Source: an uncultured Pseudomonadales bacterium (GTDB taxonomy: Bacteria > Pseudomonadota > Gammaproteobacteria > Pseudomonadales > Azotimanducaceae). From it: DNA of 64,000 bases. The position numbers and the translations under genes are program-made. Under the pieces are notes generated by a model, which made no database searches, had not been told where the DNA came from, and saw nothing but the letters and a program-made list of their open reading frames with translations. Shown here one piece after another: positions 1 through 64,000 of the stretch (position 1 is the stretch's first letter; the number at the start of each line of letters is the position of its first letter). Location of the stretch: positions 992,001-1,056,000 of the forward strand of contig OY282455.1 of NCBI GenBank assembly GCA_958296195.1, in the 5' to 3' direction.

Positions 1-99
1 CAGGTCGCCGAGTTTGGTGGCGACGTAAAGGCAGGTTTCCCGCACGAGGTCGGTGTAGCCGCCTGCATAGCCCTCGGCTGTGGTCGGTTTGCTAGTCAT
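1..99 (-). CDS. Start of a gene coupled to the AbiEi-like gene (partial, runs off left edge)
   Basis: Only the first 33 residues are in the window (beginning MTSKPTTAEGY). Its ATG (99..97) lies inside the last codons of the upstream gene, whose TAG stop is at 94..92, so the two are translationally coupled. This short overlap is the usual layout of AbiEi/AbiEii pairs, so the product is probably the nucleotidyltransferase-type toxin partner (AbiEii/AbiGii family). No nucleotidyltransferase motif falls in the visible part, so the identity is inferred from context only. Confidence 0.55.
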   Translation of the reverse strand, partial: MTSKPTTAEGYAGGYTDLVRETCLYVATKLGDL

Positions 100-1180
100 C
101 GGTGTGCCATCGCAGATATTCGCTCCTGAGTTCCTGGGCAACGTCTTTGGCCCTTTCAGGATGCGCGTGAAGATCAAGATAGATCTGGACCGGATGAACG
201 CAACGAATGCCGTTGTGGGTCGCGGCACCGTGAAACACGCCCGCGTCGTTTGGGGCGATGAACCAGACATTGGCGCCGCGGTCGTCCTCATGGAATGACA
301 TTTCCGCGAGCAGGTCGGGGGAAATGGGCTGCTGGTGGTAGAGGCTGACGATTCGAAAGCCAGCGAAGTGGTTCAAGCTCCAAGCCGCTGCAAGGCCGGT
401 GGCCGCGCAGGGGATGGAGGCTCTTTCCAGGTCCCTGCTCAACTGCCACAGCAGCGCTTCTCCGGAACGCGCCGGGATGTGCCCACGCAAGAAGCCGTGC
501 TTTCTGAATTTGTAGTCATTGAGCCAAGCGTCAAGCAGCAGATTCGGGTCTGGGGCGCGAATGCGCAGTTCGTTGTCCCGGACGATCAGCCCGTCCTCCT
601 CGAGTTTGCCGACTAGGCGGCTGGCGTGGCCTTCATCCATGCCGATGGCTTGGGCCACTTGGCGCTGCGTGAAGCATTCGGCTGGATGCATGAGCAGCCA
701 CCTGGCGATGCGGGAGCTCTTCGGCGCAAACGCCGAAGCCGGCCGCCCAAGCCGTTTGTATTTGTTGGGCTTGCCGTCTATCAGGATTTTGAGCCCTTGC
801 GCATAGATCCGTGCGTTGCCCGAAAGGTCCAGCCATCCAACGTCTCGCTCTGCGCAGAGCCGGCGGCCGGCCTCACCCATAAACGGCGTCACCACCAAAG
901 GAACAATTATGGAACCGAAGGGAAGGGCAGCCACATCATCAGCATGGCGACTTCTTTCAATTTCCGCGACGAAGCGGCGAACCTGATCAAGAGCCGTGGT
1001 GACCAATCTCGGCGACCCATAACTTTTCCACTCCACCACGAAGAGGAAGGGGCCGGCCTGCAACAGGGCATCCACTGAGCTGCCCCGCCGCAAAGGGAGT
1101 TTTTGGCAGCCCGTGTCAGTCAGTTGGGCAAGACGCTCGATGGTCTCGCAGATCGCTTCTTGTTCGGTAGGTGCTTTCAT
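92..1180 (-). CDS. AbiEi-family type IV antitoxin / transcriptional regulator
   Basis: A 362-residue protein with the architecture of the AbiEi antitoxins of type IV toxin-antitoxin or abortive-infection systems. The N-terminal half (about 1-150) resembles a nuclease-like fold, with an 'FVVEWKSYG' strand and 'GWLDLSGNARI'. A winged helix-turn-helix follows at about 160-210 ('FTQRQVAQAIGMDEGHASRL'), and the C-terminal AbiEi domain runs to the end. In this family the antitoxin represses its own operon through the HTH and counteracts the toxin without binding it. It overlaps the next gene leftward by a few bases. The ATG at 1180 is almost directly under a good promoter (1189-1219), so the message would be nearly leaderless. 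The family assignment is fairly sure; phage defence activity is an inference. Confidence 0.8.
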   Translation of the reverse strand: MKAPTEQEAICETIERLAQLTDTGCQKLPLRRGSSVDALLQAGPFLFVVEWKSYGSPRLVTTALDQVRRFVAEIERSRHADDVAALPFGSIIVPLVVTPFMGEAGRRLCAERDVGWLDLSGNARIYAQGLKILIDGKPNKYKRLGRPASAFAPKSSRIARWLLMHPAECFTQRQVAQAIGMDEGHASRLVGKLEEDGLIVRDNELRIRAPDPNLLLDAWLNDYKFRKHGFLRGHIPARSGEALLWQLSRDLERASIPCAATGLAAAWSLNHFAGFRIVSLYHQQPISPDLLAEMSFHEDDRGANVWFIAPNDAGVFHGAATHNGIRCVHPVQIYLDLHAHPERAKDVAQELRSEYLRWHTDD

Positions 1181-1188
1181 TGGTTGAA

Positions 1189-1219
1189 TAAATAACAGGG
1201 TTTGACCAATCGGTCAAAC
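1189..1219 (-). promoter_or_regulatory. Promoter and operator of the AbiEi-like gene
   Basis: On the minus strand, TTGACC (1217..1212), a 17-base spacer and TATTTA (1194..1189) form a sigma70-type promoter ending about 8 bases before the ATG. A perfect inverted repeat GTTTGACC-aatc-GGTCAAAC (1200-1219) covers the -35 box, a fitting site for autorepression. Read directly from the sequence; function is inferred. Confidence 0.6.
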
Positions 1220-1793
1220 TGAGTTTTTTAGTCAATTCCCTTCGCCCAAGAGACTAACGCCCTTTCTGGATTTCATTGATGACCACCACCGTCTTGTGCG
1301 GCGCCAACGCCTCGCGGATCAACCCCAGATTCCGGGAAAGCCGCACAAAAGGCTTGGTCGTACAGGCTGTACGTTGGAAAATCGTCCAATTGCCGCCGGA
1401 CTGGTGCTGATTGGTGTTGGAGTTGTCAATCATCAAGACAAAATTAGCGGCGAAGGTGTCCATAGCAAACGGAAGAACCCGTCACGACGCCCATTGCCAC
1501 GAAATGACGCGATCATGGCGCCCGGTTGCCCCGCCGCGTTAGAATCGATGCGTGGACAGCGCACAATCAGTAACCAGCACGGCATCCGATGGGGCGGGCC
1601 AACGGATCGACCGGCAGGCGAGGGATTCCGGGCCCGGTCTATCGTCACCCGCGCTAGAGTTCCCCGGTTGCACACCCCAGCACCTCGGGCGCTCTGAACT
1701 GGAGACCTACGATGGCCCCAGGAGTTCTGGGATGCCCGCACCGCCCACCAAACGATCAAGCAGCCTTGGGCCCGCTCAACCAACTGGTGAGAT
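1220..1793. other. Intergenic stretch without a convincing gene
   Basis: About 570 bases between the AbiEi-like gene and the transporter. The only notable frame is a 69-codon one at 1463..1254 (minus), ending 'VVVINEIQKGR' and containing 'LMIDNSNT'. It could be the tail of a lost P-loop protein, but this is too weak to call. No terminator or repeat was recognised. Confidence 0.4.
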
Positions 1794-3326
1794 ATGCAAG
1801 CCAAGCCACAAATCGACAAGGTACTGTTTGGTGCCTCCGCCACACTGATTGCCGCCGCCTGCATTCCCATCGTCCTCGCGCCGGAGCGGGCATCGCAGGC
1901 CGTCACCGTCATTTATGATTTCATCGCCGGCAACTTTGGCCTGATCTACCAATGGATCACCCTGGCCGCGGCCGTGGTGCTGGGTGTGCTGGCGCTCGGC
2001 AAGTACGGTCACCGTCGCTTGGGCGGCCCACAGGCCCGCCCCGCCTATTCCACGCTGTCATGGATGGGTATGCTTTTTTGCGCCGGCATCGGCGCGGGGC
2101 TTTTGTATTGGGCGCCGATCGAGTGGGCCTACTATCTGGAGAGCCCGCCCTTCGGCCTCGACTCCGAATCCGCCGAGGCGCGGGAATGGGCGGCCACCTA
2201 CGGCATCTTCCACTGGGGCTTCTCGGCCTGGTGCCTCTACTGCCTGCCGGTGGTCGCCATCGCCTATCCCTACTATCAGCGCAACATTCCACATTTGCGC
2301 CTGTCCACATCGCTGGCCGGGCTCGCGGGTGACGATGTCGCCCAGCGGCCGCTCGGCCGCATGGTGGATTTCGTCTTCATCATCGCCCTAGTCGGCGGCA
2401 CGGGCACCTCCCTCGGGCTGGCAATCCCCATGATCGGGGCTTGCGCCAGCGCTCTGCTCGACATCGCCGAGTCCCGAGCCATGGATGTGATAACGGCATT
2501 CATCGCCGTGCTCATGTTTGCGTTCAGCGTTTATATGGGACTAGACAAGGGCATCAAGCGCTTCAGCGATGTCAACGTTGCCCTGGCCGGCCTGTTCGCC
2601 GCGTTCGTCCTGTTGGCCGGCCCCACCCTCTTTTCCCTGAAGCTGGGCACCAACAGCTTGGGCTTGATGACCCAGGAAATCATCCGCCTGAACACCTGGA
2701 CAGACCCAATCCTGAACACCGGTTTCGTTGAGGACTGGAGTATTTTCTACTGGGCTTGGTGGCTGGCCTATGGCCCCTTTATGGGGCTCTTCGTCACCCG
2801 CATCTCCCGCGGCCGCACCTTGCGGCAACTGATATTCGGCATGGTCGGTTTCGGTACGCTGGGCTGTGCGCTGTTCTATATCGCGCTCGGCAACACGGCC
2901 ATGTGGATGGACTTGCAAGGCATCGTCCCCGTGCGCGACCTGGTCGCGTCCGGCCAGGCCGATACCGCCATCGCCGAGATCATGCAGGCGCTCCCCTGGC
3001 AACCCCTGCCGTTGATCGCCTTCATCGTCATGGCATTCATCTTCGTCGCCACCACCTACGACTCCGCGTCCTACTCCATCGCCGCCGCCGCCACACGACA
3101 CTTGCCCGCCGGCACCAACGCCGTACGCTGGCACCGGGTATTCTGGGCGTTCGCGCTGATTGTATTGCCCCTCGCCCTCATGGCGGTGGGCGGCCTGCGC
3201 GCCGTGCAGTCCGCGGTGTTGGTGGTGTCCCTGCCGGTGGTGGCCATAGCGGTGGCGATGATCGTCGCGTTGTTCATCGCGCTGCGATCCGATTCCGGAG
3301 AGCATCCACAAGGGAATTCCCATTGA
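1794..3326 (+). CDS. BCCT-family betaine/choline/carnitine transporter
   Basis: A 510-residue inner-membrane protein with about 12 hydrophobic segments, the normal size for the BCCT family, which imports trimethylammonium compounds (betaine, choline, carnitine) or DMSP using Na+ or H+. Diagnostic features are the glycine-rich 'GIGAGLLYWAPIEW' stretch in an early helix and the family signature 'DWSIFYWAWW' from about residue 314, part of the aromatic substrate cage. The short hydrophilic C-terminus lacks the long charged tail of osmosensing BetP-type members, so a catabolic uptake role is as likely as osmoprotection. It has no partner genes; fdxA follows after 72 bases. Substrate cannot be told from sequence alone. 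Confidence 0.92.
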   Translation: MQAKPQIDKVLFGASATLIAAACIPIVLAPERASQAVTVIYDFIAGNFGLIYQWITLAAAVVLGVLALGKYGHRRLGGPQARPAYSTLSWMGMLFCAGIGAGLLYWAPIEWAYYLESPPFGLDSESAEAREWAATYGIFHWGFSAWCLYCLPVVAIAYPYYQRNIPHLRLSTSLAGLAGDDVAQRPLGRMVDFVFIIALVGGTGTSLGLAIPMIGACASALLDIAESRAMDVITAFIAVLMFAFSVYMGLDKGIKRFSDVNVALAGLFAAFVLLAGPTLFSLKLGTNSLGLMTQEIIRLNTWTDPILNTGFVEDWSIFYWAWWLAYGPFMGLFVTRISRGRTLRQLIFGMVGFGTLGCALFYIALGNTAMWMDLQGIVPVRDLVASGQADTAIAEIMQALPWQPLPLIAFIVMAFIFVATTYDSASYSIAAAATRHLPAGTNAVRWHRVFWAFALIVLPLALMAVGGLRAVQSAVLVVSLPVVAIAVAMIVALFIALRSDSGEHPQGNSH

Positions 3327-3398
3327 TCATGCAAGGGGGTGTGTACATCTCCAAACGGCGGTAAAATTCCGCGCTTTCCAAGTTGGGAGGAGCAACCC

Positions 3399-3722
3399 AT
3401 GACCTTTGTGGTGGGCCAAGCCTGCATCAAGTGCAAGCTGACGGACTGCGTGGAAGTCTGCCCCGTTGACTGCTTTTATGAAGGCCCGAACATGCTGGTC
3501 ATTCACCCGGATGAGTGCATCGACTGCGCCCTTTGCGAGCCGGAATGCCCGGTGGAGGCCATTTTCTCCGAGGACGAGCTGCCGGAGGATCAGCAGGAGT
3601 TCCTGGACCTCAACCAACGCTTGGCGGAGGCGTGGCCCAACATCACCGAGCAACAGGACCCGCCGCCGGACTCGGACGACTGGCGCGAAGTCAAGGAGAA
3701 GCGCCATCTGCTCGAGGAATAA
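3399..3722 (+). CDS. fdxA: Seven-iron ferredoxin FdxA
   Basis: A 107-residue ferredoxin carrying one [3Fe-4S] and one [4Fe-4S] cluster, a cytoplasmic low-potential electron carrier. The cluster cysteines are visible: C9, C17, C21 and C25 with an extra C12, then C40-x2-C43-x2-C46-x3-C50-Pro. The acidic C-terminal extension (about 60-107) is typical of proteobacterial FdxA. The ATG at 3399 follows a GGGAGG ribosome site at 3385-3390; an in-frame upstream start would add 20 residues that are not part of the family. It is monocistronic here. Its electron partners are not obvious, though the coxSLM oxidoreductase lies further along. Confidence 0.95.
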
Positions 3723-3829
3723 GGCCGCCGGAAAGCATCAGCTCCAGCTGGGAACCCCGTAGGCACCAACAAGCCCGCAATTCGGGGCGGTGCGCTGTCC
3801 TGCAAGCAGGCCAGGATTGGCTCAAGACT

Positions 3830-4612
3830 CTAGCGCAGCACCGACCTAGGGCTGATCGGCTCGCCGTTCTTGCGAATTTCAAAATGCAGGGCGCCCGCCG
3901 TGCGGCCGCCGCCGTTGATGGCGGCGATGGTTTGCCCAGCCTTGATGCGCTGTCCCTCCTTAACCGCCAAGGGCTGATTGACGCTGTAGGCGGAAAGATA
4001 TTGAGCGTTGTGCCGAACGATCACCAAACTCTCGTAACCGGCCAGCCCCGTCCCTGCATAAACCACTTCACCGTCGCCGACGCTGTAGATCTTGGCGCCG
4101 GACGGCATCATGAAGTCCAAGCCTTTGTTGACGCCGCCGTACTCCTTAACCACCGGGCTTGATGTGGGCCAACGCCAAGTCAGGCCGCCGACTTGGCTAG
4201 CCGAGGTGCGCCGCTCCTCCGGTTTGGGTTGGGGCGTCGCATGGCTTGGAGAGGGCTTCCGGGCGGACGGCCTGGCCGCAACGGCTTGGCCTCGCAAGCG
4301 CAGCTTCATGCCGGGGTATATCCGATAGGGTGGGCGCAGCCCGTTCAGCCGCGCCAAGGCGGCCACCGAAACCCCTGCACGGCGGCCGATTGCATAGAGC
4401 GTGTCGCCGCGTTTGACCCTGTAGGTAGCCCCCCGCACCGGCGCGGCGGCCCGCCGGCGTTCGCTGCGCGACCGAGCATCGGTTCTTGATCCGGCTTCAC
4501 CAGACCGCTCGGTCACCACCGGAATGCCGGGCGCGGCGCAACCGCCGACAGCGAGTGCAGCCAGAAACACTGCAAAGCCGGCGCCGACGCGAACGAGCAA
4601 CCAAAACCGCAT
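3830..4612 (-). CDS. nlpD: NlpD-like lipoprotein (LysM plus degenerate M23 domain)
   Basis: A 260-residue outer-membrane lipoprotein. The signal peptide ends in the lipobox 'LAVGGC' with Cys25 as the lipidation site. A LysM peptidoglycan-binding domain covers about 64-106 and an M23 (LytM) domain about 158-258. The M23 zinc site is broken as in E. coli NlpD: the usual H-x-G-x-D is 'NKGLDF', while 'LHFEIR' remains. Degenerate LytM proteins of this type do not cut peptidoglycan but activate the amidase AmiC during daughter-cell separation. The usual neighbours (surE, pcm, rpoS) are absent, so it is an isolated copy. The M23 motif changes support nlpD over an active endopeptidase. Confidence 0.88.
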   Translation of the reverse strand: MRFWLLVRVGAGFAVFLAALAVGGCAAPGIPVVTERSGEAGSRTDARSRSERRRAAAPVRGATYRVKRGDTLYAIGRRAGVSVAALARLNGLRPPYRIYPGMKLRLRGQAVAARPSARKPSPSHATPQPKPEERRTSASQVGGLTWRWPTSSPVVKEYGGVNKGLDFMMPSGAKIYSVGDGEVVYAGTGLAGYESLVIVRHNAQYLSAYSVNQPLAVKEGQRIKAGQTIAAINGGGRTAGALHFEIRKNGEPISPRSVLR

Positions 4613-4782
4613 ATCTCTTCAAACTGCAACAGGGCCGGCCGGAATTCTAACGGGTTTGCGTCGCCCACACCGCCGCCGATGGCTTGCCCCACCTGCACAG
4701 GCGGAGTGGGGACGCCCCGCGCAAACCACCCGTTCCGCTGGCGGCGGCAAGGGGCAAGCCGACCAGCCGATGTTTCCCCGGC

Positions 4783-5913
4783 CTAGAAGTCCCGCGGCAA
4801 GTAGGCGCGGGATTTCCAGTGAACGTAGTCACTGCGGAAACGTTGCTGAGACTCCAAAATGGCGTCGAAATCCGCGTCCTTGGCGGCTTCCTCGGCCAGA
4901 ACGCTCTCGGTAACCCGTTCTAGTTCGCGCAGCACTTCCTCCGGCAGGGTGCGCGCCTCAACCCCCGCTTCCGGGAAACCGGCGATCACGGCGCCCTGCA
5001 CGGCCTCGCTATGCGCCAAGTTGCGCAGCACCCCCGCCGTGCAGGCCGTCTCGATGAGCTTTTGATCGGCCTCCGCAATGCTGTGCCAAGCATCCAAGTT
5101 GACCACCATGTGCGAGGAGGTGGCCGGCTGGTGCCAACCCGGATAGTAGTTGAAGGGCGCCACCCGGTTGAAGCCCAAGGACTGATCGACGATGGGCAAG
5201 GCGTACTCGGTGGCGTCTATCGCGCCCTTCTCCAACGCCTGAAAGATCTCGCCGCCGGGCAGCATGGTCACCGATGCGCCGGCCCGCTCCATCACCTTGC
5301 CGCCGATGCCGGCGAAGCGGATCTTGAGGCCCCGCACGTCCTCAAGGCTCTCCACAGGCCGCCGAAACCAGCCGGCGGTCTCCGGCCCGGTGAGGCCGCA
5401 GAAGATGGCGTGGATGTTGCGTTTGGCGTAAAGCGCTTGACCGAGTTCTCGTCCGCCGGCCTCAAACCACCAAGCGGCGAACTCCCAAGGCTCTAGGCCG
5501 AAGGGAACCGCCCCGATCAGCGTCGCAGCCGGTATGCGGCCCTGATCGTAGCCCAACCAAGTGTAGCCGGCCTCCACCTTGCCCTCGCTCACCGCCTCCG
5601 TGATGCCCAAGGCCGGCACCACCTCGCCCGGCTCAAAGATGCGGATGTCGACGGCGCCGGATGAAGCGGAGCGAAGCGCGTCGGTCACATAGATGGGGTT
5701 GTCGCCCAGCACCGGCATGGTGGTCTGAAACGAGAGCGGCAGGCGCCAACGGATGCGCACTTCCTCCACCGCGTTGTCCCGTCCTCCAACCACTTCGCCT
5801 TCCGGCCCAACGCCACCCGGCGGGCGAATGGCCAAGGAAGCCAGCACCCCCACCGCAAAGGCGACCAAAACGGCGGCCAAGGCCGAAGCGTTGGTGATTT
5901 TGCTCTGGCTCAC
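4783..5913 (-). CDS. TRAP transporter substrate-binding protein, DctP family
   Basis: A 376-residue periplasmic solute-binding protein of the DctP/TakP type, which captures organic acids for a TRAP transporter. It starts with an uncleaved-looking hydrophobic segment (about 7-28). The family body includes 'SLEDVRGLKIRFAGIGGKVM' (helix and strand around the carboxylate-binding Arg) and 'GAIDATEYALPIVDQSLGF'. I chose the GTG at 5913 because it overlaps the TGA of the upstream hicB as GTGA; the ATG at 5973 would bury 20 codons in hicB. No DctQ/DctM membrane genes are adjacent, so its transporter must be elsewhere. Being the third gene of a hicAB transcript is unusual. Confidence 0.85.
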   Translation of the reverse strand: MSQSKITNASALAAVLVAFAVGVLASLAIRPPGGVGPEGEVVGGRDNAVEEVRIRWRLPLSFQTTMPVLGDNPIYVTDALRSASSGAVDIRIFEPGEVVPALGITEAVSEGKVEAGYTWLGYDQGRIPAATLIGAVPFGLEPWEFAAWWFEAGGRELGQALYAKRNIHAIFCGLTGPETAGWFRRPVESLEDVRGLKIRFAGIGGKVMERAGASVTMLPGGEIFQALEKGAIDATEYALPIVDQSLGFNRVAPFNYYPGWHQPATSSHMVVNLDAWHSIAEADQKLIETACTAGVLRNLAHSEAVQGAVIAGFPEAGVEARTLPEEVLRELERVTESVLAEEAAKDADFDAILESQQRFRSDYVHWKSRAYLPRDF

Positions 5914-6266
5914 TGGCCCGGCCCCCCTCCGGAAAACGATCCCGCGGTCTGCCGCAGCGCTTCCACAATCCACGAATTGATGCTGACGCCATTGGCCGCC
6001 GCCGCTGCAGCAACTGCTCCATGCAGTTCGGAGCCAAGGCGCAGGTTCAGTTTGCCGGAGAAGGGTTTTTTCGGTTCAACGCCGTCCTCCTTGCACCAAG
6101 CGAGGTACTCGTCTATGGAGTACACAAACTCACGGCGAAGTTGCTTGGCGTCCGTCGCCTCAAAGGTGGCGATGGGATAGGGGCCGCTGTTCACAACCCG
6201 CCCGTGCAGGACGTCGGCGGAGTCGTCAAACTCCACCGCCGCCACATATCCCTTGTGCTCCATCAT
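5910..6266 (-). CDS. hicB: HicB-family antitoxin
   Basis: A 118-residue HicB antitoxin of the long type: a partial RNase-H-like domain first ('YVAAVEFDDSADVLHGRVVN') and a ribbon-helix-helix DNA-binding tail ('KLNLRLGSELHGAVAAAAA... INSWIVEAL'). Such proteins neutralise the mRNA-cleaving HicA and repress the operon. Its ATG (6266) overlaps the hicA stop as ATGA, and its own TGA overlaps the GTG of the downstream TRAP binding-protein gene, so three genes are translationally chained. Product assignment is firm. Confidence 0.9.
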   Translation of the reverse strand: MMEHKGYVAAVEFDDSADVLHGRVVNSGPYPIATFEATDAKQLRREFVYSIDEYLAWCKEDGVEPKKPFSGKLNLRLGSELHGAVAAAAAANGVSINSWIVEALRQTAGSFSGGGPGQ

Positions 6267-6517
6267 GGCTGCACCCCCGCCGCCTTCAAGAAAGCGGCAA
6301 TGTCCCGAATGGTCTCACGGCTCACCAGCGGCGTTGGATGCGGCCGATGAACCACCGTTCTCTCCCCATTCTTCACCAACCCGACCCGAGGCCCGGAACG
6401 CACGACCACATCCACCCCTCTAGCCCAAAGCATCGCCTCAAGGTCGTCCCAGCGGATGTCCGGGGGCGTCGGCTTACCACAGACGCGCTTCAGGGTTTTG
6501 CGATGCTTGGCCCGCAT
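6263..6517 (-). CDS. hicA: HicA-family mRNA interferase toxin
   Basis: An 84-residue HicA-like protein starting MRAKHRKTLKRV, the family's usual start; an in-frame upstream ATG would add 17 atypical residues. The double-stranded-RNA-binding-like fold is seen in 'DIRWDDLEAMLWARGVDV', followed by 'VKNGERTVVHRPHP'. The usual 'GSH' catalytic motif is replaced by 'SGPRVG', as in the subgroup paired with long HicB, with His in HRPHP nearby. It precedes hicB by a 4-base ATGA overlap. Confidence 0.85.
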   Translation of the reverse strand: MRAKHRKTLKRVCGKPTPPDIRWDDLEAMLWARGVDVVVRSGPRVGLVKNGERTVVHRPHPTPLVSRETIRDIAAFLKAAGVQP

Positions 6518-6540
6518 GTCGTGCCGAAATCGAGATTGGC

Positions 6541-6568
6541 ACAGTACCGCTTCAAGTACCGAAATCAA
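6541..6568 (-). promoter_or_regulatory. Putative hicAB promoter with direct-repeat operator
   Basis: On the minus strand TTGATT (6568..6563), a 16-base spacer and TACTGT (6546..6541) form a possible promoter about 24 bases before hicA. Two copies of CGGTAC (6561..6556 and 6549..6544), spaced by 6 bases, lie in and beside the spacer and would suit the ribbon-helix-helix HicB. A third partial copy (TTCGGTA) is just upstream. Inference from motif reading. Confidence 0.4.
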
Positions 6569-6698
6569 AGGTTTTTACCGAACCCTTGGTCGGTTTCGTG
6601 AATGCCGTCGCCAACGGGTTTTGCATTCCCCGCCTTCTCTTGTAGAGTGCCGGACTTGCGCCGCCCACTTCGGCAGCGGCGCATGGGGAAGGGCATTC

Positions 6699-7826
6699 AT
6701 GCGGATTGGCGCACCCAAGGAAACCTGGCCGGGCGAACTGCGCACCGCGCTGACGCCGGCTGGCGTGAAGAAGCTGAAGGCGCTGGGCTTTGACATCGCG
6801 GTGGAGGCCGGCCTAGGCGCCGCCGCCGGCTATCTTGATGCCGACTACGCCGCGGTCGGGGCGGAAATACAGGCCGACGCGGCGCCGTTGCTCAAGGCCG
6901 CGGACATCGTGCTGCGGGTGCGCAAGCCGAGCGCCGCAGACGTTGCGTCGCTGCCAACTGGCGCGGTTCACGTCAGTTTCCTCGACCCGTTCAAGGAGAA
7001 GGATCTGGTCGCCAGCCTAGCCGCCCAAGGCGTCACCGCCATCTCCATGGAGATGATCCCGCGCACCACCAAGGCGCAGAAGATGGATGCGCTGTCCTCC
7101 CAGGCCAGCTTGGCCGGCTATGTCACCGTGATTCTGGCGGCCAGCCACAGCCGCAAGATTTTTCCCATGATGATGACCCCGGCCGGCACCATCGCCCCCA
7201 GCCGGGTGTTCGTCATCGGCGCCGGGGTGGCCGGCCTGCAGGCCATCGCCACCGCCAAGCGCCTCGGCGCCCGAGTGGAGGCCTTCGACACCCGCCCCGT
7301 AGTGGCGGAGCAGGTGCGCTCCCTAGGCGCCAAGTTCGTGGAAATCGATCTCGGCGAAATCGGCCAAACCGAGCAGGGCTACGCCAAGGAGCTGACGGCG
7401 GAGCAACTGGAGCTGCAAAAGGAGGGCCAAAAGCGGGTGATCGCCCAATCCGATGTGGTCATCACCACCGCCCAGGTGTTCGGCCGTCCGGCGCCGCGCA
7501 TCGTCAGCCGGGACATGATCGCCGGCATGGCCGCCGGCAGCGTCGTCGTCGATATGGCGGTGGAGAGCGGCGGCAATGTCGAGGGATCGGTGCAGAACGA
7601 AGTGGTCGAGGTGGATGGTGTGCAGGTCGTCGGCCTGGGCAACCTGCCCTCCGAGGTGTGCCGCCACGCCAGCGACATGTACTCCGCCAACTTGGTGAAC
7701 CTGCTGGAGGAGTTCTGGGATGCCGAAGCCGGTGCCCTGAACTTGGGCCCGGACAATGAAATCGCCGCCGGCTGCGTGCTCACCCGGGGCGGCGAAATCG
7801 TACACAACGCCATCAAGGACCTCTAA
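6699..7826 (+). CDS. pntAA: NAD(P) transhydrogenase subunit alpha, NAD-binding part
   Basis: A 375-residue domain I protein of the proton-translocating transhydrogenase, which transfers hydride between NADH and NADP+ driven by the proton gradient. The alanine-dehydrogenase-like fold is clear from 'MRIGAPKETWPGE' at the start, the Rossmann motif 'VIGAGVAGLQAIATAKRLGA' and 'EAFDTRPVVAEQVRSLGAKF'. The start at 6699 is set by the family N-terminus and a purine-rich GGGGAAGGG just upstream; the frame is open for 81 more codons without homology. It is followed after 13 bases by pntAB, and the operon is the split three-gene form. Confidence 0.97.
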   Translation: MRIGAPKETWPGELRTALTPAGVKKLKALGFDIAVEAGLGAAAGYLDADYAAVGAEIQADAAPLLKAADIVLRVRKPSAADVASLPTGAVHVSFLDPFKEKDLVASLAAQGVTAISMEMIPRTTKAQKMDALSSQASLAGYVTVILAASHSRKIFPMMMTPAGTIAPSRVFVIGAGVAGLQAIATAKRLGARVEAFDTRPVVAEQVRSLGAKFVEIDLGEIGQTEQGYAKELTAEQLELQKEGQKRVIAQSDVVITTAQVFGRPAPRIVSRDMIAGMAAGSVVVDMAVESGGNVEGSVQNEVVEVDGVQVVGLGNLPSEVCRHASDMYSANLVNLLEEFWDAEAGALNLGPDNEIAAGCVLTRGGEIVHNAIKDL

Positions 7827-7839
7827 CGGAGCCGAATCT

Positions 7840-8145
7840 ATGGAAGCGGTCTATCTCGCCTTTGTGTTGATACTGTCCATCTTCCTGGGCTTTGAACTGA
7901 TCTCCAAGGTGCCGGCCACCCTGCACACGCCGCTGATGTCCGGCGCCAACGCCATCTCCGGCGTCACCTTGGTGGGGGCGCTGACTTCCGCCGGGTCCGG
8001 CATGGACACAATGGCCTCTCTCTTGGGCGCCGTGGCGGTGACCTTCGCCACCATCAACGTGGTGGGCGGCTATTTGGTGACCAACCGAATGCTGAGCATG
8101 TTCAAGAAGAGGGAAAGCCCGAGTCAGCCGGGGGCGCCGGCGTGA
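7840..8145 (+). CDS. pntAB: NAD(P) transhydrogenase subunit alpha, membrane part
   Basis: A 101-residue inner-membrane protein with three hydrophobic segments, equal to the C-terminal membrane part of E. coli PntA. The conserved 'GFELISKVPATLHTPLMSGANAISGV' region forms part of the proton channel (read here in two pieces, around residues 19-44). It follows pntAA by 13 bases and its TGA overlaps the GTG of pntB. A separate small gene like this is typical of three-subunit transhydrogenases. Confidence 0.95.
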   Translation: MEAVYLAFVLILSIFLGFELISKVPATLHTPLMSGANAISGVTLVGALTSAGSGMDTMASLLGAVAVTFATINVVGGYLVTNRMLSMFKKRESPSQPGAPA

Positions 8146-9503
8146 GCCAGGAGTTCATCAACGTCTTCTACATCGTCGCCGCGGCGCTGTTCGTCTTCGG
8201 CCTGAAGCAGCTCAGCTCCCCGGCCACGGCGGTGCGCGGCAACCTGCTCTCAGCGGTGGGGATGTTCGTCGCCGTGGTGGTCACCCTGTTCTCCCAAGGC
8301 ATCCTAGAGTTTCAGTGGATGGCCGTCGCCGCCATTGTCGGGGCGTTGATCGGCGCCCTGGCGGCGCAGCGGGTGGCCATGACCGCCATGCCGGAGATGG
8401 TGGCCCTGTTCAACGGCTCCGGCGGCGTCGCCAGCCTGCTGGTGGGCTGGGCGGCGCTGTACAACCCCGGCAACACCGCCTTCATTCACATCAGCATCCT
8501 GCTGTCCATCCTGATCGGCGGGGTGACGCTGTCTGGCAGCATCATGGCCTGGGGCAAGCTCTCCGAGGTGATGGCCAGCCGCGCTCTGGTGTTCGCCGCG
8601 CAACGGGTGGTGAACGCGCTGATCCTCATCGCCTTGGTGGCCTGCGGCGCCCTGTTCATGCTGGCGCCGGCGCTGGACTCGCCCTACTTGTACGCCGTCA
8701 TCGCCTTGAGCCTGCTGTTCGGTGTGATGGCCGTCATCCCCATCGGCGGGGCCGACATGCCGGTGGTGATCTCCCTGCTCAACTCCTATTCCGGCCTGGC
8801 CGCCTGCGCCGCCGGCTTCGCCATCCAGAACAACATCCTGATCGTCGCCGGCGCCTTGGTCGGGGCCGCCGGCATCATCCTCACCAACATCATGTGCAAG
8901 GCTATGAACCGCTCCCTGGCCAACGTGCTGTTCTCCGGCTTCGGCGCGGTGAAGACCGCCAGCAAGGTGGAGGGGGAGGTCAAGCCCATCAACGCCGAAG
9001 ACGCGCAGCTCATCTTGGAGGCGGCCTCCTCCGTGACCTTCGTGCCCGGCTATGGCATGGCCGTGGCCCAGGCCCAGCATGTGGTGCGTGAACTCGGCGA
9101 AATCCTGGAGAGGAACGGCGCGGAGGTCAGCTACGCCGTGCATCCGGTGGCCGGGCGCATGCCGGGGCACATGAACGTGCTGCTCGCCGAAGCCAACGTG
9201 CCCTACGATCAGCTCGTGGAGATGGACGACATCAACCCGCGCATCGAACACATCGACGTGGCCGTGGTCATCGGCGCCAACGACGTGGTGAACCCCGCCG
9301 CCCGGCAGGACGAAAACAGCCCCATCTACGGCATGCCCATCATCAACGTGGACCATGCCCGCACCGTGTTCGTCCTCAAGCGCTCCATGGCCTCCGGCTT
9401 CGCCGGCGTCGATAACCCCCTGTTTTTCGGCGAAAACACCCGCATGCTGTTCGGAGACGCCAAGCAGTCCATCTCGGCGGTGATCGGGGAGTTCAAGGGC
9501 TGA
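8142..9503 (+). CDS. pntB: NAD(P) transhydrogenase subunit beta
   Basis: A 453-residue PntB: membrane domain II with about nine helices (1-270), then the NADP(H)-binding domain III. Domain III shows the nucleotide-binding fingerprint 'VPGYGMAVAQAQHVVRELGE', 'HPVAGRMPGHMNVLLAEANV' and the family-specific 'VVIGANDVVNPAA'. The GTG start at 8142 overlaps the pntAB stop as GTGA, so translation is coupled. With PntAA and PntAB it forms the NADPH-producing, proton-driven enzyme. Complete, no oddities. Confidence 0.97.
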   Translation: MSQEFINVFYIVAAALFVFGLKQLSSPATAVRGNLLSAVGMFVAVVVTLFSQGILEFQWMAVAAIVGALIGALAAQRVAMTAMPEMVALFNGSGGVASLLVGWAALYNPGNTAFIHISILLSILIGGVTLSGSIMAWGKLSEVMASRALVFAAQRVVNALILIALVACGALFMLAPALDSPYLYAVIALSLLFGVMAVIPIGGADMPVVISLLNSYSGLAACAAGFAIQNNILIVAGALVGAAGIILTNIMCKAMNRSLANVLFSGFGAVKTASKVEGEVKPINAEDAQLILEAASSVTFVPGYGMAVAQAQHVVRELGEILERNGAEVSYAVHPVAGRMPGHMNVLLAEANVPYDQLVEMDDINPRIEHIDVAVVIGANDVVNPAARQDENSPIYGMPIINVDHARTVFVLKRSMASGFAGVDNPLFFGENTRMLFGDAKQSISAVIGEFKG

Positions 9504-9597
9504 AGCGGGTTAACTCACCAGCCAGGGCATGACACCGATTCGACTGACAAGACCCTGCGTAGGCCATGCCCTCTAATAATTGGCACCATCTGGTAAC

Positions 9598-9633
9598 GAA
9601 TATTGCCAGTTTCCGCAAAAAGTGGGAATATTC
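9598..9633. promoter_or_regulatory. Imperfect palindrome upstream of an AAA_14 ATPase gene
   Basis: GAATATTgCCA (9598-9608) pairs with TGGgAATATTC (9623-9633), one mismatch in 11, with a further short TTT/AAA pairing inside. The 36-base palindrome ends 35 bases before the ATPase ATG. One of four such sites in this window (see 11172, 22153, 36782). Probably an operator or self-recognition site; inference. Confidence 0.5.
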
Positions 9634-9668
9634 TCGACCGAATTTCGGATCAAGAAGGCGTCGGCCAC

Positions 9669-11048
9669 ATGGCGGATTCACTCAAGGAGATCATTCTGGA
9701 TCATCAGGAGGCCGACCTGCCAACCGGCATTCCGCGCCGTGTGCAGGTGACGCCGGTGCCGGGCAAAGCCACCGTCTGCATCGGCCCCCGGCGCAGCGGC
9801 AAAACCACCCTCCTTTTTCAACTGGTTCGCCAATTGCAAAGCCAAGGCGTGCCGCGGCGGAATATCCTCTACCTGAACTTCTTTGACGACCGCCTGCGCC
9901 ACTTGCAGCAGCAAGGCCCCGCCCCAGTGCTGGAAGCGTATTTCTCCCTCCATCCAGAAAACAAGAGCCTGCCGCGGCGGCGCACGACAGGTCGCAACCC
10001 TCATGGAAACGACGCCCGAACCCTGCACTTCTTCTTCGACGAAATCCAGACCGTGCCCGGCTGGGAGGCGTTCGTGGAGCGGGCGATGCGCACGGAACGC
10101 TGTGAGCTGTACCTCACTGGTTCGTCGGCGCAAATGCTGTCCCGGGAAATTGCCACGCAAATGCGCGGTCGGGCGCTGTCTTGGGAACTCCTGCCCTTTT
10201 CCTTCCGTGAACATCTGGATTTTCTGGGCATTGACTGCGATGGCCCGCTTTCCACCCGCCGGCGCCTGCTGGTCGAGCAGGCGTTCGTCCGCTTCCTGGA
10301 GGTTGGCGGCTTTCCCGAAGTTGTGGCGCTGACCACGGCACTGCGCATCAAGACCCATCAGGAATACTGGGGCGCGATGCTGTTTCGGGATCTCATCGAG
10401 CGCCACGACATCGCCCATCCCCGCGCCGTTACCGATTTGGCCCATTGGCTGGTGGACAACGTCGCTTCCTTGTATTCCGTCAATCGGCTCACTGGCTACT
10501 TGAAATCCCTCGGCCATCGCGTTCCGAAAGCGGTGGTCTCCAGCTATCTGGAGTGGTTCGAGGACGCTTTCTTCCTGTTCACGGTGCGCATCTTTGACGC
10601 TTCTCTGGCCCGCGCCAACGCCAATCCCAAGAAGATCTACTGCATCGACCACGCGCTGGTGCGGTCCGTGTCCTCCGGCATTCTGGTCAACAGGGGGCAT
10701 CTGCTGGAGAACTTGGTGTTCACGGCGCTGCGTCGCGTCACCCCCGACATCCACTACTACAGGTCCAAAGCCGGTCGCGAAGTGGACTTCATTGCCCGGA
10801 TGCCGGACGGCTCGCTCCGGCTCGTGCAGGTGTGCGAGTCCTTGGCCGACCCGCGCACTCGGCGGCGGGAAGTCGCGGCGCTGCGGGACGCGATGGCGGA
10901 ACTGAACTTAGCGTCCAGCCAGCTAATCACCCGAGATTTGGACCAAGAGCAAATACCGACGGACAGCGGCGAGATCGAAGTTGTCGCGGCTTGGCGCTTT
11001 CTTCTAGACCTTGGCGGTCCCGAACCGCTGCGGTTCGCCGCCGAGTAG
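9669..11048 (+). CDS. Orphan AAA_14/DUF4143 ATPase (COG1373)
   Basis: A 459-residue ATP-binding protein of the AAA_14 plus DUF4143 type. Walker A 'GPRRSGKT' is at 39-46, Walker B 'LHFFFDEIQ' at about 122-130, sensor 'LYLTGSSAQML', and the C-terminal DUF4143 domain contains the nuclease-like 'YYRSKAGREVDFIARMPDG', where E-V-D-F resembles a degenerate PD-(D/E)XK core. I placed the start at 9669 (MADSLKEIIL), where family similarity begins; an in-frame ATG 66 bases upstream falls just inside the palindrome. Function of the family is unknown; solitary copies are common in genomes rich in toxin-antitoxin genes. Confidence 0.85.
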   Translation: MADSLKEIILDHQEADLPTGIPRRVQVTPVPGKATVCIGPRRSGKTTLLFQLVRQLQSQGVPRRNILYLNFFDDRLRHLQQQGPAPVLEAYFSLHPENKSLPRRRTTGRNPHGNDARTLHFFFDEIQTVPGWEAFVERAMRTERCELYLTGSSAQMLSREIATQMRGRALSWELLPFSFREHLDFLGIDCDGPLSTRRRLLVEQAFVRFLEVGGFPEVVALTTALRIKTHQEYWGAMLFRDLIERHDIAHPRAVTDLAHWLVDNVASLYSVNRLTGYLKSLGHRVPKAVVSSYLEWFEDAFFLFTVRIFDASLARANANPKKIYCIDHALVRSVSSGILVNRGHLLENLVFTALRRVTPDIHYYRSKAGREVDFIARMPDGSLRLVQVCESLADPRTRRREVAALRDAMAELNLASSQLITRDLDQEQIPTDSGEIEVVAAWRFLLDLGGPEPLRFAAE

Positions 11049-11171
11049 GCTGAGGCATCGTTGCGGCGTCGACAGCGTGGGGTGTGCTGACGTCAGCAAG
11101 CTCTTGCAGCCCGTAATTTTTCTGTTGAGTTGGGCTATTGGCAGATCAATAGTGGGCGAAACAGCCGTTCA

Positions 11172-11199
11172 TGTTGAAAAAAGCATACTTTTTTCAACA
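11172..11199. promoter_or_regulatory. Perfect 12-bp inverted repeat upstream of an ATPase gene
   Basis: TGTTGAAAAAAG (11172-11183), four bases, then CTTTTTTCAACA (11188-11199): a perfect inverted repeat 73 bases before the GTG of the next ATPase gene. The A/T-rich arms stand out in this high-GC DNA. It could be an operator; a T-run terminator for the preceding gene is less likely because it lies over 120 bases past that stop. Confidence 0.55.
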
Positions 11200-11271
11200 C
11201 AGGTCGTTCGATTATGTATAGTTTTTGCCCAGAATCGCTCATGGCGGCCTGCCGGCTAATCAGGAGCAACC

Positions 11272-12669
11272 GTGAAGCAGGGTGAAATCCAACAAATACT
11301 GGTGGCGACCAACCGTTGGTGGCGCAACTCCCATGATTGGATGCGGGATGACCCGGACTTGCGCGAAGCCAACGAGGCGCCGTTTCGTTATTCGGCCGGC
11401 GTCCTCAAGGACTTGGCGCCCGGCGGCCTCCATGTTTTGCGTGGTCCCCGGCGGGTGGGCAAGTCCGTGGAGATTAAGCACGCCATTGGGCGTCTGATCG
11501 CTGATGGCGTCGAGTCAAGGCGCATCCTGCATGCTTCGGTGGATGGCTGGCGCGCCGCCGACCTAGGCCGGCTGGTCAACGCCGCCCGACAGTTGACGCC
11601 CGGCGACAGCCAGCGGTTTTGGTTCATCGACGAGGTGACCGGTATCACGGACGGTTGGCCGGAGCGCATCAAGTGGCTGCGCGACAACGACGGGCAATTC
11701 CGCAGGGACACGGTGGTGCTCACCGGCTCGTCGGCGGCCGACCTGACCGGTTCGGTGAAGGCGCTTGCCGGACGCCGCGGCCCGGTATCCCACGCGGACC
11801 GGGTGATGCTGCCAATGGGGTTCAGAACTTGGGCGGCGCTGACGGGGGAGCGTCCTCCGCCCGCCGACGTCGGCCCATACCGCGTGGCTGACTTAACCCC
11901 AAGGCGCCTTGTCGAAACTGCGCAAGAGCTGGTTCCTTGGCTGGATTGGCTGGTCTTGGCCTGGGACGCCTACTTGCAGGTGGGCGGCTTCCCCACCGCG
12001 GTCGCCAACCACATCCAGTTACGCGAACCCGCGCCGCCGTTCCTGGACAGTCTGCTTGACGTCATTCATGGGGATGCGTTTCGGCGGGCCGATTGGTCCC
12101 GCGTGCGGACCGCTGCGTTCCTCCGCCGGGTGGTGCAGGGGCTCTGCTCTCCGGTCAACTACGCGGCGTTGGCCGATGACCTCGACATTTCCCAACCAAC
12201 TGTTCGGCGGCGATTTGATGAACTTCGGGAGGCGTTCGTGGTCTGGCCGTGCCACCGGGAGGCGGAATTGCGCCCCAAGCTGAACGCCCGAGCCAAGGTT
12301 TACTTTGTGGATCCGGTTTACATGCGCCTCGCCGGGCTGTCGCCCGATGACAGCCTAGTTTCTGAGCAACAGCTAGGCATGGCGCTGCTGCGCAGCTTCG
12401 AGCGCGAACGGCCCGGTAGTTTCATGGAGTTCGACCAGGTGTTGCACCATCGCTCCAATACGCGCAGGGAAATCGATTTTGTCGGTCGCAACTTCGGCGG
12501 CGTCGCCATCGAATCCAAGCATGTTGACGGCCGCTGGCGCCGAGACGCACAGACGCTTCGGGCGTCCGTTTGGCGAGGAATCGTCGCCACCCGCTCGGAG
12601 CTTGATTTGGACGACGCCGAACTAATCGCCATGCCAACGGCTATGCTGGCTTGGCTGATGGATGACTGA
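11272..12669 (+). CDS. Orphan AAA_14-type ATPase, divergent
   Basis: A 465-residue P-loop ATPase related to, but clearly different from, its upstream neighbour. Walker A 'RGPRRVGKS' covers about 57-65, Walker B 'RFWFIDEVTG', sensor 'VLTGSSAADLTGSV', a winged-helix 'NYAALADDLDISQPTVRRRF' at about 298-317, and a C-terminal nuclease-like stretch 'RREIDFVGRNFGGVAIESKH' with the E-I-D ... E-S-K spacing of a PD-(D/E)XK fold. The GTG at 11272 follows AGGAG. It has no partner gene. The helix-turn-helix plus nuclease-like tail fits a DNA-acting protein; the actual role is unknown. Confidence 0.8.
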   Translation: MKQGEIQQILVATNRWWRNSHDWMRDDPDLREANEAPFRYSAGVLKDLAPGGLHVLRGPRRVGKSVEIKHAIGRLIADGVESRRILHASVDGWRAADLGRLVNAARQLTPGDSQRFWFIDEVTGITDGWPERIKWLRDNDGQFRRDTVVLTGSSAADLTGSVKALAGRRGPVSHADRVMLPMGFRTWAALTGERPPPADVGPYRVADLTPRRLVETAQELVPWLDWLVLAWDAYLQVGGFPTAVANHIQLREPAPPFLDSLLDVIHGDAFRRADWSRVRTAAFLRRVVQGLCSPVNYAALADDLDISQPTVRRRFDELREAFVVWPCHREAELRPKLNARAKVYFVDPVYMRLAGLSPDDSLVSEQQLGMALLRSFERERPGSFMEFDQVLHHRSNTRREIDFVGRNFGGVAIESKHVDGRWRRDAQTLRASVWRGIVATRSELDLDDAELIAMPTAMLAWLMDD

Positions 12670-12805
12670 ACGGGTTGTCCATTGTGGTCGAAGCCACAGC
12701 CTCATATAGCCGCGTTCGTGCTGCTGTGCGGGACCACTTACCTTCCGGACCTTTTCCGTCAGGCAGCCATGCCGAGCATGATAGCCTGTTCTGCGGGGGT
12801 GCGGT

Positions 12806-13453
12806 GTCAAGAACAAGCGAGTTGTCCGGTATTTTGATCACGCTAGTTGTCCGGTCACTTAAAGTCATTTCTCAAGTTTTCTCATGCGACCTTCACGCGC
12901 CCCTTTGGGGTGTTTTGTTCGGGATGGGCCGTCCGTCCCCGTCGTGCTGCGAGAGCTTGCGGGGCCTGTGCCAGATGGACAGCGCACCGTCCAGGTGGCG
13001 CTTCATTGACACGCGCACCTTGTGGTGGGTCGGCCGGGGGATTTGCAGCGCCGTGCCCCCAAAGCTCACGCAATTGTCATTCGCCACGGTGCGCTCGTGC
13101 GACTCGCACAGCACCCCGTCGAGCAGTTCCGGAACCACCAAGGGCATGAAGGCCGTCTCCCCGTCGAGCCGGGCCTTTCCACCAGCGCGACCACCCCGCC
13201 GTCCCTGTAGCGCTCCGTCCAGCGCCGCATCGTCCGGCCGCTCACGCCCAGCAGCCGGGCCGCCTCCTCCTGGGTGACGAAACGCTCGGCCCATATCGAG
13301 TGCGCATCCTCAAACAACATCCTTCGCCTCTCTTCGCTCACAGACCCTCGGCCCATCAAACCGCTCCTTTTGGGGAAAAGAAGCAGCATCAAGAACCAAT
13401 GCGGACCGGACAACTAGCGTGAGCTCAGATCGGACAACAAGCGTGTTCCTGAC
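12806..13453. mobile_element. Decayed insertion sequence with about 50-bp terminal inverted repeats
   Basis: The left end (12806-12856) and right end (13404-13453) are long imperfect inverted repeats. Each holds two copies of a GTTGTCCGGT-type box, and the inner part TCACGCTAGTTGTCCGGTC is a perfect 19-base match between the ends (12838-12856 and 13404-13422). Between them is one damaged transposase gene on the minus strand. At about 650 bp the element is too short for a complete IS with an intact transposase, so it is an internally deleted, non-autonomous copy. The flanks hold a truncated gene fragment on the right. Confidence 0.75.
12893..13356 (-). pseudogene. Transposase remnant (HTH start joined out of frame to the C-terminal tail)
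   Basis: The gene starts at the ATG at 13356 (after AAAAGGAG), with 'MGRGSVSEERRRMLFEDAHS' and a clear helix-turn-helix 'VTQEEAARLLGVSGRTMRRW'. After about 55 codons the frame fails. In another frame (from about 13180 to the stop at 12893) there is the typical tail of IS481/ISNCY-like transposases: 'VLCESHERTVANDNCVSFGG', then 'MKRHLDGALSIWHRPRKL'. The whole DDE catalytic core is missing. It is therefore an internal deletion with a frame change and cannot transpose itself. Confidence 0.75.
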
Positions 13454-13608
13454 AGCGCCGTTTCGAGCGCAAGGAAGATGTTCGGGAGTCGTTACAGCGG
13501 CTGCACCCCATACACATGGACACCATGCAGGCGCGGCCCATTAGCCAGGACGACGAATTACTGCTCTATGTCGAGGTCAAGAGGATTATGGGCGGCATCG
13601 CCAGTTAG
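13454..13608 (+). pseudogene. 3' end of an unrecognised gene, truncated at the insertion sequence
   Basis: Directly after the right end of the IS an open frame reads 'RRFERKEDVRESLQRLHPIH', then 'QDDELLLYVEVKRIMGGIAS' and a TAG at 13606. No start codon and no continuation on the left side of the IS is seen. The amphipathic, charged sequence looks like real protein, but I do not recognise the family. Its last codons overlap the decayed 3' end of the PqqD-like gene on the other strand, marking a rearrangement junction. Confidence 0.35.
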
Positions 13609-13871
13609 CACCCGCCAAGGAGCCGCCGATTGCCGTGCAGATTTCGGCGGCGGGCCTGGCGGTTCCGCACAAGGTCCAGATTTTCTTGGCGACCGAATCG
13701 AGTTCGTAGTACTTCCCCTCGTCAACGTCCATCATGACGATGGCGTCGTCGAGATCCGTGAAGATGATGGCCCTCGTTGCGCACCACCTGGGAGGTGAGT
13801 TCGATGATTACGTCTGGTTGAGTTGAGGTGTCGCGGTCGCTTTGGCTGTTGGGCGTATCCTTTGACATCAT
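13586..13871 (-). pseudogene. PqqD-like RiPP recognition protein (lasso B1 type), frameshifted and truncated
   Basis: From the ATG at 13871 the frame reads 'MMSKDTPNSQSDRDTSTQPD' and 'VIIELTSQVVRNEG', then breaks. Removing one base near 13767-13772 restores 'IIFTDLDDAIVMMDVDEGKY' and 'YELDSVAKKIWTLCGTARPA', the hallmark of PqqD-like RiPP recognition elements that hold the precursor leader for the maturation enzymes. The normal last 20 or so residues are lost at the junction with the neighbouring fragment, giving a stop at 13586. It sits 27 bases after the sulfotransferase gene, in line with the kinase operon. As sequenced it cannot make a full protein; a sequencing error could explain the frameshift but not the missing end. 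Confidence 0.7.
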
Positions 13872-13898
13872 GGTTTCTCTCGGAAAATCGTCTTCGGT

Positions 13899-14840
13899 TC
13901 AGGCTTGTCTGTTAGAAAATACCCTCGTGGATCCTTGGAAAGGTCCACCCGCCGCCGGCCCCGCTTCCGCGCCCCCACCGTCCCCGGCCAGGAACGCCTC
14001 GGCGTCCCGCAGATAGCCGAACCGACCCATGACCGGCCCGTGCGCGTCCACCAGCGCCCGCACCTGCCGCGGGCAGAGCGCGGTTCGCCAGGATCCCGCC
14101 ACGCCGGCCCGGAAGAAGGATGGCGACGTCGGCTGCTTCTCCTGGAACCTGGTTTTCTCCGCCTGGGCGCGCAAACGGGGGAAGGCGGCGTGGTCAATGG
14201 CCCGCGCGAGGCGCGCGGCGTCCCAATCAAGGCCGGCGAAGCGGACGATCGCGCCGAACGCGACCCGTGGGTTCGCCAGCAGATCCTCATACCGCGTGAC
14301 ATGCACCGGCAGTTCCCCTTGATCCAACCAACTCGACACATGCCCGCTCCACATCAGCAGCGGGATCGGCAACCAGGTGGAAAGGCGGCGCCGGGCTCCC
14401 TCTAATTCGGCAGTGGGGTCGTTCATGAACGTCACGATCTCGTCAATGGTCTGATTCCTGTGGTGCGCGTAGGAAACCACCACGTCAAGGGGATTGCGGA
14501 CCAGATAGATCACGCCGGCAGTGGCCGTCTTCGGGAACAGGGCCGCGCCGCTTGGCGCGTGGACGTATGCCTCGTGGACTTTGACGAAGGCCGGTGGCGG
14601 CGTGGCCTCGGCCAGGGCCTCGTGCAGCAGCGGGCGGTGGCGCAGGATTTCCTCCGGCGTCATGTCCGACGACGGTAGCCCTACGTACTCGTCGAACGTA
14701 TGGCGGGAGCTAGCGGCGGACCAGCCGATCAGGGCGTTGATTGAAGCCGGCTCGCCGGCCTCGTCCAAGTAGTTGGTCAGCACCGCCCGTAGCCAGGTGT
14801 TGCCAGACTTCGGGTAGGAGGCGAGCCAGAAGATGGACAC
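13899..14840 (-). CDS. PAPS-dependent sulfotransferase (RiPP cluster)
   Basis: A 313-residue sulfotransferase. The N-terminal 'IFWLASYPKSGNTWLRAVLT' holds the 5'-phosphosulfate-binding loop (YPKSGNTW) of PAPS, and 'GVIYLVRNPLDVVVSYAHHR' is the 3'-phosphate-binding motif; 'ARLRAQ... FFRAGVAGSWRTAL' matches the family's C-terminal nucleotide loop. I chose the GTG at 14840, which sits about 5 bases after AAAGGGAG; another GTG lies two codons earlier. It follows the kinase gene by 17 bases in the same operon. The likely job is O-sulfation of Tyr, Ser or Thr on the cluster peptide, whose cores contain Tyr-Tyr; that target is inferred. Confidence 0.85.
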   Translation of the reverse strand: MSIFWLASYPKSGNTWLRAVLTNYLDEAGEPASINALIGWSAASSRHTFDEYVGLPSSDMTPEEILRHRPLLHEALAEATPPPAFVKVHEAYVHAPSGAALFPKTATAGVIYLVRNPLDVVVSYAHHRNQTIDEIVTFMNDPTAELEGARRRLSTWLPIPLLMWSGHVSSWLDQGELPVHVTRYEDLLANPRVAFGAIVRFAGLDWDAARLARAIDHAAFPRLRAQAEKTRFQEKQPTSPSFFRAGVAGSWRTALCPRQVRALVDAHGPVMGRFGYLRDAEAFLAGDGGGAEAGPAAGGPFQGSTRVFSNRQA

Positions 14841-14857
14841 GGACACTCCCTTTGACG

Positions 14858-15820
14858 TCACCCGGAAGCACCGACCGCAGGCGAGCCCGTCTCGGCCTCG
14901 CACTCGCCCCGGTCGTGCTCCCGCAAAAACCGCTCGATTTCGTCCGCCAGCGGATTGATCTGGAACGGGTAGGTGGGCCGCTTCACTCGGACGACCGGCA
15001 CCTGCCTCACCATGGCCGCGACGGTGCGAAAATGCACCTGCCTCTGGTCGAGCCCGTGTAGGTATCGCTTGCGGTAGGTATTTTTCAACAGACACTTGAA
15101 TGCCGTGTGGATTGTACACGTCTCGATCTCGATGCCGCTCCGGTTGTGGGACGTCAGCGCGCAGGCGGCACGCACGGCCAGGGGGGTGGCGCGGAACCGC
15201 TCCACCGGCACCAGGTATTTCTCCATGTTCTCCCGCACTTTGCCCCGCGTCCGGGGCCACCAGACCAATTCGTCCAGGGCGTCCGCCCACAGGCGCACGG
15301 TGGGAAACGCGGACAACGCCGTCGGACGTCCGCCGGGGTCCAGGACGACGCCGGTGACGTCGTCGGCGAGCATGGCGTGCCCCCGTTGCAGCGTTGTCGC
15401 GAGCAGCGAAGACTTGCCGCTGCCGGAGGGGCCGAGAAACAACACGGCACCCGCCCGGGTCTCGATGGCGCTGGCGTGCAGGGTGACGACGCCCCGCTGC
15501 TGCAACAGCGCGGCAAACACCGAGCCGGTGAGAAACACGCTCACGTCCTGATCGCCGCCGCGCGGTTCGACCAGGATGTTGCGGCCTTCCGTGACCAGAT
15601 ACCGGGCCACCCCGTCCACGTTGAGCAGGAACGCACCGGGTGTGCTTTCCCAAAGCCTGGTTTTGTCGACGGGCGTGGGCAGGGCCGCGGGCACTGCGCC
15701 GACGCGAATGACGACGTCCGGCTCGTGCGCTGGGGCGCTGGGAGAGGGAACAAAGGGCAGGGCGATGGGCGATTGCACCCGCAACCCGTAGGCCGTGTAG
15801 TGGTGGAGTGCGCGGCTCAC
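14858..15820 (-). CDS. HprK-like kinase of lasso-peptide type
   Basis: A 320-residue protein of the HPr-kinase-like family found in lasso-peptide clusters. Walker A 'GPSGSGKSS' is at 130-138, preceded by 'VTLHASAIE' and followed by 'AMLADDVTGVVL', which supplies the Asp-Asp typical of the HprK active site. In the characterised relatives PadeK and ThcoK, such enzymes phosphorylate the C-terminal Ser of the lasso precursor. The larger precursor here (21288-21506) does end in Ser and the smaller (16121-16291) has a penultimate Ser, which fits. The GTG start overlaps the upstream hydroxylase-like stop as GTGA. The true HPr/PTS genes are absent, arguing against a sugar-regulation role. Confidence 0.82.
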   Translation of the reverse strand: MSRALHHYTAYGLRVQSPIALPFVPSPSAPAHEPDVVIRVGAVPAALPTPVDKTRLWESTPGAFLLNVDGVARYLVTEGRNILVEPRGGDQDVSVFLTGSVFAALLQQRGVVTLHASAIETRAGAVLFLGPSGSGKSSLLATTLQRGHAMLADDVTGVVLDPGGRPTALSAFPTVRLWADALDELVWWPRTRGKVRENMEKYLVPVERFRATPLAVRAACALTSHNRSGIEIETCTIHTAFKCLLKNTYRKRYLHGLDQRQVHFRTVAAMVRQVPVVRVKRPTYPFQINPLADEIERFLREHDRGECEAETGSPAVGASG

Positions 15821-16185
15821 GCGAGAATCGCTCCCGCGCCCTCGAACACCTTGAAGATAAAGTGGATGCGGTGCGTCAACGGGTGCGAGCCCTCCCCGTC
15901 CACATGGCGGTCGACTCCGTGGCCCGCCTCAAGCCTCGCCAACATCGCCTTGGGGTAGACCGGTTTGGTGTAGCCGTAGGGCAACGCCGCCTGCGCCATG
16001 ACCGGCAGCAGGATCCGCAGCCAAACCGCCCAGATGGGCCTCGAATAGAAACAGAGGGGCGTCCGATTGCCGTTGATGAACCGGAACACGACGTGGCGCG
16101 TAGAGACGAAGCAAAAGTAATCATTCTGACGGGTAATACTGGGTATTTTCGCGATCCCAGTTACTACTGCCCGATTCATTTTCAA
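15817..16185 (-). pseudogene. Aspartyl/asparaginyl beta-hydroxylase-like protein with an internal deletion
   Basis: A frame of up to 122 codons. 'LPYGYTKPVYPKAMLARLEA' then 'GHGVDRHVDGEG' and 'THRIHF' match the Asp/Asn hydroxylase family, with the H-x-D iron ligands seen in 'RHVD'. The family normally continues for about 70 more residues to a second ligand His and ends in a similar 'RIHFIF' strand. Here the first 'HRIHF' runs directly into 'IFKVFEGAGAILA', suggesting in-frame loss between two like-sounding RIH strands. The first 60 bases overlap the smaller precursor gene. A start at 16124 overlapping that gene's stop (ATGA) would need one frameshift to join this frame. Probably inactive. Confidence 0.5.
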
Positions 16186-16291
16186 CGACCTGCCCCAATC
16201 TTCTGATGGTGGGCTTGGTCCAAGGCTTTGGCGGGGCGGTCAGGCCTTCTGAAGCATGGGAACGCGGGGGGGGGGGGGGGGGGGGCGTCAT
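16121..16291 (-). CDS. Lasso-like RiPP precursor 2 (56 residues) with poly-Pro start
   Basis: A small gene: MTPPPPPPPRSHASEG, then 'PPKPWTKPTIRRLGQVVENE', then 'SGSSNWDRENTQYYPSE'. The leader motif W24-T-K-P27-x-I29-R matches the YxxPxL motif bound by PqqD-like proteins and the motif of precursor 1. Gly41 lies 14 residues after Pro27, exactly as in precursor 1, and is the likely core residue 1, with Glu8 of the core in position for an 8-membered ring. The 20-C run (16266-16285) encodes the prolines. Two starts exist: ATG at 16291 (in frame now) and ATG at 16298, better spaced from AGGAAG but out of frame unless the run is 19 C. The 3' half overlaps the hydroxylase-like frame. Confidence 0.6.
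   Translation of the reverse strand: MTPPPPPPPRSHASEGLTAPPKPWTKPTIRRLGQVVENESGSSNWDRENTQYYPSE
16266..16285. repeat. 20-nt poly-G (poly-C on the coding strand) tract
   Basis: An uninterrupted run of 20 G on the plus strand just inside the start of precursor 2. Runs of this length are slippage hotspots; each one-base change moves the downstream peptide into or out of frame. The exact count is the least certain kind of base call. Confidence 0.85.
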
Positions 16292-16573
16292 AAGTCATGG
16301 CTCATCTTCCTGATCGTTGGTTGAAATGAAGAATCATATCTCTGCTCCTCGGAGGAGGGGGAATATAGAACATCGCGTCTGCTAGGTGAAGGTTCCCAGA
16401 TTCCCTGTTAAGGCTCCGAAGAGGGTGTCTCAGGCTGTTGGGCTGTCATTGAGGGCAGTTCGGGACGAGGAGTGCCTTGTCGCGCTTGCGAAGAAGGGCG
16501 GGGAAGTGCGCCGAGGGCATGGCGGATGCCTAGCTGGAGTCGATGCGTCGGCGCATCCCCGCATGCAGCGGCG

Positions 16574-16723
16574 GGCACTTTGACGCTGACGCTGCACGTA
16601 CACATAATGTCGACAACTTGAGCTGCGCCGGATTCTCATGGACTTGAAACAAATCGAAAGCGAGAGCCCTGCTTCGGTAAACTACACCTTTCGCCCGGCG
16701 GCGGAATCCGAGCACCTTGAGTC
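16574..16723 (+). pseudogene. Collapsed copy of an antitoxin/ParE locus
   Basis: This stretch matches 56783-57115 base by base at both ends but lacks the middle. The upstream region and first codons of the antitoxin (GCACTTTGACGCTGACGCTG..., ATGGACTTGAAACAAATCGA) run up to GAAAGCGAG. The sequence then jumps to the end of the antitoxin (AGCCCTGCTTCGGT) and the first 16 codons of the toxin before a TAA. The jump lies between two GAAAGCGAG repeats that flank the lost part in the intact locus. It is thus a deletion relic, not a gene; the conserved part includes the promoter region. Confidence 0.8.
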
Positions 16724-16750
16724 TTAAACCGCGACTCCCAGCGCAACCCA

Positions 16751-18628
16751 GTGAACCCCATCTGCGGCATCTGTTCCCTAGGCGACCCGAGCGGACTGAA
16801 TGCTATGCTGGCGGGGCTTGCGCCGGCGGCCCCCGGCGGCGATTGGACAGACCCGAACGTCGGCGTGGGCCTCGGCTTTGCGCGCAGCCGTTTCACGCCG
16901 TTGGCCGAGGCGCTGCATTTCGACCGCGAGGCGGGCTTGGCCGCCGTTGTCGATGCTCGCCTTGACGACCGCGCAGGGTTCTGCGACGCACTCGGCCTAC
17001 AACGCTCCGAAGGCGCCGCTCTTGCCGATGGCGAACTGCTGTTGCGCGGCTACAAACGTTGGGCGGGCGAGCTCCCGAAGCACCTGTTCGGCGACTACGT
17101 CTTCGCCATCTGGGACGCTCGGAAACGAGTGCTCTTCCTCGCCCGCGACCCGATGGGTGTGAAGCCCTGCTACTACTCGTACTCCGCGGCGACGCGGCGT
17201 TTCGCGTTTGCCGGCCTGTTGGACGCCGTGCTGGCCGCGCCGTGTGCGTCCGCCGAACTTGACGAGGCCGTAGTGGCGCGGTCGCTGACACGCACTGGGC
17301 TGCATGACGCCGAGCGCACATTCTTTCGGGACGTAAGCAAGCTGCCGCCCGGCCACTCGCTTACCTTGACCGTCGGTCCTGCCGAACGATTCACCATTGC
17401 GTTGGCGCGTCACTGGCAGCCGGAACAGGCGGCCGCGGTGCGACGCTCCTCCGACGACGACTACGCTGAGGAGTTTCTGTCCCTCTTCACGCAGGCCGTG
17501 GCCACGCGGCTGCAAGGCGCAGACCCCATTGGCGCACATTTGAGCGGCGGCCTGGACTCCTCCAGCATCGCCGTGCTGGCCGCACGAGAGCTGCGCCATT
17601 CAAACCGACCGGCGCCGCTGACCTTCAGTTGGTTGCCGGATTTGGTCGGCAAGCCGCCGAGCGAAACGTACGCTCCCGAATACGAAGCCATTGACGCTGT
17701 ATGCCGTCAGGAAGGGCTTGCGGCCTTCCATTGCGCCCCAAAGGCCGACGATCTGGTTAGGGTGCTGCGCCTTGATGGGGCTCGGCCGGGGGTACACGTT
17801 CTGGCGAGCGAAGAAGTAGTGCAGCGTCGCGCCGCGGAGCAAGGCGTACGGGTGCTGTTGTCCGGCTGGGGCGGAGACCAAGGCGCATCGTTCAACGGTC
17901 GCGGCCACCAAGCGCATCTGCTGTTGAGCGGGCGTTGGGGCCAACTCGCCGCCCACGGCCGTGTGCTCGGCGCAGGCCGGCTCCAAACCTTTGCGGACGC
18001 GGCGCTGCCGCTGGTGCATCCCGACGCACGGCGGCGGCTCCGGCGGCTGCTGCGGGGGGCAATGCACAGCCGAGGCGATTTCAGCGACGAACCTTGGCTG
18101 TCGCGCTGGCTGGTGCATCCGGCTTTGGCCCGGCGCACCCATGTCCAGCCGAGGCGCAAGTCGCGCCTCTTCAACATGCGCGAAGCGCTGCTGTCGGGCC
18201 TTGGCGGCGGCGCCATCGTCGAACGCATTGAAGGCTGGGCCGCGGGCGGTGCGCAGCGCGGCATCGAATACCGCTATCCGCTGCTGGATCGCCGCCTGCT
18301 GCAGTTCGTGCTGGGCTTACCGCCGGAGCAGTTCCTGCGCGGCCAGTGGAACCGCTGGCTGATGCGCCATGCGCTGCGGGGCGTCCTCCCCGCGTCGATC
18401 CTGTGGAGTCGCAGCAAGACCGACCCGGCTCGATACGACTCGATGTTCGATGCCTTCGCCGCCGCCCTGCCCTTGGCGCGCCGACTGCTCGAGGAGTGCG
18501 GAGCTCCGCCACCCCGAGCGCAGTATGTGGACCTGCCGCGCCTGCTCGACAGGCTGGATGCGGCCCGCTTCCGCGTCGAACCGCGCTGGGAGTCAATTCG
18601 CTGCGCCTTGCAGTTCCTCGACTTCTGA
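16751..18628 (+). CDS. Asparagine-synthetase-like lasso cyclase (LasC/McjC type)
   Basis: A 625-residue protein with an N-terminal glutaminase-like domain (about 1-210) and a C-terminal ATP-pyrophosphatase domain. The PP-loop 'SGGLDSSS' is at 265-272, with 'LLSGWGGDQGASFNGRGHQA' and 'EYRYPLLDRRLLQFVLGLPP' further on. In lasso clusters this family adenylates an Asp/Glu side chain and closes the macrolactam. The start context is MNPICGIC: Cys is at position 5 rather than the N-terminal position 2 needed by true glutaminases, which fits a cyclase more than asparagine synthesis. The GTG start is unusual but no better one exists. It faces away from the kinase operon and toward the tailoring genes. 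Confidence 0.82.
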   Translation: MNPICGICSLGDPSGLNAMLAGLAPAAPGGDWTDPNVGVGLGFARSRFTPLAEALHFDREAGLAAVVDARLDDRAGFCDALGLQRSEGAALADGELLLRGYKRWAGELPKHLFGDYVFAIWDARKRVLFLARDPMGVKPCYYSYSAATRRFAFAGLLDAVLAAPCASAELDEAVVARSLTRTGLHDAERTFFRDVSKLPPGHSLTLTVGPAERFTIALARHWQPEQAAAVRRSSDDDYAEEFLSLFTQAVATRLQGADPIGAHLSGGLDSSSIAVLAARELRHSNRPAPLTFSWLPDLVGKPPSETYAPEYEAIDAVCRQEGLAAFHCAPKADDLVRVLRLDGARPGVHVLASEEVVQRRAAEQGVRVLLSGWGGDQGASFNGRGHQAHLLLSGRWGQLAAHGRVLGAGRLQTFADAALPLVHPDARRRLRRLLRGAMHSRGDFSDEPWLSRWLVHPALARRTHVQPRRKSRLFNMREALLSGLGGGAIVERIEGWAAGGAQRGIEYRYPLLDRRLLQFVLGLPPEQFLRGQWNRWLMRHALRGVLPASILWSRSKTDPARYDSMFDAFAAALPLARRLLEECGAPPPRAQYVDLPRLLDRLDAARFRVEPRWESIRCALQFLDF

Positions 18629-18738
18629 AGCGCAGGGAAACACAAGCGGCAATCAGCCCATTGCTACGTCCACAGGGCAGCCGGCCGCCGACATCACTCA
18701 ACGGTGCGCTGGCGCCAGCTCGTGCGCTTGTTCTGCGG

Positions 18739-19485
18739 TCAGGCGCCGCCAGTCGCCGGCAATGTCCCAAGGCGGATGCGCGACCGCCAGTCCTGCGGAA
18801 TCGAGAAGCCTTGGCTCCAGCGGAACGTGTCCTCGCACAACACTCCGTGCCAGAACAGAGGCGCCTGGGCGGAGACGCGAAAGAAGTACGCGACGTCGGT
18901 GCGGTCCGGCACCACGATCATCTCGCCGGTGCGGGGGTCGATGTAGCGGAACGACGATCCGCCCGGCTGCGCCACCTGCACCAGGAACACCACCCAGCCG
19001 ACGTAGCCGAACCGGTCCGTGTGCCAGCCCCTGAACGCCCCCGGCGGATAGAACTGATCGCCCACGCAAGGGCACTTGCAGCCAAGGAAGCGATCCATGG
19101 CCCGACGCAACGGCGCAATGCGCGGCGAGGGATGCTTGAAGTGGCAGTTGGTTGACCCCATCGTCCATTCGTGGGGCTCCTGCACGGCGTTCGCCGGCCC
19201 CTTCGTCGCCTTCGATCGCACCCGCCGCCGCAGATAATTGGTGCCCGCATGGCGGCGCTCGAAGAACGCCATCAGCGGCACGTCCGGCGGCGCCAGTAGC
19301 CGGCGCCGCCGCTCGCCGAGTTCTTGCTCCGCACGAGCGAAGTGGTTGAGATCCAATTTCGTAGGCAGCGTCGCCAGGGAGCGACAGGTTTCGGCCACCT
19401 CCTCAAAGCCGGCGATGGCCTCAAAGGGAATGGCTAGGAACCAATCATCGCCCGCAGGTTCCGAACCGCGCCTGACCGCTTTCAT
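18739..19485 (-). CDS. Putative 2-oxoglutarate/Fe(II) oxygenase-like tailoring protein
   Basis: A 248-residue protein not firmly recognised. Its centre reads 'QFYPPGAFRGWHTDRFGYVG', then 'SSFRYIDPRTGEMIVVPDRT' and 'APLFWHGVLCEDTFRWSQGF'. The H-x-D pair in WHTD and the distal WHG, about 60 residues apart on a beta-rich stretch, resemble the iron-binding triad of double-stranded beta-helix oxygenases. It starts 7 bases after the sulfotransferase stop in a four-gene minus-strand run beginning with precursor 1, so it most likely modifies the peptide (for example hydroxylation). Family membership is inferred from motif spacing only. Confidence 0.5.
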   Translation of the reverse strand: MKAVRRGSEPAGDDWFLAIPFEAIAGFEEVAETCRSLATLPTKLDLNHFARAEQELGERRRRLLAPPDVPLMAFFERRHAGTNYLRRRVRSKATKGPANAVQEPHEWTMGSTNCHFKHPSPRIAPLRRAMDRFLGCKCPCVGDQFYPPGAFRGWHTDRFGYVGWVVFLVQVAQPGGSSFRYIDPRTGEMIVVPDRTDVAYFFRVSAQAPLFWHGVLCEDTFRWSQGFSIPQDWRSRIRLGTLPATGGA

Positions 19486-19492
19486 GCCGCCG

Positions 19493-20344
19493 CTACCCCA
19501 TCAGTTCGTAGCCGAAGTACGCCAAGGCATCTTCATGATCCCGGAACACCCGGTTGAACGCAGCCAGGTCGTCCGACTGCAGGCGTGCGAAGTGCCGTGC
19601 GTTCATGTCCGTCAACGGTTCGTCGTAGCTCTTCACCTTGATGCGCCGTCGCAGATTCAGGTCCGCAAGCTGCGGCGCCAGCGCACGAATCTCCTCCGCC
19701 ACGGCTTCCGGTGCCGCGCACATCCGCTCGTAGGTGAAGAACACGCCTTGGCCCCCCCATGCCTCGATGTTGCGCCGCTGCCACGCCAGGCAGTTGGTGG
19801 CATGGGCCGCGGCGGCCGCCGGCAGGCTCTTGCCGCGCTCCTCGAATTGGCGGAGGTAGCGTGGTGGGAAGCTCTTCCGGTAGTAGCGGCAGATACCTTC
19901 GCAAACGGCGTAGGGGTTGCGCACCATGAACAGAAACTTGGCGTTGTCGAAATGCCGGGCGAGCTGCTCCACGCACAGCATGTGCGACGGTGACTTGGTG
20001 ACGAACACCGAGGCGCGGGCGTCGGCGGCGTGGGCATGGAAGTGCCATGCCTTGCGGGTGCGCGGCCAGTCGTGGTTGCAGGGGTCCGCGAACAAATCGA
20101 TCCAGCGCGGCTCGGCGGCCCACAGCAGGCCGGGGAGCCAACCGTCCGGGCCGTGCGGCCGCCACGGCAGGGGGCCGGCGTAGCCGTGCGTCCTCTGTCC
20201 CTCCCGCGGCAGGCGCCAAACTGCGCGGCAGGCCTCCAGGGCGCCCGCCAGAAACGAAGAGCCGCTGTCGTTCGGGCAGACGACGAACAGGTGGGCGTCC
20301 AGCAGGCGGGCGAGGTCCCGGTTCGCGGCGGGGATGCGGTTCAT
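19493..20344 (-). CDS. Sulfotransferase family protein (second in the RiPP cluster)
   Basis: A 283-residue protein with a sulfotransferase fold. The PAPS 5'-loop region is 'LFVVCPNDSGSSFLAGALEA' and the 3'-phosphate motif 'NAKFLFMVRNPYAVCEGICR'; 'ASVFVTKSPSHMLCVEQLAR' lies between, as in protein-tyrosine or carbohydrate sulfotransferases. The ATG at 20344 overlaps the glycosyltransferase stop as ATGA; an upstream in-frame ATG at 20377 would overlap more. It differs strongly from the sulfotransferase at 13899-14840, so the pair may sulfate different sites, one perhaps on the sugar added by the preceding enzyme. Target is inferred. Confidence 0.75.
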   Translation of the reverse strand: MNRIPAANRDLARLLDAHLFVVCPNDSGSSFLAGALEACRAVWRLPREGQRTHGYAGPLPWRPHGPDGWLPGLLWAAEPRWIDLFADPCNHDWPRTRKAWHFHAHAADARASVFVTKSPSHMLCVEQLARHFDNAKFLFMVRNPYAVCEGICRYYRKSFPPRYLRQFEERGKSLPAAAAAHATNCLAWQRRNIEAWGGQGVFFTYERMCAAPEAVAEEIRALAPQLADLNLRRRIKVKSYDEPLTDMNARHFARLQSDDLAAFNRVFRDHEDALAYFGYELMG

Positions 20345-21264
20345 CGGCCTGTGGGTGCGCTCCGTTTTTCGCGCCACCGACTTCGGGCGGCGTCAATATG
20401 TGCCCGGGTCAGGCAGGCCGTGTAGGCGTCCGCCCACTGCCGGTACGCCGGGTGCGGCTTGTGCGCGGAGTTCCCTTCGGCCCAGCGCAGCATGGCCTGC
20501 GTCATCCAGGGCTTCACCGGCCCGGCGAAGTGCAGCGCCTTGGCGTCCTCCATCCGCCAGCCGGTACGGGCGCGAATCTCCGCCGCCATCGGCACCACGT
20601 AGTCGTAGCGCCAGTCCACCAGCGTTTGCCGGCCGGCGAAGTGGCGGTTCAGAACGAACTGGTCCGTGTGCTGCGTCGCCTGATCCCGCCAAGCCTTGGG
20701 CGACACTAGCGCCAGCAGCCCTTCATAGTGGCGCTCGTCCGCCAGCAGCCGGCCGTCGATCATCAGGAAGCCGCTGCCGAACGTGTGCTCCAACGCGCCG
20801 GCAGCGTGCGCCACCGGCGCGAACGTGGCGGCGTCCCGGCGCTGGCCGCGCAGACAGGCCTCGTCGCTTCGACAAAGCAGCAACGCCGGCGAACGGAACA
20901 GCTCGCCCACCGAGGCTTGGAACAGCACGTCGCTGTCGTAGAACAGCACCTTGCGGTAGCCACGCAGCCGGAACGCCTCCAGGCAGAGGAACTCGCCCAG
21001 GCGATGCGCTAGCCGCGGCTGCGCGGCGCCTAGGGCGTCAAGACGCCGCCGCAGCTCGGTCGATATCCGTTCGTAGCGGATGTCGCCGCAGGCCGCCTGC
21101 AGAAGCTCCCGTTGGCGTTCGGGGAGGCTGTCGTGGATGACGACGACATCGCCGTTGAAGTTGGGATGGCGGCGGCGGAAGGAGTCAATGGCGGTGAGGG
21201 CGCCGGGAACAAAGGACTTCGTGACGGCCGTGGTGAAGCAGACGGGTGCCGGCCGGGCGTCCAT
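20341..21264 (-). CDS. GT8-family glycosyltransferase (RiPP cluster)
   Basis: A 307-residue glycosyltransferase of the GT8 fold. The metal/nucleotide-sugar D-x-D motif is in 'KVLFYDSDVLFQAS', an acceptor-side 'FGSGFLMID' follows, and the family's C-terminal 'ALHFAGPVKPW' (H-x-x-G-x-x-K-P-W) is present. GT8 enzymes are retaining transferases using UDP-sugars. I chose the ATG at 21264 after GGGAAGGA rather than the GTG at 21282. It begins 24 bases after the precursor 1 stop and overlaps the sulfotransferase gene, so precursor, glycosylation and sulfation genes are co-transcribed. A glycosylated, sulfated RiPP is the natural reading. Confidence 0.8.
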   Translation of the reverse strand: MDARPAPVCFTTAVTKSFVPGALTAIDSFRRRHPNFNGDVVVIHDSLPERQRELLQAACGDIRYERISTELRRRLDALGAAQPRLAHRLGEFLCLEAFRLRGYRKVLFYDSDVLFQASVGELFRSPALLLCRSDEACLRGQRRDAATFAPVAHAAGALEHTFGSGFLMIDGRLLADERHYEGLLALVSPKAWRDQATQHTDQFVLNRHFAGRQTLVDWRYDYVVPMAAEIRARTGWRMEDAKALHFAGPVKPWMTQAMLRWAEGNSAHKPHPAYRQWADAYTACLTRAHIDAARSRWREKRSAPTGR

Positions 21265-21287
21265 CGGTCCTTCCCGCGACACGGGCG

Positions 21288-21506
21288 TCAGCTCTGAATG
21301 TAGTAGAGATGATCTTCCACAAGATCTGGGTCTCTAGAGGTTCCCGTTTCCTGCAAGTCGGCGTCTTCAATGAGCCGGAGCACCGGTTTGGACCACCGCT
21401 TCTTGCCGGCCGCATTCCCGCTCGCCCGGGCCTGCGGCGACTGGTCGGCTACTTCAGTGTGGGCATTTGACGTGTTCGGGGGGGGGGGGGGGGGGGAGGA
21501 TTTCAT
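21288..21506 (-). CDS. Lasso-like RiPP precursor 1 (72 residues) with poly-Pro start
   Basis: Reads MKSSPPPPPPNTSNAH..., then 'GKKRWSKPVLRLIEDADLQE' and 'TGTSRDPDLVEDHLYYIQS'. W38-S-K-P41-x-L43 is the YxxPxL leader motif recognised by PqqD-like proteins. Counting from it, Gly55 is core residue 1 and Asp7 of the core could close a 7-membered ring; if Thr54 is instead the usual -2 Thr, the core starts at Thr56 with Glu9 as acceptor. The C-terminal Ser72 is where PadeK-type kinases act. The ATG at 21506 follows GAAAGGCAG. The 19-C run at 21478-21496 encodes the prolines, and no other start lies downstream. First gene of the glycosyltransferase/sulfotransferase/oxygenase operon. Confidence 0.7.
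   Translation of the reverse strand: MKSSPPPPPPNTSNAHTEVADQSPQARASGNAAGKKRWSKPVLRLIEDADLQETGTSRDPDLVEDHLYYIQS
21478..21496. repeat. 19-nt poly-G (poly-C on the coding strand) tract
   Basis: Nineteen G on the plus strand, inside codons 4-10 of precursor 1. Any change not divisible by three puts the leader and core out of frame with the only start codon. Candidate contingency locus; run length should be treated as approximate. Confidence 0.85.
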
Positions 21507-21685
21507 AGTCTGCCTTTCGTGAAAGAAAACACTGGTGGATGTTGCCGTATCAGTTTTCCTGATGTCAAGCCGTGTACGGGATCACCCAGACCCATTTTTA
21601 AGTCGCGTCCGCCAATCATTGGTGAAACAAGGGGCCTAAATCAACCTTGGTTTTCCATGGACAGTAGGCATCATAGCTCTTCCGC

Positions 21686-21814
21686 GGAGGAAATGCAGCG
21701 CTTCGGGGAGACCGTCTAGGTCAGTACAGCATCAGGATCAACGCCCAATGGCGCATCTGTTTCCGCTGGAGCGACGACGGGCCTTGGGACGTCGAAATCG
21801 TGGACTACCATTGA
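21686..21814 (+). pseudogene. HigB toxin, 3' remnant
   Basis: The frame ends '[20 protein letters not shown]' and '[20 protein letters not shown]' then Y-H and TGA at 21812-21814. This is the unmistakable C-terminal half of HigB/RelE mRNA interferases ('G-Q-[YW]-S-I-R-I-N-x-Q-W-R-I-C-F'). The first 50 or so residues are absent and upstream DNA shows no match. It lies 15 bases before higA, the normal higBA order, so the toxin has been deleted from its 5' side. Confidence 0.75.
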
Positions 21815-21829
21815 AGAGGACCTGTTGAC

Positions 21830-22102
21830 ATGGCCACCAAGAGCGGAATGAACCCGGTGCATCCGGGCGAAGTGCTTCGCGAGGAACTCGACGAGCTTGG
21901 CGCCTCGGCGAACGCATTGGCCAAGGTAATCGACGTACCCACGAATCGAGTCACGGCAATCCTCAACGGCGAACGCGGCGTCACCGCCGACACTGCCCTC
22001 CGCCTCGGCCGCTACTTCGACACTACCGCACAGTTCTGGCTGAACCTACAGCAGACTTGGCAGAGCCGGCGGCGGAATTTCTGGCCGGCCTTGACCTTAT
22101 AA
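21830..22102 (+). CDS. higA: HigA-family antitoxin, C-terminus frameshifted
   Basis: A 90-residue HTH protein: 'MNPVHPGEVLREELDELGAS', 'NRVTAILNGERGVTADTALR', 'YFDTTAQFWLNLQQT', all typical of HigA (XRE-type helix-turn-helix). After 'LQQT' the frame gives 'WQSRRRNFWPALTL'. The alternative frame reads 'LAEPAAEFLAGLDLITPISQ', the expected family ending, so a small indel near 22058 has altered the last 15 residues. The DNA-binding core is intact, so it may still repress, but its toxin partner is broken. Kept as a CDS with that caveat. Confidence 0.75.
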   Translation: MATKSGMNPVHPGEVLREELDELGASANALAKVIDVPTNRVTAILNGERGVTADTALRLGRYFDTTAQFWLNLQQTWQSRRRNFWPALTL

Positions 22103-22152
22103 CGCCCATCTCGCAGCCATTGGGAGCACGATGCGAGAATCAACCCTAAACT

Positions 22153-22183
22153 TGAAAATTCGGATTCGGAATCCGAATTTTCA
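22153..22183. promoter_or_regulatory. Perfect 31-bp palindrome upstream of an ATPase gene
   Basis: TGAAAATTCGGATTC, one G, then GAATCCGAATTTTCA: perfect 15-base arms (22153-22167 and 22169-22183), ending 15 bases before the ATPase start. Far beyond chance for its length. Probably the operator or the recognition site of the encoded protein. Confidence 0.6.
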
Positions 22184-22198
22184 GGGTAAAATCGCCCC

Positions 22199-23353
22199 AT
22201 GCTTCCACGCATCGCTTACCTGAATCAACTCACTGCCGCTACGGCGCGGTCCCCGGTCACCGCGCTGCTGGGGCCACGTCAATGCGGGAAAACAACGCTT
22301 GCCCGCGAGTTTGCCGCAACCCGCAAATCCACCATGTTCGATTTAGAGTCCGAGCCGGACGTTCGGCGGCTTGCCAACCCTGAACTCGTCTTGGGCGGAT
22401 TGGATGGGCTTGTGGTCCTTGATGAGATGCAGCGGATGCCACAGCTTTTCGCCGTGCTCCGGGTGCTGGTGGACCGGCCCAACCGCAACGTCCGTTTCCT
22501 GATTTTGGGCAGCGCATCGCCGGACCTGGTGCGCGGCGCATCCGAATCCCTCGCCGGGCGGGTGGAGTTCATCGAACTGACTGGATTCGACCTGAGCGAG
22601 ACGGGGGACGACGCCTGGCGCAAGCTGTGGTTTCGGGGCGGGTTGCCCCGCTCCTACCTAGCGGCGTCAAGCGAAGACAGCGCAACTTGGCGCGACGGAT
22701 TCATCCGCACCTTCCTGGAGCGGGACATTCCGCAGTTGGGGATAACGGTGCCGGCGCCGGCCATGCGCCGATTTTGGACCATGTTGGCGCATTGGCACGG
22801 GCAAACTTGGAACGCCTCCGAGTTGGGGCGGGCGATGTCCCTCTCCGACAAAACCGTGCGCCGCTATCTGGACCTGCTAACGGGCACCTACATGATCCGC
22901 CAACTCCAGCCTTGGTTCGAAAACCTGGCCAAGCGCCAAGTGAAGGCGCCCAAGGTGTATCTGAGGGACCTCGGCTTGCTCCATGCCCTGCTGGGCCTCG
23001 GCGACGCCGCTGCGCTGCTCGCCCACCCCTGCGTTGGCGCCTCTTGGGAGGGTTTTGTCATTGAACAAGTCATGCGGGCCATGCGCCCGAACGAAGGTTG
23101 GTTTTGGAGCGCCCACAGCGGCGGCGAACTGGATCTTCTGATCATCCACAAGGGCCGGCGCATAGGCTTTGAAGTGAAGTTCAGCGAAGCACCGAAAATT
23201 GCCAAAACCACTCGCAACGTCGCCTCAGCCTTGGCTCTGGATCACCTGTTTGTGGTGTGCCCGACACCGACAGCTTATCCGGTGGATGACCGAATTACCG
23301 TGCTGCCCATCACGGAAGCCTCGAACCTCCGCGAGCGCATCGACTCGCTTTAG
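22199..23353 (+). CDS. AAA_14/DUF4143 ATPase (COG1373)
   Basis: A 384-residue protein of the short AAA_14-DUF4143 subtype. Walker A 'GPRQCGKT' at 25-32, Walker B 'GLVVLDEMQRMP' at about 71-82, sensor 'RFLILGSASPDLV', the subtype-specific 'FIRTFLERDIPQLGITVPAP', a winged helix ('ELGRAMSLSDKTVRRYLDLL'), and the DUF4143 tail 'FWSAHSGGELDLLIIHKGRR' plus 'GFEVKFSEAPK', where E-L-D and E-V-K fit a PD-(D/E)XK core. It is the closest relative in this window of the minus-strand gene at 35610-36782. Solitary; no toxin activity can be deduced. Confidence 0.88.
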   Translation: MLPRIAYLNQLTAATARSPVTALLGPRQCGKTTLAREFAATRKSTMFDLESEPDVRRLANPELVLGGLDGLVVLDEMQRMPQLFAVLRVLVDRPNRNVRFLILGSASPDLVRGASESLAGRVEFIELTGFDLSETGDDAWRKLWFRGGLPRSYLAASSEDSATWRDGFIRTFLERDIPQLGITVPAPAMRRFWTMLAHWHGQTWNASELGRAMSLSDKTVRRYLDLLTGTYMIRQLQPWFENLAKRQVKAPKVYLRDLGLLHALLGLGDAAALLAHPCVGASWEGFVIEQVMRAMRPNEGWFWSAHSGGELDLLIIHKGRRIGFEVKFSEAPKIAKTTRNVASALALDHLFVVCPTPTAYPVDDRITVLPITEASNLRERIDSL

Positions 23354-23392
23354 TTGAAGCCACTAAACAATGCGAGTGAAACCAGACAGCCT

Positions 23393-23452
23393 AGCCCGCA
23401 AGGGCTGATCCCAAGGACAGTTGGCAGTCCTTGACGGCTTGGGTCGCCAAGC
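23393..23452. promoter_or_regulatory. Cluster of three short hairpins before an ATPase gene
   Basis: AGCCC-gcaa-GGGCT (23393-23406), CAAGGAC-8 nt-GTCCTTG (23412-23433) and GCTTGG-gtcg-CCAAGC (23437-23452) lie one after another in the gap between two ATPase genes, 54 bases before the next start. No U-run follows, so they are not a standard terminator. They could be a leader structure or operator; weak evidence. Confidence 0.3.
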
Positions 23453-23506
23453 GCAGAATTCTTTCCATCTTCGCAACCGCGCAGAGCGCAGTCACCAGGG
23501 AAAATC

Positions 23507-24871
23507 ATGCCGCACACGGGAAAGGCTTCGCTGGGGGCTAGGCTGCAAAGTTCCGTGTCCCGGCTTCTCGGCACCCGCCGCGAGACCGCCAAGCCGCCCA
23601 ACCCCTTCACTCCCGGGGCGGGCAGGCTGCCGCCTTTTCTGGCCGGCCGGGGCGAGCAAACCCACATTCTGGACGAAGCGCTCCTGCAATCCCTGTCAAG
23701 AGAACTCCCGGCATCCCACGACTTCGCCATGGTCGGCCAGCGGGGAATCGGCAAGACCGCCCTAGTTGTCTGGTTGCACCGAAAGGCTGAGCAGCTCGGC
23801 ATTCGCGTCGTCAAGCTGTCGCCAAGAGGCATCCCCAATGAACGCGAGCTCATGTTGCAGACTTTGCCCAAGCCCGTCGCTGAGGCCGCCGATGCGCAGG
23901 CCACGGTTGAGACCACCTCCGGGTTGAACGCCACGTTGGGGCCACTGGCCGCACGGAGAGGGGAAGCTCGCCGCATTGAGACACAAGGTAGGGTGGACGC
24001 TCCCTCGTGGTGGGACGCCATGGAGTCCGCGGCCCGTCAACAGCCCATCCTGATCGTCGCCGACGAAGCGCAGCACTTCAGGCCGGACGTCGTCGGCCCC
24101 CTGTTCGAGGGGGTGCAGGAGATGCGCGGGCGCCAAGCGCCGGTGGCCCTCGTCATCGCCGGCACTCCAGACACCTGGGATGCGCTGAGCAAGGCCGGCG
24201 CATCCTTCCAAAGCCGGCTTGGCAGGGGTCGGCTTTCACTAAGCCTGCTGGACGAGGTGGCCTCCATGCAGGCAATCGACGAGGGCATGAAGGCAACCGG
24301 GTTGGACATCAAGTCCGAAGAGGCGCCCCTGCGCATGGTCTATGCGGACTCCCAAGGCTACCCCTACTTCCTGCAGGTTTGGGGCGAGGCGCTGTACAAC
24401 CGGCTTGACTGGCCCCGCGAACAGGCCATCACACAGAAACATGTTGAGGCCGCTTGGCCGGACGTGAACAAAATCCGGGTCGAATACTACTCCGATCGTT
24501 GGCGGGAGATGCTCAACGCCCAAGAGTTTGGCCCATCTGGGCTCGTCCCCGTCTGCGCCGCCGTGGCCCGAGGCATGATCGTCGAAGGTGGGGACGACGC
24601 CGTTCTAGCCGACGGGGACCTGGACGATTTGATCGCAGAAGGGCTGGCTTTGGGCGGGGCCGGCGCCATCAACGAGGCGCGGCAGTTTTTGACCCACATG
24701 GGCTTCATCATCAAAAGCCGCAGGGATGGCTTGGTCGAGGCCGGCATCCCCAGCCTCATGGGCCACACCTTGCGAGCGGCCGTGGCCGCCAAGCGCGTCC
24801 CGCCGCAGTGGGGCGATGGCCTTGATCTCGAAATGCGTCCGCCGAAGCGGCCCACAACCCCCAAGGGCTAG
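23507..24871 (+). CDS. Orc1/Cdc6-like AAA ATPase, function unknown
   Basis: A 454-residue P-loop ATPase of the STAND/Orc-like type (AAA_16-like). 'FLAGRGEQTHILDEAL' precedes Walker A 'GQRGIGKT' at 77-84; 'PILIVADEAQHFRPDVVGPL' is Walker B, and 'GTPDTWDAL' a sensor region; the C-terminal part looks like a winged helix. These proteins act as ATP-dependent switches, and in bacteria are often orphan genes in defence or mobile regions. It follows the DUF4143 ATPase after 153 bases. The N-terminal 30 basic residues may be unstructured. No partner enzyme is encoded next to it, so the role is not deducible. Confidence 0.7.
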   Translation: MPHTGKASLGARLQSSVSRLLGTRRETAKPPNPFTPGAGRLPPFLAGRGEQTHILDEALLQSLSRELPASHDFAMVGQRGIGKTALVVWLHRKAEQLGIRVVKLSPRGIPNERELMLQTLPKPVAEAADAQATVETTSGLNATLGPLAARRGEARRIETQGRVDAPSWWDAMESAARQQPILIVADEAQHFRPDVVGPLFEGVQEMRGRQAPVALVIAGTPDTWDALSKAGASFQSRLGRGRLSLSLLDEVASMQAIDEGMKATGLDIKSEEAPLRMVYADSQGYPYFLQVWGEALYNRLDWPREQAITQKHVEAAWPDVNKIRVEYYSDRWREMLNAQEFGPSGLVPVCAAVARGMIVEGGDDAVLADGDLDDLIAEGLALGGAGAINEARQFLTHMGFIIKSRRDGLVEAGIPSLMGHTLRAAVAAKRVPPQWGDGLDLEMRPPKRPTTPKG

Positions 24872-24931
24872 GCTTGGGGTGATCATCTGCGTCATCTGAG
24901 GTTGCTTGCAGGGCTTATCGGTCGTTGCCCG

Positions 24932-25753
24932 TCAGGTGACGCCCAACATCATCTTGATGAGGGGGGCGGCGAACGCGTTGGTGGCGCCGGCGCCCATGTA
25001 GCCTTGGTCCACAACCAGGTTGGCGCCGGTGACGCCGCTCGCCGCGTCGCTGCCTAGAAAGGCCATGGGGCCGGCCACTTGCTCTGCGCTTAGGGGCGCT
25101 AGATTGGCGGCTTGCCGGTAGTCCTCGCCGAAGGCCAGCCAGATGTCGGCGTTGGCGCGGGCCAAGGGCGTATCCGTCGGCCCCGGCATCACCGAATTGA
25201 TGCGCACGCCCTGCTTGAGCAGGTCGAAGGCTTGCTGCGCCACGTAGCCGCACATGGCTTGCTTGCTGAACATGTAGTTGTCGGTGCCGGGATGGGCGTC
25301 TATCCAAGCCAAGGCGTCGTCCCAATCTGTGATTTGCAGAAACTCCAGCACCAAGTCGAGTTTGCGCAGCCAAGGCAGGCCGGCGACCGAGGCGATCATG
25401 ACGATGGCCGCGCCCGGACCGAGCAAGCCCTTCGCCAGCAGATGCTCAATGCAATAGCGTTGGCTGATGAAGTTGACGGCCATAAGCCCCGGGGTGCCGT
25501 CGGCGACGCCGGCGCAGGAAAAAACGACGTCAAAGCGGCCATCCAACTGGGACAGCGCGGCGTCCACGCTCCCTTGATCCCGCAGGTCGATGGGTACCGA
25601 CTGCGCGGTGGGGTAGTCGATGGCCGCCACGTCCATCGCCGTAATCTCACCACCCAAGCCAGCCGCCAACCGAGCTGCCGCCGCGCCCATGCCGGACGCG
25701 CCGCCCAAAACCAGCACCCGCTTGCCGGTGTATTGAAATTGATCCATGCCCAT
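24932..25753 (-). CDS. Short-chain dehydrogenase/reductase (coniferyl-alcohol/3-alpha-HSD type)
   Basis: A 273-residue SDR. The cofactor motif is 'VLVLGGASGMGAAAARLAAG' (G-x-x-x-G-x-G), N-A-G is replaced by 'FSCAGVADGTPGLM', the Ser is in 'VMIASVAGLPW' and the catalytic Tyr-Lys in 'DNYMFSKQAM' (Y-x-x-x-K); 'RINSVMPGPTDTPLARAN' closes the pocket. The long insertion after the Ser and the pattern resemble the 3-alpha-hydroxysteroid/coniferyl-alcohol dehydrogenase subgroup. I chose the ATG at 25753 after GGAG; the frame extends upstream without homology. It is divergent from the coxG-coxSLM genes 293 bases away and may belong to the same catabolic region. Substrate unknown. Confidence 0.82.
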   Translation of the reverse strand: MGMDQFQYTGKRVLVLGGASGMGAAAARLAAGLGGEITAMDVAAIDYPTAQSVPIDLRDQGSVDAALSQLDGRFDVVFSCAGVADGTPGLMAVNFISQRYCIEHLLAKGLLGPGAAIVMIASVAGLPWLRKLDLVLEFLQITDWDDALAWIDAHPGTDNYMFSKQAMCGYVAQQAFDLLKQGVRINSVMPGPTDTPLARANADIWLAFGEDYRQAANLAPLSAEQVAGPMAFLGSDAASGVTGANLVVDQGYMGAGATNAFAAPLIKMMLGVT

Positions 25754-26046
25754 GGTCGGTCTCCGCGCCGTAAAGGAGTTGGGCGAAGCAAACCCCAATA
25801 TGGGCGGCATGGCAAGCAACGCGCCACCACGCCGCCCTGGCTCATCCGCTGTTCCAACATGTGCGTCCCTACCGGAGGGGCTATCATGCTCGGTGCGGTT
25901 GCATCTTTGGCCGATGCGCCTTATCCAAGAATCGGGGAGGCGCTCATGAAGCTCTACGATTTGGTGCGCACGGTCGCCCCTTGGCGCACTGGTTGAATTC
26001 GGGCTTGCCTCGGATGTAACTTGCGAGCGAACCACGGAACCCAAAT

Positions 26047-26514
26047 ATGGAGCAGTCTGGCGAATACCGCATCTTGACGAAGCGTGAAGACGTTTGGGCG
26101 TCCCTGAACGATCCCGAAGTGCTGGCCAAGTGCATCGACGGCTGCCAATCCATGCAGCGGCGGGAGGACGGCTCGTTCTTGGCGGCGGTGAAGGCTAGGG
26201 TCGGCCCCATCCGCGCCACCTTCAAGGCCAATCTCAGGCTTGTGGACCTAAACCCGCCGGCAAGCTACGTCATTCACGCCGATGTCAACGGCGGCGCCGT
26301 GGGCTTCGCCAAGGGCAGCGCCAAGGTTTTTCTGGAGGAGGACGGCGCCGCCACACTGCTGCGCTACGAAATCAGCGCCAGGGTCGGAGGCAAGCTGGCC
26401 CAGCTAGGGGCGCGTCTAGTCGATGGCGCCGCCCGCAAGATGGCTGCGGACTTCTTTGCTGCGTTCCGCCTCGAATTCGCGTCGCCAGCGAGCGCGGGCG
26501 GCCTGAGCCACTAG
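26047..26514 (+). CDS. coxG: CoxG-like protein (SRPBCC, CO-dehydrogenase maturation/anchoring family)
   Basis: A 155-residue SRPBCC/START-fold protein of the CoxG family: 'SGEYRILTKREDVWASLNDP', 'EVLAKCIDGCQSM', and 'ARVGPIRATFKANLRLVDLN', then 'GKLAQLGARLVDGAARKMAA'. CoxG proteins accompany molybdenum hydroxylases of the CO-dehydrogenase/xanthine-dehydrogenase family and have been linked to membrane attachment or assembly. It lies 47 bases before coxS in the same direction, at the head of a coxG-S-L-M operon. The long membrane-anchor tail of some CoxG proteins is missing. Confidence 0.85.
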   Translation: MEQSGEYRILTKREDVWASLNDPEVLAKCIDGCQSMQRREDGSFLAAVKARVGPIRATFKANLRLVDLNPPASYVIHADVNGGAVGFAKGSAKVFLEEDGAATLLRYEISARVGGKLAQLGARLVDGAARKMAADFFAAFRLEFASPASAGGLSH

Positions 26515-26561
26515 AGGACGGGTCGAGTGGCCGGATTTCAATGGACGAGGAAAGAAGCAGC

Positions 26562-27050
26562 ATGAAACTCCACATCACCGTAAACGGCGCAGACCGTCGC
26601 TTGGAGGCGCCGCCGAACACCCTTCTGGTCGATCTGCTGCGCCGGCAGTTGGGCCTGACCGGCACTCATGTGGGCTGCGACACCTGCCAGTGCGGGGCCT
26701 GCACCGTACACTTGGACGGTCGCGCCGTAAAAGCCTGCGCCCTGCTGGCCGTGCAGGCCGACGGCCATGCCGTCACCACCATTGAAGGTGTCGGCTCGGC
26801 GCAGCAACTGCATCCCATGCAGGAAGCCTTTCGGGACTGCCATGCGCTGCAATGTGGGTTCTGCACGCCGGGCATGATCATGGCCGCCATCGACCTGGTG
26901 GAGCACGGTGTACCCCTAAGCAACCGAGCCGTGCGCGAAGGTTTGGAGGGCAACATCTGCCGCTGCACTGGCTACCACAACATCGTCAAGGCGGTGCTGC
27001 AAGGCCAGAAGGCGATGGCGGCGGCGGACGACAAGCAAGGAGCGGTGTAG
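26562..27050 (+). CDS. coxS: Molybdenum hydroxylase small subunit, 2x[2Fe-2S]
   Basis: A 162-residue iron-sulfur subunit of a CoxS/xanthine-dehydrogenase-family enzyme, passing electrons from the Mo site to FAD. The plant-type cluster uses C39, C44, C47 and C59 ('GCDTCQCGACTVHLDGRAVK'), the second cluster C98, C101, C133 and C135 ('QCGFCTPGM', 'NICRCTGYHN'). The ATG at 26562 follows GAGGAAAGAA; an ATG seven codons earlier is possible. coxL starts at the base after its stop. Gene order S-L-M is that of form II enzymes. Confidence 0.92.
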   Translation: MKLHITVNGADRRLEAPPNTLLVDLLRRQLGLTGTHVGCDTCQCGACTVHLDGRAVKACALLAVQADGHAVTTIEGVGSAQQLHPMQEAFRDCHALQCGFCTPGMIMAAIDLVEHGVPLSNRAVREGLEGNICRCTGYHNIVKAVLQGQKAMAAADDKQGAV

Positions 27051-29408
27051 ATGAGTTCGGCAACCGGCATCGGCGCATCGGTCAAGCGACGCGAAGACGT
27101 CCGCTTCCTCACCGGAACGGCAACCTACACCGACGATCTCAACCTGCCGGGGCAGGTTTACGGCGTTTTCCTGCGTTCGCCCCACCCAAGGGCGGCGCTC
27201 GGCGAAATCGACGTCTCCAAAGCCCTCAAGGCAGATGGCGTGTTGGCGGTGTTCACCGGCCAGGACACCGCTGCGGACGGCCTCGGTGACCTGCCCTGTG
27301 GCTGGCTGGTGAAGTCCAAGGACGGTTCGGACATGGTGTCCGCGCCGCATCCGCCGTTGGCGGTGACTCAGGTGAACTACGTTGGCGAACCCTACGGCTT
27401 GGTGGTGGCGGAGACCTTGGCCGCCGCCCGCGCCGGCGCGGAATTGGTGGTGACGGACTTTACGGAGCTGCCCCCCGTGATGGACCTCGCCACGGCTGCC
27501 GATGCCGCCCCCATCCACGAAGGCTTGGCGAACAACCTAGCCTACGACTGGGCTCTAGGCGACGCAGCCGCCACGGACGCAGCGCTGGCTAAGGCCGACC
27601 ACGTTACGAAGCTCAGCTTGACCAATAACCGCCTGATTCCCAACGCGATGGAACCAAGGGCGGCGCTCGGCAAGTTCGACCCGGCCAGCGGCAACTACGA
27701 ACTCCACACCACCAGCCAGAACCCGCATCTGGAGCGGCTGGTGCTGTCCGCCTTCGTGCAGATTGCGCCGGAGCACAAGCTCAAGATCATTGCGCCGGAC
27801 GTCGGCGGCGGCTTCGGCTCGAAGATATTCGTTTACGCCGAAGAGACGGCGGTGATCTGGGCCGCCGCCAAGCTGGGCCGGCCCATCAAGTGGACCGCCG
27901 ACCGCAGCGAGTCCTTTTTGGCGGACGCCCACGGACGTGACCATGTGACCAGCGCCGAACTCGGCCTTGACGAACGCGGGCGCTTCACCGCCCTAAGGGT
28001 GCGCACCACCGCCAACCTGGGCGCCTACCTTTCCCTCTTTAGTTCCGCCGTGCCCACCTACCTGTACGGCACCCTGTTGGCCGGGCAATACAAAACCCCG
28101 AACATCCATGTGGAGACCAAGGGCGTTTACACCAACACCTCCTCAGTGGACGCCTATCGGGGGGCCGGACGGCCGGAGGCCACCTTTGTGGTGGAGCGCC
28201 TGGTGGAGACCGCGGCGCGGGAACTGGGTTGGGACCCGGCTGAACTGCGCCGGCTGAACATGATCCAACCGGAGGACTTCCCTTATGAAACGCCGGTGGC
28301 CTTGGTCTATGACACCGGCAACTACCAAGCCAGCCTGGAGCGGGCGCTGGAATTGGCGGACTACGCTGGTTTCGCCAAGCGCCGTGAGGCGGCGGCAGTT
28401 GAAGGCAAGCTGCGCGGCCTGGGTTTCTCCTGCTACATCGAAGCCTGTGGGCTGGCCCCTTCGCAACTGGCCATTCAGCTCGGCGCCGGGGTTGGGCTTT
28501 ACGAAAGCGGCGAAGTGCGCGTCAACCCAACTGGCTCGGTCACCGTGTTCACGGGCTCCCACAGCCACGGCCAAGGCCATGAGACCACCTTCGCCCAAGT
28601 GGTGTCCGACAAGCTCGGCGTCCCCTTTGACGACGTGGAAGTGGTGCATGGGGACACCGGACGGGTGGAGTTCGGCTTGGGCACCTACGGCTCCCGCTCC
28701 CTCGCTGTGGGCGGATCCGCCCTCATCCGGGCGTCCGAAAAGATCATCGCCAAGGGTCGGCGCATCGCCGCGCACCGAATGCAAACCGAGGTCGAAAACG
28801 TCGCCTTTGAGGACGGCGCCTTCATCAGTGGCAATCAGCGCATGACCTTGCAGGAGGCGGCGTTCGCCTCCTATGTGCCGGCGGACTATCCGCCGGACTT
28901 GGAGCCTGGGCTTTCGGAAAAGGCGTTCTATGACCCGCAGAACTTCACCTATCCGGCCGGCGCCCACATCGCCGAGGTTGAAATCGACAAGGAGACCGGC
29001 GTAGTGCGGCTGGTCAAATTCGTCGCTGTCGATGACTTCGGCGCAGTCGTCAATCCCATGATCGTCGATGGCCAGGTGCATGGCGGCGTCGCCCAAGGCG
29101 CCGGCCAAGCCCTGCTGGAGCACGGCATCTACGATGGGGACGGGCAGTTGGTCACCGGCTCCTACATGGACTACTGCATGCCCAGAGCGGACGACCTGCC
29201 GGACTTCGTGGTCGATACCACCGTGACGCCCTGCACCCACAACCCCCTGGGTGCCAAGGGCTGCGGGGAGGCCGGGGCCATCGGCTCGCCGGCGGCCATC
29301 ATCAACGCGGTCACAGATGCCCTGGGCGTGCAGGACATCGCCATGCCGGCCACCTCCGAGCAGGTGTGGCGGTGCCTTAAGGAAGCGGAAGCGTCGGAGG
29401 GCTGCTAG
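27051..29408 (+). CDS. Molybdopterin-binding large subunit, form II CO-dehydrogenase-like
   Basis: A 785-residue catalytic subunit binding Mo-molybdopterin cytosine dinucleotide. The active-site loop is 'AYRGAGR' at 368-374, the form II (BMS) signature, instead of the 'AYxCSFR' of bona fide aerobic CO dehydrogenases. Other motifs are '[17 protein letters not shown]', '[20 protein letters not shown]' and the catalytic-Glu loop '[20 protein letters not shown]' (Glu740). Form II enzymes oxidise aldehydes, purines or other N-heterocycles at least as often as CO, so I give no coxL symbol. It sits flush between the S and M subunit genes. No accessory genes (coxD, coxE, coxF) are present. Confidence 0.9.
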
Positions 29409-30203
29409 ATGCACTCATTTGACTACCACAAGCCCTCCACTCTAGCGGAGGCCGCGGCGCTGCACCAAGGCGCTGAAGACGCCGCCTACCTATCCGGCGG
29501 CCAGACCCTGCTGCCGACCATGAACCAGCGCTTGGCGGCGCCCAGCGACCTGATCGACTTGGCGGGGATTGGGGAGTTGGCCGGCATTGCAACCGCAAGC
29601 GGCCAAGTGTGCATCGGCGCCTGCACCCGCCACGCGGAAGTGGCCGCCTCGGACGCGGTGCGCGGCGCCTTGCCGACCTTGGCGAGCTTGGCTGGGCAAA
29701 TCGGCGACCCGCAAGTGCGCAACCGCGGCGCCATCGGCGGCTCCTTGGCCAACAGCGACCCGGCAGCCGACTATCCAGCTGCGGTGCTGGCCTTGAACGC
29801 CGTCATTCACACCGACCGGCGGGAAATCGCCGGTGATGACTATTTTCTCGGCCTGTTCGAAACGGCGCTTGAACCCGGTGAAATCATCACCCGCATCGAC
29901 TTCGCAGTGCCCGCCCGCGCCGCTTATCAGAAATTCCCCAACCCGGCCTCCCGCTTCGCCGTGGCGGGCGTGCTGGTGGCCGACTACAGCGGCGACGTCC
30001 GGGTCGGCGTAACCGGCGCCGGCCCTTGCGCCTTCCGAGCCTTGGCTTTCGAGGCGGCGCTGGCCGAAAGCCTGGATCCTCGGGCCTTGGAAGGGGCGGA
30101 CATCGAAGGCGTCATCTTCAACAGCGACCTGCACGCCTCCGCCGAATACCGCGCCCATCTGGTCAGGGTGATGGCGCAAAGGGCGGTGGCGCAGCTTCTC
30201 TGA
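29409..30203 (+). CDS. coxM: FAD-binding medium subunit of the molybdenum hydroxylase
   Basis: A 264-residue flavoprotein subunit. The FAD motifs 'AYLSGGQTLLPTMNQRLAAP' (first half, A-G-G-Q-[ST]-L) and 'QVRNRGAIGGSLANSDPAAD' (T/R-I-G-G-[SN] type) are clear, and the C-terminal CO_deh_flav_C domain ends in 'YRAHLVRVMAQRAVAQLL'. It accepts electrons from the iron-sulfur subunit and passes them to the respiratory chain or another carrier. It starts at the base after the large-subunit stop, completing an S-L-M set. A complete member, slightly short of 280. Confidence 0.92.
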   Translation: MHSFDYHKPSTLAEAAALHQGAEDAAYLSGGQTLLPTMNQRLAAPSDLIDLAGIGELAGIATASGQVCIGACTRHAEVAASDAVRGALPTLASLAGQIGDPQVRNRGAIGGSLANSDPAADYPAAVLALNAVIHTDRREIAGDDYFLGLFETALEPGEIITRIDFAVPARAAYQKFPNPASRFAVAGVLVADYSGDVRVGVTGAGPCAFRALAFEAALAESLDPRALEGADIEGVIFNSDLHASAEYRAHLVRVMAQRAVAQLL

Positions 30204-30332
30204 TCCACATTCCGACGCTTGCAGCGCAGCGGTCCCTTGACGTTCAGGTGCCGGGCGGGCGTTCGAATCGCCTACCCCAGTTCGCGTCCATCGGTTATCT
30301 TGCGTCGCAGCGTCTTAACCAAGGACAAGCTC

Positions 30333-30998
30333 ATGGAACTCCAAGAAGTGATGCGCACCACCTTCGCGGCTCGGAACTTCACCGATGAACCCGTTTCCGA
30401 TGCGTTGGTGGGCAAGATTCTGGACAACGCCAGGTTCGCCCCCAGCGGCGGCAACCGGCAGGGCTGGAGGGTCATCGTGGTGCGGAAGGCGGCCACCCGC
30501 AAGCGCCTGCTGGAGCTCATTGAACCGACCTTCCAGCGCTATTGGGCGCAGATGCAGGCCGGCGAAGCGCCGTTCAACACCGTCAACCCCTCCCAGGTGA
30601 CCGAGGCCCAGATCGCCGCAACCGAACCGCCCATGGAGTTCGTCCGCAAGGTGGCGCAGGCGCCCGTGGTGCTGCTGGTGTTCGTGGACCTCAGCGTCGT
30701 GGCGGCGTTCGACTCCGCAGCGGAGCGAATCAGCGTCATCGCTGGGGCCTCCGTCTATCCCTTCGTCTGGAACATACTGCTGGCCGCCCGCAACGAGGGG
30801 CTGGGCGGCACACTGACCACCTTCGTCGGGGCCAAGGGCGGGGAATTGCAAGCCTTGCTCGGCGTACCGGAGCAGATGGCGTTCGCCGCCATGCTGCCCC
30901 TAGGCCGCCCGGTGAAGCAGTTGACCAAGCTGAAGCGCAAGCCAGTGCCGGAGTTCGCCGTGCTGGAACGCTGGGACGGAACGCCGCTTGAGTTCTGA
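30333..30998 (+). CDS. Nitroreductase-family flavoprotein
   Basis: A 221-residue FMN-dependent NAD(P)H oxidoreductase. The N-terminal 'MRTTFAARNFTDEPV' is a variant of the R-R-[ST]-x-R motif that binds FMN phosphate, with 'ILDNARFAPSGGNRQGWRVI' (A-P-S-x-x-N-x-Q) next, and 'LLAARNEGLGGTLTTFVGAK' for the dimer-interface flavin contact. Natural substrates could be quinones, enones or nitroaromatics. The ATG at 30333 follows AAGGAC. Its end overlaps the following MFS gene by 11 bases, tying the two into one transcript, and it lies 130 bases after coxM, so a shared catabolic function is plausible. Confidence 0.88.
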   Translation: MELQEVMRTTFAARNFTDEPVSDALVGKILDNARFAPSGGNRQGWRVIVVRKAATRKRLLELIEPTFQRYWAQMQAGEAPFNTVNPSQVTEAQIAATEPPMEFVRKVAQAPVVLLVFVDLSVVAAFDSAAERISVIAGASVYPFVWNILLAARNEGLGGTLTTFVGAKGGELQALLGVPEQMAFAAMLPLGRPVKQLTKLKRKPVPEFAVLERWDGTPLEF

Positions 30999-32685
30999 AG
31001 CCGGCGGCGCTGACCCGGGCACCGCCGCTAGCGACGGCGGTTCCAACCTCAAGGGAGAAAGTGGCGGCGGCGCTCCCGACGGACGCACGGACGTCAATCG
31101 CGACAGCGGGACTGCCAGCGGGGAGGTCGGTGGGCGCTACGCCAAGTACGTCCTAGTGGTGCTGCTGATCGTCTATGTCTTCAACTTCATCGACCGCCAA
31201 ATCATCTCCATCCTAGCGGAGGAAATTAAGGCGGACCTAGGCATCTCCGACGCCGACATCGGCTTCCTCTACGGCACCGCCTTCGCCGTGTTCTACGCCG
31301 TCTTCGGCATCCCCTTGGGCAAGCTGGCGGACACCTGGTCGCGCAAGAGCCTCATCTCCTTAGGTCTGGGCTTTTGGAGCCTGATGACCGCCCTGTCCGG
31401 CACCGCGCGAAGCTTCACCACCCTGGCCGCCTACCGCTTCGGCGTGGGCGTGGGCGAGGCCAGCGCCACTCCGGCCGCGTTCTCCATGCTGTCCGACTAC
31501 TTCGCCCCCAAGATGCGGGCCACGGTGCTGTCCATCTATTCGAGCGGCGTTTACATCGGCGCCGGTGTGGGCCTGTTCCTTGGCGCGGCCGTGGTGGACG
31601 CCTGGGAAGGCTGGTACCCGGACGCCGCCCTCGCTCCCTTCGGCTTGGCCGGCTGGCAGGCCGCCTTTCTGGCCGTGGGGTTGCCCGGCCTGCTGGTGGC
31701 CCTTTGGATGTGGACGCTGCGGGAGCCGGTGCGCGGCCTAAGCGAGGGGCTGCGGATCGCTCCTGAGCCAAATCCGTTTCGGCAAACGCTCCGTTCCCTG
31801 TACGCCGTGCTGCCACCCTGCACTTTGTTCAACGTCACCCAGCTTGGCGGCGGGCGGGCCTTGGCCGTCAATGTTCTGCTGGCGGTGGCCATCGCTCTGT
31901 TTGCGTTCGGCGCAAATCTGGCCTTCACCAACCCGATGCAGTGGGTCGCCCTCGGCCTGGGCGTCTATGCCGCCGCCTCCTGGATGCAGGGGCTGAAGCT
32001 GCGGGAGCCGGAGACCTTCGCCATGATGTTCCGCTCCCGCACCTTCATTTTCATCAGCATCGGCTTTCCATGCCTTTCCTTCGTCACCTACGGCGCCGGC
32101 TTTTGGTCGCCGCCCTATTTGCTGCGAATGCACGATGTGGCGCTGGCGGAGGCCGGCACCATGCTCGGCTTAGGCGCGGCCATCGGCGGCTGGGCAGGCG
32201 TCACCCTGGGCGGCGTCCTCGCGGACCGCCTCAAGCCGCGGCTGCCCACGGCAAGGCTGTGGCTGGGCGTGACCGCCGCGGTGCTTTCCACCCCCTTCGC
32301 CTTCCTCTTCCTGCTGACGGACTCCGTATGGGTTGCCTACGGATGCAGCTTCGCATTCTCCATGCTCTCTCCAATATGGGTGGGCGGTGCGGCCAGCACG
32401 GTGAACGACCTCATGCTGCCCAAAATGCGGGCCACGGCTTCCGCCTTCTACATCCTGATGATCACCTTCATCGGCTTGGCGATGGGACCGTTCATGATCG
32501 GCCAATTCAGCGATCTGTTCAGCACCGCCGGCCTCAGCGACGGCCTGGCCCTGCAGCGGGCCATGATGCTGGGCTTGGCGATGTTTGCGGTCGGCACTGT
32601 TTTCCTGTTCCTAGCCATGCGCCATCTGCGGGCTGACGAAGCGGCGCGCAACGCCCAAGCGCAAGCCCTTGCTGAACGCGAATGA
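30988..32685 (+). CDS. MFS transporter, spinster-like
   Basis: A 565-residue major facilitator with about 12 membrane helices after a 45-residue glycine-rich cytoplasmic lead. 'VFNFIDRQIISILAEEIKAD' (D-R signature after helix 1) and 'FGIPLGKLADTWSRKSLISL' (motif A between helices 2 and 3) are typical of the Spns-like/MFS_1 group, as is 'RFGVGVGEASATPAAFSMLS'. A hydrophilic insert around 230-260 precedes the second half. The TTG at 30988 is the first start and overlaps the nitroreductase stop; a later GTG is possible. Cargo cannot be read from sequence, but the position suggests uptake of the substrate processed by the coxSLM-type enzyme or the reductase. Confidence 0.85.
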   Translation: MSSEAGGADPGTAASDGGSNLKGESGGGAPDGRTDVNRDSGTASGEVGGRYAKYVLVVLLIVYVFNFIDRQIISILAEEIKADLGISDADIGFLYGTAFAVFYAVFGIPLGKLADTWSRKSLISLGLGFWSLMTALSGTARSFTTLAAYRFGVGVGEASATPAAFSMLSDYFAPKMRATVLSIYSSGVYIGAGVGLFLGAAVVDAWEGWYPDAALAPFGLAGWQAAFLAVGLPGLLVALWMWTLREPVRGLSEGLRIAPEPNPFRQTLRSLYAVLPPCTLFNVTQLGGGRALAVNVLLAVAIALFAFGANLAFTNPMQWVALGLGVYAAASWMQGLKLREPETFAMMFRSRTFIFISIGFPCLSFVTYGAGFWSPPYLLRMHDVALAEAGTMLGLGAAIGGWAGVTLGGVLADRLKPRLPTARLWLGVTAAVLSTPFAFLFLLTDSVWVAYGCSFAFSMLSPIWVGGAASTVNDLMLPKMRATASAFYILMITFIGLAMGPFMIGQFSDLFSTAGLSDGLALQRAMMLGLAMFAVGTVFLFLAMRHLRADEAARNAQAQALAERE

Positions 32686-32902
32686 ACCAAGTTTGCACAG
32701 CCGCCCCGCATAGGCTCGTTGACCCAAGGCGCCACCATGCCCCCGCAACCATAGCGTTTACTGTCTTCATGGGAGGGGTTTCCCTTCGCGCACCCCGGCT
32801 GAGGGATCCGCTTTCGGTCGTGATCCCACGCTGGGGGCCAAAATCCGGTGCGATCATCAGGGCCCTTAGTGCAATATGCGGAATGGATGGAGCGGCGCTC
32901 TG

Positions 32903-33916
32903 ATGCTGGCCCGCTCCATCCTGTGCGAGGCGCTGTCCGAGGACATTGGCAGCGTCCGCCTAGCCGAAGTGGAGGTGCCGGACCCGGGGCCGGGAGAAGT
33001 GCGCATCCGCTTGCGGGCCTGCGCAGTGAACTTCCCCGACCTGCTGATGATTCAGGGCAAATACCAGTTCAAGCCGCCGCTACCATTCGCCCCCGGCAGC
33101 GAGGCGGCGGGAGACGTGGAGGCGGTGGGGGCCGAGGTCTCCGGCCTGCGGGAGGGGGACGCGGTGGTGGTCGCCATGCGCTATGGCGGCTTCTCCGAGC
33201 TGGTCAACGCGCCGACGGAGGCGGTGCGCCCGAAACCACCCCCTATGTCCTACGCCAAGGCCGCCTCCTACCAAACCGCCTACCTGACCGCCTATGTCGC
33301 CTTGGTTTGCCGCGGCGAACTGCAAGCCGGCGAAACCCTGCTGGTGCATGGCGCCACAGGCGGCGTCGGCATGGCGGCGGTGGACTTGGGCAAGCATCTT
33401 GGCGCCAACGTCATCGCCACCGGCGGACGGGACGACAAGCTAGCGGCAGTAAAGACCCGGGGCGCGGATCATGTGTTGAACTACAGTTTGGCGGACGGCC
33501 GCTTGGGTGGCTTCCGCGACGCGGTGAAGGCGCTGACCGACGGGCGCGGCGCGGACGTGATCTACGACCCAGTGGGCGGCGACGCCTTCGACGAATCCAT
33601 GCGCTGCATCAACTGGGGCGGGCGCCTGCTCAGCATCGGCTTCACCAGCGGCCGCTGGCCGCAAGCCCCGGTGAACCTGATCCTCATCAAGGGCATCTCC
33701 GTGCTCGGGGTGCGGGCCGGCGAATACGGCCGCCGCCACCCCGAAAAGGGCAAGGCCAACAACGCAGCCATCTACCAAATGGCCGCCAACGGCGACATCG
33801 ACCCCTACGTCTGCAAGGGCTTCCCCTTGGAGCGAGCGGCGGACGCAATGCGCCTGCTGGAGAACCGGGAGGTGATCGGCAAGACGGTGGTGACGATGAA
33901 TGGGTATGCGGTCTGA
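32903..33916 (+). CDS. NADPH:quinone oxidoreductase family protein (zinc-free MDR)
   Basis: A 337-residue medium-chain reductase without zinc ligands. 'ACAVNFPDLLMIQGKYQFKP' and 'LPFAPGSEAAGDVEAVG' form the catalytic domain, and 'LLVHGATGGVGMAAVDLGKH' the Rossmann NADPH site (G-A-x-G-G-V-G). 'GGDAFDESMRCINWGGRLLS' and 'LGVRAGEYGRRHPEKGK' mark the acyl-CoA/quinone reductase subgroup. The start at 32903 matches the family beginning; ATG 32876 would add nine residues. Gene stands alone 217 bases after the MFS gene and converges with the next ATPase. Role: reduction of quinones or enoyl compounds. Confidence 0.88.
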   Translation: MLARSILCEALSEDIGSVRLAEVEVPDPGPGEVRIRLRACAVNFPDLLMIQGKYQFKPPLPFAPGSEAAGDVEAVGAEVSGLREGDAVVVAMRYGGFSELVNAPTEAVRPKPPPMSYAKAASYQTAYLTAYVALVCRGELQAGETLLVHGATGGVGMAAVDLGKHLGANVIATGGRDDKLAAVKTRGADHVLNYSLADGRLGGFRDAVKALTDGRGADVIYDPVGGDAFDESMRCINWGGRLLSIGFTSGRWPQAPVNLILIKGISVLGVRAGEYGRRHPEKGKANNAAIYQMAANGDIDPYVCKGFPLERAADAMRLLENREVIGKTVVTMNGYAV

Positions 33917-33931
33917 AGGCGTAAGTCCTCT

Positions 33932-35479
33932 TTACGCTGCCTCCACCTCAAACGCCACTATGTTGCGGGACTCCTTGCTGAATTCCACGGCAACTAGGTG
34001 AATGGGCTGGCCTGAGCGCCGATACTTGTCCGCGTAGTCCTTGGCCTGCAATTGCGCCATCGCGCCGCCCTTGGGCGCAAGCTCCACCACCTTGAACTCG
34101 AACAGATAAACGTTGCTGTTGAATTGCACCGCCATGTCCAAGCGTCCGTGGCTGCTGCTGTCCTCCACCACAATGTCCAGCCCCAATCCGGCGAAGTAGG
34201 AATAGAACACCGCAGCGTAGTAGCCCTCGAACGTAGCGATGTCGTTGTTCGTGTACCACTGGTGGGGGATGCTGGCGTAGAAAGCGTGGAATAGGCTCTT
34301 CAGCCCTGCAAAGTCGTTGACCGTCAGCAGTTCGTACAGGCGGATGCTGTTGATCCCTTGGCGTGAACTACGGCCCACCAATTGACGCAGCAGGCTTTCA
34401 TTCAGGCTCTGCCGCACTTCTTGATTAGGGTAGCCCAATCGAAACAAAGTCTGGCCGCCGATGTTGCTGCGCTCCTGAATGGTGAGGTAGCCTGTTTGGA
34501 AAAGCAGGGCTTCGGTGGCCATGTCATCGACGTCGAAAGCGGACAGCAAGTCGCTGGTGCTGGCCATGCCATCGAGTTCCAAGGGGCTCACGCCGCGTTT
34601 GAACAAGGTTTCCACCAAGAATGCCGGGCTGCCGGTCTCAAACCAATGGGCGGCGAACTCGCGGCGGCGAAACAGGAGCAGGATGTCGAACGGGTTGTAC
34701 ACCTTCTCCTCACCCAGCCAGTTGTAGCCGTTGTACCAACGGCGGATCTCGTCCCGGTCCAACCCCTCGAGTTCCGGCGCGAACACGCCGTCCAAGTCGT
34801 GCTCCGTGTAGCCGCAAACCGCCGAGTATTCCGGCTCCAAGGTAATGTCGGTGAGGTTGTTGAGGCCGGAGAACAGGCTGACCTTGGAAAACTTGCTCAC
34901 GCCGGTTAGAAAGGTGAAGCGGACATGGGCGTCACAGTCCTTGATGACCGAATAAACGCCCCGCAGAAACTCCCGGTTGGCGCGGGCGATGTCCGGCGCC
35001 TCCAATGCGTCGAGAATGGGCTTGTCGTATTCATCGACCAAAACCACCACGGGCCGGCCAGCTTGGCGGTGCAGGGCTGATATCAAAGCGGCGAAACGAC
35101 CGGGCGCCGTGGCGTATTCGCTGGGAACCTGCGCCTCCCGTTCGGCAGCGGCCAGCTTCTCCATGAAGTTGGCTTCCAAAAAGCCCGGTTCCTTGAAGTT
35201 GCCGCCGCCGAAGCTCAGGCGCAGAACCGGATGGCGAACCGACCAGTCCCACTGACTGTGGATGTCCAGCCCTGTGAACAGCGCCTCGTTGCCCTCGAAC
35301 AGCTCCTTGATGGTGTCCAGAAACAAGCTCTTGCCGAACCGCCGCGGGCGGGAAAGGAAGTAGTGTGTGCCTTCGTCAACCAGCCGCCGGATGTAGGTGG
35401 TCTTATCGACGTAGTAGCAGCCTTCCTCACGAATTTTGCGGAAGGTCTGGATCCCGATGGGCAGTTTGCCGCTATTCAT
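33932..35479 (-). CDS. AAA-ATPase/PD-(D/E)XK protein (PF09820 plus PF08011 type)
   Basis: A 515-residue protein of a widespread orphan family. The N-terminal AAA-like part has 'MNSGKLPIGIQTFRKIREEG', 'YYVDKTTYIRRL', a Walker-A-like 'RPRRFGKS' at 44-51 and Walker B 'VVVLVDEYDKPI'. The C-terminal nuclease-like domain reads 'SHGRLDMAVQFNSNVYLFEF' then K (D ... E-x-K), a PD-(D/E)XK core. The family is highly amplified in some bacteroidetes and symbionts and its function is not known. Stands alone, separated by 130 bases from the ATPase to the right. Confidence 0.88.
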   Translation of the reverse strand: MNSGKLPIGIQTFRKIREEGCYYVDKTTYIRRLVDEGTHYFLSRPRRFGKSLFLDTIKELFEGNEALFTGLDIHSQWDWSVRHPVLRLSFGGGNFKEPGFLEANFMEKLAAAEREAQVPSEYATAPGRFAALISALHRQAGRPVVVLVDEYDKPILDALEAPDIARANREFLRGVYSVIKDCDAHVRFTFLTGVSKFSKVSLFSGLNNLTDITLEPEYSAVCGYTEHDLDGVFAPELEGLDRDEIRRWYNGYNWLGEEKVYNPFDILLLFRRREFAAHWFETGSPAFLVETLFKRGVSPLELDGMASTSDLLSAFDVDDMATEALLFQTGYLTIQERSNIGGQTLFRLGYPNQEVRQSLNESLLRQLVGRSSRQGINSIRLYELLTVNDFAGLKSLFHAFYASIPHQWYTNNDIATFEGYYAAVFYSYFAGLGLDIVVEDSSSHGRLDMAVQFNSNVYLFEFKVVELAPKGGAMAQLQAKDYADKYRRSGQPIHLVAVEFSKESRNIVAFEVEAA

Positions 35480-35609
35480 GGTGGCACCTTAAACCACTCT
35501 CCGGCAATTTCAAATCCGCCCCGCCTGTGGCGACAGCGTGGTTGCATGCTGCCGCCCATGCACGATTCGCTGCTTTCAGCCGACGCAGCGGGGGCTTGAG
35601 TAGCCCCGT

Positions 35610-36782
35610 TCAGTCCATCGCCGCCAAGCGCTCCATGAGCGCCGCCAAGGGGATGGCAAGCGTGTTCGCGTTGAGGGGGAAACTGTCATCGCCCGAGTGG
35701 ACGACGAACCGCTCGGTTGCCCGTACGTCCTCCGCCGCCAAAGCAAAGCCCTTGCCGATGCGGGGCGTGGCGCTGCGCTTGACCTCAATGGCCCAAAGCT
35801 CGCGATTCGGCAGAAGCAAAAGAAGATCAATTTCCGCACCGGCTCGCGTACGGTAGAAGTAGGCGTCGGTTCCAAAGGGCGCTGCCGCGAGCAGGTTTTC
35901 GATTGAGAACCCCTCCCAACTGGCGCCCACCACCGGATGGGAAAGCAGGTCGTCATGGGTGCGCAGGCCGAGCAGTGAATGGAGGACGCCGCTGTCTCGG
36001 ATATAGACCTTGGGCGCCTTGACCAACCGCTTGCCCACATTGACGAAGTAAGGAGGCAGGCGCCGCACCAGCATCAGGTCCACCAGGAGATCTATGTAGC
36101 GCGTTACCGCCGGCATGGAGACGGCTAAGCTGCGCGCAAGTTCGGAAGCATTGAGCAGCCCGCCCTGATAATGGCCAAGCATCGTCCAAAGCCGCCGCAG
36201 GGTGGGCGCCGGCACACGCACACCAAATTGGGGAATGTCCCGCTCCAAATAGGTTCGGATGAAGTTGAACCGCCAACGCGCACTAACGACATCGCTCTTG
36301 GCGTTGAAGGTGTCGGGGAAGCCGCCGCGCACCCACAACCTTTGCTGCGCGGAACCCAGGCCGACTTCCAGAACGGTCAATCCGGGAAGTTCGTCGTAGA
36401 TGATGCGCCCGGCCAAGGATTCCGCCGATTGCCGCAGCAGCGCATCCGAAGCCGCACCGAGCAGGAGGAACTGCCCGGTGCGCCACCCCTGTCGGCGGCG
36501 CGAATCGATTTGCCCCCGCAAAACCTGAAACAGCCCCGGCATCCTCTGAATCTCGTCCAGAATCACTAACTGACCGACCTGAGCGTCGAGATACCGCATT
36601 GGGTCCGCAAGACGAGCGGCATCGCCGGGATTCTCCAGGTCGAGATACAGGCAGTCCGGCACATCGGCGGCGATGTCCCTAGCGAGCGTGGTCTTGCCGA
36701 CCTGACGCGGGCCGAGAAGGGCAACGGCCGGCGCTTCGGCAAGGCCGCGCAAAATTCTGCGCTTGGCGTGTCGTTCAATCAT
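35610..36782 (-). CDS. AAA_14/DUF4143 ATPase (COG1373)
   Basis: A 390-residue protein of the same short subtype as 22199-23353. Walker A 'GPRQVGKT' at 24-31, Walker B 'QLVILDEIQRMPGLFQ', 'RWRFNFIRTYLERDIPQFGV' and the tail 'YFYRTRAGAEIDLLLLLPNR' followed by 'WAIEVKRSATPRIGKGF' (E-I-D ... E-V-K, PD-(D/E)XK-like). The ATG at 36782 abuts a long inverted repeat (36782-36820). Apart from the shared subtype the sequence has diverged considerably from its neighbour, so the copies are not a recent duplication. Confidence 0.88.
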   Translation of the reverse strand: MIERHAKRRILRGLAEAPAVALLGPRQVGKTTLARDIAADVPDCLYLDLENPGDAARLADPMRYLDAQVGQLVILDEIQRMPGLFQVLRGQIDSRRRQGWRTGQFLLLGAASDALLRQSAESLAGRIIYDELPGLTVLEVGLGSAQQRLWVRGGFPDTFNAKSDVVSARWRFNFIRTYLERDIPQFGVRVPAPTLRRLWTMLGHYQGGLLNASELARSLAVSMPAVTRYIDLLVDLMLVRRLPPYFVNVGKRLVKAPKVYIRDSGVLHSLLGLRTHDDLLSHPVVGASWEGFSIENLLAAAPFGTDAYFYRTRAGAEIDLLLLLPNRELWAIEVKRSATPRIGKGFALAAEDVRATERFVVHSGDDSFPLNANTLAIPLAALMERLAAMD

Positions 36783-36820
36783 CCTTGCTAATTTAACGGC
36801 TATCGTTCAATTAGCAAGGA
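36782..36820. promoter_or_regulatory. Long inverted repeat abutting an ATPase start
   Basis: TCCTTGCTAATT (36782-36793) pairs with AATTAGCAAGGA (36809-36820). Inside, after one mismatch, AACG pairs with CGTT around a 5-base loop. The repeat begins at the first base of the ATPase ATG, so a bound protein would block transcription or translation start. Same arrangement as at 9598, 11172 and 22153, with different sequence. Confidence 0.6.
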
Positions 36821-36965
36821 CATTTTGCTCATCCGCATGGTGGAGAACTCCTTAAACTCCTTCTGAATACCACTGACAGGCCAACCCCGCCAAGGACCGA
36901 AGAAGCGTTCCTTGGCGACGTGACCAATCCAAAATTGCGCTGGAGATTCGAATCCGGGATTTGAA

Positions 36966-37001
36966 AAAGTTCTTGACATTCTGGAACTTTCCCTCATAGT
37001 G
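36966..37001 (+). promoter_or_regulatory. Putative promoter with an inverted repeat around the -35 box
   Basis: AAAGTTC (36966-36972), TTGACA (36973-36978) and GAACTTT (36984-36990) place a consensus -35 box between perfect 7-base arms; ATAGTG at 36996-37001 after 17 bases is a weak -10. It could drive the short frame at 37039 or the secreted-protein gene at 37479 with a long leader. Confidence 0.4.
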
Positions 37002-37038
37002 CGTAACCTGCTAGTTAGGGACTACGGGGAGCTTTTCG

Positions 37039-37164
37039 GTGAATCAACGCGCTCGCAACTGTTTGCAAGCCTTGACAACGGTTGCCGGCCGCAGCCCTTG
37101 CGCGGCTGAGTTGCGCAATTCTTGCCCCCCCCCCCCCCCCCCCCTAATGCACACGGGGCGATAA
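37039..37164 (+). other. Short frame interrupted by a poly-C run (possible small gene)
   Basis: A GTG at 37039, seven bases after GGGGAG and just below the promoter-like site, opens a 41-codon frame: 'MNQRARNCLQALTTVAGRSP', then 'CAAELRNSC', six prolines and 'LMHTGR'. The prolines come from the 20-C run. With 21 C the frame would continue about 85 codons past the run; with 19 C it would stop at once. No similarity to the RiPP precursors or to anything I recognise, so a real gene is only possible. The rest of 36821-37478 shows no gene. Confidence 0.25.
37125..37144. repeat. 20-nt poly-C tract
   Basis: Twenty C in a row on the plus strand, the third G:C homopolymer of this length in the window, in an otherwise gene-poor 700-base gap. 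See also 16266-16285 and 21478-21496. Confidence 0.85.
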
Positions 37165-37478
37165 AGCGAACCAGCCTCCCTGGCGGAAGCGCCCGCCTCC
37201 TTCGCCCACTGCTCCTACCACCGTCAAGGCTCAGGCGGACCAACCCCGAAGCCAGTCAGACGAGCGTCCGTGAACTCGTGCTCAACCTTCAGCGGACGGG
37301 ACGTTGTGCTTGCCGTCGGCGCACCCGCGGGTGGTTTCCTCACAACCGGCGTTTTGCCGGAAAAACCTTTGCACGGTGCGCCTTTCAACCCACTTCAACA
37401 ATTTCTTAAGCGGGGTAGTGGTCGGACCCACCTCACAGGAATTAATTCGTCAATCGCTTAAAACCGAAGGAGAAATCC

Positions 37479-39017
37479 ATGTGCAGCTATCCGTTCCGTT
37501 CAAAAAAACCGGTCGCCAAGCGCACCGCCGGACAACCAAAGCGCCGGGGTGCAACCAAAGCGCCGGCCTCCGGCCTATTGGGATCCCTCGGTTTCGCGCT
37601 TACGCTGCTGTGCAGCCAGGCGGCGCTGGCGGCCGAACATGAGATCCCGCTGTTCATTTCGGCGTCCAACGCCATGCAGCAAGGCTTCGCCCGCATCGTC
37701 AACCACTCCGACGAATCGGGAACCGTCAGCATTCGCGCCATTGACGACAGCGGCCGAGCTTTCGGACCCTTCCAGGTCTCCTTGGATCCTTGGGATGCGA
37801 TGCACTTCAACTCCGACCACCTGGAGATGGGCGACTCGTCCAGGGGAATCACTGGCATCGGCGGCGGCACGGGCGACTGGCGCCTTGTCCTGACCAGCGA
37901 CCTGAACATTGAGGTGCTGGCCTACGTCCGCACCCAAGATGGATTCCTCACCAGCATGCACGACGCCGTGCGCAAGCCGGGAGCTCGCCATCTCGTGCCG
38001 GTCTTCAACCCGGGCAGCAACAGCCGGCAGGCCAGCCGGCTGCGGCTGGTTAACCCGAGCGCGGGCAGCGCCCGAGTCACCATCGCCGGCGCGGACGATC
38101 AAGGAACGCGGACCTCTGAAGTCAGCCTTTCCGTGCCTGCGGGAGAGGCGCGTTCCATCACCGCACAGCAACTGGAACGGGGCCACAGCAGCCTAACCGG
38201 CCGTCTCGGCACCGGCACCGGCAAATGGCGGCTGTTCGTCACCAGCAACCGCGACATCCATGTGATGAGCCTGTTGGAAAGCGCCAGCGGACACCTCACC
38301 AACCTGTCCACCTCGACGGCGGTAGCCGATTTCCCGCTTCCACAGAGGGTCGCTCAAATCGCCCCGGCGGACCAAGCAGCGTTCAACGCCCTTGTCGTCG
38401 GCAAGCGAATGCAAGGGGACGATCCGAACAACTATGTTGATTTCGTCAGCGCCGGACGGTTCAGCGAAACCGAAGGTTCGGACGTTTGGACGGGACGATA
38501 CGCCTATACGAACACGGGGCCGGACACCGCAACCGTGACGCTGAACTACGACGATGGCGACCGATGCACTTACAGCCTCACGTTTGCCACCGCCACTTCC
38601 GGGTCGGGCACTTTCACCTGCAGCGACGGAGCTTCCGGGTCGACCGGCTGGCGGATCGCGGAAACACCGCCGCAACCGCCGCAACCGCCGCAACCGCCGA
38701 CGGGCACGGATCCCTACGAGCGGCTGGACACTATCGAGGTCTCGCCCGGTAGAGTCCGGTTCGGCTTCATTTCCGCTGGTCGCTGCATCCGTGTTAGAAA
38801 CACGTCAATCAACGGCGTCACCTATACCATCGAGAGCTCGAAGTGGCAGCGAAGACCGAACGCCAACAGCGCCTGGGCCGACATTGCTGGCACGGAGGAA
38901 AACGGGCAAATGTGTTCCCTGAACCCGTCGGAGTCCGGCGCATACAGGCTGGTGGCGGAAATCACCATTGACGGCAGCACGGGAATGTACGCCAGCAACA
39001 CCATGAGGGTTAATTGA
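37479..39017 (+). CDS. Large secreted protein with repeated beta domains, function unknown
   Basis: A 512-residue protein exported through an extended signal peptide: a basic 30-residue lead, then 'GLLGSLGFALTLLCSQAALA' with cleavage after A-L-A. The mature part has two related modules ('ARIVNHSDESGTVSIRAIDD' and 'RLRLVNPSAGSARVTIAGAD'), each followed by a stretch like 'LEVLAYVRTQDGFLTSMHDA', a pattern seen in secreted proteins of marine proteobacteria. A Q-P-P repeat (about 391-403) links to a C-terminal Ig-like domain ending 'RLVAEITIDGSTGMYASNTM'. That ending and the DNA after it recur in the protease at 39318-45005. Start fixed by AAGGAGAAATCC. Probably surface-attached or extracellular; no enzyme motif seen. 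Confidence 0.75.
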   Translation: MCSYPFRSKKPVAKRTAGQPKRRGATKAPASGLLGSLGFALTLLCSQAALAAEHEIPLFISASNAMQQGFARIVNHSDESGTVSIRAIDDSGRAFGPFQVSLDPWDAMHFNSDHLEMGDSSRGITGIGGGTGDWRLVLTSDLNIEVLAYVRTQDGFLTSMHDAVRKPGARHLVPVFNPGSNSRQASRLRLVNPSAGSARVTIAGADDQGTRTSEVSLSVPAGEARSITAQQLERGHSSLTGRLGTGTGKWRLFVTSNRDIHVMSLLESASGHLTNLSTSTAVADFPLPQRVAQIAPADQAAFNALVVGKRMQGDDPNNYVDFVSAGRFSETEGSDVWTGRYAYTNTGPDTATVTLNYDDGDRCTYSLTFATATSGSGTFTCSDGASGSTGWRIAETPPQPPQPPQPPTGTDPYERLDTIEVSPGRVRFGFISAGRCIRVRNTSINGVTYTIESSKWQRRPNANSAWADIAGTEENGQMCSLNPSESGAYRLVAEITIDGSTGMYASNTMRVN

Positions 39018-39140
39018 AGCGAAAAGGCGAAAAAGCACTCGGCAATCGCAGCGTTGCTGAAGGAAGCAGGGGTCGAATGCTGATTTGGAACTGAAGTTCG
39101 GTCGCACTAGAATGGCGTCGGCGGGCAGGCGGTGGAAAAT
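38946..39140 (+). repeat. Duplicated 3'-end module, copy 1
   Basis: About 195 bases covering the last 24 codons of the secreted-protein gene and about 125 bases beyond its stop recur, with scattered changes, at 44934-45127 behind the protease gene. Landmarks shared are CAATCGCAGCGTTGCTGAAG and GAATGCTGATTTGGAACTGA. The untranslated part is as conserved as the coding part. The remainder up to 39317 holds nothing recognisable. Confidence 0.75.
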
Positions 39141-39317
39141 GCCGGGTGGGCTTTCCCTCACGCTAGGCGGCGGACGCCGTGGATGAACCGGAACAGGTCG
39201 TCCCGGGCGCGGTCACGCTAGACTCCGCTCGGCGATGAGCAGGTTGGCGAAGCCGAGCGACTGCGTGGTCCGAAGCGGCATCCACACCGCAAACAACGGG
39301 TCAAACCGGGATAAGGT

Positions 39318-42300
39318 GTGGATCGAATAGGGAAAAAGGCCAGTGTCCTAGCGTTGTTGGGCCTTGCGGCGGGCTCGACCCTCGCATACTTGCTGTGGCC
39401 CATTTCCAACGAAAAGGCAACTCCGCCCAGCCCGGCGGGTGGCGCCATGGAGCGAAAGGCCGTCGGCGCGGCGGTTGCTCGGATTGCGGCGGAGAGCCGG
39501 GGAGAGCTTCAGGCGCCGCTTGTTCAGGCCGCGCCACGGATTGCGGACAATGGGGCGCATCCGGTTTCGTCCGAGCGTTCCGCGCCCGTGCCGCCCAGAG
39601 GCTATTCATACGTCACCGCCCACGGGGAGATGGCCAAGGCGCCGCTGCGGGATGATCCCGAGGATCCACCCGAACGCGCCGATGCCGATCCGCACTGGAT
39701 CGGCGCACCCGATTCGGTCGACGCGCTGGTCCGCCAGGCGGCCGCGGCGGGGCGCGACTGGTCCTTCGGGTGGGTGCGGTTGGTGCCAATGGGGCGGCCG
39801 GACGCCGCCAAGGCGTCCCTGCGACGTCTGGGCGTGGACGTTCTCGGTGCCTCGGGAGAGCTGATTCGCGCCAGATTGCCGGGTGACGCGGCCAGTCTGC
39901 GGGCGATCTCGGCGTTGCCGGAAGTGGCTGCGCTGGGTGCCGTACCGGAAGAAGCGAAGCTCCCCGAAGCGTTCGCCAAGCGGGCGCTGGAGGCGCCGCC
40001 CCATGAACAGGCTCCCGTGTTCATCACCCTGATGGCGAACGATCCCGACGGCCGGTGGCGGCGTGCGCTCACCGATATGGGTGCCGTGGTCGGCCGCTTC
40101 GACCCGGCCATTCGAGTCTATTCGGCCAATGTCACCCACATGGCGTTGGCCGCCATCGCCGTGGCGGATTTCGTGCTTGCCATCGAGCCCATCAGCGTCG
40201 TGCGGGCCACCCACGACACGGCCGTGCCCGCCATGGGGGCCGACGCGCTAAGGGATTACAACGCCTCGTCGGGACTCTTCTCCGGCGGCGGCGCCTCGAC
40301 GCCCATCGGCGTCATGGACACCGGGCTCAACATCAACCATCCGGACATCGCGTCGAACCGGGAGAGCGTCTGCGGCGCCAACTTCGTTCACGATAGCTTT
40401 GACACCAGCGGTCGCGTCGAGGATGCGGACCTGTGGGTGGACGATGGCGGGCACGGCACCCACGTCACCGGAACCATTGCCGGCAACGGTGCCGTCGAAC
40501 CGCGCTACGCCGGCATGGCGCCGTCCGTGTCCCATATTCGCTTCGCCAAGGTGTTGAACGTGGCGGGATTCGGCTTTCAGGATATGATCCTGCGAGGCAT
40601 GGATTTCCTCGCCGCGCCCTCCGGCTGCGCGGAGGCGGGCTGGAGCGCCGAGCGGGTCAAGCCGCTGATCGTGAACATGAGCTTGTCCGCGTCCGCGCGG
40701 TTTTTCGAGGGAAGAGGGGCGTCGGCGCGCAAACTCGATTCCATCGTCTGGCGCCACCGCCAGCTTTACGTCGTGGCTCAATCGAACTCGGACATTCACG
40801 GCTTCTCGAACTACGGCGCGGCCAAGAACTCCCTGGCGGTGGGTGCGGCGCTGGACGGCGGCCACCTCGCGGCGTTCAGCAGTCATGGCCCCACCGCCGA
40901 CGGACGGCTGGCGCCGCAGGTGGTCGCCACCGGCGTGGACGTCCACTCCACAAAGGGAGAGGGGAGTCGAAACGGTTACGTCTCCTATAGCGGCACGAGC
41001 ATGGCGTCGCCCGCCGTGGCCGGCGTGGCGGCCCTGTTGATGGACGCGGTGCCGGCGCATCGGGAGCAACCGGCGTTGACCAGGGCGCGCCTGATGGCCA
41101 GCGCCGTCAAGCCGGATGCGTGGCTGGACGCCCCCGCCCGATTCCCCGCCGACAACACCACTGGACCGGGGACGCTGCAGGCGCAATACGGGTTGGGCAA
41201 GGTGTCGGCGCGCACCAGTGCCCTTAGTCGAGACCGAGCGGATGGGTGGACGAGTGGGGGCGCAACATCCGCCCTGCGCAACGGCGAGTACGCTTATCAG
41301 GATATCCGTGTGCCGGAGAACGCCAGCCGTCTGGATCTGGTGATGACTTGGGACGAGCCGCCCACCGACACGCTGGGCGAAGCGGTGCTGAACGATCTTG
41401 ACCTGTGGCTGGATCGGGGCGGCGACTGCGGCGGTGGCGGCTGCGGCGAGCGTTCGTCAACGTCCCGCAAGGACAACGTGGAGTGGATCATCGTGCGCAA
41501 TCCGCCGCCGGGCGTGTACCGGGCGAAGGTGGTGCCGAACCGGATCTACACCGCGCCGCCGCGGGCGGCGCTGGCCTGGACGGTGATGCGCGGCGCGTCC
41601 ACGCCGCGACTCGGAATCGGCGCGGACAGGGAAACGCTGAGCGGCGGCGGACGACTGACCCTGACGGTGACCGCGGACGGATACGTGGCGGCCGGAACCA
41701 AACTGCACTTCGGCTGCCGCGACGCGGGGGGCTCCTCCGATTGCGCCGGCGTGTCGATCTCGGAAGTGAGCGTGAGCCGGGAGGACGGCGTGTCGCACGA
41801 GCCGCCCGAACCTTGGAGTGACTATCCTTGGGCCGGCTATCTCGGGTCGTCGATTGCGCTCGGTGAAATCGCCGCCGGCGAAAGTCAGGAGGTGCGGCTT
41901 CTGGTCAATTCGGGAGAGTCGGCGGCCCGCCTGCACTTCACGGCAAGCGCGTGGAACGGCGCGGCGGCCTCCGCATCCGTCGCCGTCCCGACGGATGCGG
42001 ATCCGTCCGAAGTCGCCGCAGCGGAGCGCCCGGCGAACGACGATTTCGCGGCGGCGGCCGCAATCGCGGGCGAAGCGGGCGCCCGGCAGCTGGATCTTCT
42101 GCTGGCGACGCCCGAGCCGGGGGAACCAGCGTTCTGGAGCTTTCCTCGGTCCCGTTATGGGCGGCCCACCGGTTCGGTCTGGTATGCCTGGACGGCGCCG
42201 GCGAGCGATCTTGCGCGGTTCGGCCTCACCGGCGCCAACCCGGATGCGTACGACGCCTATTCAGAGGCACTGGGTGCCTTCGGCGACATCGACACCTTCC

Positions 42301-45005
42301 TCGTCAATGTCGATGTTTTCCGCGGCAACCAGGTCGCCGGGCTTGAGCGGGTGGCCGCCAAGCCCTGGAGCGCCACGTTCTTCGCGGAGAAGGGGCTAAC
42401 GTATTACATCCGGGTGAGCAACGCGGAGCGCGGGAAGATTCCCCTGACCCTGCATTGGTCGCAGGGTCCACGGCCGGCCAACGACGATCTCCAGGCCGCC
42501 GCCCCGATCGAGGGCGCGGGGGGCGCCACTGAAGGCTCGAACCAGGGCGCCACCCTGGAGCCCGGCGAGGCGGTCGGCGGGCTGGCGGCCACAACCTGGC
42601 ACCGCTGGACCGCGCCGCGCGACGGCGCTTGGCGGTTCGAATCGGATCACCCCGCCTCCCGTGTGCTGGCTTTCACCGGCGATGCCGTTTCAGCGCTTCG
42701 CCTGGTTTCCGGTTTCCCCGGGCGAGCCGCGGAGTTCCCCGCCCGCGCAGGGACGGAGTACCGGATCGCCGTCGCCGCGGCGGACGCCCATGCCGCTGGC
42801 ACCTCCTATGAGTTGACGTGGGAGGAGGCGTCTGAACGCGAAGCCGGCAACGACAACTTCCAAGGCGCTGGGGAATTCGTGGGCGGGTCGTCGGAAACGG
42901 TTGCCATTGACCAGGATTCGACCGTGGAGCCTGGCGAGCCGGTCGAAACGGGCGTTCGGACGAAATGGTGGGTCTGGACGGCGCCTGGGGACGGCCGCTT
43001 TACATGGCGATTGACCAGCGCGCCCGAGTCGAAGTTGCGGGTGGCCGTTTTCGCCGGCGCGGCGATCGAAGATCTGCGACTCGTTGGCGCGGCCGACGCG
43101 AACCTCACATCAACGGGCTTCACCCTCGACGCCGTGGCCGACCGGCGCTACTGGATTTCGGCGGGTTTGCCGGCGGGCGACGGCAGCGCTTTCGCGGTCG
43201 GGTACAGTAGCGCCGAACTGCGATGGGGACGTACCCCGCAGAACGACGATCTGGCGAGCGCGGCGGCGCTTTCGGGCGCCAGCGGTTCGGTTACCGGGTC
43301 GAACCGTTTCGCCACCATCGAGCGTGGCGAGCGCGTTCACCGCGGAGGCCACTCGTCCCTCTGGTGGACTTGGGAGGCGCCCGCCTCCGGGTGGTTCCGT
43401 TTCCGGATGGACGCCGCCGACGCGCCTTCCTCACTCGTTGTTTACCGCAGCACCGGCGATGGACTGGGCTCGTTGGAACTGGTGGGAAGCAGCGCTGGGT
43501 CCGACCCTGTCGAGGCCTTCCTCCAAGCGGAGCGGGGCGTTCGCTACCACATCCGGCTGGGAACTCAGGGTGCCGCGGACGGCGGCGATTTCACCATCCG
43601 CTGGGAGGAGTTCAGTCCAGTCTGGCTGAAATATGTTGGACGTCTGGCCGACGGGGACATGGACTCGACCGGTGGCCGGATCGAACTCTCCGAGCTCACC
43701 GCCTTGGCGTTCAACGGCGATGGAACGGCGCTCTACGCGGCTTCCGCTCTTGGACTGCAAGTGTTCCAGCGCGATCCCGAAAGCGGCGGTCTGGGGCTCG
43801 TTCAGACGCTTGAATACGGTGCGGATCACTTTGGCGCGTTGATCTGGGATCCACATAGAAACAAGCTGTATGCGGATGTCTTTTCGGAGGCGTGGCGCAA
43901 GTTCGCGCCCGTCGATGGGGACCAGCGGAAACTCAGGGATGAAGGGGAGTTGGCGGTAAGCGGATCCCAATCGGTGATCAACGCCAAGTCGTTCTTTATG
44001 GATTCCGCGGGATCCTTCCTGTATGCGTCCCATCGATGGGATGGGGGGCTGACGGTCCTCGCCTTCGACGCGTCGGGCGGTCTCCGGCATGTGCAAACCT
44101 TGGACAATTTGCGGCTCGCGCTGATCTCGAACGACGACGGCCGCGTCTATGCCGCCGCCGACGGACTGCTGCTGGTCTTCGAGCGCGACGCCGAGACGGG
44201 CCGCCTAACCGGGGTCGGCGCCCCGCAGGCCCTAAACGATGCGAAGGCGCTGGCGATCAGCGACGACGACCGGCATTTATTTGCGGTTAGCGCCCACGGC
44301 GAGACGCAGATTTTCGGACTGGAGGATCCGTCCAGTCCGCGGCGCCTGGACTCGCTGCCGCCGTCTGGGGACATCCCGTCCTGGCGTTACTCGTATTGCA
44401 ATTTCGCCGCCGTGCGCAATGGCAATCCGGCGATGGACGCCCTCTGCCACAATTTGGCGTTCAGCGCCGAGTGGCGATCAGACACCGCCGAACTGGTCGG
44501 TACCGATGTTGTGGCGGGATCCGACCGTTTCAACAATGAGGTACCAATTTTCAACAACTGCTGTGACGTCTCCCCCGTGGCGAGTCCCGATGGCAAGCAC
44601 ATCTATGCGAGAGGTTTAGATCCGAGTTCGAGCATCGATTTCTTCGAGCGCGTCGGCAACGAGCTGGTCGACGGGGCGGGGGATCCTGGCGGTGGGGACA
44701 CGCGCCACGGGGTCGGCGACACGATCACTTCCATGCCCACCGGATCCTGGTTTCCCGACACCACCACTGGCGCGTCGTTTGCCGTCTTTGGTTCGACCGT
44801 GACCATCCGGTTCAATGACGGTGGCTATGTGGTGGAGAATGGGATCAGGTACAGCTGCGACGCTGGCGGCGGCTGCAGAGTCGAGAACCGGGTTGTCGAA
44901 CTCGGCGTGATCGTGGAAACCGCCGAAAGCGGCAGGCTGGTGGCGGAACTCACCATCGACACAGGCACGGGAATGCACGCCAGCAACACCGTGGTGGTTG
45001 ATTGA
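39318..45005 (+). CDS. Giant subtilisin-like (S8) secreted protease with PPC-like repeats and beta-propeller
   Basis: An 1895-residue exported serine protease. An N-terminal hydrophobic segment (about 8-28) is the signal or anchor, followed by a long pro-region. The S8 catalytic triad is complete: Asp334 in 'IGVMDTGLN', His379 in 'GGHGTHVTGT' and Ser561 in 'SGTSMASPAVAG'. Four related modules start at about 907, 1055, 1178 and 1308 with 'NDDF/NDDL/NDNF' and each carries a 'W-x-W-[TE]-A-P' core (pre-peptidase-C-like). From about 1436 a propeller of 'ALAFNGDGTALYAASALGLQ'-type blades follows, and the C-terminus ends 'RLVAELTIDTGTGMHASNTV'. The GTG start is weakly supported; no secretion partner is adjacent. 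Likely degrades extracellular protein or host matrix. Confidence 0.88.
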   Translation: MDRIGKKASVLALLGLAAGSTLAYLLWPISNEKATPPSPAGGAMERKAVGAAVARIAAESRGELQAPLVQAAPRIADNGAHPVSSERSAPVPPRGYSYVTAHGEMAKAPLRDDPEDPPERADADPHWIGAPDSVDALVRQAAAAGRDWSFGWVRLVPMGRPDAAKASLRRLGVDVLGASGELIRARLPGDAASLRAISALPEVAALGAVPEEAKLPEAFAKRALEAPPHEQAPVFITLMANDPDGRWRRALTDMGAVVGRFDPAIRVYSANVTHMALAAIAVADFVLAIEPISVVRATHDTAVPAMGADALRDYNASSGLFSGGGASTPIGVMDTGLNINHPDIASNRESVCGANFVHDSFDTSGRVEDADLWVDDGGHGTHVTGTIAGNGAVEPRYAGMAPSVSHIRFAKVLNVAGFGFQDMILRGMDFLAAPSGCAEAGWSAERVKPLIVNMSLSASARFFEGRGASARKLDSIVWRHRQLYVVAQSNSDIHGFSNYGAAKNSLAVGAALDGGHLAAFSSHGPTADGRLAPQVVATGVDVHSTKGEGSRNGYVSYSGTSMASPAVAGVAALLMDAVPAHREQPALTRARLMASAVKPDAWLDAPARFPADNTTGPGTLQAQYGLGKVSARTSALSRDRADGWTSGGATSALRNGEYAYQDIRVPENASRLDLVMTWDEPPTDTLGEAVLNDLDLWLDRGGDCGGGGCGERSSTSRKDNVEWIIVRNPPPGVYRAKVVPNRIYTAPPRAALAWTVMRGASTPRLGIGADRETLSGGGRLTLTVTADGYVAAGTKLHFGCRDAGGSSDCAGVSISEVSVSREDGVSHEPPEPWSDYPWAGYLGSSIALGEIAAGESQEVRLLVNSGESAARLHFTASAWNGAAASASVAVPTDADPSEVAAAERPANDDFAAAAAIAGEAGARQLDLLLATPEPGEPAFWSFPRSRYGRPTGSVWYAWTAPASDLARFGLTGANPDAYDAYSEALGAFGDIDTFLVNVDVFRGNQVAGLERVAAKPWSATFFAEKGLTYYIRVSNAERGKIPLTLHWSQGPRPANDDLQAAAPIEGAGGATEGSNQGATLEPGEAVGGLAATTWHRWTAPRDGAWRFESDHPASRVLAFTGDAVSALRLVSGFPGRAAEFPARAGTEYRIAVAAADAHAAGTSYELTWEEASEREAGNDNFQGAGEFVGGSSETVAIDQDSTVEPGEPVETGVRTKWWVWTAPGDGRFTWRLTSAPESKLRVAVFAGAAIEDLRLVGAADANLTSTGFTLDAVADRRYWISAGLPAGDGSAFAVGYSSAELRWGRTPQNDDLASAAALSGASGSVTGSNRFATIERGERVHRGGHSSLWWTWEAPASGWFRFRMDAADAPSSLVVYRSTGDGLGSLELVGSSAGSDPVEAFLQAERGVRYHIRLGTQGAADGGDFTIRWEEFSPVWLKYVGRLADGDMDSTGGRIELSELTALAFNGDGTALYAASALGLQVFQRDPESGGLGLVQTLEYGADHFGALIWDPHRNKLYADVFSEAWRKFAPVDGDQRKLRDEGELAVSGSQSVINAKSFFMDSAGSFLYASHRWDGGLTVLAFDASGGLRHVQTLDNLRLALISNDDGRVYAAADGLLLVFERDAETGRLTGVGAPQALNDAKALAISDDDRHLFAVSAHGETQIFGLEDPSSPRRLDSLPPSGDIPSWRYSYCNFAAVRNGNPAMDALCHNLAFSAEWRSDTAELVGTDVVAGSDRFNNEVPIFNNCCDVSPVASPDGKHIYARGLDPSSSIDFFERVGNELVDGAGDPGGGDTRHGVGDTITSMPTGSWFPDTTTGASFAVFGSTVTIRFNDGGYVVENGIRYSCDAGGGCRVENRVVELGVIVETAESGRLVAELTIDTGTGMHASNTVVVD

Positions 45006-45127
45006 AGCGAAGAGGCGGAAATACATTCGGCAATCGCAGCGTTGCTGAAGAACCAAGGGCCGAATGCTGATTTGGAACTGAAGGTCGGTCGCACTGGAAC
45101 GGCGTTGGTGGGCAGACGGTGGAAAAC
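44934..45127 (+). repeat. Duplicated 3'-end module, copy 2
   Basis: Partner of 38946-39140: last 24 codons of the protease gene plus about 120 bases after its stop. The copy ends where the methyltransferase remnant begins, so the duplicated cassette also marks a recombination boundary. Confidence 0.75.
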
Positions 45128-45164
45128 GCGGGGCCGGCATTCGGGCCGCTTAAGCGGAAACAGG

Positions 45165-45607
45165 AATTGCGGTCATTGAAGCAGGGCTTGGTCCGCTCCA
45201 ACACCAGAGGCGTCTATAAATCCGACAAGGACGACCTTGAGATTGCGAACAACGATGAGATACAGGAAATCGCCAGCGCGATCGAAAGGCGCCGAATGGA
45301 ACTAGGCAAAACGTCCGGCTTCGAGCGGCTTTACCCCCGAGTAACCCAACTGTACTTCGGCGGAATGCTCCGCCACCTAGCATCCCTTCGCCCAGCCCTC
45401 AAACCAGGTGCGAAGCTCGCCTACGTCGTGGGCGACCAAGCATCCTACCTAAGAGTGATGATCCGAACCGGAAAATTGCTTGCCAACTTGGCCCAGTCGT
45501 TGAATTACAGGGTCATGGGCATTGACTTGTTCAGAACAAGGCCGTCCACCGTCACCGGCGAACAACTCCGCGAAGAAGTCGTCCTGCTGGAATGGCCGAA
45601 GCACTGA
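45165..45607 (+). pseudogene. DNA methyltransferase, 3' remnant of a restriction-modification system
   Basis: The frame reads 'QGLVRSNTRGVYKSDKDDLE', 'RRRMELGKTSGFERLYPRVT', 'QLYFGGMLRHLASLRPALKP', 'GAKLAYVVGDQASYLRVMIR' and ends 'TVTGEQLREEVVLLEWPKH'. This is the C-terminal third of a restriction-system DNA methyltransferase in which the [SN]-P-P-[YW] catalytic motif and SAM-binding part precede this region; those are missing. It begins directly after the repeat at 44934-45127, so the 5' part was replaced by the recombination that placed the repeat. Not functional. Confidence 0.65.
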
Positions 45608-45623
45608 TGCGGAGGGCAGGCCC

Positions 45624-45878
45624 ATTTCCACCCAAAACCGCTACGCTGCCATAATCGAAGCGATTTTTCTTGCCAAGTACAAGCAGGGCCAACGTGAAGT
45701 TGCTTTTGAACGGCAGGACATCGCCAATTTCGCGTCCGAGTTGGGCATCAGCCTGCCCAAGAATTTGGGAGATGTGGTTTACAGTTTTCGCTATCGAGCA
45801 ATCCTTCCAGAAAGCATCTTGGCTTTACGTCTGACCCTAGATTCTGTAGGCTTGCCCTATAGCTGGCCGGGAGATTGA
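45624..45878 (+). pseudogene. Probable restriction endonuclease, N-terminal fragment
   Basis: About 84 codons: 'NRYAAIIEAIFLAKYKQGQR', 'EVAFERQDIANFASELGISL', 'PKNLGDVVYSFRYRAILPES'. The pattern resembles the start of type II restriction endonucleases paired with the methyltransferase family just upstream (R-Y-x-x-I-I-x-x-[IV]-F ... P-K-N-[LI]-G-D). The protein should be several times longer; here it stops at TGA 45876-45878 after 'LPYSWPGD'. No ATG starts the frame; an ATT at 45624 after GGAGGG is the only candidate. A remnant of the same R-M unit. Confidence 0.5.
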
Positions 45879-45882
45879 GCGA

Positions 45883-46179
45883 GTGACCACCAGACTACGG
45901 GTCGAGTTCACGGTTCCTGCGGAGGTCCGGGAGGAAGGCGCGTACTACGTTTCCGCTTGTCCCCCTCTCGATGTTTGCAGCCAAGGCGCCACCGAGGAGG
46001 CTGCTCTCGTCAACCTCGCCGAGGCGTTGCACCTGTTCATGGAGTCCTGCTTCGAGCGGGGCACTTTGGAGGAGGTGCTCAAGGACTGCGGCTTTAGACC
46101 GGACAGCAGCGACCTCGAGCCGGCGGAAGGCCAGCGCATGGTGCGAGTGCCACTGCCGCTGGTTGCGCAAGCGGGGTGA
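45883..46179 (+). CDS. HicB-like antitoxin
   Basis: A 98-residue HicB-fold protein: 'LRVEFTVPAEVREEGAYYVS', 'PLDVCSQGATEEAALVNLAE', 'ALHLFMESCFERGTLEEVLK'. It is the short type with the RNase-H-like fold and no obvious DNA-binding tail. Its TGA (46177-46179) overlaps a GTG (46176) as GTGA, and the codons there read V-S-R-V-T-P, the usual first residues of the HicA toxins that follow such HicB genes. After about 46195 the similarity ends, so the toxin gene has been cut to a stub. The GTG start at 45883 is tentative. Confidence 0.7.
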   Translation: MTTRLRVEFTVPAEVREEGAYYVSACPPLDVCSQGATEEAALVNLAEALHLFMESCFERGTLEEVLKDCGFRPDSSDLEPAEGQRMVRVPLPLVAQAG

Positions 46180-46196
46180 GCAGAGTCACGCCGAGC
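46176..46196 (+). pseudogene. hicA stub (first codons only)
   Basis: GTGAGCAGAGTCACGCCG encodes V-S-R-V-T-P, overlapping the hicB-like stop by GTGA, and is then joined to the 3' end of the opposite-strand DUF2779 gene. The identification rests on six codons plus context, so it is suggestive only. Confidence 0.35.
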
Positions 46197-46202
46197 ACTT
46201 CG

Positions 46203-47693
46203 TCAAGCGGCGGATCGGGCCAGTGCGGCCAGCGCCTTGCGCAACTTCAGCGTCGCTAGGGTGTCGCGTTGGCAGTAGGCGCGGAGGGCCGCGAAGGTTT
46301 GTTGGCGCTCCACTACGTTGTCGTTGGAAAGGGCGCGCTGGTGTAGGGCTGCGGCCAGGTTGCCGTCGGCCACGGCCAAGTCGTCGTAGCCTAGGCCCGG
46401 CGCGAGGGCCGGCAACACGCTCTTGATGGAGAAGGAGCCTCGGAAGTCCGGGTGGTAGCAGCAGTTGCGCACCACCGGCAGCAAGTCAAACAGCCGTGCT
46501 TCAATTGCAGCAAGCGCCTTCGCCCGCTGCGGAACCGCCGCCGCCAATTCCCGCAGCATCCGCCGCTCATAATTTGAATAGACGCAGATGGTTCCTTCCT
46601 TTCCAAGGGCGTCCAGCAGGCGTTTGGCCAGCGTGGGGCGGGGGTCGTCGTCCCCTTCGTGCAGATAGTCCGCATGGGTGGGCGGCTGATCGTCGCGCTC
46701 GGTGTGTACGGAGAACAGGAAGGGGATGGCGTCATAAGGCCGGGTGCCGGCGAAGCGGGGGATGGCCGGCGCGAAAGTCTCAAAATCCAGGTGGCGCACC
46801 GGCGGCTTGATGGCGGCCAGTGCGTTCCTTAAGTTGCCATGCACTTGGATGCGCCCTTGCCGCACCGCCGAGCGCACAACCCGCTGCAGATGGTTGAGGG
46901 GGAAACTGTCCGGGATGTCCTCGATTTCGTCAATGCCGGCCTCGTCCAAATCAGCGTGGAGGGCACCGCTTAGCCGGGGCAGTTCCGTGATGCCGTGGTC
47001 CGGCTGGGCCAAGTCGCGGGTGCAGTGCGCGTAGTACGGGCAGTTGTACGGGGTGAAGCAATGGTCGCCGGGGGCGATGGCGGGTGCCTCGGATCGGGTG
47101 AGCATGGCCTGCATTTTCTGTGCCTCCCCACCGATGCCTTTCAACAGTGCCGTGGCCTCGTCAAAGACGGGATGCAGTTTGAACAGGGCGTCCACATCTA
47201 GCTGGACGCCGTCGTAAACATAGTCCCGGTTCAGGGTGAGCACTCCCGCCTCCCGCACATCCAGCCCGGCGCCGCGCAACACCCATAGCTGCACGGCAAC
47301 GTCAAGAACGAAAACGTCCTTGAGCTTGGTGGTGGACTTCACCTCCACCAACCGCCAAGTCCCATCCCGCAGCCGTTCCAGCACATCGGCGCGGACCAAG
47401 ACATGCTTATGCTCAAACGCGGCCTCAAAAAGCGCCTGCGCCGCTCCCGCATCAATGACCCGCCGCGTCTCCTCCAGCGCCTCCGGCACATGCTTATGAT
47501 CGTGCGCGACCAGATGCCCTCCAGGATAGCGTCGGCAGGCAAGCTCGCCTACTTCATGGCCAGTGTCGAAGACGAGTTGCAGGGCCTCATCGGCGGGGGT
47601 GGCAAGATCGCGGGCGTGGAAGTCGTGCCAAAGGCGCAGATGGCACTGCTTGCCGGTTAGGTAGGTGGATTTGGAGAGGCGGGGGCCACTCAT
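46203..47693 (-). CDS. DUF2779 nuclease: Cas4-like FeS domain fused to DnaQ-like exonuclease
   Basis: A 496-residue protein. The first half resembles Cas4/AddB-type PD-(D/E)XK nucleases: a first Cys in 'GKQCHLRLWHDFHA', the catalytic 'WRLVEVKSTTKLKDVFVLDV' (E-V-K), and three more Cys in 'CFTPYNCPYYAHC' for a 4Fe-4S cluster. The second half (from about 300) looks like a DEDD exonuclease: 'HLDFETFAP' as exo I and 'YCQRDTLATLKL' (Y-x-x-x-D) near the end. The ATG at 47693 overlaps the upstream stop as ATGA. It is the third gene of a WYL/PD-(D/E)XK/DUF2779 unit, probably DNA repair or defence. The complete copy of a duplicated gene. Confidence 0.78.
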   Translation of the reverse strand: MSGPRLSKSTYLTGKQCHLRLWHDFHARDLATPADEALQLVFDTGHEVGELACRRYPGGHLVAHDHKHVPEALEETRRVIDAGAAQALFEAAFEHKHVLVRADVLERLRDGTWRLVEVKSTTKLKDVFVLDVAVQLWVLRGAGLDVREAGVLTLNRDYVYDGVQLDVDALFKLHPVFDEATALLKGIGGEAQKMQAMLTRSEAPAIAPGDHCFTPYNCPYYAHCTRDLAQPDHGITELPRLSGALHADLDEAGIDEIEDIPDSFPLNHLQRVVRSAVRQGRIQVHGNLRNALAAIKPPVRHLDFETFAPAIPRFAGTRPYDAIPFLFSVHTERDDQPPTHADYLHEGDDDPRPTLAKRLLDALGKEGTICVYSNYERRMLRELAAAVPQRAKALAAIEARLFDLLPVVRNCCYHPDFRGSFSIKSVLPALAPGLGYDDLAVADGNLAAALHQRALSNDNVVERQQTFAALRAYCQRDTLATLKLRKALAALARSAA

Positions 47694-48740
47694 GACTGGG
47701 GAGGACACAATCCCGCCGGTTCTTTCCACCCACACAGAGATTCAGCGAACCGGCGACCGATGGAACCTCTTTCCTTTGCGTGGTCTGCAAAACAATCGAA
47801 ATATATGCGACGCCAACCACTACATATCGGATCATCGCTTTTCGGTTTTGGCTGGATGTAGACTACACTGACCTCAGGTAATTCCTTCGCAGGCTCCACT
47901 TCTCGAAGCATTTCTGTAAACTTCTTGCCTTGGCGAGTTCTTTCGCTCCTCCAGCGGCAAGGTGAACGGCATTCGGTGGGGCAGTCTTCTCCACACCGAT
48001 CAACTGGAACCGCGTTCTTGTGTAGCTGGTCGAGAATGTCCTCGGAAAGAACTTCCCCTTTATGTTTAACCAGACCAAATTGTGAAAGGTTCGAGAGAAG
48101 GTGAACATATTTTGCCCTTTCTTTTGTCGTTTGGCAAATTGCTAAAACGCCCCATATGATTTCGGCTATTCCTTTTCGGGCAGTAGATTTGATGAAATCA
48201 ATTTGACCTTTATCTATTGATTGCATATCGGTCTTGAGTTCGATAAGAAAAGCACGCCCACCGTCTTCTGACAGAGCGAAATAGTCGACCTTCTTAGACA
48301 AGTTGTAGTTCTTGTCGTTTTTATATTTTTTGTCCGTCCGTATCGGAAACTCAGGAATCAAAGGCCGCCTAATCTTAACTATGGAGTTGTCCTTGGAGAG
48401 AACTTCCTCTAAAACTTCGGGCAGAAACAACGCAAAGAATACGTCCGCCCGGCGCTCAAGTTGATAATCGGGCAAGTGCCGCCATCCATCCAACAAACCG
48501 AACAGGTCCGCAATGGCGGGATATTCATTGATTTTGCCGGCATTGGACATGTGTCCCTCCTTAATCCTCACAAACAAATCATACCACAAAGATCACCGTT
48601 CGCACACCGCTGAATGATGCGCCGTGCGCGACGCGCACATCGTGGCCAGGCACCTGCTGAGACCGGCGGGCTTCTCCACCGTCACACTCTAACCCCACTT
48701 GAACAGGTGCCAGCACATCTCGTCGATGCCGCCCGCCAGG
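46995..48740 (-). repeat. Tandem duplication, left unit
   Basis: This block (5'-half of DUF2779 gene, 286-codon gene, intergenic spacer, WYL gene tail) repeats the block at 48740-50400 in the same order and orientation. The DUF2779 portion and the spacer are strongly alike; the middle gene has diverged most. The units abut, with a period of roughly 1.7 kb. Confidence 0.75.
47690..48550 (-). CDS. Putative PD-(D/E)XK protein, copy 2, function unknown
   Basis: A 286-residue cytoplasmic protein. It resembles the 264-residue product of 49418-50212 throughout ('WRHLPDYQLERRADVFFALF', 'LPEVLEEVL', 'SKKVDYFALSEDGGRAFLIE' then L-K-T-D-M). The D ... E-L-K spacing in that last segment fits a PD-(D/E)XK nuclease core. 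Base composition is noticeably more A/T-rich than neighbours, a sign of transfer. AAGGAGG sits before the ATG at 48550, and the stop overlaps the DUF2779 start as ATGA, so the two proteins are coupled and probably act together. I do not recognise a named family. Confidence 0.65.
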   Translation of the reverse strand: MSNAGKINEYPAIADLFGLLDGWRHLPDYQLERRADVFFALFLPEVLEEVLSKDNSIVKIRRPLIPEFPIRTDKKYKNDKNYNLSKKVDYFALSEDGGRAFLIELKTDMQSIDKGQIDFIKSTARKGIAEIIWGVLAICQTTKERAKYVHLLSNLSQFGLVKHKGEVLSEDILDQLHKNAVPVDRCGEDCPTECRSPCRWRSERTRQGKKFTEMLREVEPAKELPEVSVVYIQPKPKSDDPICSGWRRIYFDCFADHAKERGSIGRRFAESLCGWKEPAGLCPPQS

Positions 48741-49424
48741 TCGCGGGTGCTGTGCGCGTAGTACAGGCAGTTGTACGGGGTAAAGCAATGGTCGCCGGGG
48801 ACGATGGTAGGCAGGCGCCGCGGACTCGGCGAGCATGGCCCGCATTTTCTGTGCCTCCCCGCCGATGCCCTCCAGCAAGGCAACGGCCTCGTCAAAGACG
48901 GGATGCAGTTTGAACCGGGCGTCCACATCCAGCCGGACGCCATCGTAAATGTAGCCACGGTTCAGGGTGAGCACCCCGACCTCCCGCACATCCAGCCCGG
49001 TGCCGCGCAGCACCCATAGCTGCACGGCAACATCCAGAACGAAAACGTCCTTGAGCTTGGTGGTGGACTTCACCTCCGCCAACCGCCAAGCCCCATCCGG
49101 CAGCCGCTCCAGCACATTGGCGCAGACCAAGACATGCTCATGCTGAAACGCGGCCTCAAAAAGCGCCTGCGCCGCTCCCGCATCAACGACCCGCCACGTT
49201 TCCTCCAGCGCCTCCGGTACATGCTTGTGATCGTGCGCGATCAGATGCCCGCCGGGATAGCGCCGGCAGGCAAGCTCGCCTACTTCATGGCCGGTGTCGA
49301 AGACGAGTTGCAGGGCCTCGTCGGCGGGGGCGGCAAGATGGCGGGCGTGGAAGTCGTGCCAAAGGCGCAGATGGCATTGCTTGCCGGTTAGGTAGGTGGA
49401 TTTGGAGAGGCGGGGGCCTAGCAC
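48600..49424 (-). pseudogene. Truncated DUF2779 copy joined to a WYL gene tail
   Basis: From GTG 49424 (overlapping the upstream TAG) the frame is nearly identical to the first 210 residues of the 46203-47693 protein ('GPRLSKSTYLTGKQCHLRLW'). A frame change near 48810 follows. In the shifted frame the FeS segment reads 'CFTPYNCLYYAHS', with the last Cys changed to Ser. It then switches, at about 48740, into a copy of the WYL protein's end: 'GGIDEMCWHLFKWG' and stop. Beyond that stop the WYL-gene 3' sequence and spacer continue to 48600. The exonuclease half is absent, so the copy is dead. Confidence 0.75.
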
Positions 49425-50400
49425 GGGTGCCAATCCTTTGGGTTCGGCGTCCCGGCATCATCGGTAGCCCACTTTCTGAGATAGTCCGCGAACAAACTGC
49501 GGATTCCCTCTTCCTCACCTTTTTTGATGGCATTCGCAAACTCCTTGAAATATATTTTCCGTACGCTATCGCCCATCAAGTTTTCGATTGTACTGCCCGG
49601 TTTTTTAGGAAGAATATATACGACTTTCAATTCTGGACATTTCTTAGTGTTGATCCCACTAGCAGGCTTAACCTTGTTGAGAATGTCATAGACGCCCCTG
49701 CTGTTGTCCGCAAACGCCTTTGTGTACAGTTCTTTTTCGTCATAACAGACCAATTTTAGTTCTCTGAGACGGGAAAGAAGGTGAACGTATTTTTGTCTTG
49801 TCGCCCTCTTTTGATTCCGACGCTTTTCTTTGGGAGGCTTAAGAATAGCAATGATATCTTCAACTAAGTCCTTGAATTTCCTATTTTGAGCAGTGCATTT
49901 TAGGAACTCAATTTGAACTTTATCTATTGACCTCATGTCAGTCTTTAGTTCGATGAGAAAAGCCTGCTCACCATCTTGTGACAGTGCGAAATAGTCGACT
50001 TTTTTGGATAAATTGTTGTCGTTGTCCGTCGATTCGCTACTTTTGATCGGAAACTCAGGAATCAACAAGTCTGCCTTCAACACTTCCGGCAGAAACAACG
50101 CGAAGAATATGTCCGCCCGGCGTTCGAGTTGATAGGTTGGCAAGTGCCGCCAGCTATCCAGCAAGTCAAAGACGCGCTCAATGGTGGGAAGTTCACTGTT
50201 CTTGTCAGACATGTGTCTCTCCTAAACCCTCACAAATAGACCATACCACAAAGATCACCGCTCTTACACCGCCGAATGATGCGCCGCAAGCGACGCGCAT
50301 ATCGCGGCCAGACGCCGACGGAGGCGGGCGGGTTTCTCCACCGTCACGCTCTCCCCCCATGTGAACAGGTGCCAGCACATCTCGTTGATGCCGCCCGCCT
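48740..50400 (-). repeat. Tandem duplication, right unit
   Basis: Right-hand copy of the block described at 46995-48740: truncated DUF2779 gene, 264-codon gene, spacer with CATACCACAAAGATCACCG (shared by both units) and the true end of the WYL gene. Confidence 0.75.
49418..50212 (-). CDS. Putative PD-(D/E)XK protein, copy 1, function unknown
   Basis: A 264-residue homologue of 47690-48550 with the same layout: 'WRHLPTYQLERRADIFFALF', 'LPEVLKADLLIPEFPIKSSE', 'SKKVDYFALSQDGEQAFLIE' then L-K-T-D-M-R-S (D ... E-L-K, nuclease-like), and a lysine-rich middle. The two copies differ in many positions and by several indels, so the duplication is old or the genes were exchanged independently. The upstream spacer is shared and the ATG at 50212 lies after AGGAGAGACAC. 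Its downstream DUF2779 partner is truncated, so it may now depend on the other unit. Confidence 0.62.
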   Translation of the reverse strand: MSDKNSELPTIERVFDLLDSWRHLPTYQLERRADIFFALFLPEVLKADLLIPEFPIKSSESTDNDNNLSKKVDYFALSQDGEQAFLIELKTDMRSIDKVQIEFLKCTAQNRKFKDLVEDIIAILKPPKEKRRNQKRATRQKYVHLLSRLRELKLVCYDEKELYTKAFADNSRGVYDILNKVKPASGINTKKCPELKVVYILPKKPGSTIENLMGDSVRKIYFKEFANAIKKGEEEGIRSLFADYLRKWATDDAGTPNPKDWHPC

Positions 50401-51255
50401 TGAAGTACACCGTCAGCGAGCCGTCTTTGTTTTCCTCGACGCTCTGGTTCGGATGGAAGCGGAACGCCACCGCATCCCGCGTGGCCTTGGCATCGAAGCG
50501 GAGCACCACGTTGACCGGTTTTTCCTGATAGGCGCCGAACGAACGCTCGGCGTAGCGCTGCAAATCGAACGTCGGATCCCGCTCGAACGCTTCATCGGTG
50601 ATCTGGGTTTCGCTCATGTTCGCGAGACGCCACAGCCGCGGCTCATCGGCCCAATCGGTACTCCCCACCAAGTGCGTGTGGTTCCCATAGAGCAGGCCGT
50701 AGGGCCGCACCCGCTGCCCGCTATGCTGCCTCGTCGATTGGGCGAAATAGCGGAACTCGACCACCCGGCAGGTTGTGATGGCTTCGCGCAGGAGGGCAAG
50801 CAGGCCTTGGTCGAGGCGCTCCCTCGCACCGGGGGCATCGCTAGGCCCTCGGCCTGCACCAGCATTTCGAGTTTGGAGTCCACCTGTGCCTGTGATTCGG
50901 CCCGCAACGTGGCTTGCAGCTTGGTGGCCAGCTTGCGGAGCATGGCCGCGCGTTCCCCGAGGCCGGCGCGCCCGTCCAGGGTCGCAGCGGCGGCCCCAAG
51001 CTCCGCTAGCTCCTCTGCCGAAACGGAGACGAGGCGGCGCAAGGCGTCCGAGCGCAGCCGCCAGTGCCGCAACCCGTCGCCCCTGTCCACGGATTCCAGC
51101 GGCCCGAAGGCAGTATCGACGGCGTCGCGCTGGCGCTCGGCCGTGCGTCGGCTGATCGAAAATGCGGCTTCGATGTCGTCGAAGGTCAACCCGCCGTGTG
51201 CGGCTTGGAGACGAATGGCCAAGTCCAGGATGTCCTTCAGGCCTTCGTAGCGCAT
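50264..51255 (-). pseudogene. WYL-domain transcriptional regulator with a frameshift
   Basis: Starts 'MRYEGLKDILDLAIRLQAAH' with an HTH ('LTFDDIEAAFSISRRTAERQ'), then breaks after 'LEMLVQAEGLAMP'. One lost base in the CCCCC run at about 50838 (minus-strand GCGATGCCCCCGG) restores 'ARERLDQGLLALLREAITTC', the WYL domain 'VVEFRYFAQSTRQHSGQRVR' with 'PYGLLYGNHTHLVGSTDW', and the WCX end 'RFHPNQSVEENKDGSLTVYF'. WYL regulators commonly control phage-defence islands and sense nucleic-acid ligands. Located directly upstream of the nuclease genes, it would be their regulator. It may be a real knockout or a sequencing error in the C run. Confidence 0.72.
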
Positions 51256-51489
51256 CCTGCCGCCCCCCTTTGCCTCTCGCGATTCCGACCGTCATTTGTA
51301 ACTGTACCCGAATTTCCACTCCACCCATTCGCCTCTGGTGGTTTTGGCGTCCATCGCACCGATGGGTCACTACGGATCATTGCGGGCATTGTCGCGGACA
51401 CCATGTTGGCGGCGTTGCGGATTTGCCTTGACCAGCTAATGGCGGGCTTGGGCTAAGCTAGGGCCTTCCATCAACAACGGAGAATCACC

Positions 51490-51969
51490 ATGAAACACGC
51501 AATGCTTGTACTGGCCGCTTGGCTGGCGTTTGGGTGGCCTTTGCCCGCGAAACAGGCTTCGGCCGATTCCGAGCAATGGCGCGTTGAAGAAGGTTTGGGG
51601 CTATACAGCGCGATTCCGCCCGGCAGACCGATAGGCGCAGGTAGTTTGTCGGTGGATTGGGAGCCGGGAGAGGTGCCGGCAGTGGTGATGTTTTACGAAC
51701 CGTGCTTCAACGCGGAGAGTGCCGAAGTCAAGTTTGTATTTGACGGCAACCCTGCCGAAGCCGTTGTTGTGGACGGCGAAGTTCTGTTCCGGTGTAGCGT
51801 GTTTGTTTACGATCCGGTGGTTTTAGTCAGAATGCGGAAGTCGGCCACGATGGAGTTCCTTGTGCGCAGCCCCAAAGGAGCATGGACCAAGCCTTACCCA
51901 GTTTCTTTGCGCGGCTCTTCAACTGCCATTAGCCGTGTTTATGACCGCTACTTGTCGTTTCAACGCTAA
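51490..51969 (+). CDS. Small secreted protein, unknown
   Basis: A 159-residue protein with a signal peptide ('KHAMLVLAAWLAFGWPLPAK', cleavage near 'QASA'). The mature part is beta-rich with two cysteines ('FYEPCFNAESAEVKFVFDGN', 'EVLFRCSVFVYDPVVLVRMR') that may form a disulfide. Start supported by GGAGAATCACC. No family recognised and no partner genes. Confidence 0.6.
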   Translation: MKHAMLVLAAWLAFGWPLPAKQASADSEQWRVEEGLGLYSAIPPGRPIGAGSLSVDWEPGEVPAVVMFYEPCFNAESAEVKFVFDGNPAEAVVVDGEVLFRCSVFVYDPVVLVRMRKSATMEFLVRSPKGAWTKPYPVSLRGSSTAISRVYDRYLSFQR

Positions 51970-52345
51970 GGAGACCAGCCATGAACCGACTTGGCATAGG
52001 TTTGTCCTCGCCTTGGCGGATTTCCTGCACTGCGACGGCACCTTGATCGACGATGAGCTTGAGGCAGTGCGCCGGCACACTCGCACCCCCAACGAACCCC
52101 AAGATTACACCCAAAGCCGGACAAATTCAGCGCCAATTCCCGCCGTAGTCCACTCGATTCGCTGCCACAGAGCAGTGCAAACCTACTTGCGCTCTCACAG
52201 CGGCTGCATTGCGTAGGCAGGGCTTCAGTCATGGGGCCGCAACCTGCTAAGGCTTGGCCAAGAACCAATCATGTCGCCTGCTGACGGGGAGCCAATTTGT
52301 GCTACGCTTTGTGGACGCTAATTTGGCGGCGGGGTGGAATAAGCC
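51970..52345. other. Gap without a recognisable gene
   Basis: About 375 bases between the small secreted protein and the antitoxin gene. Frames here are short or lack any protein-like pattern, and no terminator, repeat or RNA was recognised. Confidence 0.45.
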
Positions 52346-52687
52346 ATGGAACCAGTCAACGTCTTTAGTGTGCGTGATCTTCGTCAGCACTCCAGCAAGC
52401 TCATCAAGGACGCCGAGCAGGGGCACCTCTCACTTATCACCAAGCACGGACGTCCAGCCATTCTGGCGATACCCTTTGACGAGAAACTCCTCGAGTTCGG
52501 AGTGCAGCGCACACTGGCCCTGCGCCTTTTCGAGAAGCGGCATCTGACCCTTGCCCAGGCCGCCAAACTCGCTGCCGTGCCCACGGAGGACTTCATGGTG
52601 CTGGCGGGTGCGGCCGGAATTGTCGTTGTGGATTACCCGCCGGACGAACTCGACAAGGAAATGGCTGCCGCCCGCCCACTCCAATGA
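52346..52687 (+). CDS. Phd/YefM-type antitoxin fused to a UPF0175-like tail
   Basis: A 113-residue protein. The first half is a Phd/YefM antitoxin ('VNVFSVRDLRQHSSKLIKDA', 'LSLITKHGRPAILAIPF'). The second half ('RTLALRLFEKRHLTLAQAAK', 'LAAVPTEDFMVLAGAAGIVV', 'DYPPDELDKE') resembles UPF0175, normally a separate small antitoxin paired with PIN-like DUF3368 toxins. The fusion fits the following gene, which starts like a DUF3368 PIN protein. Its stop overlaps that gene's start (ATGA). Confidence 0.75.
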   Translation: MEPVNVFSVRDLRQHSSKLIKDAEQGHLSLITKHGRPAILAIPFDEKLLEFGVQRTLALRLFEKRHLTLAQAAKLAAVPTEDFMVLAGAAGIVVVDYPPDELDKEMAAARPLQ

Positions 52688-52797
52688 TCGTCGCGGATGC
52701 GGGGCCTCTCATTGCCTTGGCGAGCATCGGCTACCGCTTGTCAGGGCAGCTCGTGACGGAGATTCATTCAAACGTACGCACCTATTACCAGCGGTAA
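52684..52797 (+). pseudogene. PIN-domain (DUF3368-like) toxin, truncated after its first strand
   Basis: 'MIVADAGPLIALASIG' is the typical N-terminus of DUF3368 PIN toxins, carrying the first catalytic Asp of the RNase site. After 16 codons similarity ends and the frame runs 21 codons into 'QLVTEIHSNVRTYYQR' and a stop at 52795, overlapping the 3' end of the opposite TonB-receptor gene. The other acidic residues are lost, so no toxin is made. The overlap ATGA with the antitoxin shows original operon structure. Confidence 0.65.
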
Positions 52798-55208
52798 ACC
52801 ATCCTGGCGTACCAGGAGCCCCCTTCAAAATTGGCCGCCGTTCGGCGGGCGTATGGCAGACCCACATCCAGTCTATTGGCGTAAGGTGGGCCGATGCGGT
52901 CCACATAGTCGTCGAACAGGTTGGAAGCGCCTAGGACAACGCGCAAGGTCTCGGAAATCTCGTAGCCGAGTTCCATATCCACAAACAGGGTGGCACCGAG
53001 CTTCTTGGTCGGTGCCCCGCCATCTACACCGCCGACGCGCCCACGTTCGTCGTAGTGGCTGCCGAAGTAGTTGAGCCGTACCAGAAAGCTCCAATTCATT
53101 CCCGCGGAGGTGTTCGCCGTGAGGGTGACGCGGTCTTGCGGATAACTCTTCTCGATATCTTCGACATTGGCTGCGGAGACGGGCAGGATTCCGTTGATGG
53201 CGGTCTGGCTGGCGACATCCACTTGATTGCGGTTGTAGGCCAAGGTCAAGCCCGTAGTCGCGGCGCGGTCGCCCCAATCGAACGAGGTGGCCAGCACCAC
53301 GTCCAAACCGGTGACGTTGAGGTCCAGCGCGTTGGTGAAAAACTGCACGTTGGAACCGACACCCGTGACCGGATCGATCACCGGCAGGTTCTGCGTCTTG
53401 AAAATGCGATCATCGATTTCGATCCGGTAGGCATCCAAGGTCAGCGAGGCCAGACCCCCAAGACCGGCGATAAGCCCAACGCTCAAGTTGGTCGAATGCT
53501 CCTCGCTCAAGGGTGATCCCCCCGCCGCCACGGCCAGAGGGTGGTCCGGCGGGACGGTGCCGGACTCCACCTGTAACCCAAGATCGTTGTCGAAGGTGGT
53601 CGTGATTTTCTGAATATTGGCCTGTCCCGGCGTCGGGGCATGAAAGCCGGTGGAGACCGCCCCGCGCAGGGCGAAGCCCGGTGTGACATCGTAGCGGGCG
53701 GCGATTTTGCCGTTGAAGGTGCCACCGAAATCGGAGAAGTCCTCGTATCGCGCGGCATACTGCGCCACGAAGTTGGCGGATAGATTCTGTTCGATTTCCG
53801 CATAGAGGGCGTAGTTGCTGCGCGAAAAATCGCCGGCGTTTTGCTGCTCCAGACCCTTGAAGCCGCTGCTGCCGGCGCCGAAATACGACGATGGCTCTCC
53901 GGCCACGACGGTAAAGGTTTCCTCTCGCCACTCGGCGCCGAAAGCCAAATAAACGGCGTTGCCAAGTTGTTTGGAGAAATCGGCGTTGAGATTGACCTCC
54001 GCCTGCTCAAAGCCGCCCACGTCAAAATCCCTTTGCGCCGGGTTGCCGTCAGCGCCCAGCCCCAGACTCTGATTGATGGTGTTGTTCAGGAAGAAGTCGA
54101 TTTCGTTGTAGCCGTAGCCAACGCTCAAGTCGTACTGAATGCCGTTGGCGAGATTTCCATCGATGCCGCCGACCAGACTGAAATCTTTCTGAGCGCCGTC
54201 GAAGTAAGGCGTGAATCCACCGGGCAGCCCATTGAATCCGTGCTCTTCACGCAGGGTTCGCAGAGTGATGTGGTCGGGGTTGCGGAAGAAAAATCGATAC
54301 CGGCCGAAGGTATCCGCGTAGTTGCTGCGCAGGTAAACGGCGGTGTCGTCGTTGATGTCGATACCGGCGTTGACAAACGTGCGTAGGTGCTCTCCCTGAG
54401 CTCGCCCCCAAGTTTGCACAAAGGGCGCATCCGCGAACGGAGTGTCGGCGCCCACGCCGGAAACGCCGGCGTCGATCAGCGCTTGCGCATTAGGCCGCTG
54501 GACCCCTCGGGAAAGCGCTTCATTCTCGGCGTACTCGATACTCAAGTTCAAAAAACCGCGCTCGCTCAAGGCCAAGCCAAGGTTGCCCGCCAGCGCATAG
54601 GACTGTTCGCCCTCGTAGAACTGGCCGTACCGCAACCGGACCTCACCCCCCTCGGCTGCGTCCTTGACGATGAAGTTGATCACGCCGGCGATCGCGTCGG
54701 AACCGTATTGAGCCGAAGCGCCGTCCCGCAACACCTCAACGCGCTGCAACGCAATGCTCGGGATCATGCCGATGTTGGGGCCGTGAGCGCCCTTGCCGGC
54801 GGAGGACACGAACTCCGCAATCACCGCCGCGCGGTGGCGGCGCTTGCCGTTCACCATCACCAGGGTCTGGTCGGGCGCCAAACCGCGCAGCGACGTCGGG
54901 CGCACAAAGGTGTCGCCGTCACCCGAAGCGATGGTGGCGTTGAACGAGGGGACATTGAGGCGCAGGTTATCGGTAATGTCCGCGGAATTGCCCACCTGAG
55001 CGAAGTCTTCGCCAGAGATGACATCGACGGGCGCGATGGACTCCGCCGCCGAGCGCCCGGGCCGTCGTGTGCCGATAACGACGACCTCCTCAATCGCTTC
55101 CCCGCTCGTTGCGACTGTTTGCGCTTCCGCCCTCGAGGGCGCTGCCGACAGGAAGATGAGCGCTCCCGCAATCGCCAATAGAGAACCCTTGTCCACGGCG
55201 ATGCCCAT
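52785..55208 (-). CDS. TonB-dependent outer-membrane receptor
   Basis: An 807-residue TonB receptor. After a signal peptide (to about residue 29) comes a TonB-box-like 'AIEEVVVIGTRRPGRSAAES', the plug ('TSLRGLAPDQTLVMVNGKRR', 'IALQRVEVLRDGASAQYGSD', 'AIAGVINFIV') and a 22-strand barrel ending in the terminal aromatic 'WYARMVYRW'. Such receptors import iron chelates, vitamins, sugars or other large molecules. No neighbouring periplasmic or siderophore genes show the ligand. The plug resembles the iron-complex/vitamin-type outer-membrane proteins of marine sphingomonad-like or gammaproteobacterial sets. Complete. Confidence 0.93.
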   Translation of the reverse strand: MGIAVDKGSLLAIAGALIFLSAAPSRAEAQTVATSGEAIEEVVVIGTRRPGRSAAESIAPVDVISGEDFAQVGNSADITDNLRLNVPSFNATIASGDGDTFVRPTSLRGLAPDQTLVMVNGKRRHRAAVIAEFVSSAGKGAHGPNIGMIPSIALQRVEVLRDGASAQYGSDAIAGVINFIVKDAAEGGEVRLRYGQFYEGEQSYALAGNLGLALSERGFLNLSIEYAENEALSRGVQRPNAQALIDAGVSGVGADTPFADAPFVQTWGRAQGEHLRTFVNAGIDINDDTAVYLRSNYADTFGRYRFFFRNPDHITLRTLREEHGFNGLPGGFTPYFDGAQKDFSLVGGIDGNLANGIQYDLSVGYGYNEIDFFLNNTINQSLGLGADGNPAQRDFDVGGFEQAEVNLNADFSKQLGNAVYLAFGAEWREETFTVVAGEPSSYFGAGSSGFKGLEQQNAGDFSRSNYALYAEIEQNLSANFVAQYAARYEDFSDFGGTFNGKIAARYDVTPGFALRGAVSTGFHAPTPGQANIQKITTTFDNDLGLQVESGTVPPDHPLAVAAGGSPLSEEHSTNLSVGLIAGLGGLASLTLDAYRIEIDDRIFKTQNLPVIDPVTGVGSNVQFFTNALDLNVTGLDVVLATSFDWGDRAATTGLTLAYNRNQVDVASQTAINGILPVSAANVEDIEKSYPQDRVTLTANTSAGMNWSFLVRLNYFGSHYDERGRVGGVDGGAPTKKLGATLFVDMELGYEISETLRVVLGASNLFDDYVDRIGPPYANRLDVGLPYARRTAANFEGGSWYARMVYRW

Positions 55209-55254
55209 AGCCCCAGTGCGACAGTCCCCCTACTCGCCCATCTCAGAGTTTCAT

Positions 55255-55467
55255 TTATGCCTGCCGGAACTCCTGCCACTCAACCCCTAGCTGCCGAACA
55301 ACACTGCGAATCGTTCCTATCTTGAGATCACGAGCACCCCAATCGGGCACGACTGCTCCGCGCTGGTTTTTTGGATTGACCCACTTTCGATGTGATCCAA
55401 CTCCTCTGCGCTCACGCTCTTGACAGCCCAAGGATGCCAGCTTCCGGGCAACCTCCCGGTATTTCAT
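55255..55467 (-). CDS. hicA: HicA-family toxin
   Basis: A 70-residue HicA mRNA interferase: 'MKYREVARKLASLGCQERER' and the catalytic 'GVGSHRKWVNP' with the G-S-H motif, then 'LKIGTIRSVVRQLGVEWQEF'. It lies 59 bases downstream of hicB. HicA cleaves mRNA when free of HicB. The usual small dsRBD-like fold is complete, so the pair looks functional, unlike most toxin genes here. Confidence 0.88.
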   Translation of the reverse strand: MKYREVARKLASLGCQERERRGVGSHRKWVNPKNQRGAVVPDWGARDLKIGTIRSVVRQLGVEWQEFRQA

Positions 55468-55526
55468 TGGGCGGATACAACGGTTTCACACCAAAGTGGT
55501 TCCTCTGAAGCGGGGAGCTAAGTGCT

Positions 55527-55709
55527 TTACGGCAGGGAACGCCCAAGGTCTTCGTAGAGCTCAATCACGGCAGCGAGCGCATCCTTGACGTTCTCCAAGG
55601 CTTCGCTCACGGAGTTCCCCTCCGTCACCAATTCCGGCAGCAAAGGGGACGTTACCGTGTATCCGCCTGTCGCCTGTGGCGTTAAGAGCAGCGGCACCCT
55701 GTAGTCCAT
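55527..55709 (-). CDS. hicB: HicB-family antitoxin (short)
   Basis: A 60-residue HicB: 'MDYRVPLLLTPQATGGYTVT', 'SPLLPELVTEGNSVSEALEN', 'VKDALAAVIELYEDLG'. This is the partial RNase-H fold that covers HicA. It lacks a DNA-binding tail, as in many short HicB proteins. It is transcribed ahead of hicA, the hicB-hicA order. Confidence 0.85.
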   Translation of the reverse strand: MDYRVPLLLTPQATGGYTVTSPLLPELVTEGNSVSEALENVKDALAAVIELYEDLGRSLP

Positions 55710-55842
55710 TGGTCACCTGCCTATTTCTGAGCCAACTTTGAAGTGCGCCACTTTATCCGCAGCTAGGCTCTAATGTAAACCAGCCGGCTGCTCGGAGGCG
55801 TTTCGCGGACCTTTTGCCTCCGCTCCACGCATGTTTTTCCTT

Positions 55843-56610
55843 CTACTCCCCCACAAACCGCTCCTGCAGGCGCCGCATTCCGTGCAGCCAGCGATCGTAG
55901 TCGGTGGCTTTGCGGCGCATGTACTCCGCCACTTCCGGGTGCGGCAGCACTAGGAACCGTTCTTCGCGCAGGGCCTCGACCACGGCGTCCGCTGCCTGCT
56001 CCGGCTCGATCATGCCATCGACGCCGGCCACGCCTGGGCCGCCATCGGCGGTCATGGCGGTGCGCACGGCTTGGGGGCAGAGGACGGACACCTTGATGCC
56101 GTCCCTGCCGTGGGTGATGGCGATCCACTCCGCCAAGGCCACCGCGGCATGTTTGGTGACGGCGTAGGTGACCGAACCAATCTGGGTGAGCAGGCCGGCC
56201 GCCGAGGCCGTGTTGAGCAGGTAGCCGCCGCCCCGGGCGATCATTCTGGGCACCAGATGTCGCGCCGCCCATACATGGGCCATTGTGTTGACCCGCCAGA
56301 TGGCGTCCCAGACCGCATCGGGCTCGGCCAGTCCCTCGCCGAGGCCGATGCCGGCGTTGGAGCAAAACAGGTCGATGGGGCCATGTTCGCTTTCGGTGTG
56401 GTCAATAAGCGCGGCCACATCGTCCTCCACGCCCACATCCACTTTGCGGCTGACGCCGCCGATGCCCTCCGCCACCGCAGCGGCGCCTTCGCCGTTCAAG
56501 TCCGCCACCACCACCTGTTGGGCGCCCTCGGCCGCGAACCGCTCACAAAGCGCCCGGCCAATGCCGCTGGCGCCGCCGGTGACGACGATAACCTTGCCCG
56601 CTGCCTCCAT
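55843..56610 (-). CDS. Short-chain dehydrogenase/reductase
   Basis: A 255-residue classical SDR. The NAD(P) motif is 'VIVVTGGASGIGRALCERFA', 'VVADLNG' with Asp after the second strand suggests NAD, N-A-G in 'LFCSNAGIG', the Ser in 'LLNTASAAGLL' and the catalytic 'TYAVTKHAAV' (Y-x-x-x-K). 'VSVLCPQAVRTAM' follows. The C-terminal 'VAEYMRRKATDYDRWLHGMR' is a known tail of one actinobacterial/proteobacterial SDR subgroup. Stand-alone gene; substrate unknown. Confidence 0.88.
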   Translation of the reverse strand: MEAAGKVIVVTGGASGIGRALCERFAAEGAQQVVVADLNGEGAAAVAEGIGGVSRKVDVGVEDDVAALIDHTESEHGPIDLFCSNAGIGLGEGLAEPDAVWDAIWRVNTMAHVWAARHLVPRMIARGGGYLLNTASAAGLLTQIGSVTYAVTKHAAVALAEWIAITHGRDGIKVSVLCPQAVRTAMTADGGPGVAGVDGMIEPEQAADAVVEALREERFLVLPHPEVAEYMRRKATDYDRWLHGMRRLQERFVGE

Positions 56611-56782
56611 CCGCTCATCCTCTGTAAAGGCGCAGACATTAGACTTTTCGCCCGCATGATTCCAGATTGGCGAGCCCGCTCGTCAGCAGATCAGGCGGCC
56701 GCTTCCATAGTTGGGTCCAAGGCGAGCGAACCTCCGTTTCCAAGCCGCCAGAAAGATGTGTGCAGGCAAACCGGCCCGGAGC

Positions 56783-56847
56783 GAGCACTTTGACGCTGAC
56801 GCTGCAAGTACACATAATGCCGGCAACTTGAGCTGAACCGGATTCTC
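56783..56847 (+). promoter_or_regulatory. Conserved upstream region of the antitoxin/ParE locus
   Basis: About 65 bases upstream of the antitoxin start that reappear almost unchanged at 16574-16638 in the collapsed copy of this locus. Conservation outside the coding part suggests it holds the promoter/operator (TTTGACGCTGACGCTGCA in both). Confidence 0.4.
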
Positions 56848-57072
56848 ATGGACTTGAAACAAATCGAAAGCGAGGCGTTGCATCTGCCGTTGGAGGAACG
56901 GGCTGCACTAGCCAACCGGCTTCTGCTCAGCCTTGAATCGCGGTCAGATGAAGAAATTGCCGAAAATTGGTTGGCTGAGGCGCAGCTTAGGGCTAGGGAA
57001 CTCGATGCAGGGATTGTCCGACCCATACCAGCAGAGGAAGTCAGACGGAAAGCGAGAGCCCTGCTTCGGTGA
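56848..57072 (+). CDS. Addiction-module antitoxin (PF09720/TIGR02574-like)
   Basis: A 74-residue antitoxin: 'MDLKQIESEALHLPLEERAA', 'LANRLLLSLE', 'AEEVRRKARALLR'. Proteins of this family, with the L-x-x-x-E-R-x-x-L-A-x-x-L-L-x-S-L start and an all-helical tail, bind RelE/ParE toxins. The stop overlaps the toxin start by 4 bases. A collapsed copy of this locus lies at 16574-16723. Confidence 0.85.
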   Translation: MDLKQIESEALHLPLEERAALANRLLLSLESRSDEEIAENWLAEAQLRARELDAGIVRPIPAEEVRRKARALLR

Positions 57073-57362
57073 ACTACGCCTTTCACCCGGCGGCGGAATC
57101 TGAGCACCTTGAGTCAATTGCCTACTACGAATCCGTGAATCCTGGGCTCGGGGCAGCCTATTTGCTTGAATTTGAAAGGAAAATAGTCACGGTTTGCGAG
57201 TTTCCGTACAGATGCCCAATCGAAAAACCGCCGGACATCCGAAGAATCAGAATGGACAGATTTCCATTCACTTTGCTATTCCGCGAATCATCCGGAATCA
57301 TGCAGGTGTTGGCTGTGGCCCATCATCGGCGGAGCCCGAGTTACTGGCTTGAGAGGCTGTAG
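57069..57362 (+). CDS. RelE/ParE-family toxin
   Basis: A 97-residue RelE/ParE toxin: 'FHPAAESEHLESIAYYESVN', 'GLGAAYLLEFERKIVTVCEF', 'IRRIRMDRFPFTLLFRESSG' and 'VLAVAHHRRSPSYWLERL' (the last is the family C-terminal strand and helix). Whether the target is mRNA or gyrase cannot be told. GTG start at 57069 within the antitoxin stop (GTGA). Complete pair, apparently intact. Confidence 0.85.
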   Translation: MNYAFHPAAESEHLESIAYYESVNPGLGAAYLLEFERKIVTVCEFPYRCPIEKPPDIRRIRMDRFPFTLLFRESSGIMQVLAVAHHRRSPSYWLERL

Positions 57363-57380
57363 AGAAAGACGCCACCCACC

Positions 57381-58352
57381 ATGTTCACCCTATCCGACCT
57401 AGAGCAAGCCCGGGACACCGTGGCGGCAGTGATGCCAGCCACGCCGCAATACCGTTGGCCGGGGCTGTGTCGGCGCACGGGCTGCGAAGTTTGGGTGAAG
57501 CATGAGAACCACACGCCCATCGGCGCTTTCAAAGTGCGCGGCGGGTTGGTGTATCTGGACCACCTCAAGCGCACTGGCCAACTGCCGGAGCATATGGTCA
57601 CCGCCACCCGCGGCAACCACGGCCAAAGCATTCCCTTCGCCGCCCGTCGCCACGGGGTGCGGGTGACGGTCTATGCGCCCAAGGGCAACAGCGCTGAGAA
57701 GAACGCGGCGATGGTCGGCTGGGGTGCGCAGCTCATCGAGTTCGGCCAGGACTTCGACGAGGCGCGGGTGGAGGCCGCACGTCTTGCCAAGGACGAAGGC
57801 GCTCTTTGGGTGCCGGCCTTTCATCCCGCTTTGGCGCGGGGCGTGGCGACCTATGCGCTGGAGTTGTTCAACGCCGTCCAGGATCTGGACGCCGTCTATG
57901 TGTCCATCGGCATGGGCTCCGGCATTTGCGGCCTCATCACTACTAGGGACCTGCTGGGCCTGAAGACGGCAATCATCGGCGTGGTGGCGGCCGAGGCGCC
58001 GGCGATGGCCAAGAGCTTCAAGGCCGGTCAAGTAGTCGAAACCGAATCCGCCAACACCTTTGCCGACGGCATGGCCTGCCGGGTGCCGATGCCGGAACCC
58101 TTGGCAATCATTCGCGCCGGCGCCGCCCGCATTGTGGAGGTCAGCGAAGCGGAAATCGCCGCCGCCATGCGCATTCTCTATACGGACACCCACAATGTCG
58201 CCGAAGGCGCCGGCGGCGCCGCCTTCGCCGCCCTGATGCAGGAGCGCACCCAACAAGCGGGCAAAAAAGTCGGCGTCATCCTCTCCGGCGGCAACGTCGA
58301 TGCGGAGGTGTTCCGCGCCGTGCTGGCCGGCGGTGACGACGCACTCCCTTAA
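57381..58352 (+). CDS. Threonine/serine dehydratase-like PLP enzyme
   Basis: A 323-residue fold-type II PLP enzyme. The Schiff-base Lys51 is in 'HTPIGAFKVRGGLVYLDHLK', the substrate loop in 'ATRGNHGQSIPFAARRHGVR' (S/T-R-G-N-H-G-Q), and the phosphate-binding glycines in 'YVSIGMGSGICGLI'. Typical size for catabolic threonine dehydratase (TdcB) or serine/threo-hydroxyaspartate dehydratases, which lack the C-terminal ACT domain of IlvA. The ligand loop 'SIGMGSG' differs from 'GGGG-L' of TdcB, so the exact substrate (Thr, Ser, hydroxy-Asp) is uncertain. It follows the parE gene by 18 bases. Confidence 0.85.
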   Translation: MFTLSDLEQARDTVAAVMPATPQYRWPGLCRRTGCEVWVKHENHTPIGAFKVRGGLVYLDHLKRTGQLPEHMVTATRGNHGQSIPFAARRHGVRVTVYAPKGNSAEKNAAMVGWGAQLIEFGQDFDEARVEAARLAKDEGALWVPAFHPALARGVATYALELFNAVQDLDAVYVSIGMGSGICGLITTRDLLGLKTAIIGVVAAEAPAMAKSFKAGQVVETESANTFADGMACRVPMPEPLAIIRAGAARIVEVSEAEIAAAMRILYTDTHNVAEGAGGAAFAALMQERTQQAGKKVGVILSGGNVDAEVFRAVLAGGDDALP

Positions 58353-58448
58353 CGCTGCGGCGGGGCCAAAGGTTCCATTGGGGGCAAATTGGGTATGCGC
58401 AGAATTCCCGGATTGGGTTAGACTGCGCAGTCAAGGCACCGTCTTCGT

Positions 58449-58524
58449 GCGGGAATAGCTCAGTTGGTAGAGCCCTTGCTTCCCAAGCAAGCTGTCGCGG
58501 GTTCGAGTCCCGTTTCCCGCTCCA
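58449..58524 (+). tRNA. tRNA-Gly(CCC)
   Basis: A complete cloverleaf. Acceptor GCGGGAA pairs with TTCCCGC, followed by T and an encoded CCA (58522-58524). D-arm 'AGCTCAGTTGGTAGAGC', anticodon stem CTTGC/GCAAG around TTCCCAA gives anticodon CCC (Gly), T-arm GCGGGTTCGAGTCCCGT. It sits 20 bases before the DegP-like gene. Confidence 0.95.
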
Positions 58525-58544
58525 CCACCACCTTGGACCAAACC

Positions 58545-59909
58545 ATGAGGATGAAATTACTGCCGCTGGCGACGATTGCGGCTGGGTTGTTGGTCAGCCT
58601 AGCCGCGCCCTCGACCTTTACAGCCGTTCCCAACGCGCTGTCGAACGGCCAACCCCTGCCCAGCTTGGCGCCCATGCTGGAGCAAGTGAACCCGGCCGTG
58701 GTCAACATCGCCACCTACACCACCACTGCGGTGCGCAACCCGCTGCTGGACGACCCTTTCTTCCGCCGCTTCTTCAACGTTCCCAACCGGCAGCGCTACC
58801 GCCGCACCCGCAGCGCCGGCAGCGGCGTGGTCATCGATGCGGAGAACGGCTACATCGTCACCAACAATCATGTGGTGGCCCGCGCCGATGACATCGACAT
58901 CACCCTTTCCGACGGTCGGGTGCTGGAGGCGGAGTTGATCGGCACCGACCAAGCCGTGGACTTGGCGCTGCTGCAGGCCCCCGCCGACGGCCTCATTGAA
59001 ATCGAGTTCGGCGATTCGGACGCCCTGCGGGTGGGGGACTTCGTGGTGGCCATCGGCAACCCCTTCGGCCTGAACCAAACCGTCACCAGCGGCATCGTCA
59101 GCGCCTTGGGGCGCAGCGGCCTCGGCTTCGAGGGTTTTGAGGACTTTATTCAAACCGACGCCTCCATCAACCCCGGCAACTCCGGCGGCGCCTTGGTGGA
59201 TCTGTCCGGCGCCTTGATCGGCGTCAACGCCGCCCTGCTCTCCCCCGCCGGCGCCAACATCGGCATCGGCTTCGCCATTCCGTCCAACTTGGTGCGGGCC
59301 ATCACGGACCAAATCGTCCGCCACGGCGAAGTGCGGCGCGGCTATCTTGGGCTGGAGGTGCAGAACCTAGACCCGAACTTAGCCGAGGCCTTCGATACGA
59401 AGGATCAAGACGGCGTGGTGGTCGTATCCGTCGCGTCGGGCGGGGCCGCCGCCGGCGAAATCGAAACCGGGGACGTCATCACCCGCGTCGGCGGCCGGGA
59501 AGTGCAGGAAATTGGGGACTTCCACAGCCAGACCGCGGCGGTCTTCATCGGCGACGAACTTAAGGTGGAACTGTTGCGCAAAGGGCGTAAACACCAAGTG
59601 ACCATCGCCATTGAGGACGATCTGCAGGAACAGGTCGGCGGCGAGCACATCGATTCGCGTCTGGCCAACACGGAACTGCAGAACTTCCGCAACGAAGACG
59701 AGGTTGGCGCCGGGGTGCTGGTGACCGCCATTGCCCAAGGCAGCCGTGCCTGGACGGCCGGCCTGCGCAAAGGGGATGTGATCGTCGCGGCCAACCGCAA
59801 GGAGGTTGGCGAGCTTAAGGATCTGCGGGAGGCCATAGGCGTTCAAGCTCAGCAAATCCTGCTGCGCATCTACCGCTCCGGGCGCTTCGGCTACGTTTCC
59901 ATAAGGTAG
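58545..59909 (+). CDS. DegP/DegQ-type periplasmic serine protease
   Basis: A 454-residue HtrA-family protease with signal peptide ('LPLATIAAGLLVSLAAPS'). The S1C catalytic triad is visible: His109 in 'VTNNHVV', Asp139 in 'AVDLALL' and Ser213 in 'GNSGGAL'. Two PDZ domains follow (about 252-345 and 370-450, e.g. 'RRGYLGLEVQNLDPNLAEAF', 'AGLRKGDVIVAANRKEVGEL'). It degrades misfolded envelope proteins. I chose the ATG at 58545; the frame upstream runs through the tRNA gene, where a start is impossible. The long Q-linker of DegP is short, like DegQ. Confidence 0.92.
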   Translation: MRMKLLPLATIAAGLLVSLAAPSTFTAVPNALSNGQPLPSLAPMLEQVNPAVVNIATYTTTAVRNPLLDDPFFRRFFNVPNRQRYRRTRSAGSGVVIDAENGYIVTNNHVVARADDIDITLSDGRVLEAELIGTDQAVDLALLQAPADGLIEIEFGDSDALRVGDFVVAIGNPFGLNQTVTSGIVSALGRSGLGFEGFEDFIQTDASINPGNSGGALVDLSGALIGVNAALLSPAGANIGIGFAIPSNLVRAITDQIVRHGEVRRGYLGLEVQNLDPNLAEAFDTKDQDGVVVVSVASGGAAAGEIETGDVITRVGGREVQEIGDFHSQTAAVFIGDELKVELLRKGRKHQVTIAIEDDLQEQVGGEHIDSRLANTELQNFRNEDEVGAGVLVTAIAQGSRAWTAGLRKGDVIVAANRKEVGELKDLREAIGVQAQQILLRIYRSGRFGYVSIR

Positions 59910-59953
59910 GGCCAGCCCCTGCGGCCCAGCGAGCGCCTTGAGCTAAGCCGCGG

Positions 59954-61036
59954 CTATTCGAACATGATGACGTTGCGGGCGACCTCGCCGGTTTCCAACT
60001 GGGCGAGGGCGTCATTCACGTCTTCGAGCTTGATGCGTCCGGAGATCAACTCATCCAAGTGCAATTTCCCCTGCTGGTAGAAATCCACGAAGCGGGGCAT
60101 ATCGACCCGGAAGCGGTTGGAGCCCATGTTGCAGCCCTGCAGTTTCTTCTCCGCCAAAAACTCCGGGCCATGAATCTCCAGCATGGCGCCGACCGGAATC
60201 ATGCCGATGATCGTCGCCGTGCCGCCGCGCCGCACCATCTTGAACGCCTGTTGCGCCGTCTGCGTCAAGCCAATGGCCTCAAATGAGTAGTGGACGCCGC
60301 CACCGGTCAATTCGCGGATGGAGCCCACGGGATCCACTTCCCCGGCGTTGACCAGATCCGTAGCGCCGAACTTTCGCGCCAACTTCAACTTGGATTGCAC
60401 CCGGTCCACGGCGATGATGCGCCCGGCGCCGGCGATCGCCGCGCCGTTGATCGCCGCCAAGCCAACGCCGCCGCAACCGATGACCGCCACCGAAGCGCCC
60501 GGCTCCACGCCGGCCGTGTGAATGACCGAACCCACCCCGGTGGTGACGGCGCAACCGATCAAAGCCGCCCGGTCCAAGGGCATGTCCTCGCGCACCTTGG
60601 CGAGGGCGTGCTCATGCACCAGCATGTATTCGGCAAAGGACGAAAGATTCAGAAATTGGGCCAGTGACTCGCCGTTCTTGGCCAAACGCGGCGATTCGCC
60701 GCCGCCCCTTTGCAATTCCTGCGACATGCAGAGGGACATGTGGCCGGTAAGACAGTGCTCGCAATGGCCGCAAAACGCCGAAAGGCAGGTGATGACGTGG
60801 TCTCCCGGCTTGACGTAGGTGACGCTGTCGCCAACCGCCTCCACCACGCCGGCGGACTCATGGCCGAGCACCGCCGGCAACGCATAGGGATAGGCGCCGG
60901 TTTGAAAGTGCCGGTCAGAGTGGCACACGCCAGCGGCGACCGTGCGCACCAGCACCTCCCGCGGCGCCGGGTCGCCATGCTGAACGTCCTCTATCGTCAA
61001 CGGCTTGTTGACCTCCCGCAACACTGCTGCCTGCAC
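59954..61036 (-). CDS. Zinc-dependent alcohol dehydrogenase
   Basis: A 360-residue class-III-like MDR dehydrogenase. Catalytic zinc ligands are in 'VRTVAAGVCHSDRH' (Cys) and 'LGHESAG' (His-Glu); structural zinc cysteines lie in 'CGHCEHCLTGHMSLC' (C-x2-C-x2-C-x7-C). The cofactor fold is 'VAVIGCGGVGLAAINGAAIA'. It lacks the S-hydroxymethylglutathione residues and belongs to the NDMA-dependent/general alcohol group. GTG 61036 after GGGAGAG is chosen over the TTG at 61051. Single gene, convergent with degP. Probable substrate: alcohols or aldehydes. Confidence 0.9.
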   Translation of the reverse strand: MQAAVLREVNKPLTIEDVQHGDPAPREVLVRTVAAGVCHSDRHFQTGAYPYALPAVLGHESAGVVEAVGDSVTYVKPGDHVITCLSAFCGHCEHCLTGHMSLCMSQELQRGGGESPRLAKNGESLAQFLNLSSFAEYMLVHEHALAKVREDMPLDRAALIGCAVTTGVGSVIHTAGVEPGASVAVIGCGGVGLAAINGAAIAGAGRIIAVDRVQSKLKLARKFGATDLVNAGEVDPVGSIRELTGGGVHYSFEAIGLTQTAQQAFKMVRRGGTATIIGMIPVGAMLEIHGPEFLAEKKLQGCNMGSNRFRVDMPRFVDFYQQGKLHLDELISGRIKLEDVNDALAQLETGEVARNVIMFE

Positions 61037-61140
61037 GCCACTCTCCCACAACTAATCCAAGCACATAGTGCGGAGAGTTTGCCAAAGGCGCTCGTGAATT
61101 GCCACTTGGTGTTTGCGGGGCGCTATAGTGTGCCGCCCAT

Positions 61141-62076
61141 ATGTCTTCACCCGCCAAAATGCGGATTTGCCTAGCCGTCTTTGCTCTAGCGCTGGCGGGT
61201 AACTGCTTCGCCTACGAATCGTCCATTCACCAGAAGCTGACGTTTCTCGCCGCCAAGCAGCTAAACCGTTGCCTGGCGGACAGCGACATCCCAAGCGTGG
61301 ACGCCCTGCAGGTTCGCGTCATCGCCAAGGCCAACGCCCGGCAGGCGGAGGCCAACTTCTTCGTGCGCCTGTTTCGCTGGAGCTACTATGACCGCAGCGG
61401 CGTGGGCGACCGTGACGTCCTGTGGGTGATCGACACGCGCTTTCACGAACATTTCGACCAACAGGTGCGTCAGCTCAGGGGCACGGCCCAAACCGACCCC
61501 ACGGACGCTTACCGCCGCGTCGGGCGTGTTCTAAATTATGTTCAGGAGGTCACCTCGCCAGCGCAGGCAGCGCCGGTTTACACGGCAAGATGGTGGCGGT
61601 TGAACCTGAGGGACAAATTCGACAACTTCCCCGTTGACCAAGCTAGGGTCGCCGCCGCCACCGAAAGGAGTTGCCCCTACGTCCTCGCCAATCCCGGCGA
61701 CTACCACAGCATATTGAAGCAAACCGCGGACGACACGTTGACCGCGGTGCAGGCGCCCATGCTGGGGCGGCCGGCCTCTTGGGAGGCTTTCTGGACGCTC
61801 AACGAAGATCCGGGCAAGTTCGGGGAGTACGGACCCGCCGGCAACAATTTCGGCAGAAACGCCAACTTTAGTTGCGGCGCGGCCCAGCGCTGCGTGTTGC
61901 TGCGCGAAGATCCTCTCTATCGGGACTTCGCCCTGCAGCGGCACATCAGCGCCGTGGTGGCCAGCATGCGCATCATGCTCGCCCTGCAGCGGCAGCGCAG
62001 CGCAGCGCCACCATCGAGCGGGCCGCCGCCAAGGGTGGGGAAGCCCGCCGCAACAACCGGGCGGGAAGGCGCCTAG
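61141..62076 (+). CDS. Secreted zinc-phospholipase-C/S1-P1-like protein with altered metal ligands
   Basis: A 311-residue exported protein (signal peptide 'MRICLAVFALALAGNCFA'). The order of motifs resembles zinc-dependent phospholipase C / S1-P1 nucleases: an N-terminal 'YESSIHQKLTFLAAKQLNRC', 'DTRFHEHFDQQ' and 'GRVLNYVQEVTSPAQAAPVY'. In active members the last motif is H-x-x-x-D-x-x-x-P-x-H, binding zinc; here it reads N, E and Q, so those ligands are lost. His at 'SIH' and in 'FHEHF' remain. A proline-rich tail ends the protein. Its stop shares one base with the GTG of the following gene. Enzymatic activity is doubtful; family placement is by motif order. Confidence 0.5.
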   Translation: MSSPAKMRICLAVFALALAGNCFAYESSIHQKLTFLAAKQLNRCLADSDIPSVDALQVRVIAKANARQAEANFFVRLFRWSYYDRSGVGDRDVLWVIDTRFHEHFDQQVRQLRGTAQTDPTDAYRRVGRVLNYVQEVTSPAQAAPVYTARWWRLNLRDKFDNFPVDQARVAAATERSCPYVLANPGDYHSILKQTADDTLTAVQAPMLGRPASWEAFWTLNEDPGKFGEYGPAGNNFGRNANFSCGAAQRCVLLREDPLYRDFALQRHISAVVASMRIMLALQRQRSAAPPSSGPPPRVGKPAATTGREGA

Positions 62077-64000
62077 TGGCGGTGCCCACGCAAGGCGCAA
62101 CACCGCGCCGGACGCATGGAGCAACGGCCGGCCTTGGCGGCCTGCAGGTGCTGGACCTCACGGACGAAATGGGCCTGATGTGCGGGCAGCTTCTCGCCGA
62201 CATGGGCGCTCAAGTGCATCAACTGGTTCCTGCGGCGCTGTCCGCTCGCTTGTCCAGCGACTTCTGGCAAGCCTACACCCTCGGCAAGCGGGTCGAAGTC
62301 ATCGACTGGCCGCGGACGCCCAAGTTGGTTAAGGGGTTTGCCGCCGAAGCGGACTTGCTGCTGGACAGTTGCGGAGCTTCAAGGCTCAGCGCCTTGGGGA
62401 TCAGTTGGGAAGAACTGCACACCGCCAATCCCGGCCTGATCCACATCTCCATAACCGGCTTCGGGGGGTCCGGACCCAAGGCCGGCTACGCCGCAACAGA
62501 CCTGACCATCGCCGCCGCCTCTGGACACCTCCATCTTTCCGGTGACATGCAAAACCCACCGCTGCGGATCGGTGCCGATCAAGCCCATGCCCACGCATCG
62601 GCGGACGCCGCGGTGGGTGCGCTCATCGCCTTGGCTGACCGGGACCGCACCGGCTTGGGCCAGCATTTGGACATATCCGCACAACAGTCCATGACTTTGG
62701 CGTTGCTGTGCCGCAGTTTGGACAAGCCGGCCGGCCAACCGCCGGCGCAGCGCATGGCTTACGCCATGCAATTGGGAAGCGTTGCCCTGAAAACCCAATT
62801 CCGCTGCGCCGATGGCTGGGTGGTGGCGCTGCAGGGCGTGTTGCCGCCGCTGGCCGGCTTCATGGAGCGACTGATGGCTTGGGTTCTTGAAGCCGGCCAT
62901 TGCAGCGCCGCGGACCTGCAATGGGATTGGGGCGGCACCGGGATGCGCATGGCGGCCGGCGAGATCGACGCACAGGCTTGGGCACCCGTGCAAAATGGCA
63001 TTGAAAAGCTGTTGGCCGGCCAGACCAAGGCGCAGCTTATGGAGGCCGCCGTCGCCCGACGTCTGCTGCTGGCGCCCGTGCTGGAGTTGGGCGAAGTGCT
63101 CGACAGCCCCCAGCTGGTGGAGCGGGGACAGGCACTCGACAGCCCGTCCGGCAAGCGCTTGGGCGTCTTCGCCAAGTTTTCCCAAACGCCTCTGCCCCTA
63201 GGGCCGCTGCCGCAAGGAGGATCGGAATTCAGCCAACCCCGCAACGGCCAAGACCCAAGCAGGATCGACCAAGGGAATGGACGCGGGCCGCCGAAAACGC
63301 CAGACGGGGCCAAATGCCCCCTGGAAGGCGTCAAGATACTGGATATCTTCTGGGTGGTTGCCGGCCCCGGCGCGACGCGGATGCTGGCCGACTACGGAGC
63401 GACCGTGGTGCATGTCGAGTCAACCGCTCGCATCGACATGCTGCGCAACGTGCCGCCCTATTTGGGCGGCGTCATGGCCCCGGAGCGGGCTGCCGCCCAC
63501 CACAGCACCAACGCCAACAAGCTCAACGTCACCTTGGACATCAGCACGGCGGCCGGTAAGGACGTGCTGCGCGATCTCATCGCTTGGGCGGACGTCATGA
63601 CCGAGTCGTTCACGCCGGGGGTGATCGAGCGGCTGGGCTTCGGCTACGCTGCGGCGTCCCGCATCAACCCCGGCATCATCTTCATTTCCAGCGCCCTAAT
63701 GGGGCAAACCGGCCCTTGGCGCAGCTACTCCGGCTACGGCAACCTCGGCGCCGCCGTTTGCGGCTTCCACGCCCTAACCGGCCGGCCGGAGGCGCCCCCA
63801 GCCGGTTGCTTCGGCCCCTACACGGATTTCACTTCCGTGCGCTTCAACGCCTTGGCGATCCTGTTCGCCTTGCGGGAGCGGCGGCGCAGCGGCGTCGGCC
63901 AGCACATCGACATGGCCCAAGCCGAAGCCGCCCTGCAATTCCTGGCCCCGCAATGCTTCGCCTACTGGCGGGCCGGCACAACGCCCAGCGCCCTAGGCAA
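62076..64000 (+). CDS. Family III CoA transferase with two CaiB domains (partial, runs off right edge)
   Basis: At least 641 codons of a CaiB/BaiF (class III) CoA transferase. Domain 1 (about 20-390) has 'LDLTDEMGLMCGQLLADMGA', 'LIHISITGFGGSGPKAGYAA' and 'RTGLGQHLDISAQQS'; a linker (about 390-410) joins domain 2, with 'LDIFWVVAGPGATRMLADYG', 'ATVVHVESTARIDMLRNVPP', 'FISSALMGQTGPWRSYSGYG' and 'GVGQHIDMAQAEAALQFLAP'. In domain 2 the catalytic Asp is expected in 'QAEAALQFLAP...' region or the 'YTDFT' loop. Proteins with two such domains are in the same family as some formyl-CoA/crotonobetainyl transferases. Starts at GTG 62076 overlapping the previous stop; may be a catabolic acyl-CoA step. Confidence 0.85.
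   Translation, partial: MAVPTQGATPRRTHGATAGLGGLQVLDLTDEMGLMCGQLLADMGAQVHQLVPAALSARLSSDFWQAYTLGKRVEVIDWPRTPKLVKGFAAEADLLLDSCGASRLSALGISWEELHTANPGLIHISITGFGGSGPKAGYAATDLTIAAASGHLHLSGDMQNPPLRIGADQAHAHASADAAVGALIALADRDRTGLGQHLDISAQQSMTLALLCRSLDKPAGQPPAQRMAYAMQLGSVALKTQFRCADGWVVALQGVLPPLAGFMERLMAWVLEAGHCSAADLQWDWGGTGMRMAAGEIDAQAWAPVQNGIEKLLAGQTKAQLMEAAVARRLLLAPVLELGEVLDSPQLVERGQALDSPSGKRLGVFAKFSQTPLPLGPLPQGGSEFSQPRNGQDPSRIDQGNGRGPPKTPDGAKCPLEGVKILDIFWVVAGPGATRMLADYGATVVHVESTARIDMLRNVPPYLGGVMAPERAAAHHSTNANKLNVTLDISTAAGKDVLRDLIAWADVMTESFTPGVIERLGFGYAAASRINPGIIFISSALMGQTGPWRSYSGYGNLGAAVCGFHALTGRPEAPPAGCFGPYTDFTSVRFNALAILFALRERRRSGVGQHIDMAQAEAALQFLAPQCFAYWRAGTTPSALG

Follow-up and report, generated by a model that had tools for sequence, protein, structure and literature searches.

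A 64,000-nucleotide stretch of DNA from an uncultured Pseudomonadales bacterium (the window) encodes an Asn-synthetase-like protein, a PqqD-like sequence, several candidate tailoring enzymes and two small peptide genes. This combination raises the question of whether the locus is a self-sufficient lasso-peptide operon or one part of a larger system. We addressed it in the source genome, G000 (4.31 Mb, one contig), to which the window cluster belongs, and in a five-genome comparison that adds the relatives G058, G059, G060 and G061 (accessions OY282519, OY282378, OY282433 and OY282353).

The window contains a partly decayed lasso-type cluster

The window cluster is real, of lasso type and partly decayed, and every gene listed in the initial annotation was recovered. 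The predicted Asn-synthetase-like cyclase, with its SGGLDSSS PP-loop, is encoded at 16751–18628 on the plus strand. Among NCBIfam models it scores highest with NF033535, for lasso isopeptide cyclases, at 311.6 bits (cut-off 525) versus 169.2 for Asn synthase, and the GATase-type Cys is absent from position 2. We rejected a role as housekeeping Asn synthetase because the lasso model outscores Asn synthase, and a grouping with true Asn synthetases was not seen. Among PDB sequences the matches, all partial (five sequences), were led by a hydroxyamidotransferase, followed by Asn synthetases. The NF033535 cut-off is passed by no cyclase in any of the five genomes, and the model also matches in 6 of 14 control genomes.

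The remaining genes lie on the minus strand. The PqqD-type leader-binding gene (B1) is present, as predicted, but broken over two frames: a truncated C-terminal part (13586–13735; PF05402, 29.2 bits, profile positions 4–39 of 67) and, across a frameshift, an N-terminal part (13722–13871) whose translation resembles the start of the PqqD protein of locus L070. Open relatives of this B1, over the PF05402 cut-off, occur at G000:681577 and G000:4258434. An Asp/Asn beta-hydroxylase survives as a remnant (15817–16185) that is missing its N-terminus and an internal segment; it is 50% identical over query positions 5–108 to a protein of locus L214 that matches PF05118, and by-eye comparison finds the counterpart frame open in a relative (L203).

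The two sulfotransferases and the GT8 glycosyltransferase expected from the initial annotation all score over their Pfam cut-offs. ST1 (13899–14852; PF00685, 85.8 bits) has an 88% identical homolog in a cassette at 4250 kb. ST2 (19493–20377; PF13469, 50.4 bits) recurs in other cassettes, repeatedly with precursors and GT8, and GT8 itself (20341–21282; PF01501, 55.3 bits), directly downstream of precursor 2, recurs after precursors elsewhere. At 2562 kb both genes have further copies, which match only in two pieces each, as though frameshifted.

Two further assignments held only in part. The gene proposed as an HprK-like kinase (14858–15820) is there, but its matches to HPr_kinase_C (23 bits against a cut-off of 33.3) and to an HprK-related model are weak and under cut-off. 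Homologs of this gene adjoin other precursors, and the precursor is its predicted substrate, with the C-terminal Ser as a possible target. The protein at 18739–19485 carries the reported H-x-D ... H pattern and is possibly a 2OG-Fe oxygenase; that label is a by-eye reading of H-x-D, since the protein has no match in Pfam, NCBIfam or PDB sequences. Its single-sequence AlphaFold model has a pLDDT of 32.7.

Two precursors with conserved leaders and variable cores

Precursor 1 (16121–16291, minus strand) begins M-T-Pro7 and continues through a leader with KPWTKPTIR to a core starting GSSNWDRE, with Glu at core position 8; translation could begin at either of two starts, which are not in the same frame. 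Precursor 2 (21288–21506, minus strand) begins MKSS-Pro6 and has a leader with KKRWSKPVLR and a core that starts GTSRDPDLVE and ends LYYIQS. As first described, both genes have an exact leader motif W-[ST]-K-P-x-[IL]-R, and in both a Gly stands 14 residues past its Pro. With this Gly as the first core residue, W-x-K-P-x-[IL] occupies positions -17 to -12, where it resembles the YxxPxL motif with W replacing Y. Position -2 is Glu in both precursors, and the expected Thr (or Ile/Val) is absent; by eye, many other family members have a Thr two residues before the Ser/Thr that precedes Gly.

A motif-filtered set from the fetched loci comprises 61 precursors (57 unique) in the five genomes. Leaders are conserved in this set and cores are variable, with a near-terminal Tyr mostly kept and a C-terminal Ser in 52 of the 57 unique precursors. 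Seven of the 57 lack the [STAG]G anchor; among the other 50 unique cores, Glu or Asp stands at position 8 or 9 in 39, whereas shuffled sequences gave a mean of 13.4 and a maximum of 24. The 11 exceptions include precursor 2, whose only acidic residue at positions 7–9 is Asp7, followed by Glu10. The acidic residue at 8/9, the near-terminal Tyr and the C-terminal Ser fit predicted lasso closure, sulfation and phosphorylation, respectively. A model that includes the Pro run (A1, E 1e-5) matched 0 of 57 other relatives. Model A2 found no match in 368 further genomes from this class, a weak negative, as at most 20 first-look candidates per genome were scored in the rows listed.

A single clear B2 protease lies outside the cluster

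The cluster contains no B2 and its B1 is broken, and on these grounds we rejected a stand-alone lasso operon; the hydroxylase, too, is only a remnant. The initial annotation had made its proposal depend on a B2 somewhere in the genome, and one is present: a transglutaminase-like protease at G000:1215804-1216157 (PF13471, 78.5 bits), 210 kb from the window cluster. The five genomes hold 12, 7, 7, 8 and 13 cyclase-like genes versus one B2 over cut-off in each, and a nucleotidyltransferase, B2 and ABC transporter occur together in all four relatives. Around the precursors at 420, 457, 787, 2562 and 2982 kb, no cyclase match was found within the 13–14 kb examined. The interpretation first proposed is partly supported. 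A lasso-type logic with kinase, sulfotransferase and glycosyltransferase tailoring agrees with the best cyclase model, the core spacing across the family, the near-terminal Tyr and the C-terminal Ser; the cluster itself, however, is incomplete.

Poly-C tracts mark precursors across the chromosome

Both window precursors carry a pure poly-C tract just past the start codon, of 20 nt in precursor 1 (16266–16285, minus strand) and 19 nt in precursor 2 (21478–21496, minus strand; in frame in the assembly). Neither these tracts nor the genome-wide precursor set had featured in the initial annotation. To test the link between tracts and precursors, we searched with a precursor model built without the poly-C part. 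It gave 21 matches in G000, 17 of them directly behind one of the 38 poly-C tracts of at least 12 nt (random placement, mean 0.012); most G000 precursors have a tract of 12–33 nt right behind the start codon. The remaining 21 tracts are not at precursors. Two tracts near kinase-like genes, at 2126 and 2132 kb, are not claimed as kinase switches, as no frame leads into the kinase. In the relatives, the same link holds for 14 of 18 matches in G058 and 7 of 20 in G061 (null mean at most 0.012). It is scarce in the other two: G059 has a tract at 1 of 5 matches, itself only partial, and G060 at 0 of 5. Partial matches (e.g. G000:424167, 2888088 and 133719) count among these model matches but lie outside the 61-precursor set. 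From these searches, the organism seems to carry about 20 lasso precursor genes scattered round its chromosome.

Tract length and reading frame vary between near-identical copies

Simple-sequence contingency loci are marked by a long homopolymer inside the 5' coding region, which these genes possess, and by length differences between otherwise identical copies, which we find within a genome, to the limited accuracy of assembled homopolymers. Copies with identical 150-nt flanks differ as C13/C17/C19 and as C25/C33. The latter pair shares 699 of 700 flank bases (350 nt each side); the copy at 204547 has a right flank equal to that of the other two copies over 150 nt, but 282/350 further on. The G059 genome extends the pattern to a cyclase, with two copies (698 of 700 flank bases the same) of which the C13 copy is open and the C20 copy frameshifted.

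Reading frames are mixed as well. Judged from starts with a ribosome-site-like sequence, 22 precursors are in frame and 27 out among the 49 of 61 that could be scored, calls that are provisional as assembled homopolymer lengths may be off by a few bases. Long homopolymers can slip in transcription, and transcriptional or ribosomal slippage could make every allele yield both in-frame and out-of-frame product, with tract length tuning dose and no switching. Several precursors do have two starts in different frames, which speaks for this explanation; by itself, however, it leaves the length differences between identical-flank copies unexplained, and we consider it unlikely.

Still less probable is that these are ordinary degenerate lasso clusters, in which the tracts would stem from neutral expansion or faulty assembly and the precursors that are out of frame would be pseudogenes. 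The broken window B1 and hydroxylase, the split copies of GT8 and ST2 in the 2562 kb region and the error-prone homopolymer lengths speak for this, but 39 of the 69 model matches have a tract upstream, spread over four of the five assemblies, where chance would give almost none. Leaders are moreover conserved (pN/pS 0.51) while cores diversify (1.34), in 85 non-independent pairs with ungapped cores. Equally improbable is a functional poly-proline leader segment kept for the peptide: the tract is inside the leader and reads as Pro when in frame, but CCC makes up 119 of the 353 Pro codons (about a third) in 14 window ORFs, yet the tracts are pure C, the majority of scoreable alleles are out of frame, and 10 of the 61 precursors lack a tract of at least 7 nt and are otherwise alike. 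The retention of the same leader and core in orthologs with a short tract or none suggests that poly-Pro is not required.

A proposed phase-variable precursor repertoire with a shared hub

The observed architecture, tracts, length variation, frame mix and conserved core features point to a phase-variable lasso precursor repertoire fed through one shared protease/exporter hub, a reading to which we assign a probability of about 0.72; its slippage, expression, lasso topology, chemistry and hub sharing are predictions from sequence. The window cluster would belong to a genome-wide lasso-peptide system of about a dozen dispersed loci, in which putative precursors sit with GT8, sulfotransferases, the HprK-like kinase and the hydroxylase, and many, not all, beside a lasso-type cyclase. 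Replication slippage in a tract would shift the frame and flip the precursor (in one relative, the cyclase) on or off, and each cell might make a different peptide set through this random switching. The W-x-K-P-x-[ILV] leader motif would serve to recognise a precursor in the on state, and the shared B1/B2 protease would cut it. Ring closure would join residue 1 to Glu/Asp at positions 7–9, the region around the Tyr and Ser close to the C-terminus would be decorated, and the peptide would be exported, with one B2, nucleotidyltransferase and ABC exporter as the common hub.

We slightly favour a stronger form, in which about 20 precursors, and sometimes cyclases, vary independently and feed this hub. 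A clonal population would then make a combinatorial, stochastically shifting mix of lasso peptides bearing phosphate, sulfate and sugar groups. Such bet-hedging would be comparable to phase-variable surface antigens. If the reading is right, natural-product profiles of uncultured bacteria vary through frame switching, and out-of-frame precursors may escape annotation pipelines. The family would then also offer a ready test of one leader protease and several cyclases against diverse cores.

Comparison with known systems

Prochlorosins are lanthipeptides made from many scattered precursors, with a conserved leader and a variable core, by few processing enzymes. The system described here resembles them in its precursors and few processing enzymes, though not in peptide class; we know of no frame switching in prochlorosins. 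Surface structures are known to vary in phase, and the same has been proposed for a few peptides. Among the open-licence papers that our searches listed, none connects phase variation with RiPP precursors, lasso or other.

The available portions of the reports on paeninodin/SyanA-type clusters (PadeK, ThcoK, SyanK) and pseudomycoidin (PsmK, PsmN) describe a similar set of separate B1 and B2, an HprK-like kinase, a C-terminal Ser, a nucleotidyltransferase near B2 and, in some, a sulfotransferase (PMC9266682, PMC8498205), a gene also mentioned for Firmicutes lasso clusters (PMC8498205). Those clusters are shown as self-contained, unlike ours, in which W also replaces the motif Tyr; that text makes no mention for them of a GT8, of poly-C tracts or of precursors scattered over the genome. 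The leader register of -17 to -12 is that given for BsfA, and the same source, as available, reports that one studied lasso kinase targets Ser3 rather than the C-terminal Ser, which counts against our reading (PMC10368454).

The initial annotation knew of no description of its combination of modifications, but heavily tailored lassopeptide gene cluster families with sulfo-, glycosyl- and nucleotidyltransferases were already reported from sponge symbionts; the available part of that report does not mention homopolymer tracts, precursors at scattered sites or a protease used in common (PMC9426513). The accessions of the four relatives turned up neither in the open-licence papers searched nor in three sponge genome notes, and a sponge host would be a guess. 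A parallel for the tracts is provided by the gonococcal Nap bacteriocin-like peptides. According to the accessible text, these are likewise small and judged likely phase variable from the homopolymer tracts in their genes, but they are GG-leader peptides, not lasso RiPPs; they belong to a single island, and their tracts are poly-T or poly-G of 6 to 12 (PMC11798529).

A tailored lasso-like cluster with signs of decay

The genes on which the initial annotation based a tailored lasso-peptide-like RiPP cluster (13586-21506) are present in the window. Lasso cyclase is the best NCBIfam model for the asparagine synthetase-like protein (16751-18628; 311.6 bits versus 169.2 for asparagine synthase), at a score below that model's curated cut-off of 525 bits. 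The N-terminus of this protein is (V/M)NPICG and thus lacks the class-II amidotransferase cysteine at position 2. Both sulfotransferases score above Pfam cut-offs, as does the GT8 glycosyltransferase, and the HprK-like kinase finds a match, albeit a weak one. Both precursors (precursor 1, 16121-16291; precursor 2, 21288-21506; both minus strand) carry the reported W-[ST]-K-P-x-[IL]-R motif with Trp at -17 and a core Gly 14 residues past the Pro, a register identical to that of the published YxxPxL leader motif (PMC10368454). A lasso-type system is likely.

The PqqD-like gene for the leader binder (B1) is also there, but is broken over two frames and shortened. ORF 15817-16185 is what remains of an Asp/Asn hydroxylase: compared with the open counterpart at locus L203, it lacks both an N-terminal part and an internal segment, and a homolog at L214 matches PF05118. 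The window cluster contains no B2 transglutaminase-like protease. Left of the broken B1 gene, 12880-13360 resembles by eye a transposase or helix-turn-helix remnant, possibly a trace of whatever cut the cluster short. Four further ORFs (9603-11048, 11272-12669, 22199-23353 and 35610-36782) resemble DUF4143-type AAA ATPases by eye, and the small ORF 21830-22102 resembles HigA.

Poly-C tracts at the start of precursor genes

Precursor 1 begins M-T-Pro7, encoded by C20, and precursor 2 begins MKSS-Pro6, encoded by C19. The window organism's genome (G000) contains 38 G/C runs of at least 12 nt, and reading all frames around them revealed that many precede small open frames with the leader motif of the window precursors. 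To avoid circularity, a search model (A2) was restricted to the last 35-45 precursor residues and run against G000 and four relatives (G058-G061: OY282519, OY282378, OY282433 and OY282353; uncultured Pseudomonadales or Gammaproteobacteria). A coding-strand tract of at least 12 nt lies within 150 nt upstream of 17 of 21 matches in G000, 14 of 18 in G058, 7 of 20 in G061, 1 of 5 in G059 (a partial match) and 0 of 5 in G060; under random placement (2000 trials per genome) the mean never exceeded 0.012 and the highest count was 1.

Tracts also occur elsewhere. A third window tract (37125-37144, 20 nt) is followed, after about 335 nt, by an ORF of 512 aa (37479-39017) that resembles a secreted protein by eye; this is possibly a promoter-region or upstream-ORF tract. 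A 24-nt G tract (G000:177475-177498) with no precursor match sits just upstream of a same-strand GT8 gene, and maybe acts as a switch for the glycosyltransferase.

Tract length varies between near-identical copies

Three tandem, near-identical units of about 750 nt (G000:204401-206073) encode one precursor type with tracts of 17, 13 and 19 nt between identical 150-nt flanks. Tracts measure 25 and 33 nt in the copies near 420 and 2562 kb, respectively (699/700 flanking bases identical), and same-kind precursors across genomes range from no tract to 33 nt. Two G059 cyclase copies, identical at 698/700 flanking bases, are open with a poly-C of 13 (L099:10001-11872) and frameshifted with one of 20 (L102:10010-11885).

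Frame was called from an ATG/GTG start with a ribosome-binding-like sequence: of the 61 precursors, 22 read in frame, 27 read out of frame, 2 lack such a start and 10 lack a tract of at least 7 nt. Precursor 2 of the window reads in frame. For precursor 1 the call depends on the start chosen: the nearer ATG puts it in frame, the better-spaced ATG out of frame. Phase variation of these precursors is well supported by sequence comparison, from which we infer the switching itself.

Conserved leaders and diversifying cores

Leaders are conserved (pN/pS 0.51) and cores diversify (1.34) over 85 non-independent pairs. Glu or Asp occupies core position 8 or 9 in 39 of 50 [STAG]G-anchored cores (mean 13.4 and maximum 24 in 5000 shuffles). 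In the window, precursor 1 carries Glu8, and precursor 2 carries Asp7 and Glu10, with no acid at 8 or 9. A C-terminal Ser ends 52 of 57 unique precursors, and all 50 anchored ones have a Tyr among their last eight residues, residues that would fit as targets of the kinase and sulfotransferases.

A possible shared maturation hub

GT8 and ST2 sulfotransferase homologs often follow precursors. The stretches taken around the 420, 457, 787, 2562 and 2982 kb precursors contain no cyclase match, so these would have to rely on a cyclase in trans. At E ≤1e-20 the five genomes hold 12, 7, 7, 8 and 13 cyclase-like genes, counts that are soft because all fall below the model cut-off and 6 of 14 control genomes also match.

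The initial annotation had staked its reading on a B2 protease somewhere in the genome, and one PF13471 protein scores above cut-off (1215804-1216157), adjoining a PF14907 nucleotidyltransferase. Each of the five genomes has one such B2; G000 and G058 have an extra match below cut-off. B2, nucleotidyltransferase and an ABC transporter occur together in all four relatives, with B2 and nucleotidyltransferase in one frame at L217 and apparently at L218. In G000 this hub falls into two parts, one near 1216 kb and one near 682 kb. Open B1 genes like that of the window occur at 681577, where an ABC transporter adjoins, and at 4258434. The natural reading of this arrangement is that the hub would serve precursors in trans.

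A second lasso-like cassette occurs in two near-duplicate copies (G000:2126000-2138000). It has a cyclase type of its own, a PqqD, genes resembling kinases and a leader that reads WTEPRL, and a poly-C tract lies upstream in each copy.

Comparison with known systems

Heavily tailored lasso clusters from sponge symbionts are already on record (PMC9426513), so tailoring by itself is not new. Among the papers listed by searches of open-licence literature on phase variation or homopolymer tracts in lasso or RiPP precursors and on phase-variable bacteriocins, judged mostly by title and abstract, none described a system like this one. Kinases of the PadeK, ThcoK and SyanK kind are reported to modify the linear precursor at its C-terminal Ser (PMC9266682, PMC8498205), the residue with which most family precursors here end, but BsfK targets Ser3 (PMC10368454). 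A parallel to the switching proposed here comes from gonococci, in which bacteriocin-like peptides are likewise proposed to be likely phase-variable (PMC11798529).
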